Source: a virus
DNA: 22,895 bases
Virus record (IMG/VR): IMGVR_UViG_3300042485_001660
Location: 1 to 22,895 of that record
Strand: one strand, 5' to 3'
Under the pieces are notes generated by a model. That model made no database searches and was not told the origin of the DNA. It was given only the letters and a program-made list of their open reading frames with translations. Each line of letters starts with the position of its first letter. Position 1 is the stretch's first letter. The position numbers and the translations under genes are program-made. Shown here piece by piece: positions 1 through 22,895 of the stretch.

Positions 1-7
1 CTCCTAG
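1..7 (-). promoter_or_regulatory. Shine-Dalgarno of the next gene, off the window
   Basis: Read on the minus strand the last bases are CTAGGAG, a strong ribosome binding site 12 nt beyond the stop codon of the protease/scaffold gene. Its start codon would lie just outside the window. After a portal and a protease-scaffold gene, the usual next gene is the major capsid protein; this identity is inferred from gene order only. Confidence 0.6.
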
Positions 8-19
8 TGATTTTTTACC

Positions 20-592
20 TTAGTTAAATAGGTCGGCATTTGTGAGGAAACGACCGCCCCATAGGGTTTTATGAATCACTTGTGGTGATTCCTGTACGAT
101 CTCGCCTAGATCGCCAGACTTGCGGAAAGCGGTGTCTTGTTCTACAAGATCTACTCGCTTGCCAAACTCGTTAAAGTTGCTCTTGATTCCATTAACATCA
201 GATGTCACTGATTCAAGAGATTTTGTTACTGCTGTTACCTTCTCGTTAAGAGATTTGATAGTTGCAGCAAGATCGCCAAAGGCATTAGTAAGAGAATTAT
301 TAATTTCTGAAACTGCTTTAGCAACTTCTTCTTTAACATCTGCAACGGATTTTTCCACCACAGTCTCTACTTCAACTGCTGCTTTTGCAACAGAAGATTC
401 TGCACTAGCGTCATCTGATTTAGCAAGAGCAAGTTCTTCAACTGCTGGTGCTTCTTCAGCGACTGCAGGGGTTTCTACTGCTTCTGCAACAATTGCTGTT
501 GCTTCTGCTACTACCTCTGCTGCTTGTGCCTCTGGAGCAACCTCTGCATTTTCAACTACAGTTTCTGAAACTGTGTTTGTTGATTCTGTCAT
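20..592 (-). CDS. Nested scaffold protein from an internal in-frame start
   Basis: Codon 254 of the protease gene is an ATG preceded by a perfect AAGGAGG with an 8-nt spacer, far better than anything before the full-length start. Starting here gives a 190-aa acidic, Ala/Val/Glu-rich protein (residues 1-90) followed by a predicted coiled coil (about 95-155) and a short C-terminal tail ending ADLFN. This is the arrangement of phage lambda C and Nu3, where the scaffold is made from an internal start in the protease gene; P2 gpO is a comparable protease-scaffold fusion. The Shine-Dalgarno is seen directly; that the short form is made, and made in excess, is inferred. Confidence 0.72.
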   Translation of the reverse strand: MTESTNTVSETVVENAEVAPEAQAAEVVAEATAIVAEAVETPAVAEEAPAVEELALAKSDDASAESSVAKAAVEVETVVEKSVADVKEEVAKAVSEINNSLTNAFGDLAATIKSLNEKVTAVTKSLESVTSDVNGIKSNFNEFGKRVDLVEQDTAFRKSGDLGEIVQESPQVIHKTLWGGRFLTNADLFN

Positions 593-1351
593 TAGATTTA
601 CCTCCTTAGTAATCTTAATTGTATTAATGCCTTTAGCACTATCAACTAAGAATTTTATTAGTTTTTCAGTATCTTTATCATTCTTTTCTATAAAGCCAAT
701 ATTCTGCATTGCATTACCATTTATTGGACTTGTTGCAGAGTCAGAATCAGATACCATAACAATACCGTTTTCTGAGTCCCAAAATACATTTTCAATTTCT
801 GTTTTTGATAAATATCCATCAACTACGTTTTGCCCATTAATTTTTTCAATAGAAACTATGTTTGCAAATTGATTTGCTGGGTTATCTACAAGAGAAAGTT
901 CTGACAACTCATAAGTTTTAATTACACGAATTGTCTTATCTATTTTCTCGTCGTAAGCGTCATCCCATTCTTTAATGTTTCCACCTATTGAAAAACCAGT
1001 ATAGGTTCCATCTAAAACTTTTTCCCATGCATTCTGTGCACCCTTTGAAACATAAGCAGAAACATAAACTCCGCTATAAAACTTTTTAGTACTTGGATCA
1101 AAATACTTATCTTCTTTAAAAGAAACAATTTTACCAACAGCACTTGGCTGATGCATTTCACGAAGGTTACCACGGAAATTCTTAAAAGCATCTATACTAG
1201 ATTCTGTTGTTACAATGTCATTTTGGCGATCAACGTTATCTAGGGTTGCAAAACCAGAGACCATACGGCGCTCAACATCTACTTTTCCGATGGGCATTGA
1301 AAGGCGAACACTGTCACCTTTAGTTTCCCAATGAGCCTTGTTTATTAACAT
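20..1351 (-). CDS. Prohead protease (S78/XkdF-like) with C-terminal scaffold domain
   Basis: This 443-aa protein is a head maturation protease joined to a scaffold-like tail. Residues about 20-175 carry the S78/XkdF-type prohead protease signature: SGFATLDNVDRQNDIV near 32-47, the putative catalytic His67 in REMHQP, Ser121 in FSIGG, and the conserved ELSLVDNPAN at 151-160. Residues about 255-345 are very rich in Ala, Val and Glu, and 345-410 look like a coiled coil, as expected for a scaffold. The family cleaves scaffold and capsid N termini inside the procapsid. The gene follows the portal with a 40-nt gap. No Shine-Dalgarno precedes this ATG; a TGCTATAAT box ends 9 nt before it, so the message may be leaderless. 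A second start inside the gene is listed separately. Confidence 0.9.
   Translation of the reverse strand: MLINKAHWETKGDSVRLSMPIGKVDVERRMVSGFATLDNVDRQNDIVTTESSIDAFKNFRGNLREMHQPSAVGKIVSFKEDKYFDPSTKKFYSGVYVSAYVSKGAQNAWEKVLDGTYTGFSIGGNIKEWDDAYDEKIDKTIRVIKTYELSELSLVDNPANQFANIVSIEKINGQNVVDGYLSKTEIENVFWDSENGIVMVSDSDSATSPINGNAMQNIGFIEKNDKDTEKLIKFLVDSAKGINTIKITKEVNLMTESTNTVSETVVENAEVAPEAQAAEVVAEATAIVAEAVETPAVAEEAPAVEELALAKSDDASAESSVAKAAVEVETVVEKSVADVKEEVAKAVSEINNSLTNAFGDLAATIKSLNEKVTAVTKSLESVTSDVNGIKSNFNEFGKRVDLVEQDTAFRKSGDLGEIVQESPQVIHKTLWGGRFLTNADLFN
601..607 (-). promoter_or_regulatory. Internal Shine-Dalgarno for the nested scaffold
   Basis: AAGGAGG on the minus strand, 8 nt before the ATG at 592-590 and inside the protease reading frame. 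It is one of the strongest ribosome binding sites in the window, which is why the internal start is treated as real. Confidence 0.75.
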
Positions 1352-1360
1352 AACGTTATA

Positions 1361-1369
1361 ATTATAGCA
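1361..1369 (-). promoter_or_regulatory. Extended -10 promoter before the protease gene
   Basis: TGCTATAAT on the minus strand in the 40-nt gap after the portal gene. The ATG lies 9 nt after the box, so transcription would start at or just before the start codon (leaderless or nearly so). A TTGAGA lies 19 nt upstream of the TATAAT and could act as a weak -35. Confidence 0.5.
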
Positions 1370-1391
1370 CCGCTTTAAACAATTTTCTCAA

Positions 1392-2996
1392 TTATTGAGA
1401 CGATCTACCTTCACCTTGTGCATTGCGTCCAGATATTGTAGTTGGCGAATCAGAATTGTTATTTGTTCTTTCTGAATCTCTTTGACGATCCCCTGCTAAA
1501 TTTGCTCTAGCATCAGTTGCCTGTCTTGGAGACATAACAAATGGCGTATCTCCATCTGCTCTTAGTGGCAAGTCTAACATTTCACGAGCCTCATTTGGAG
1601 TCATAACTTGAGTTTTTACATATCTTTCAAGAATTTGGGATTGTGCAATTTCATCAGTTAGAGTTAGTTCATTAAACTTAAGTTCAAGAATGTCTGTTTT
1701 TTCTCTGATAATCTTGTTTACAACTTTTTCTAAATGTCTTTGTGCTGGGCGAGATACCTGTTCTTTAAACGTACGATCCTGAGAAAGTGCTGCTGCAATA
1801 CCTGCAGAATCTGCACCACCTAGTTTTGAAATAGGAACTTGGTGGGCAATTAGAATGTCGTCACGGTTTTGTTTACGATACTCTTTAAATGAGCCATCCT
1901 GAATACCGTTTTCAATTGGCTCCATCTTAAACTCAACTTTACTACCTTCTGTGTCTCCAGGAAGCGGGATATAAAGAGTTCTGTGTGACTGAGCCTTAAG
2001 TCCAGTCTGCAAAAATCTAAACATTTTATCTTCAGCATCACCTGAAAGTTTTGCACCTTTTAAGGTTACAACATATCTTGGAACAGCCTTGTTTTCAAAG
2101 TAGTCAATATTGTATTGAGAAGCAAGTTGATCTCCAATAAGAGATGGCATTGCTGCAATAATATCTGGAATACCATAAAATGTATTTAAAGGTGAGTATT
2201 CTTTTAAGTGAATGATTTCATTAGGGCGTGGATCTGTTCCCATAGGATTTGCATTTTTTGCTCCAAAGTTTCTAAAGTAAACCACCTTTTGACCAATAAT
2301 CTGCACAAATCCATCACGCAAACGTCGTATACGAACAGTTGTTGCTGGAATATGGCCAACATAGCCAATCTCTCCAGCAGTTGTTCTACCTACTTCAATA
2401 AATCCATTACCTGTTGCTTGAAGATCTGTGTAAACCTTTTCCATTGTTTTTGTAAAACTGTCATCGTCATTTAAATTTTCTAACCAATCACGTACTTGAA
2501 TTTTGGCTCTTTCAATACGATTACGAGCACGTTCTACCGCACCCGCATCTTCGTTCATTTCAAACCTTAGTAATGTTCTATCTGAAATATCAAAACGATA
2601 TCCAAGACCAACAATGTTTTCTACCTTAGCATCAATTGCAGCATGGTTAGCAAATGATGTGTCATAGAAGTTTGCTAGTTCATACATGTTATATGGAGGA
2701 GTGATTACATCAAATAGTCCGTAACCATTTCTATATACCGTGCCAGGATTAATTTGTTTAGATCCCGCATTTACTCCAGACGGTATTGCATTTGCTGCGT
2801 CTAGGTATGCTTCATTAAATTCTGGTGCAGCATATTTTGTTAAATTACGTGTTGTTCTACGACGAAAGTTTTGATCAAGCCCAACATAATCTTTTAAAAC
2901 ATCCCAACTTTTATTAAATGGATCATGTGATTTAAAAATATTGTCTTGTTTTTCTTCTGTATTAAGACTTGCACGGATATACTGTTCTTCACTCAT
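1392..2996 (-). CDS. Phage portal protein (PBSX/HK97-like)
   Basis: This 534-aa protein is the dodecameric portal through which DNA enters the capsid and to which the tail or neck attaches. It has the PBSX-family pattern: an N-terminal region with PPYNMYELANFYDTSFANHAAIDAK, a central segment with EIIHLKEYSPLNTFYGIPDI (YGIP near residue 275), QYNIDYFENKAVPRYVV, and a polar, disordered C-terminal tail of about 45 residues. The start at 2996 is chosen over an upstream in-frame ATG at 3014 because GAGGTG lies at the right distance before it and no binding site precedes the other. It overlaps the end of the 133-aa gene by 8 nt, so translation is probably coupled. The length is normal for the family. 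Confidence 0.9.
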   Translation of the reverse strand: MSEEQYIRASLNTEEKQDNIFKSHDPFNKSWDVLKDYVGLDQNFRRRTTRNLTKYAAPEFNEAYLDAANAIPSGVNAGSKQINPGTVYRNGYGLFDVITPPYNMYELANFYDTSFANHAAIDAKVENIVGLGYRFDISDRTLLRFEMNEDAGAVERARNRIERAKIQVRDWLENLNDDDSFTKTMEKVYTDLQATGNGFIEVGRTTAGEIGYVGHIPATTVRIRRLRDGFVQIIGQKVVYFRNFGAKNANPMGTDPRPNEIIHLKEYSPLNTFYGIPDIIAAMPSLIGDQLASQYNIDYFENKAVPRYVVTLKGAKLSGDAEDKMFRFLQTGLKAQSHRTLYIPLPGDTEGSKVEFKMEPIENGIQDGSFKEYRKQNRDDILIAHQVPISKLGGADSAGIAAALSQDRTFKEQVSRPAQRHLEKVVNKIIREKTDILELKFNELTLTDEIAQSQILERYVKTQVMTPNEAREMLDLPLRADGDTPFVMSPRQATDARANLAGDRQRDSERTNNNSDSPTTISGRNAQGEGRSSQ

Positions 2997-3390
2997 CCAT
3001 AGCACCTCTTCCATGTTTTTCTAATGTCTGTTGTGCTGCATGCCAAGCACCTAAGTCGTTCATTGAAGGAATTAAGCCTTCTTTTAATCTTGCCTTTTGT
3101 TCCGAATATTCCTCTTCACTAACCTGAGTTAGCCCTGGAACAAATACTGCCTTACCAAGTCCATCATCTCCATGATGTATTGCAACCTTTTTTAACTCTG
3201 CAATTTTTGTAATATCTCCACGGTCAGACGGTATATTTAAAACTGAGCCTTCTTCGTCTGTAAACCATTTACCAGCAGATGTCTTATATACGTAAAGACC
3301 CCAGTCATAGTGCTTATCTATTACCTGACGACGTACATTTTTAACATAAGGCTTACCAGTTTTTGGATTAATTAATGATTCCATAACCAT
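2989..3390 (-). CDS. Hypothetical protein upstream of the portal
   Basis: A 133-aa hydrophilic protein with no family I can name. It begins with a short basic stretch (NPKTGKPYVKNVRRQV), has an aromatic patch (HYDWGLYVYK near 27-36) and ends in a charged helix-like region. There is no signal peptide or membrane segment. Its last 8 nt overlap the portal start, which suggests a head-related role, but that is from position only. No Shine-Dalgarno precedes it. A TGATATACT box sits immediately upstream, 7 nt before the third codon, which is also ATG, so a leaderless 131-aa form starting at 3384 is possible. It is far too small to be a terminase large subunit. Confidence 0.7.
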   Translation of the reverse strand: MVMESLINPKTGKPYVKNVRRQVIDKHYDWGLYVYKTSAGKWFTDEEGSVLNIPSDRGDITKIAELKKVAIHHGDDGLGKAVFVPGLTQVSEEEYSEQKARLKEGLIPSMNDLGAWHAAQQTLEKHGRGAMDE

Positions 3391-3391
3391 A

Positions 3392-3400
3392 AGTATATCA
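3392..3400 (-). promoter_or_regulatory. Possible extended -10 before the 133-aa gene
   Basis: TGATATACT on the minus strand between the large LamG protein and the 133-aa gene. It matches the TGNTATAAT boxes elsewhere at all but one position and would place +1 close to Met3 of the 133-aa gene. This is weaker than the other boxes. Confidence 0.3.
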
Positions 3401-3402
3401 GA

Positions 3403-6400
3403 CTATACTGGTGTAGAGACCGTAGTTGACCACTCTGCATTGGCATATACCTTTATTTTTTCTGCTTGGTATATTAAACCTTCCTCGTCATCAATTATTA
3501 TTTTATTAGTTCCCATGTATGTTTTATATATATTTGCTGGATTAATTCCATAAAAATCTGAAGAACTTAAAATTAACATACCACCCCAAGTAGAGGTATT
3601 AAGCCAAAATTGCCAGTTTAAAACGCTTGTTCCATCGCTTAAAACCTTAAACCATGGCCTTTCCGTTTTGTTTTCTATTTCTTGCAAACTACTTCCTTGA
3701 TAATATGAAATATTATTAAATGTTGCTGGCCCAGTAATATTAATGTTTCCTAGGTATGAATCAAAAACTAAGGCTGTTAAAAATGAAATACCTATTGAAG
3801 ACCATTCTTTTAATGATAGGACTGGCTCTCTTACTAAGATTCCATTTAAATAAAATGCAATACCATCATATGGAATGCCGCCTTCAGTTAAAACAAAAAT
3901 TTTGCCTCTATTTAGGTCTTGGCTATTTGCTTGTATGTAAAACTTAAGGGTTCCACCTTTATGATTAACTTCAAAAATTTCTGTTGCTGTTGCTGGAAAG
4001 TTTTCTTGATCATATCTAAGCCATAGTTGTATTGCGCTAATCTTATAGGTTGTTGCTAATTCTTTATTAATTGGTAAAGAAAGTCCACGATTTTCTAACA
4101 CACTTAATTCGCCACGAACCTCTATTCCAGAAGTTTTTGTTAAGTATAGATAAGGGGTGCTTTCTTTATATATGCTAAATGGATTTTTAGATTTATAGTC
4201 AAAATAAATACCATTCTTTTTATATGGAAATAAATCTACTCCAAATCTTGTTCCTACTGGATTAAAAGAATTATCATTAAATGCTTGAGAGGCCAACTGC
4301 AATTTGTTTAATAAAATTGGTTTAGTTAAAACCCCACGACTATTGAACTCAAGACTATAGACAATTGCAATTTTATTAAAGTCTACATTTTTGATTGGGT
4401 AAATTAATGTGTTATCTAAAATTTCAAATCTTGTTGTTTCCCAGTTTTCGTAGTTATTTAAGTCAAGGACTTTATACTCATCTGGTGGTTCTTCATTAGC
4501 AAAAGATGTAGGAATATTTGCACCATCAGCAACATACTGAAATGTTGCATAACTTTTTATTTGTGCCCCATCTGTATTGTAATAATAAGAAAGTGCACCA
4601 GACTCTTGCTGTAGCGTAGTTGTTGTTGGATACCCTAAATTAAATTGTAAAAAATCTATTTCATAAAATTGTTGACCATTGCTATTTTTTACAAATTGAG
4701 CAAAGTAAGAAAGTGGTAGATAATCTTGCCAGTACCCTGCAACACCTATGTCTAAAAAATATTTTTCATATGCTTCTGATGGAAGGATTGTGTAACTGGC
4801 TGTATGATCAATTAATTGCTGACCTTTGTCTAATTCAATAAAACCATTTGTATCAATATAGGCTGTTATTTTTGTAGAATTTAATGTTGTGCTTAGCCCA
4901 ATAGAGTAAAGTCTTCCCGTAAAGGTATAGTCTCCAGAGTCATCTCCAGCCACATACATTTTTAATGAACTTTGATTTCCAAAAAATGAACTTACGTTAT
5001 TACCAAATTTTTCTGATAATGTTTTTATATTAAATCCAACTGCAAAAAGGCTGTTAGAGGTTATTGCGCTAGAGGTAAATAATAGTTCTGTAGTTCCATT
5101 GTAGGTTAAAGAATATTTTATTAAGTTTCCATCTTTAAGAATTGTAAAATAGTTGTTGTTTAAAGGATTATATATTTTAAATAATAGTTCATCTGATGCT
5201 AGATTATGAGAACTAAAGACTCCGTAACAACTTTCAACTTCGCTTGATAATAAATTAAATCTTGAAAAATTAATATATGATTCAACAGAACTCCAAGTAT
5301 TATTAGGCCTAAAAGACAAAAACTTATCGGTAATAACAGGGCCAGACTCGTTATCTTGCACGTCTTTGTTATCATCATATAACTCTTGCAATGTTTTTGT
5401 GCCTAAGAATATTTCTGGCAAGGCATACTCTGGTGTTCTTAATGTTGTTTGTGTTGTTAATAAATTATCAAAACTTCCTTGATTCCAATTTGCAAAATCT
5501 GGATAATTATAGTTTGCAGTATAATTTGCAAATGGATAATCTATAAAAGCAGTAGTTCCTCCATAAGAAGAACTAATTCCTTCTGAAGAAGCAACTCCTT
5601 GACCATAGACCCATCTACGTTTTGCAACTGTAACTGGTACTTGATAAGAATATATAGCAACACAATCAATTTCAAATGGATAAACATTTTGGCTTGCAAA
5701 AAATCCTAACCAATCTTGACTATCTCCAGAATTATCAAGTTCTTCTGGTAAAGTAAGATTTGCTGTATTTAAGGACAAAGAAAGAACTTCTTCTCCATTT
5801 ACTAATAATGAAGCAGAGTCTTTAATTAAACGAATATGAATTAGCATTGGTCTAAACCATTCACCAACAAAATGAGATGCAAACTGATCTCCAATTACTA
5901 ATGTTAAAAATCCATCTTCAACATATAATCCATCATCAGATGCAATAGGTCCAAAAATTTTAAATGGTGTAGATGTGTTTACTGCTAGCCTTGCCCAAAA
6001 CTCAATAGTGTAATCGTTATACTGGCCTTTTTTATTTAAAAATCCTTTGCCAGGAATAATTAAAGAAGCATCTGTATTTGGCTCTAACCTTGTTACTCCG
6101 CTTGCTCCAAAAACCAAAGGAATGCCAGCATTTTTACATTTTAACCCACCCTCTGTAATATAATATCCAGAGTCTTCTGCAACTCCATATGCCTGTGCCT
6201 CTACTGCATCATATCCACCATAAATACTAACTGTTGGTGGAATAGTTGTTTGAGTTGTTCCATTTAAAGAATAGGTATTAAATTCTTCATTCCATTGTCC
6301 TAAAGTAATACCATTAAAATAAAATTCATTATCTGCTGATGTTGATGATCCTTCAAAAATTTCAATTTTAATTACAAGTCTTAATTGTGCAGAAACATTT

Positions 6401-6867
6401 GGAATTTCAAAAGTTTCAGAAATAAAACCCCATTTTTGATAAGGCACACTGGTAAAAGTTTTTAGATTTTGAACTATAGTTGATGTGGCTGGATTTGTAT
6501 ATTCATACCCTATTGATATATTTTGTGAAAATATACTATTTGAATAAAAATATGAGCCAATGGTAAATGTTCCAAGATCTGCAAGAGTATTAAAATTAAG
6601 TATGTTAGGACTAATAATTGATGCTTCAATTGTTTCTGATACTGGAACACTAACTCTAACCCTATTTAAATGGCTATCTGGGAATGGCTCTTTTAGATTT
6701 TCAAAAGATGTTGCAAGAGTGGCGTTTGTTGGTGTCCATAAAGTTGTAAGATTACGTTGTGCTTCAGAAATTAAACTTACATAATCAAGTTTATCATCTA
6801 ATGCCCACAAAACTAATGGATGTTCGGCATAAATTTTTTCTGCATATAGATTTGACGGGTTAGACAT
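3403..6867 (-). CDS. Large virion-type protein with CBM-like and LamG-like domains
   Basis: This 1154-aa protein looks like a structural or adhesion protein of the virion. Residues about 85-195 resemble a carbohydrate-binding jelly roll. Residues about 270-410 form a LamG/concanavalin-like fold (GQYNDYTIEFWARL, LIHIRLIKDSASLLVNGEEV, DWLGFFAS). A second LamG-like fold lies near 935-1085 (KISAIQLWLRYDQ, GIAFYLNGILV, WSSIGISFLTALVFDSYLGN). It is Asn/Ser/Tyr-rich, with no signal peptide and few Cys. Such folds bind polysaccharide or decorate tails. AGGAGA precedes the ATG and a TGCTATAAT box lies 18 nt upstream of it, so it probably has its own promoter. It sits between the ribonucleotide reductase and the portal-side genes. 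Exact placement in the virion is unknown. Confidence 0.7.
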   Translation of the reverse strand: MSNPSNLYAEKIYAEHPLVLWALDDKLDYVSLISEAQRNLTTLWTPTNATLATSFENLKEPFPDSHLNRVRVSVPVSETIEASIISPNILNFNTLADLGTFTIGSYFYSNSIFSQNISIGYEYTNPATSTIVQNLKTFTSVPYQKWGFISETFEIPNVSAQLRLVIKIEIFEGSSTSADNEFYFNGITLGQWNEEFNTYSLNGTTQTTIPPTVSIYGGYDAVEAQAYGVAEDSGYYITEGGLKCKNAGIPLVFGASGVTRLEPNTDASLIIPGKGFLNKKGQYNDYTIEFWARLAVNTSTPFKIFGPIASDDGLYVEDGFLTLVIGDQFASHFVGEWFRPMLIHIRLIKDSASLLVNGEEVLSLSLNTANLTLPEELDNSGDSQDWLGFFASQNVYPFEIDCVAIYSYQVPVTVAKRRWVYGQGVASSEGISSSYGGTTAFIDYPFANYTANYNYPDFANWNQGSFDNLLTTQTTLRTPEYALPEIFLGTKTLQELYDDNKDVQDNESGPVITDKFLSFRPNNTWSSVESYINFSRFNLLSSEVESCYGVFSSHNLASDELLFKIYNPLNNNYFTILKDGNLIKYSLTYNGTTELLFTSSAITSNSLFAVGFNIKTLSEKFGNNVSSFFGNQSSLKMYVAGDDSGDYTFTGRLYSIGLSTTLNSTKITAYIDTNGFIELDKGQQLIDHTASYTILPSEAYEKYFLDIGVAGYWQDYLPLSYFAQFVKNSNGQQFYEIDFLQFNLGYPTTTTLQQESGALSYYYNTDGAQIKSYATFQYVADGANIPTSFANEEPPDEYKVLDLNNYENWETTRFEILDNTLIYPIKNVDFNKIAIVYSLEFNSRGVLTKPILLNKLQLASQAFNDNSFNPVGTRFGVDLFPYKKNGIYFDYKSKNPFSIYKESTPYLYLTKTSGIEVRGELSVLENRGLSLPINKELATTYKISAIQLWLRYDQENFPATATEIFEVNHKGGTLKFYIQANSQDLNRGKIFVLTEGGIPYDGIAFYLNGILVREPVLSLKEWSSIGISFLTALVFDSYLGNINITGPATFNNISYYQGSSLQEIENKTERPWFKVLSDGTSVLNWQFWLNTSTWGGMLILSSSDFYGINPANIYKTYMGTNKIIIDDEEGLIYQAEKIKVYANAEWSTTVSTPV

Positions 6868-6884
6868 TTTTCTCCTATACCCTT

Positions 6885-6893
6885 ATTATAGCA
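6885..6893 (-). promoter_or_regulatory. Extended -10 promoter before the LamG protein
   Basis: TGCTATAAT on the minus strand in the 35-nt gap after the ribonucleotide reductase stop. Transcription would begin about 10 nt before the ATG, leaving room for the AGGAGA ribosome site. There is no good -35 at 16-18 nt. Confidence 0.55.
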
Positions 6894-6902
6894 GGATGAA
6901 GG

Positions 6903-8933
6903 CTAGTATAGTTTGATTTCGCAAGCGTCTGTTGAACAGTATTTTTCAGACTCTGCGTCAAGATTATTCTTGCCATCATAAATAGCAGACCAATCAATTT
7001 TACCAATTTTACCAACATAAGAATTATATTCTTCTCTTGTAATATTTGTATATGGTTGTTGAGGATAAGTTTTATTACCCATAGGTAGAAATGAAACTGC
7101 CTTTAATTGACCCTCATACATGTGTAATGCTGGAGCAATATGCTTAGTTTCAGATTCCTTGTCAAATGATAGGGTTACAGATACTCCATTATCAGACCAA
7201 TACTTTTGAGCGGTAGCAGCCAAACCAATTTTTTCAAAAAGACTTACATCTTTCTCAGAACGAGAATGTCCAGATGCTACTGGGAAATAGACTACTGAAG
7301 TGTTTGCTGATACTACATCATCTTCAATTTTATACCCTGCCGCTTTAAATAGATGCACCATTGGATCTGTATTGCCAAACCTTATAGCACGAAGATAGAA
7401 TTCTCCTCCTGGACCCCAATGAACTCCTGGTGTTGCACCAGATAATAATGAAACAGATCCTGAAGGTTTGACGGTAGTTACACGAATTGACTCTCTTACA
7501 CATAGCCATTCTGAATAACTATGATCATATGAACGAATCTTTTGATACCCCTCGTCCATCCACTCACGAACTGCTGGCATACCCTTCGTATCTGCAAAAG
7601 ATGCAATACCAGTAAGAGATGTTCCAATACGACGATTACGTTGCATAATTCCATTTGTGGTTTGCCAATGTGTTGGCATTAGTGTTACGGTTTTGCCATA
7701 TAGATATGCAAATTTTAATGTACGAAGAAAGTCTTCTTTATCTTCGTGACGATTTAGGTGAACTTCTACAAGAGTGCAAAGTTCGTAAGATTCTAGTGGT
7801 TGTTCTGCACAAGGATTAAATCCCATTACACGAGAATCTTTATAATCTGGAGCATCTGCTAATCTTCCATAATCTCTAGCAACTCCTAGCCAAATAAATC
7901 CTGGTTCACCATTATCTGCAATTAAATTAACATAGTCTTCGTATTTTGTTCCAACCTCTGCAGAAATAGAGTTATTACTCATCCATGCCCAGCCAGGGTT
8001 TTTAGAATCAAAAGAGTTACGATCTGGAAAAATTTCTGCATTTTTTAAATTAATAAAATCTTTATCTTCAGCATTACCTAAAGCAAGCGTAGCAGAACGA
8101 CGAACATTTCCAGAAACAACACATGTACCAATAAGGTTTACAATATCTACTATGGCACGAGAATCAAGAGTTTCTCCTGCTCTACCCCCAATTACTGTGT
8201 TTATCTTATTGTGTAGTGCAATAAGTGGTGCTGGACCGCTAGCAACCCCTCCAAAGCCTTTTATAGGGGCACCTAGAGGACGGATAAGATCATAGTTAAA
8301 CTTCTGTATAGCCTGATTAGGTCTTAAATAAGAATTTAACAGCATTCTAACTGAGTCAACCCATCCCTCACGAGTGTCTGGTATATTCCATACATTTTCT
8401 GGTTCTGTAGGGGTACAAATAATAATTTCTTTATCTTTGCCAACCGTATCAAAACCAACACCTATACCTAACATTAAAGCATCCATAACCCAAGCAAACA
8501 ATGCTCCAGGATCATTACGGTCAATGTCTCTTGTTGACACCATTGCACAATTTTGTAGAGAAGCAGAATTTTTCTTTTCCATAGTCATTGGTGTGCCGAA
8601 TGCCCATAAACCTCTGCCTGGTGGTGTCCACTTTAAGTTAAACATACGATCATAGGCTTCTTGTGCAGATTTTTGAGCCTTATTATCATTCCATGGTAAA
8701 CGATTATCTTTAGCATGATTCTTTTGAACTGAATACATTCCTTCAATTACCCGCTTACAAACTTCATGCCATCTTTCTTTTGTTCCGTCTTCCTTCATTC
8801 TTGAATAAGTGCGTATAAAGGTAATTTCACCCAATGAGTTAGATCCTGCATCACTAAAACCAAATGGTGGTAGAATTTCAATATATTTATTTACAAACTC
8901 ATCCGATAAACGAAAAGAAAAGACTTCTGACAT
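6903..8933 (-). CDS. nrdJ: Class II (adenosylcobalamin) ribonucleoside-triphosphate reductase
   Basis: This 676-aa enzyme reduces ribonucleotides to deoxyribonucleotides with adenosylcobalamin, feeding phage DNA synthesis, and needs no oxygen and no second subunit. The Lactobacillus leichmannii-type residues are all present with the right spacing: Cys129 in QNCAMVS, the active-site set Asn373, Cys375, Glu377 and Cys386 in FNPCAEQPLESYELC, and the C-terminal redox pair Cys666 and Cys671 in CSTDACEIKLY. The length is somewhat short of the roughly 740 aa of the Lactobacillus monomeric enzyme but the ends are intact. An AAAGG site lies before the ATG. It has its own leader with a TGTTATAAT box and an inverted repeat. 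Use of B12 implies a host that makes or imports cobalamin. Confidence 0.95.
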   Translation of the reverse strand: MSEVFSFRLSDEFVNKYIEILPPFGFSDAGSNSLGEITFIRTYSRMKEDGTKERWHEVCKRVIEGMYSVQKNHAKDNRLPWNDNKAQKSAQEAYDRMFNLKWTPPGRGLWAFGTPMTMEKKNSASLQNCAMVSTRDIDRNDPGALFAWVMDALMLGIGVGFDTVGKDKEIIICTPTEPENVWNIPDTREGWVDSVRMLLNSYLRPNQAIQKFNYDLIRPLGAPIKGFGGVASGPAPLIALHNKINTVIGGRAGETLDSRAIVDIVNLIGTCVVSGNVRRSATLALGNAEDKDFINLKNAEIFPDRNSFDSKNPGWAWMSNNSISAEVGTKYEDYVNLIADNGEPGFIWLGVARDYGRLADAPDYKDSRVMGFNPCAEQPLESYELCTLVEVHLNRHEDKEDFLRTLKFAYLYGKTVTLMPTHWQTTNGIMQRNRRIGTSLTGIASFADTKGMPAVREWMDEGYQKIRSYDHSYSEWLCVRESIRVTTVKPSGSVSLLSGATPGVHWGPGGEFYLRAIRFGNTDPMVHLFKAAGYKIEDDVVSANTSVVYFPVASGHSRSEKDVSLFEKIGLAATAQKYWSDNGVSVTLSFDKESETKHIAPALHMYEGQLKAVSFLPMGNKTYPQQPYTNITREEYNSYVGKIGKIDWSAIYDGKNNLDAESEKYCSTDACEIKLY

Positions 8934-8957
8934 TTTAAACCTTTCAAATAAAAATAG

Positions 8958-8993
8958 ATTAGGTGCTTTACAAAATTTAAAGCAGTCCCTAAT
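8958..8993 (-). promoter_or_regulatory. Inverted repeat at the start of the reductase transcript
   Basis: On the minus strand ATTAGG, a GAC bulge, TGCTTTA, a 7-nt loop, then TAAAGCA and CCTAAT pair as two perfect arms of 6 and 7 bp. The outer arm overlaps the last two bases of the -10 box and the inner stem would be at the very 5' end of the mRNA. It could be a repressor operator, a 5'-stabilising stem-loop or an early attenuator. Only the symmetry is seen; the role is inferred. Confidence 0.5.
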
Positions 8994-9000
8994 TATAACA
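8992..9000 (-). promoter_or_regulatory. Extended -10 promoter of the reductase gene
   Basis: TGTTATAAT on the minus strand, about 58 nt upstream of the reductase ATG. There is no clear -35; TTTAAA lies about 18 nt upstream of the TATAAT. Confidence 0.55.
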
Positions 9001-9092
9001 TAGATATTTAGTTATTTTAAACGTAAAAGATAAACCCTAAACTATTACATTACAGTAGAACTTTAACTTTAACAAAGTGCTTGTTTTTATTT

Positions 9093-9647
9093 TTAATAAA
9101 TTAAATAATTTTTTATATCTGGCCCATTTGGATTATTTGGATAAAATAAGTTTTTAGGAGGGGTTCCGTCTATAAATTTATTATCCGACTTTCTTAAAAA
9201 TGTAATCTCTAATACCTGCGGAACAACTAATCCAGCGACATTAACAGTTTTTGAATAGTTGTTTGGATGCAATGCAACAATTTGATGAGTCTTATTTATT
9301 TTTTCAATAACGTCAATTCTAAAATCTGGAATTTTTACTCCTTCAATTTCTACCATCCAATGTACCTCTAATATTATTTGTTTAAATTTATTAATATTTT
9401 CTTCAGATATGTTTTCAAAAAATTTCCACTCTGATCCCTCAATGTCAACTTTTAAAATTAAATCTTCTTTATCTTTAACACGATCAAGAATAATGTCATG
9501 ATCTGAGTCAACTTTTTCTATAAAAAATCTAGAATTTTTAATTTCTTGTGGTAAAGAATTTATGCTAAAATCATATAAATCCATCCCAGAAACAAAATTA
9601 GACATTTGCTGCTCAAAGTGTATATTGTTTGCAATTCCAAATGACAC
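9093..9647 (-). CDS. FkbM-family methyltransferase (start codon problem)
   Basis: This is a SAM-dependent methyltransferase of the FkbM/Methyltransf_21 type, which O-methylates sugars or similar acceptors. The core signature is LILKVDIEGSEWKFF followed by FKQIILEVHW, and the end VPQVLEITFLRK is typical of the subfamily. The only canonical start, GTG at 9647, cuts into the domain: the in-frame codons just upstream encode RLGSKYDGGYVV, which belongs to the conserved N terminus. The open frame continues to the TAA of the preceding glycosyltransferase with no ATG, GTG or TTG. The true protein is probably longer, from a rare ATT/ATA start, by readthrough, or the start has been lost. It is the last gene of the accessory operon. 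Confidence is high for the family and low for the start. Confidence 0.82.
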   Translation of the reverse strand: MSFGIANNIHFEQQMSNFVSGMDLYDFSINSLPQEIKNSRFFIEKVDSDHDIILDRVKDKEDLILKVDIEGSEWKFFENISEENINKFKQIILEVHWMVEIEGVKIPDFRIDVIEKINKTHQIVALHPNNYSKTVNVAGLVVPQVLEITFLRKSDNKFIDGTPPKNLFYPNNPNGPDIKNYLIY

Positions 9648-9806
9648 TAAATAATCTGTATTTAAAAAATTGTTTACTACTACATATCCACCATCATACT
9701 TACTACCTAATCTAATAAAAGATAGATTTTCTGGAATTTTTATATCTAGTATGTTAATTATTTCATTTTGTATTTTATTAATTTTATGTCTCTTTTCTAT
9801 TATAAA
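9648..9806 (-). other. In-frame N-terminal extension of the FkbM gene without a normal start
   Basis: Fifty-three sense codons link the glycosyltransferase stop (9809-9807) to the GTG at 9647 in one frame. They encode conserved FkbM sequence (IPENLSFIRLGSKYDGGYVV). Candidate non-canonical starts are ATT at 9782, six nt after an AAGAGA, and ATA at 9803 or 9800. Confidence 0.6.
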
Positions 9807-9814
9807 TTATAACA
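9806..9814 (-). promoter_or_regulatory. Extended -10 overlapping the glycosyltransferase stop
   Basis: TGTTATAAT on the minus strand lies across the ATG-TTA-TAA end of the glycosyltransferase gene. A second TATAAT follows at 9804-9799. It could drive a short transcript for the FkbM gene. Confidence 0.35.
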
Positions 9815-10514
9815 TGATCTTAAGTTTATTTGAGTTTAAAGATATATTGATATCAGAAATGTCATGGCAAACTTTTTCAGTAAAAAAATGAATGCCAAAC
9901 CACTTAACTCCAGTTCCTATTTTTACACCATAATATTCTTTGTTGTCTGCTGGACTTGTATAATTAAATATATGAGATTCTGTAAAAAGTTGATAATCTT
10001 TTTCATCTTTTGATTCAATAATTTTAAATAAATCGTTTGTTGGAATATAGTAATACTCTCTTTTCCCTGAATTCATTTTTTCTAACTGCTCTGTTGATGT
10101 AAAATACATTTTTTTTAATGCTTCATATATTATTTGATTTTCTTTTTTTGCAAAAAGAAATCCTTGAAATATTGTTCCTCTGATTATTAAAGAAATGCAA
10201 GAAATAAAATCTTTGTTTGTTTCTAAAAGATACTTATCTATATTTTTATATATTATCATATCTGAATCAATAAATAATCCACCATTAATATATAAATAAA
10301 AATATCTAAAAAAATCTGCTCTATGTGCCCCAGTTTTTAGGGACATAAAGACTTGTTCTGAGTTTGGAAACTCTAAAATTTTATTATTCTTTATATACTC
10401 AAGGCATTGCTTGTCATTAAAATGTTTATAGTCCCATTGAGTAAATGACTTCATTAGCATGTCTACGTCTTTACGTATAGGATCATTTTTTGACGTTTGA
10501 AATATTGTTGGCAT
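9807..10514 (-). CDS. Glycosyltransferase, GT32/DXD-sugar type
   Basis: This 235-aa enzyme transfers a sugar from a nucleotide sugar to an unknown acceptor. It has the family core: an N-terminal IFQTSKNDP, the AHRADFFRYFYLYINGG helix-turn near residues 63-79, then FIDSDMI with the metal-binding Asp83 and Asp85. No membrane segment is seen, so it probably acts in the cytoplasm. The ATG at 10514 is chosen: it begins 4 nt after the stop of the dehydrogenase gene, with GGAT 8 nt upstream, and gives the usual family N terminus; an in-frame TTG 12 nt upstream is the alternative. Its stop is directly followed, in frame, by the FkbM gene. Confidence 0.85.
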   Translation of the reverse strand: MPTIFQTSKNDPIRKDVDMLMKSFTQWDYKHFNDKQCLEYIKNNKILEFPNSEQVFMSLKTGAHRADFFRYFYLYINGGLFIDSDMIIYKNIDKYLLETNKDFISCISLIIRGTIFQGFLFAKKENQIIYEALKKMYFTSTEQLEKMNSGKREYYYIPTNDLFKIIESKDEKDYQLFTESHIFNYTSPADNKEYYGVKIGTGVKWFGIHFFTEKVCHDISDINISLNSNKLKIML

Positions 10515-10518
10515 AGTT

Positions 10519-11187
10519 TTATCCAAATTTACTACTATTTATATGGCACATCTCTATCTGGTTTATATTTAAATGTTTAGGCAAAGATCCAACCCAGTAA
10601 ATTGCTTGGGCTAAATCATCTGCAGATAAGGCATGCTCTCTTTTTTGTTCTTGAGTATCAATAGTAGCAGGACAAATTTCAGTTATTTTTATATTGTATT
10701 CGGGAAACTCTAGCCTCATTGTATCTATTAAACCTCTTTCACCACGTTTGGCGTTAGTATAGTTTCCCCCACCACGGTATGGAATTTTACCACCAAAAGA
10801 TGTTATAAAAATAATAGTTGGGGATTCTGATTTTTTCATACATGGAACAAACAACTGAGATAGATACATTGGTCCAGTTACATTTATGTCGTAGGCTTTT
10901 CTAAAATTTTCTGTAGTTTCATTAATTATTCTTGTAGGACTAGATCCACCACCAGCATTATTTACTAAAAGATCAAGAGTTATGTCTTTATATTTTTCAA
11001 AAAAAACTTTTATTGCTTTAGAGTCTGTAATGTCTAATTGATATGTTTCAATATTCTCAGAAACTAATTCTGCAATTTTTGATAAATTTCTAGAAATTGC
11101 AATAACTCTATATCCATTTTCAGATAAGAGTTTAACAGTTGCATAACCAACGCCTTTGCTGGCACCAGTTACTATTGCTGTTTTCAA
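10519..11187 (-). CDS. Short-chain dehydrogenase/reductase
   Basis: This 222-aa classical SDR is an NAD(P)-dependent oxidoreductase, probably acting on a sugar or a hydroxylated product. It has the Rossmann motif TGASKGVG at 7-14, LDITD at 51-55, NNAG at 76-79, Asn102, Ser130, and the catalytic Tyr143 and Lys147 (YTNAK). It is slightly shorter than the typical 250 aa and lacks much of the C-terminal substrate loop. The start is TTG, 2 nt after the stop of the upstream dioxygenase and without a good Shine-Dalgarno, so translation probably depends on coupling. No later start is possible because the nucleotide-binding strand begins at residue 2. Confidence 0.88.
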   Translation of the reverse strand: MKTAIVTGASKGVGYATVKLLSENGYRVIAISRNLSKIAELVSENIETYQLDITDSKAIKVFFEKYKDITLDLLVNNAGGGSSPTRIINETTENFRKAYDINVTGPMYLSQLFVPCMKKSESPTIIFITSFGGKIPYRGGGNYTNAKRGERGLIDTMRLEFPEYNIKITEICPATIDTQEQKREHALSADDLAQAIYWVGSLPKHLNINQIEMCHINSSKFG

Positions 11188-11189
11188 AA

Positions 11190-11819
11190 TTAGTGTATCC
11201 AGTGTTGCGGAACCATAATCTTTTCACCGCTTTTTACTAAGTGTGCTGTGTGATGATAAGGTGGTGATGGAGGGAACACAATAATGCTCCCTGCTTTTGG
11301 TTTAATGGCAAAAGTATAACCACCTTCTTTTTCTGCTTCTGCAAAATCTGGTTTGGGACTAGCATTTTGTAAAATACCGTCTGGCGATGCAATAGTAAAA
11401 GATAACTCTCCTCCTTCATAATTATCATTTAAATACATAACAAAAGAAACTTTTAATCTATCATCTCCTTCTTGTTGATCAAAGTGTGCCCCCATATATG
11501 TTCCAGCCTGATATTTTTTAATAGGATACATAGGAAATAGTTTTGGCTCTTCAGTTATACCTTGCGATTTAGCATAATCTCTTGCTACATCATCAAAAGC
11601 CTTTTGTAAAGTGTTATAAATATATTTATTTTCCTCATCAGCATTTGCTGTTAACTTAATTGTTTTATCTGTGCCATAGACATATGCTTGTCCACTACAG
11701 GCCATCCACTCTCCCCAAGGGTTAGTATTATCAGTTTCAATTGCTCTTACAAGTTTGTCTGGGTCTTTAATTACATCTGTGTAATAATAAACTTTTTCTT
11801 CAAGTATTTCTTTATTCAT
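11190..11819 (-). CDS. 2OG-Fe(II) dioxygenase F (prolyl-4-hydroxylase-like)
   Basis: This 209-aa protein is a 2-oxoglutarate and Fe(II)-dependent oxygenase of the prolyl-4-hydroxylase-like (2OG-FeII_Oxy_3) type. The jelly-roll core runs from about 98 to 207: iron ligands His112 and Asp114 (AHFDQQ), MYLNDNYEGGELSF at 128-141, PKAGSIIVFPPS, distal His190 and Lys200, which fits the 2OG-binding basic position. A 20-residue insert (about 146-165) after the GGEL strand sets it apart from its neighbours. GGGAGAT precedes the ATG, 11 nt after the stop of dioxygenase E. The substrate is unknown; hydroxylation of a sugar, a lipid or a peptide are all possible. Confidence 0.85.
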   Translation of the reverse strand: MNKEILEEKVYYYTDVIKDPDKLVRAIETDNTNPWGEWMACSGQAYVYGTDKTIKLTANADEENKYIYNTLQKAFDDVARDYAKSQGITEEPKLFPMYPIKKYQAGTYMGAHFDQQEGDDRLKVSFVMYLNDNYEGGELSFTIASPDGILQNASPKPDFAEAEKEGGYTFAIKPKAGSIIVFPPSPPYHHTAHLVKSGEKIMVPQHWIH

Positions 11820-11830
11820 TTTATATCTCC

Positions 11831-12490
11831 CTAGTATTTGTTATTTTCATAAAAATTTTTTACTGTCACAAAACCAACAATGACTTGTCTTATTGGTCCT
11901 GGTCCAACATGTTTTACTCCATGCTCGTGTTGTGGATTTCCTGGAAAAACAAGCAAAGACCCTGGTTTTGGTTTTAACTTAATGTCAAAGTTTTTAAAAA
12001 AAAGTTCTCCATCAGAATAGTCATCATTTATATACAAAATTGTGGCGTATCTAACAGAAGGATCTGTGTCTTGATCTACATGAGATTTTAATTCAACTCC
12101 TTCTTGCATTCTTTGAAGAGTACTCATCCCGCCCAATTGTAATGTATTGTCTGCTTTATCTACAAGTTTTTGTATTCTTTTTTGCAATATTTTAGTTATA
12201 GGGTATTGGTTTATGTTAAGAATTTTATCATCCCAGCCCTTAGTTACTTCGTACTTTCCTTCAGCAACCATTTTTTCAACATCTGATGAGCCAAACTTTA
12301 ACAAACAAAATTCAGCCAAACTCTCTTGATATGCTACAGACCACTCTTCTTCTTTTGTTGTATTGATAATTTCTAAAATTGTATCTAATTCTTCCTTAGA
12401 TGTAAAATTTTCTATTAATATAATATCGTCTGTTATGTTTATAACATTAAAACCATCTTCTATAAATTCTTTTTTTAAAAAACTACTCAT
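11831..12490 (-). CDS. 2OG-Fe(II) dioxygenase E
   Basis: A 219-aa prolyl-4-hydroxylase-like oxygenase. Iron ligands are His137 and Asp139 (KSHVDQD) and His190 (HEHGV), with Arg201 as the likely 2-oxoglutarate anchor. The family strand YINDDYSDGELFF is at 153-165 and PKPGSLLVFPGNP follows at 174-186. The N-terminal half (1-100) is helical and only weakly like the other five, so its substrate pocket probably differs. It overlaps the end of dioxygenase D by 8 nt and has GAGGAG before its ATG. Confidence 0.85.
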   Translation of the reverse strand: MSSFLKKEFIEDGFNVINITDDIILIENFTSKEELDTILEIINTTKEEEWSVAYQESLAEFCLLKFGSSDVEKMVAEGKYEVTKGWDDKILNINQYPITKILQKRIQKLVDKADNTLQLGGMSTLQRMQEGVELKSHVDQDTDPSVRYATILYINDDYSDGELFFKNFDIKLKPKPGSLLVFPGNPQHEHGVKHVGPGPIRQVIVGFVTVKNFYENNKY

Positions 12491-13241
12491 TGTTTTTTAA
12501 CTCCTCTATTTTATACTTATTTCCATCTTTATCTATTTTATATCCTTCTTTTAATAAATTTTGCCATTCTGATCTTTCAATTTCTTGATTTGCTCTTGTT
12601 TCTTTCATTTCTTTTGCCCAAGCATCTCTTACTTCTTGTGGATAGGCATTTTCTTCTCTATCATCCCAGAATGAACCTATAGTGTATCTTATCCCACTTG
12701 TTATAAGAGATACCTCGTGCATATTGTTAAATCCCCCATCAAAAACAGCAAGCATACCTGTTTGCGGAACTATAGATATATCTTGATCTGGGAACTGTAA
12801 AACTCCACCCTCAAAATCTCTATTTAAATATAAAAATGCAGCATACCTACTTCTTGTAAATGCTCCAGAGTTTCCATGCTCGTCTGTATTATCTGAGTGT
12901 TTTCTAGCATAGGCTCCTGGCTCCCACTTTTGCGTGTGATATCCAATTTTAACTATAGTAGATGGATCAAGATCATGAACTGTTGCAACTGCAGTAGAAA
13001 TTGTTTTTTCAATATCAGAAAAAATAGTTGGGGTAAGTCCTAGATTAATTACCTCTTCATCATTATCTAATGGCAGAACAGAAGAGTAAGACTCATAAAA
13101 AGATATTGGCATCCACGAAATGTTTCCGCTTTCTGCATGCTTATCTAAAACTTGTACAATTTTTGCAGAGGTTTCTTCACTTAAAAAATTTTCATAAATA
13201 ACAATATCTTTTGTTATTCTTTTTTTATTATTTAAGTTCAT
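12483..13241 (-). CDS. 2OG-Fe(II) dioxygenase D
   Basis: A 252-aa prolyl-4-hydroxylase-like oxygenase with iron ligands His115 and Asp117 (RKHSDNTD), His175 (NMHEV) and Arg185 (SGIRYT). The strand RYAAFLYLNRDFEGGVLQF lies at 132-150. A charged C-terminal extension of about 55 residues (198-252) is not seen in the others. The start at 13241 is used because its ATG overlaps the TGA of dioxygenase C as ATGA and has AGGAGA upstream; a longer frame from 13289 would overlap gene C by 52 nt and has no support. Confidence 0.85.
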   Translation of the reverse strand: MNLNNKKRITKDIVIYENFLSEETSAKIVQVLDKHAESGNISWMPISFYESYSSVLPLDNDEEVINLGLTPTIFSDIEKTISTAVATVHDLDPSTIVKIGYHTQKWEPGAYARKHSDNTDEHGNSGAFTRSRYAAFLYLNRDFEGGVLQFPDQDISIVPQTGMLAVFDGGFNNMHEVSLITSGIRYTIGSFWDDREENAYPQEVRDAWAKEMKETRANQEIERSEWQNLLKEGYKIDKDGNKYKIEELKNNE

Positions 13242-13909
13242 GGCTGGCGCTCTCCTGTGTGTTTTGTTATTTCCCAAAAGAACGGACATGTAAACCTTGT
13301 CCCACTTTTAATTTCAGTAACCCCGTGTATATAATTTTTATCTCCTGGGAAAAAATATGCAGCACCTTTTTTAGGTTTAAACTGAACTCCTTGTAATGGA
13401 AAGTAAAGTTCTCCACCTTCATAATCGTCATTTAAATAAAATAAACTTGAAAGATCATAGTTTGGAAAATCATTTGGCAGTCCAGCGTCTGGACCTTCGT
13501 GTAATTCTTTGTCTGCATGTGGTCTCTGAAATTGTCCTGGAAGCCATTTAACAATAGTTGTTCCAGTTGGAGTAACCTCTACGTTGTAAAATTCTTCAAT
13601 AATTGGTTTCAATCTTTCAAATAGTCCTGCAATTATTGGAGATATTGATGGATTATTTTTATCTAATGTTGGTTGAGTAGCAACTCTATCTTTCCAGTAG
13701 TTTGAGTCATATACCACTGTTCCATTTTCATTAACATGACTTTCTGTTACATCCCAAATTGTTAAAGATTTTGCAGCACTTTCTAAAAAATTCATTTCTT
13801 CTTGAGTCATAAAATTTTCTAACTCAACAATCATTTCTTTACTATTTCCAAACCACCCAGATGGAGTTATTGAGGGCTTTCTAATTACAACATTGTTTAT
13901 GGTATTCAT
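13238..13909 (-). CDS. 2OG-Fe(II) dioxygenase C
   Basis: A 223-aa prolyl-4-hydroxylase-like oxygenase. Iron ligands are His131 and Asp133 (RPHADKE) and His195 (YIHGV), with Arg205 in SGTRFT. The strand LFYLNDDYEGGELYFP at 156-171 is typical of phage members. It carries an acidic, Gly/Pro/Asp loop (about 136-152) between the HxD motif and the next strand. No Shine-Dalgarno precedes the ATG; instead TGATATAAT ends 6 nt before it, within the last codons of the preceding gene, so a leaderless transcript is likely. This may start a second transcript inside the accessory operon. Confidence 0.85.
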   Translation of the reverse strand: MNTINNVVIRKPSITPSGWFGNSKEMIVELENFMTQEEMNFLESAAKSLTIWDVTESHVNENGTVVYDSNYWKDRVATQPTLDKNNPSISPIIAGLFERLKPIIEEFYNVEVTPTGTTIVKWLPGQFQRPHADKELHEGPDAGLPNDFPNYDLSSLFYLNDDYEGGELYFPLQGVQFKPKKGAAYFFPGDKNYIHGVTEIKSGTRFTCPFFWEITKHTGERQP

Positions 13910-13911
13910 AT

Positions 13912-14628
13912 TTAAATTATATCACTTATGTTATTTTTAACGGAAAGTTTTAATATTTTTACTTCGTGTGATCCTAGAGACTCTCCTTTTTCATTTACTG
14001 CATCCCTATACCAATCGGTCCAACCACCTGATTGATTTATTTTTTGCGCTTCTTGACCATAAGACATTTCTGCTTTTTTTCTTTTATCATCTTCATCTTT
14101 ATATTCATTTATTTGAATAGAAGAGTTATTTAGATTACTTAAAGAAATTGGAATAATTGTTGCTAATGGAGTTCCTGCTTTTATAGACACATTTTTATTT
14201 GCAGATCGTGCTTTAATTGCTAAAGGAAGTGGATTATCAAGAAATGAAGTGCTTATTAACGAAGACATTGTTTCAAAATCATCATTAAAATAATTAACTG
14301 GATTAATACAAAAAAGGCTAACATTATTTTCTGTTTTAAAAATTAGTCCAGTATTAAAACTTATACTTGATTGACCTCTTCCAGTATAACAAATATCTTG
14401 TGCGTTTAAAAGTTCTATATTATTTCCAGTTTGATCATTAATTCCATTCCAGATAAAATTTATATCATCTAAACAAGATATATTCCAACCAATCATATTT
14501 GCTTGAGTTACTGGAAAACACCTATAAGCATGTTTTTCTGAAGTTTGATCCATCCAATCTCTTTTTATGGACATTGGCTCAATTTTCATTCTTGAGTTAT
14601 CCATTTGCTCAACAGAAAGATTAAACAT
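13912..14628 (-). CDS. DUF6065-like protein (second copy of module)
   Basis: A 238-aa protein that I place in the DUF6065 group by recall of its pattern: RDWMD near 24-28, AYRCFPVTQANMIGWNIS, then FIWNGI, RGQSSISFNTGLIF, NPVNYFNDDFETMSS and IKAGTPLATIIPISL. The function is not known. Its ATG overlaps the TAA of dioxygenase B (TAATG), so the two are translationally coupled and probably work together. The last 60 residues are charged and lie outside the conserved core. It resembles the protein at 15295-16083 distantly, in the same relation to a dioxygenase. Confidence 0.7.
   Translation of the reverse strand: MFNLSVEQMDNSRMKIEPMSIKRDWMDQTSEKHAYRCFPVTQANMIGWNISCLDDINFIWNGINDQTGNNIELLNAQDICYTGRGQSSISFNTGLIFKTENNVSLFCINPVNYFNDDFETMSSLISTSFLDNPLPLAIKARSANKNVSIKAGTPLATIIPISLSNLNNSSIQINEYKDEDDKRKKAEMSYGQEAQKINQSGGWTDWYRDAVNEKGESLGSHEVKILKLSVKNNISDII
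13916..13924 (-). promoter_or_regulatory. Extended -10 promoter before dioxygenase C
   Basis: TGATATAAT on the minus strand, overlapping the last codons and stop of the DUF6065-like gene. Six nt separate it from the ATG of dioxygenase C, which has no ribosome site. Confidence 0.5.
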
Positions 14629-15284
14629 TAGTCATTTTCTTCAGAATACATTTCTGGAGTATGAAATTTTTTACTATAATCTAACATTGTAACAATAGAA
14701 TATTTTGTTCCAGAATGAACAGGCATTGCTCTATGTGGATACATAAAGTTTGATGGAAATATAAATAAATCTCCAGCCTCTGGCTTAACTTTTAAATCTT
14801 GTAGTCTAAAGTATAGTTCTCCGCCATCATAGTCATCATTAACATATGCAACAAGTGATACAGTACAGTTATAAGAAAATCCATGATCATGATGTTCTTG
14901 AAAGTGTTGTCCTGGACCATATTTAATAAAATTAAATGCTTCCCAGTATTTTAATTTATGAATATTATATTGCCTACAATAATCTTCTACTGCTGGATTT
15001 TGAGCATCATATACGTCTTGCCATAATGCCTGAAGATTTAAAGAGGTTTGACTTGTATCATTTTCAATATCAGTTTTTTTAAATTTAAAATCATTACAAT
15101 CTCTGTAGTTTGGCATCAACTGTTTATAACCTACATATGCTGGTAACCAACTATATCCAGTCTCATCACCAACTGGTTTAAGATTAGATTCAAGCCTGTT
15201 AATAACATCAATTTCTTTTTTAATTACCCCTTTGTAGCATACTATACCATTTCCAAGATCAATTTTTTCTGTCCAAGTTTGCAT
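14628..15284 (-). CDS. 2OG-Fe(II) dioxygenase B
   Basis: A 218-aa prolyl-4-hydroxylase-like oxygenase and the closest relative of dioxygenase A. Iron ligands are His131 and Asp133 (EHHDHG) and His184 (YPHRA), with Lys194 in SGTKYS. The shared blocks are WEAFNFIKYGPGQHF, HGFSYNCTVSLVAYVNDDY and GGELYFRL. The start at 15284 is chosen because AAGGGG, overlapping the upstream stop, sits 6 nt before it; an in-frame ATG at 15344 would overlap the previous gene by 50 nt. It is coupled to the DUF6065-like gene downstream by a TAATG overlap. Confidence 0.87.
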   Translation of the reverse strand: MQTWTEKIDLGNGIVCYKGVIKKEIDVINRLESNLKPVGDETGYSWLPAYVGYKQLMPNYRDCNDFKFKKTDIENDTSQTSLNLQALWQDVYDAQNPAVEDYCRQYNIHKLKYWEAFNFIKYGPGQHFQEHHDHGFSYNCTVSLVAYVNDDYDGGELYFRLQDLKVKPEAGDLFIFPSNFMYPHRAMPVHSGTKYSIVTMLDYSKKFHTPEMYSEEND

Positions 15285-15294
15285 TTTTAACCCC

Positions 15295-16083
15295 TTAGTT
15301 ATACTCTCTTTTAGACCATATTTTATTTTTATAAATACCGCCATCTGGCTTACGGTAAAAGTTTGCGTTATCTATTAGTTTATCATACATTTGTCTTTGG
15401 TCTAAATTTTCTATTTTTTGTTCCCAATTTTCTCTTTTAAAAGGAAGAATTTGTAGGTATGGAGTTCCTGCTGGTAAAGTTCCTTCCCAGCCTTCTGCAA
15501 TAAAAAATGGAAAGGTTCCAAGTACATGAACCTTATCAGAATCAACTATACCAGTTGTATTTAAAAACGGTAAATCAAATCTATTCATTGGTGTCATAAA
15601 CAATGCACTGTACCCATCTGGAAGTTCTACACCCCAATCTGAATACCAGGCAAAATGATCTTTATAGAATCCTTTTGGATGTTCAAATTGTGACATAGCA
15701 AGTCTTTGTCCACAAAAATCTTTATATTTTAAATCAGAAACTTCAACATCAATTATTCCTTTTTTATTTTTAAAAAATATAAGATCGCATGGTGTTTTTA
15801 AAACATATCCCGTAGAAAATGCATCTAAAATTGCTGGACACGCTTTCCATGTTGGAATTTTACCGTAGTCGTTTGTAGTTCCTTCTTTTGGAAAAGGACA
15901 AATTTCTTTTGGTGCTTGATAATATTCGCCATTTGGCATTTTAGCAAATCTATCTGCATCTTTATACCATTCTGGAATTACTTTTTGTGTTGGAGAAGGA
16001 GCAGAAAAACTTTTATCATTTAACCATGGCCTATAAGGTTTAAATGTAATTATGTTTTTAATTGTATCAAAAGTTTTACTCAA
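15295..16083 (-). CDS. DUF6065-like protein (first copy of module)
   Basis: A 262-aa protein of unknown function. It has PSPTQKVIPEWYKDADRF near 29-46, a Cys in TWKACPAILDAFSTGY, an aromatic centre (HFAWYSDWGVELPDGYSAL) and a late block PAGTPYLQILPFKRENW. The order Cys-Pro, GY, P-D-L-I-F, P-M-N-R-F and A-G-T-P with I-L-P matches the DUF6065-like protein downstream, so I see them as distant homologues. The start is TTG, one nt after the stop of dioxygenase A, with a weak AGGA upstream; no other start lies before the conserved region. Confidence 0.72.
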   Translation of the reverse strand: MSKTFDTIKNIITFKPYRPWLNDKSFSAPSPTQKVIPEWYKDADRFAKMPNGEYYQAPKEICPFPKEGTTNDYGKIPTWKACPAILDAFSTGYVLKTPCDLIFFKNKKGIIDVEVSDLKYKDFCGQRLAMSQFEHPKGFYKDHFAWYSDWGVELPDGYSALFMTPMNRFDLPFLNTTGIVDSDKVHVLGTFPFFIAEGWEGTLPAGTPYLQILPFKRENWEQKIENLDQRQMYDKLIDNANFYRKPDGGIYKNKIWSKREYN

Positions 16084-16084
16084 T

Positions 16085-16813
16085 TTATCTATGTCCTAAT
16101 TCGTTAATATCAGTCATAACCACAACACAATATTTTGTTCCTAATTTCATTGGTAAAGATGCATGTTCATAGATATAATTTGATGGACAAAGCACTATGT
16201 CTCCAACTTTTGGTTTATAAACAAGATTGTCTAACCTTGGAAATTTTAATTCTCCACCCTCATAATCGTCATTTATATATATTACAGCAGACACTGTACA
16301 GTTATATGCTGGTCCATGATCTGCATGAACATTAAAGTGAGAGCCTTCTCCCTCATATTTAACAAAATTAAATGCCTCATAATATATAACATTTATTCCC
16401 CAGTATGCAGCATAGTCGTCTATACAGTATTTTAATTTTTCATATATTTCTTGATGAAGATCTAGAAGTTCTGCATTGTCTTGATCCCTTGGCCCAAGGT
16501 TTTCTTGTTTATATTTAAAATCTACACAATCTCTTGCTTTTTTAATTGGAGTTGCAGAGTTTGTTACTTGGGCCTCTGACCAATTATATTTTTTATCATT
16601 GTTTAAATTTGATTCAAGAGTATTTATATATCTTTTAGAGTCTTGCAATGAAAATACATTTTGATAAACATTAACTCCTAAAGCCAAGTTTTCAACTAAT
16701 ATGCCATTTTTTAATGGTTTAACATTAAGTCTATTACTTGATGTTTCTGACCTATCTTTTGTAAACCAGTGATTTGAATTTTCATCATACTGAATTGTTT
16801 CTTTATCGTTCAT
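16085..16813 (-). CDS. 2OG-Fe(II) dioxygenase A
   Basis: A 242-aa prolyl-4-hydroxylase-like oxygenase. Iron ligands are His163 and Asp165 (VHADHG) and His217 (YEHAS), with Lys227 in LGTKYC. The blocks YYEAFNFVKYEGEGSHF, HGPAYNCTVSAVIYINDDY and GGELKFPRL match dioxygenase B at roughly half the positions. An N-terminal extension of about 30 polar residues is unique to this copy. Its ATG lies inside the end of the glycosyltransferase gene (11-nt overlap) with an AAGAGA nearby. Confidence 0.87.
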   Translation of the reverse strand: MNDKETIQYDENSNHWFTKDRSETSSNRLNVKPLKNGILVENLALGVNVYQNVFSLQDSKRYINTLESNLNNDKKYNWSEAQVTNSATPIKKARDCVDFKYKQENLGPRDQDNAELLDLHQEIYEKLKYCIDDYAAYWGINVIYYEAFNFVKYEGEGSHFNVHADHGPAYNCTVSAVIYINDDYEGGELKFPRLDNLVYKPKVGDIVLCPSNYIYEHASLPMKLGTKYCVVVMTDINELGHR

Positions 16814-17609
16814 TATTTCTCTTTTCTTTATTTTGGTTTAATCTTTTTGGTATATATTTTTTAGTTAAATATCCAATTAGAGTATTTTCTTTTGGAATAG
16901 AATTAATCTTTGGAACTCTTAGGCCGTGTCTTAACCAAGAAGAATTAAATAAAGATAAAGCAACACTGTTGGCTATTAAACTTTTTGTTTTTTCATAAAG
17001 CATTGGATTTATAAAATCAGAACTATGAGAGTACCTTATGGGATGAAAAACACTTTCTTCTTTAACAAAATCTATTAAATTATTTTTTTTAATTATTTTT
17101 GTTAATAAATCTGGGCCATATGTAATTTGATCTTTGCTAGAAGCAGTGGGCATAAAAACAAAATTTTCAATTATTTCATCTATAATTTTATGGTTACTTA
17201 TATATAAAATATCATTGTTAACCCTTATTGGTTTTTTTGCTGGTTCTGGAAGATCTATAAAAAATCCAAAAAGATATGGTTCTGGGTCTGGCCAAGTATC
17301 TGTTAAACAAACCATGTCTGAGTCAGTCCATATAAGGTTTGTCTTTTTTAACATGTGCAGTCTAAATAAATCAGCAAATTGTTGATGCCCTCCACCACAA
17401 AGAATATCGTCAAATTTTGTTAAAAATATTTCTTTTTCCAGCATAATTTCATTTGCATCTTTTTTGATTGCTCCATCAGGAACTTTAATAGACATATCAT
17501 ATAAATATATATTTAGTTCATGTCCATGATAAATATATGAGTTCCAGGAAATTTCTTGTAACAAGGTTGGTTCATTTCCAAACCATAAAGTACCAAACTT
17601 TAGCCCCAT
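16803..17609 (-). CDS. Glycosyltransferase with DXD motif, first gene of the accessory operon
   Basis: A 268-aa sugar transferase of the GT32/Gb3-synthase-like kind. It starts with KFGTLWFGNEPTLLQEISWNSYIYHGHELNIYLYD, a nucleotide-sugar-binding Rossmann-like start, has FADLFRLHML at 78-87, and the metal-binding WTDSDM with Asp96 and Asp98. The C terminus is very basic (KKYIPKRLNQNKEKRNNER). No membrane helix is seen. AAGGAT precedes the ATG and a TGTTATAAT box lies 28 nt upstream of it, which makes this the likely first gene of a 12-gene operon. The acceptor is unknown. It resembles the second glycosyltransferase only at the DXD region. Confidence 0.83.
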   Translation of the reverse strand: MGLKFGTLWFGNEPTLLQEISWNSYIYHGHELNIYLYDMSIKVPDGAIKKDANEIMLEKEIFLTKFDDILCGGGHQQFADLFRLHMLKKTNLIWTDSDMVCLTDTWPDPEPYLFGFFIDLPEPAKKPIRVNNDILYISNHKIIDEIIENFVFMPTASSKDQITYGPDLLTKIIKKNNLIDFVKEESVFHPIRYSHSSDFINPMLYEKTKSLIANSVALSLFNSSWLRHGLRVPKINSIPKENTLIGYLTKKYIPKRLNQNKEKRNNER

Positions 17610-17636
17610 TGATTATATCCTTATCATGTTTAATTA

Positions 17637-17645
17637 ATTATAACA
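17637..17645 (-). promoter_or_regulatory. Extended -10 promoter of the accessory operon
   Basis: TGTTATAAT on the minus strand in the 74-nt gap between the chaperone gene and the first glycosyltransferase. Transcription would begin about 20 nt before the ATG, leaving space for the AAGGAT site. There is no evident -35. Confidence 0.55.
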
Positions 17646-17683
17646 TATGCCTATTTTTAACAAATATATTAAAACATTAATCT

Positions 17684-17965
17684 TTATTTATTTTTTAATA
17701 TTTTTACTTCATTTTCTAAATCTTTTATTTTTTCTGATAAAAGTTTTAAAACCTCTATAGAATAAACAGAAAGAAGGTCATATCTAAGGCCTAACGGTTT
17801 ATTTTCTTTGTCTAGCACAACTATATACTGAAGAGAGTCTATTTTATTAACTTCTTCTGCTATATACCCAATTTGCCTAATTTCTCTAAGATCATTATTG
17901 TATATCCATGTTACTGGCTTTAAGCCTTTTATGGCTTTTTCAAAATCAATTTCTATTGGAACCAT
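17684..17965 (-). CDS. S74-type intramolecular chaperone fragment, encoded separately
   Basis: A 93-aa protein matching the body of the Peptidase_S74 (tail-fibre intramolecular chaperone) domain: KPVTWIYNN near 17-25, the central QIGYIAEEVNKID near 31-43, GLRYDLLSVYSIEVLK near 58-73 and a C-terminal coiled coil to the end. In the usual protein this domain is at the C terminus of a fibre, helps it trimerise and then cuts itself off. Here the first strand of the domain (SSERFKYSI) is at the end of the upstream gene in the same frame, and two stop codons lie between. A GGGGGG lies 9 nt before the ATG, so the piece is translated alone. It may act in trans, or be the remnant of a broken fusion. 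Confidence 0.75.
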   Translation of the reverse strand: MVPIEIDFEKAIKGLKPVTWIYNNDLREIRQIGYIAEEVNKIDSLQYIVVLDKENKPLGLRYDLLSVYSIEVLKLLSEKIKDLENEVKILKNK

Positions 17966-17989
17966 ATTACTTATCCCCCCGTTTTATTT

Positions 17990-18763
17990 TTACTTTATAC
18001 TAACAACCCTTATTATACTATACTTAAATCTTTCAGATGAGTATGCGAATCTTGGGAAGAATGGGAAGAATGGTGGGAAGAACGGACCAAATGATGGGAA
18101 GAATGGTGGGAAGAATGGTGGGAAGAATGGGAAAAACGGTGGGAAGAACGGTGGGGTAGTTACGCTAGTTGAAGCACTTGAGGTTGATGAATTACCATTT
18201 GCGTTAGTAGCGTAAACTGTATACGTTTGTGAGGTAAGTGCTTCTTGGGTAACGTTAACGCTTGTTGTTCCTGATCCAACAGTATCACCTTTACCATCTG
18301 ATGATGCCCAAGTGTAACCAGTAATTGCACTTCCACCATCTGCAGGGGCTACCCAAGAGACAGCATCTGAAAGGGCTGAAGTTGTTACGGTTGGTGCAGC
18401 AGGAGTTGCTGGCACTGTTGTTGCTGTAATAGAACTAGATGCACTAGAAGCATCAGAAGTTCCAACTGCGTTTGTTGCTGTTACTGTAAATGTATAGGCG
18501 GTATTAGATTGTAAACCTTCTACAGTTAATGGTGAAGATGCGCCAGATGCTGTATAACTACCAGGGGTTGAAGTAACTGTAAATGATGTAATTGGTGCAC
18601 CATTACTTCCACCAGATGAGAATGAAACACTTGCTGCGCCATTATTAAATGCACGAGATGTACCAACATTTGTTGCAGAAGCACTTACAGGTGCATTAGG
18701 CTTTCCCGCACCCTGAAAACCTAAACCTCTTACACCTGCTCCTCGTCCACCAATAATGGGCAT
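17990..18763 (-). CDS. Fibronectin type III virion protein with Phe/Pro tract
   Basis: A 257-aa tail or fibre protein. After a Gly-rich start there are two fibronectin-III-like domains, about 22-116 (SNGAPITSFTVTSTPG, NTAYTFTVTATNAVG) and 119-203 (DAVSWVAPADGGSAITGYTW). Residues 204-237 are almost only Phe and Pro in FFP and FFPP units. The end (about 241-250, YSSERFKYSI) is the start of an S74 chaperone domain, including Ser242 and Lys247 spaced five apart as in the Ser-Lys pair known for the family. AAGGGG overlaps the stop of the upstream gene and serves as ribosome site. Phage fibronectin domains are thought to bind sugars or host surfaces. Confidence 0.82.
   Translation of the reverse strand: MPIIGGRGAGVRGLGFQGAGKPNAPVSASATNVGTSRAFNNGAASVSFSSGGSNGAPITSFTVTSTPGSYTASGASSPLTVEGLQSNTAYTFTVTATNAVGTSDASSASSSITATTVPATPAAPTVTTSALSDAVSWVAPADGGSAITGYTWASSDGKGDTVGSGTTSVNVTQEALTSQTYTVYATNANGNSSTSSASTSVTTPPFFPPFFPFFPPFFPPFFPSFGPFFPPFFPFFPRFAYSSERFKYSIIRVVSIK
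18053..18154 (-). repeat. Phe/Pro tract coded by GGGAAGAAY-type repeats
   Basis: About eleven short in-frame units, 9 or 12 nt long, encode the FFP/FFPP tract. On the plus strand they appear as runs of GGG spaced by about 6-9 nt. Copy number is likely to vary by slippage or recombination. Confidence 0.7.
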
Positions 18764-18775
18764 TTATTTTTCCCC

Positions 18776-20029
18776 TTATGCAAACTTCGTCTGTGATCCA
18801 AAGGCTGTGAAAGCAGCGTTTCCTGTCTTTACTATGGTAAATGAATAGATGTCAATGCTGTTTGCATTGCCTGCAGATGGTGCAGTACCATTCTGCCATT
18901 TTGGAGTTACGCTAGAGCCATCAATTTGGAATCCTGTTTGATAATATGGAGTTGCTCCATTTGTAACAAAAAATACAACGGTAACAGAATCATTTGTAAC
19001 AAGACTATCATTAAGTGAAGTGCTTCCGTCTCCACGAACATTTAATGTCCAGTTAGCACTTGCATCTGTAGTGTAGTATAAAATACCACTTGTTAAAACA
19101 TCTAAAGGAATTGTTCCAGTTGCAGCAGTTGCAGATACTGTCAAACGCTCTTCTGGTCCACGAAGAATTGGATTTACCGCTAATGCATTGTTTAAAGTTG
19201 GACTTGTTAAAGTTTTATTAGTTAATGTTTCAGTTACATCTTTAAGAGCAGTTCCGTTTATAGAATATGCTTTACCTGAAGCAAGGTTTAAATGCTCTGA
19301 AGATGTCCATGAATCTGTAGAGTCTACCCAGTTAAATGTTTTATCTGTTGTGCCCTTTAATGTGATACCGCCACCATCAGCAGTTGTATCTGTTGGGGTT
19401 TCTACATCTCCAAGAATAACGTTTTTATCTTCTACCACAAGGTTAGTTGAATTAATGTTTGTTGTAGTTCCATTTACAGTTAAGTTTCCAGATACTGTTA
19501 AATTAACTGCTGTAGCATTTCCAGTTAATGCTGGTGCTGCAAGTGGTGCCTTAGCATCTATCTGTGTCTGAATTGCAGAAGTAACGCCATCTACATAGTT
19601 TAACTCTGTAGCGGTAGCAGTTACTGCAACGTCTTCATTAATCTTAGGACTTGTTAAAGTTTTGTTTGTAAGAGTATTTGTTGATGATGCTGTTACTGTA
19701 ATATCACTTGTAAGTGCCACAGTTCCAGTAGCATCTGGAAAGGTTAATGTGCGGTCAGCGGTTGGGTCTGTTATTGCAAAAGTTGTTTCAAAATCATTTG
19801 CGGTGGCACCTTCAAAAGTAATGCTTGAACCAAAGGCAGGGTTAACAGTAGAGTTAATGTCTGAGAAGTAGTCTAGGCTTGTCCAGTTATTTGTACCGTC
19901 ACCAATTTTAAATTTATTTGTATCTGATTCCCAGCCAATTTCACCAGCATTTAATACTGGTCCTGCTCCTGCGTTTGTAGAGATCCACTGCGCTGCAGTT
20001 CCTCTACGTTGTTGCATTCTGGTTGCCAT
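18776..20029 (-). CDS. Tail-fibre protein with Mtd-like N-terminal domain
   Basis: A 417-aa fibre or tail-decoration protein. Residues 1-55 match the N-terminal domain of major tropism determinant-like proteins (MATRMQQRRGTAAQW, GEIGWESDTNKFKIGDGTNNW), which attaches fibres to the virion. Then come the EGATANDFETTFAITDPTADR module, two TLTNKTLTSP blocks and a beta-rich middle (NLTVSGNLTVNGTTTNINS). The last 120 residues (from RGPEERLTVSATAA) form a domain common in aquatic phage structural proteins. AAGGAG precedes the ATG by 6 nt and a TGTTATAAT box lies 25 nt upstream of it. It shares DNA with the 709-aa fibre. Confidence 0.82.
   Translation of the reverse strand: MATRMQQRRGTAAQWISTNAGAGPVLNAGEIGWESDTNKFKIGDGTNNWTSLDYFSDINSTVNPAFGSSITFEGATANDFETTFAITDPTADRTLTFPDATGTVALTSDITVTASSTNTLTNKTLTSPKINEDVAVTATATELNYVDGVTSAIQTQIDAKAPLAAPALTGNATAVNLTVSGNLTVNGTTTNINSTNLVVEDKNVILGDVETPTDTTADGGGITLKGTTDKTFNWVDSTDSWTSSEHLNLASGKAYSINGTALKDVTETLTNKTLTSPTLNNALAVNPILRGPEERLTVSATAATGTIPLDVLTSGILYYTTDASANWTLNVRGDGSTSLNDSLVTNDSVTVVFFVTNGATPYYQTGFQIDGSSVTPKWQNGTAPSAGNANSIDIYSFTIVKTGNAAFTAFGSQTKFA
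19761..19829 (-). repeat. 69-bp module shared with the long fibre (copy 1)
   Basis: Matches 22349-22417 at 62 of 69 positions by hand alignment. It codes for the EGATANDFETT module in the 417-aa fibre. Confidence 0.8.
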
Positions 20030-20053
20030 TTATTGCTCCTTATACTTAGTTAT

Positions 20054-20062
20054 ATTATAACA
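20054..20062 (-). promoter_or_regulatory. Extended -10 promoter before the 417-aa fibre gene
   Basis: TGTTATAAT on the minus strand in the 38-nt gap before the gene. It is part of GTTATAATATAAC, a perfect inverted repeat, and is followed by an AAGGAG site. Confidence 0.5.
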
Positions 20063-20067
20063 GATTA

Positions 20068-20520
20068 TTAGTTAAAATTATCTGTTGCTATCCCGCCGTT
20101 GTACGTTGCTTCAAAATCTGTAGTGTTGTAAAGTCCAGCACTTACAAGAACTCCAGGTTCATAATAAAACCCAGCATCAATAAATCTACTTACAACCAAG
20201 CCAGTTCCGTCAATTGCTGTGTCATGAATATGATCGGGCAATATTTCAGAATCTTCAAGGGTAGCAATTGCAATCCATTGAGAATCATAGTAAACATGTA
20301 TACGTTCTGTTACTGTATCAAACCATAAATTTCCATTTGCTGGAGATGCTGGTTGTGTTGTTCCAATTGTTGGGGTTCCAACTGCAGTATCTACATAAAG
20401 TTTTGTTGCTGCATGTGTATTTTCAGTAGGAGTGGCAACTGTGACTGTTGATCCAAAAGTACCGCCTTCGGCAACTGCAATGCCGTGCTTTACTCTGAAG
20501 TCTTTATTTACTGTTGCCAC
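20068..20520 (-). CDS. Small virion/fibre-associated protein
   Basis: A 150-aa protein whose first 18 residues (ATVNKDFRVKHGIAVAEGG) copy the start of the 709-aa fibre, then HAATKLYVD, a tail-fibre repeat seen in that protein as DAATKNYVD. The middle TIGTTQPASPANGNLWFDT with IHVYYDSQWI is a common module of phage fibre and collar-like proteins. The likely role is a minor fibre or base-plate part that joins the others. The start is GTG with GAGGT five nt before it, 18 nt after the stop of the 709-aa gene. The end has no recognisable domain. Confidence 0.75.
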   Translation of the reverse strand: MATVNKDFRVKHGIAVAEGGTFGSTVTVATPTENTHAATKLYVDTAVGTPTIGTTQPASPANGNLWFDTVTERIHVYYDSQWIAIATLEDSEILPDHIHDTAIDGTGLVVSRFIDAGFYYEPGVLVSAGLYNTTDFEATYNGGIATDNFN

Positions 20521-20538
20521 TTCCGACCTCTATTCTAG

Positions 20539-22668
20539 TTATGCTTCAATATAAACTTTGTGTACTTTAACAGCGGTATCTGCTGCTGCGCCAGTAACCT
20601 GAAGAAGAACGTTTCCACCGCTGTACACGGCGTCAGTTGTTCCTAATACTGCGTTACTGATTACATCTGCATACTCTGTTAAGTAAACGTTATTTGATCC
20701 ATCAACTGTAACCAAAACTTCAATTACTTCAATATCAGTACCTTTTTTCATCTGAACAATATACTTTGCAGATGAATAAGTGCTTGCTGACCATGTATCA
20801 ATTGTTGTTGCTGAAGTTGATGCGGTAGCAAGAGCAGAACCAACAAGAGCATCTGGAAGAGCAATACTTGTCGCTGCTGCTGCACCAAGAGTTGGTGTAA
20901 CAAAAGTTGGACTATTAGTAAATGCTACTGTTCCAGAGCCTGCTTCATCAGTTAATGCTGATGCAAGGTTTGCAGAAGATGGAGTTGCAAGGAATGTTGC
21001 CACGCCTGCTCCAAGACCTGAAATACCAGTTGCTACTGGAAGACCAGTTGCATTTGTTAAAGTTCCTGCTGATGGAGTTCCAAGATCAGGAGTTGTTAAT
21101 GTTGGTGAGGTTAGAGTCTTATTTGTAAGAGTCTGTGTACCTGTTAATGTTACTACAGTTGAATCAATATCAAGAGTGTTTCCAGTCTTGTCTAATCCTG
21201 TACCCGCAACAATTTGTCCTAAACCAGTAAACTGGGTAAAGGTAAGTGCTGTAGTTCCAACTGTGATTGCACCATTGTTGGTTAATGTATAACCTTGATC
21301 GGCGTTTACAGTTCCTTGTTCTACAAATACCGCAAAGTTTGCAGTAACTTCTGCACCTGCATCTGCATCAGTTGAACGATCTGGGGCACCAGATGCCTTA
21401 ACTACGTAGATACCGTTTTCTGAACCAGTTGACTGATCCTTAACAAGAACACGATCTCCAGTAGCAAGAGTTACGCCATCAAGGACATCTCCATTTTCAA
21501 GATCAGAGGCGAGTGTTACGTTTGCAGTTGTTGCTGCTCGTACAGATGCTTTCCAATCAATACCTTGTGCTGCTGAGTCTACATAATTCTTTGTTGCTGC
21601 ATCTGTTCCATCAGTTGGTGTACCAAGACCTGTAATCTTGTTTGTACCCATTGCGATTGCGCCAGACATTGTTCCACCAGCAGTTGCTAATTTTTCGCTA
21701 AGTGATGTTGTAAGTCCTGAAATCTTTGACTGTGCAATTGCTGCTGCTGAGTTAATGTCAGCATCTACGATTGTATCGTTAGCAATCTTTGCAGAAGTTA
21801 CTGCTTGATCTACAATTTTTGCTGTTTCTACAGAGTCTGCAGCAAGTTTACCAGCAGTTACGTTAGCATCTGTAATTTTTGCTGTGGTTACTGCGCCATC
21901 TGCAAGTTTACCAGTGGTTACGTTTAAGTCTGCAATCTTTGCTGTGGTTACTGCAACATCTGCAATCTCTGCTGTGTTTACAGCACTATCTGCAATCTTA
22001 GCATTTGTAACTGAGTTTGATGCAAGTTTTGCTTCTGTTACGTTAGCATCTGTAATTTTTGCTGTGGTTACTGAATCTGCAGCAAGTTTACCAGTGGTTA
22101 CGTTTAAGTCTGCAATCTTTGCTGTGGTTACTGCTTCTCCAGCAAGTTTTCCTGTTGTTACGTTTAAGTCAACAATCTTTGCTGTCTCTACGGAATCTGA
22201 AGCAAGTTTTGCTGCTGTTACGTTAGCGTTTAAAATCTTTACAGTAGTTACTGAATCTGAAGCAAGTAGTGTTGCTGTCACTGAGCCAGTATCACCAGAT
22301 GTAATTACAGTACCTGTTACGTCAGGAAGTGTAATTGTACGATCTGCTGTTGGATCTGTTACTGCAAGAGTTGTCTCAAAATCATTTGCGGTAGCACCTT
22401 CAAAAACAATGCTTGAATCAAATGTTCCAACTGCTGCAGGGGCTGTGAAGGCTAATCCTGTTGCTGCTGAACTATCTACTGTTAAAACGTGTCCATTGGT
22501 TGCACCAACGGCTAATCTAGTGCCAGTATTTGATCCTGTACCAACTATCAAATCACCTTTTGCGTCAAATATTTCTTTTGTAATTATATCATGTGTGTTA
22601 ACGGTCGCAGTTGATCCCTCAACTATCAGTCCCGATTTTACTCTAAAGTCTTTTGTTACGGTTGCCAT
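20539..22668 (-). CDS. Long tail-fibre protein with 10-residue repeats
   Basis: A 709-aa fibre. Domains in order: a short N-terminal anchor (ATVTKDFRVKSG), the EGATANDFETTLAVTDPTADR module (90-110), sixteen decapeptide repeats of the form xDxxVTTxKI (136-305), a GGTMSGAIAMGTNKITGLG block with PTDGTDAATKNYVDS (331-367), a domain with LATGDRVLVKDQSTGSENGI (about 365-485), Thr/Leu blocks with TLTNKTLTSPTL, and a beta-rich C-terminal domain ending VKVYIEA-like (VHKVYIEA). Such fibres are trimeric and recognise the host. AGGAGAT precedes the ATG. The repeats are a likely site of recombination and length change. Confidence 0.85.
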   Translation of the reverse strand: MATVTKDFRVKSGLIVEGSTATVNTHDIITKEIFDAKGDLIVGTGSNTGTRLAVGATNGHVLTVDSSAATGLAFTAPAAVGTFDSSIVFEGATANDFETTLAVTDPTADRTITLPDVTGTVITSGDTGSVTATLLASDSVTTVKILNANVTAAKLASDSVETAKIVDLNVTTGKLAGEAVTTAKIADLNVTTGKLAADSVTTAKITDANVTEAKLASNSVTNAKIADSAVNTAEIADVAVTTAKIADLNVTTGKLADGAVTTAKITDANVTAGKLAADSVETAKIVDQAVTSAKIANDTIVDADINSAAAIAQSKISGLTTSLSEKLATAGGTMSGAIAMGTNKITGLGTPTDGTDAATKNYVDSAAQGIDWKASVRAATTANVTLASDLENGDVLDGVTLATGDRVLVKDQSTGSENGIYVVKASGAPDRSTDADAGAEVTANFAVFVEQGTVNADQGYTLTNNGAITVGTTALTFTQFTGLGQIVAGTGLDKTGNTLDIDSTVVTLTGTQTLTNKTLTSPTLTTPDLGTPSAGTLTNATGLPVATGISGLGAGVATFLATPSSANLASALTDEAGSGTVAFTNSPTFVTPTLGAAAATSIALPDALVGSALATASTSATTIDTWSASTYSSAKYIVQMKKGTDIEVIEVLVTVDGSNNVYLTEYADVISNAVLGTTDAVYSGGNVLLQVTGAAADTAVKVHKVYIEA
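21754..22263 (-). repeat. Sixteen 30-bp in-frame repeats in the long fibre
   Basis: Each 30-bp unit codes for ten residues with Val at position 5 and Lys-Ile or Lys-Leu at 9-10; alternate units favour NVTTGKL and VTTAKIAD forms. The register is perfect from Val140 to Val290. Some units are nearly identical in DNA, others have drifted. Confidence 0.85.
22349..22417 (-). repeat. 69-bp module shared with the 417-aa fibre (copy 2)
   Basis: Partner of 19761-19829, same strand, 2588 bp away, about 90% identical by hand count. It lies just before the decapeptide repeats of the long fibre. Confidence 0.8.
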
Positions 22669-22683
22669 CTTTTATCTCCTTGG

Positions 22684-22895
22684 TTAGGCCTTTAATCCCA
22701 TACGCAAATAGCGTAGAGTTATAGGTGTACTTCCCCCCACAGGAACCACAGTTAGTGAAACTGTGTCTCCAGCCTTTGAAACAGAGATGGTGCCAATATT
22801 CCCATCATTTTCAATAGTGCCATATTGACTAACAGATACATCTGATCCATCATTCAATATTGTTAATTCTGTAACAGCGTACTTATTTGCACCGC
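22684..22895 (-). CDS. C-terminal end of a fibre protein (partial)
   Basis: The last 69 residues of a gene that runs off the right end of the window. The sequence (NDGSDVSVSQYGTIEND, then VSLTVVPVGGSTPITLRYLR) matches the pattern of the C-terminal domain of the 709-aa fibre: a K-Y-x-V strand, a turn with N-D-G or T-V-D-G-S, G-N-V or T-V-S-L-x-V, and a final aromatic strand. It is therefore probably another fibre or fibre-tip protein. It ends with TAA, 15 nt before the ATG of the next gene. Confidence 0.72.
   Translation of the reverse strand, partial: GANKYAVTELTILNDGSDVSVSQYGTIENDGNIGTISVSKAGDTVSLTVVPVGGSTPITLRYLRMGLKA

Follow-up and report, generated by a model that had tools for sequence, protein, structure and literature searches.

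Prolyl-hydroxylase-like oxygenase genes in a conserved operon accompany a Pro/Phe-repeat tail-fibre gene in freshwater phages

Many freshwater phages encode five to seven collagen-type (prolyl-hydroxylase-like) enzymes next to a tail-fibre gene that ends in a long Pro/Phe repeat, and one is hardly ever found without the other. One such region lies in the window, the whole stretch of 22,895 nt that was analysed (positions 1 to 22,895 of IMG/VR virus record IMGVR_UViG_3300042485_001660), and its operon is probably a tail-fibre maturation cassette hydroxylating a Pro/Phe-rich fibre. This proposal is based on the conservation of the operon, the intact active sites of its 2OG-Fe(II) oxygenases, the fold of the OX2 model, the adjacency of enzymes and fibre gene, and a near-exclusive co-occurrence with the repeat. 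Since hydroxylases and repeat fibre co-occur almost constantly, the operon most likely modifies the fibre rather than building a sugar.

Table 1. Features of the oxygenase operon and the adjoining fibre region, with coordinates in the window.
Feature	Coordinates (strand)	Predicted ligands	Profile match	Remarks
FN3 fibre protein, 257 aa	17990..18763 (-)		PF00041 fn3, 1.2e-11	proposed substrate; ends in Pro/Phe repeat
PPFFPPFFPFFPPFFPPFFPSFGPFFPPFFPFFPRF repeat, residues ~204-239 of FN3 protein	18047..18154 (-)			read in translation
S74 (endosialidase-chaperone-like) C-terminal part, stand-alone	17684..17965 (-)		PF13884, 1.1e-5	optional neighbour
GT1, weak alpha-1,4-glycosyltransferase-like	16803..17609 (-)		PF04572, at cut-off	optional accessory
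OX1, 2OG-Fe(II) oxygenase	16085..16813 (-)	H163, D165, H217, K227	PF13640, 2e-10
DUFa, DUF6065-like	15295..16083 (-)		phrog_7084, 4.4e-36	dUTPase-type beta-clip fold in model
OX2, 2OG-Fe(II) oxygenase	14628..15344 (-)	H151, D153, H204, K214	PF13640, 3.9e-15
DUFb, DUF6065	13912..14628 (-)		PF19541, 1.6e-31
OX3, 2OG-Fe(II) oxygenase	13238..13909 (-)	H131, D133, H195, R205	PF13640, 2.9e-9
OX4, 2OG-Fe(II) oxygenase	12483..13289 (-)	H131, D133, H191, R201	PF13640, 1.8e-8
OX5, 2OG-Fe(II) oxygenase	11831..12490 (-)	H137, D139, H190, R201	PF13640, 1.1e-9
OX6, 2OG-Fe(II) oxygenase	11190..11819 (-)	H112, D114, H190, K200	PF13640, 3.3e-11	most divergent
SDR, short-chain dehydrogenase	10519..11187 (-)		PF00106, 4.8e-41	frequent accessory
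GT2, DXD-type glycosyltransferase	9807..10526 (-)		PF04488, 3.4e-10	rare accessory
FkbM-like methyltransferase	9093..9788 (-)		weak call	start placed upstream of listed GTG; rare accessory

A preliminary description of this DNA reported a tightly coupled cassette of twelve genes with six different oxygenases, and proposed an ordered modification pathway, for example of a glycan. All 12 ORFs were found on the minus strand (Table 1), and the junctions from GT1 to GT2 span -52 to +11 nt. The cassette is conserved as a block in viral metagenomes: the core OX1-DUFa-OX2-DUFb-OX3-OX4-OX5-OX6 keeps this exact order in 27 of 34 complete IMG/VR loci, flanked by a fibronectin-III fibre gene on one side and ribonucleotide reductase (RNR) on the other, and the oxygenases are present in 33-34 of the 34. 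The genes therefore recur together in other loci, contrary to the possibility that they never co-occur elsewhere. Random viral contigs (n=40) carry at most one PF13640-type oxygenase each, compared with which the six-oxygenase block is far beyond chance.

All six oxygenases pass the curated PF13640 (2OG-FeII_Oxy_3) threshold (35.7-57 bits against 27) and possess the HxD motif, the distal His and an Arg/Lys 2OG anchor. These iron and 2OG ligands are invariant in 72-148 orthologues per oxygenase, rows truncated at ligand sites being left out (no variation across 117 orthologues for OX1), so ligand loss was not seen among homologues, and the earlier impression that all six look active is borne out by their intact predicted active sites. 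The count of six stands; they are not all distinct, as OX1 and OX2 form a paralogous pair (40% identical). The OX2 model matched an algal P4H bound to (Ser-Pro)5 (3gze; model residues 23-229, Z 20.1, rmsd 2.1, 173 aligned), the EF-Tu-bound prolyl hydroxylase of P. putida (4iw3; Z 19.2) and the viral P4H vCPH (5c5t; Z 17.7). Family profiles matched P3H1 for OX3 (1.4e-8, with bacterial P4H at 7e-7), OX4 (1.9e-7) and OX5 (8.6e-4), while the OX6 family profile gave no PDB match. By sequence profiles and the OX2 model, the nearest solved relatives of the OX families are P3H1, bacterial and viral P4H and PHD2, and the kinship with prolyl hydroxylases covers most of the chain for OX2 by model and for OX2, OX3, OX4 and OX5 by family profiles. 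Most members of the set, judged by sequence and modelled fold, resemble peptidyl-prolyl hydroxylases. 2OG folds by themselves do not reveal a substrate, and single oxygenases are also found in phages lacking the repeat.

Alteration of phage DNA bases by TET/JBP-like oxygenases together with a dUTPase-like DUF6065 and glycosyltransferases is very improbable and was rejected, because Tet matches are much weaker than those to prolyl hydroxylases. The Tet_JBP profile matched OX3 weakly (5.8e-5, 22.8 bits, below the cut-off of 34.9) and none of the other five, and Tet-like structures ranked far below prolyl hydroxylases (1.5e-3 against 2.4e-11, and 1.6e-5 against 6e-15). Some encouragement for this reading comes from that weak OX3 match and from the two DUF6065-like proteins, whose presence was confirmed by Pfam for DUFb and by PHROG for DUFa, which had no hit in the Pfam profile search. 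The DUFa model (pLDDT 94) matched dUTPases (Foldseek prob 1.0, E 4e-4; VIA Z 9.4 over ~128 residues) and, according to the matches listed in the fold search, adopts a dUTPase-type beta-clip fold, although such matches leave room for other folds; the Pfam dUTPase profile matched neither DUFa nor DUFb at E up to 0.01. A halovirus homologue of DUF6065 adjoins thymidylate synthase. A literature search found no publication on DUF6065. Against the DNA reading, the window showed neither a DNA methyltransferase nor any base-modifying gene, and DNA modification would leave the fibre repeat unexplained.

A glycan as the substrate also fared poorly. The oxygenases, SDR, glycosyltransferases and methyltransferase would in that case make a glycan, hydroxylated and methylated, for the virion or the surface of the host, and GT1, GT2, SDR and the FkbM-like gene do share the operon here. 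Across the complete loci, however, GT1 occurs in 4/34, GT2 in 1/34 and the FkbM-like gene in 1/34, so the glycosyltransferases are not conserved with the other cassette genes as expected of a surface-glycan locus; SDR occurs in 21/34 and the S74 part in 4/34. The nearest structures are peptidyl hydroxylases, and the oxygenases track a Pro/Phe repeat to which a glycan pathway predicts no tie. Such a pathway is accordingly unlikely and, as the glycosyltransferases and FkbM are not conserved, was rejected as the core function. Multi-step virion modification, the broader part of the earlier proposal, is supported as the best reading. Among the accessory genes the dehydrogenase was confirmed (Table 1), as was GT2 through its DXD sugar-binding domain, and GT1 proved borderline (PF04572, 22.3 bits, just at the cut-off). 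The FkbM-like gene is present with a weak family call, below the cut-offs of both PF05050 (0.003, 18.1 bits against 22.7) and NCBIfam fkbM (6e-4, 20.2 bits against 37.7); its frame is open 5′ of the listed GTG, with no ATG, GTG or TTG in that upstream part. A frameshift between FN3 and S74 was rejected, since all the relatives examined have a separate start, with a G-rich leader, for the S74 part.

Directly upstream of the cassette, the FN3 fibre protein terminates in a PPFFPPFFPFF repeat, and its homologues likewise lie directly upstream and carry PFFP repeats at their ends. The neighbouring repeat falls into two classes, periodic (P)P-[F/Y/H]-F (141 distinct regions) and, in sister phages, FF-(A/S/G)-PP-(G/S/A), rather than collagen Gly-X-Y. 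PP and FF elements are kept in both, and the repeat codons differ at synonymous positions, indicating that the peptide is what is kept. When contigs were chosen solely by DNA encoding PFFPPFFP, PF13640 was present in 39/40, mostly in 5-12 copies (median ~6.5), against one copy each in 2/40 random records (Fisher 6e-19, with a control that was not habitat-matched). Records with FFxPPx had oxygenases in 34/34 (median 6). Sampling 32 relatives by portal instead, either repeat was found in 11/11 with at least five oxygenases and in 0/21 with at most one (11/11 vs 0/14 after removal of truncated contigs, Fisher 2e-7); the portal tree offers 2-4 independent contrasts, all concordant and too few for significance in an independent-pairs test. 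For 46/54 PFFP ORFs and 45/50 FFxPPx ORFs with room, an oxygenase follows on the same strand at most 4 kb downstream. The records sampled are fragments, and one of 36.8 kb (G032) has the repeat and no oxygenase. Four records with five or six oxygenases and no PFFPPFFP (G089, G096, G097 and G102) were rejected as exceptions, as all have the FFxPPx repeat. No homologue of this portal was present in 18/40 repeat-bearing records, and 3/4 real repeat ORFs in GTDB contigs lie near oxygenases (the fourth is at a contig end); the tie thus holds beyond this phage lineage.

Fibre loci swap as modules, and fibre and oxygenases could co-travel in a host-range module whose enzymes target a protein or surface polymer of the host, as P. 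putida PPHD targets EF-Tu. Modular exchange and the close structural match to that hydroxylase speak for this explanation, which nevertheless has little likelihood: the cassette is tied to the repeat as such, cassette-less portal relatives have neither repeat class, and the PP and FF elements are kept in two different repeat sequences. The lineage itself resembles Stanwilliamsviridae Streptomyces phages (Yaboi), with a portal 46-48% identical and a common gene order of RNR, P133 homologue, portal and protease, but the Yaboi genome lacks the PFFP repeat and the 41.6 kb of it examined contains no OX or DUF6065 homologue. For this lineage, the relatedness of portal and RNR to those of actinobacteriophages suggests an actinobacterial host. 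Among cultured phages (INPHARED), neither DUFb nor the FN3-repeat protein had a match (the latter searched by its FN3 part only, as the BLAST low-complexity filter masks the repeat), and OX3 had only ~28% identity matches, in cyanophages and marine single-cell viruses.

In the fibre maturation proposed here, the phage would make an FN3 fibre protein whose C-terminal stretch repeats (P)P-[F/Y/H]-F periodically (in sister phages, FF-[A/S/G]-PP-[G/S/A]). OX1 to OX5, together with their relative OX6, would then hydroxylate side chains of this repeat before or during virion assembly, consuming O2 and 2-oxoglutarate with Fe(II) as cofactor. FFPPFFPP and FFAPPGFFSPPG peptides are the predicted substrates of OX1-OX6. 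The target is most likely proline (giving 4-Hyp or 3-Hyp), possibly with aromatic residues too, and the enzymes probably divide the register among the first or second Pro of PP, the single P and the residue beside F. Hydroxylation of phenylalanine (or Tyr/His) instead of proline has a small probability; the second aromatic position is almost always F in both repeat classes and six enzymes seem more than proline alone would need, but the closest relatives of solved structure target Pro or Lys. The DUF6065 proteins, with their predicted dUTPase-type fold adjoining OX2, may be substrate-binding or assembly partners, although another viral record (L442) has DUF6065 without oxygenases. In those phages that have them, SDR and the glycosyltransferases may oxidise the resulting hydroxyl groups or glycosylate them.

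Catalogues of auxiliary metabolic genes in aquatic viruses repeatedly include prolyl-hydroxylase genes, and viral use of prolyl 4-hydroxylase 'remains cryptic' according to a 2022 study (PMC9301287). Our literature search found no publication joining prolyl hydroxylase, bacteriophage, tail fiber and hydroxyproline. In the phages described here the enzymes adjoin their candidate substrate, and the two go together from one lineage to the next, which opens the question to direct mass spectrometry. If the proposal is correct, these oxygenases would be virion-maturation factors rather than metabolic genes, and fibre assembly would need O2, iron and 2-oxoglutarate. They would also provide new enzymes with which to hydroxylate synthetic polymers rich in Pro and Phe.

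Among known systems, the closest fold to the OX2 model is Chlamydomonas P4H (Hyp-rich glycoproteins), solved with a poly-(Ser-Pro) peptide. Substrates of algal and plant P4H are Pro-rich, repetitive and glycosylated afterwards, but these enzymes belong to the eukaryotic secretory pathway and meet another sequence repeat. Bacillus anthracis P4H (3itq, 5hv0) and human P3H1 (8k0e) gave the best OX-family sequence-profile matches, yet are single enzymes with collagen-like protein substrates. Cyanophage 2OG-Fe(II) oxygenases (phrog_61), with EGLN3-like structures according to the Phold paper (PMC12774648), belong to the same superfamily at one or few per phage, but no such repeat occurs in the ACG-2014b or AG-345-O18 region (one of each checked). 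vCPH of Paramecium bursaria chlorella virus 1 shares the virus-encoded P4H fold, and its presumed targets are repetitive proteins of the virus (Eriksson 1999, 'Evidence for 4-hydroxyproline in viral proteins', cited in PMC9301287). It is one enzyme of a eukaryotic giant virus with collagen-type substrates, whereas the operon of these tailed phages encodes five to seven of them beside a non-collagen FF/PP repeat. It is an evenly balanced possibility that tailed phages of freshwater bacteria possess a hydroxylated extensin-like structural element, which would give bacteriophage virions their first multi-enzyme system of protein hydroxylation and represent a new class of structural protein, both repetitive and modified: an FF/PP fibre decorated in several registers by five to seven hydroxylases with dUTPase-fold adaptors.

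The preliminary description of this 22.9-kb IMG/VR virus record had reported a twelve-gene cassette with six dioxygenases. This was confirmed, since all six 2OG-Fe(II) oxygenases (OX1 to OX6) pass the curated PF13640 cut-off and carry HxD, the distal His and the Arg/Lys residue, but the FkbM-like methyltransferase gene is a weak family call with a misplaced listed start, and the glycosyltransferase GT1 matches at the family threshold only. Junctions from GT1 to the second glycosyltransferase, GT2, range from -52 to +11 nt. OX1 and OX2 are paralogues (40% identical), and the remaining oxygenase pairs share 23-34% identity over aligned stretches.

Gene order and features of the window (FN3, fibronectin-III; S74, endosialidase-chaperone-like domain; DUFa and DUFb, DUF6065-like and DUF6065 proteins; SDR, short-chain dehydrogenase; RNR, ribonucleotide reductase)
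Feature	Position	Strand
Run of tail-fibre genes (709, 150 and 417 aa) followed by FN3 protein and small S74 protein, preceding the cassette		minus
FN3 fibre protein	17990-18763	minus
Split S74 domain	17684-18763	
Cassette: GT1, OX1, DUFa, OX2, DUFb, OX3, OX4, OX5, OX6, SDR, GT2, FkbM-like		minus
Class II RNR, tail protein, portal, protease, after the FkbM-like gene		minus
Stretch with RNR and portal compared with named phages	1-8933	

A scan of IMG/VR with DUFa identified 368 relatives, and in the best 80 loci the gene order recurs between the FN3 fibre gene and RNR. Among the 34 complete loci, each spanning both of these genes, the exact order OX1-DUFa-OX2-DUFb-OX3-OX4-OX5-OX6 is found in 27, while seven deviate by an additional copy or an absent member. 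SDR is present in 21/34, GT1 in 4/34, and GT2 and FkbM in 1/34 each; genes for glycosyl and methyl transfer are therefore optional. The iron and 2OG ligands of OX1 to OX6 are invariant in 117, 148, 146, 94, 72 and 74 orthologues, respectively, truncated rows aside; all six are therefore strongly constrained as enzymes.

A profile built from the six oxygenases matched prolyl 3-hydroxylase 1 (P3H1; 2.4e-11), a bacterial prolyl 4-hydroxylase (P4H; 3e-10), PBCV-1 P4H, PHD2 and the lysyl hydroxylase LH3, with Tet-like enzymes far lower. P3H1 and P4H were matched by the profiles of OX2 and its relatives, OX3 and OX4, and weakly by that of OX5; the OX6 profile had no match among solved structures in the PDB. 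Most of the chain of the OX2 model (pLDDT 90.5) could be aligned with three solved complexes: algal P4H and (Ser-Pro)5 (Z 20.1), Trichoplax PHD and an HIF peptide (Z 19.9), and the PPHD of P. putida and EF-Tu (Z 19.2). Three PHROG families listed as DNA endonuclease, endonuclease V and ferrochelatase (phrog_2297, phrog_274 and phrog_3531) match the 2OG oxygenases over the catalytic region, and these names, which cyanophage records also carry, are likely annotation errors.

The DUFa model (pLDDT 94.3) shows a beta-clip fold of the dUTPase type, and a Pfam search gave no match of DUFa to the dUTPase sequence profile. A DUF6065-like homologue, Halorubrum virus HRTV-2 gp42 (L082, 7848-8720), lies beside thymidylate synthase and DNA polymerase; this type is present in 50 phage records, almost all of them from viruses of haloarchaea, and a dUTPase-type fold is predicted for the family. 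Record G093 (L442, 53.5 kb) has at least three DUF6065 genes and a fourth fragment near tail-fibre genes and lacks a 2OG oxygenase; the link between DUF6065 and the oxygenases is therefore not a strict one.

Immediately upstream of the block, the FN3 proteins terminate in a long PPFFPPFFPFFPPFF-type stretch. Across 141 distinct repeat regions, prolines are separated by FF (2017), YF (149), HF (51) or SF (19), and proline runs are almost exclusively of length one or two. Since the repeat codons differ at synonymous positions, the peptide is what is kept. In the window the S74 domain is split, with SSERFK closing the FN3 protein and the remainder forming a gene of its own, which has an ATG and a G-rich leader, an arrangement retained in L001, L002, L008, L012 and L052. 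Some FN3 fibre proteins end in Cys-rich tails, such as CSCQATYCWQCPCSSNCCC in L044.

Forty long IMG/VR records were drawn solely by a DNA pattern for PFFPPFFP, and 39 carry PF13640 oxygenases (median ~6.5, maximum 12), compared with 2/40 control contigs, one oxygenase each, drawn with an unrelated 14-mer and not matched for habitat (Fisher 6e-19). The single exception, G032, which has the repeat and lacks an oxygenase, is a 36.8-kb fragment. Since only 22/40 have a DUFa homologue and 22/40 a homologue of the window's portal (two extra rows are reference phages), the repeat-oxygenase tie is more than inheritance inside one lineage. A longer repeat pattern gave 14 matches in GTDB contigs, of which four are real fibre-like repeats, three with oxygenases nearby; the fourth stops at a contig end and shares a bin with one of the others. 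GTDB MAG contigs from Verrucomicrobiales, Gammaproteobacteria and Chitinophagaceae bins (L326, L329, L334 and L335) combine repeat and oxygenases with tail-fibre homologues; these are probably phage contigs, either co-binned with those hosts or integrated in their genomes.

Portal relatives (32 records) were also gathered irrespective of repeat or cassette. Five to seven oxygenases are present in 11, and none or one in 21. PFFP occurs in seven, all oxygenase-rich, and the four apparent exceptions carry a second repeat class, FF[ASG]PP[GSA], in the same FN3 gene. Either repeat is thus found in 11/11 oxygenase-rich and 0/21 oxygenase-poor relatives, or 11/11 and 0/14 (Fisher 2e-7) once contigs that extend only a short way upstream of the portal are removed. 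The portal tree has at least four state changes, and only two of the contrasts have good branch support; every contrast is concordant, but they are too few for significance. A third repeat type, NPGFNPGFNEPPAF, appears in L434 (record G100), a portal relative that has one or two oxygenases; it lies in the adjacent fibre-like protein, whose C-terminus is Hint-like.

As an independent check of the variant repeat, itself sought after the four exceptions appeared, a new set was drawn by a pattern for FFxPPxFFxPPxFF; oxygenases are present in 34/34 records (median 6). An oxygenase lies within 4 kb downstream on the same strand for 45/50 FFxPPx and 46/54 PFFP ORFs. Several FFxPPx fibre proteins (from L430, L432, L433, L444, L445 and L449) run past the repeat into an apparent Hint/intein-type self-processing domain.

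The best-supported reading of the cassette is a fibre-maturation operon, in which prolyl-hydroxylase-like enzymes would modify the Pro/Phe-rich repeat of the fibre encoded next door. The analysis shows conservation, active sites, the OX2 fold, adjacency, and co-occurrence with two repeat sequences in three samples that were drawn separately. Five to seven enzymes would presumably reflect several distinct target positions in PP and FF units; more speculatively, DUF6065 may grip the repeat or keep it aligned. SDR and glycosyltransferases would add optional final steps.

PBCV-1 has a collagen P4H gene (PMC9301287); aquatic virome papers list P4H genes and call their viral use cryptic (PMC9301287; also PMC9611531), and many marine phages have EGLN3-like oxygenases according to the Phold paper (PMC12774648). 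A description of the cassette, DUF6065 or the repeat was not found in the literature, and named phage records (INPHARED) gave no match to DUFb or to the fibre, searched with its FN3 part. The window's RNR matches that of Mycobacterium phage Gaia at 60% and its portal that of Streptomyces phage Yaboi at 46%, a kinship that suggests an actinobacterial host for this lineage, and RNR, P133, portal and protease retain the gene order of Stanwilliamsviridae. In the lake Actinomycetia phage DSL-LC01 (L339, 102-127 kb), which has a 60% identical RNR and a TauD-type dioxygenase at another site, collagen-like fibre genes stand in a row beside a tryptophan halogenase and a glycosyltransferase, possibly another route of fibre modification.
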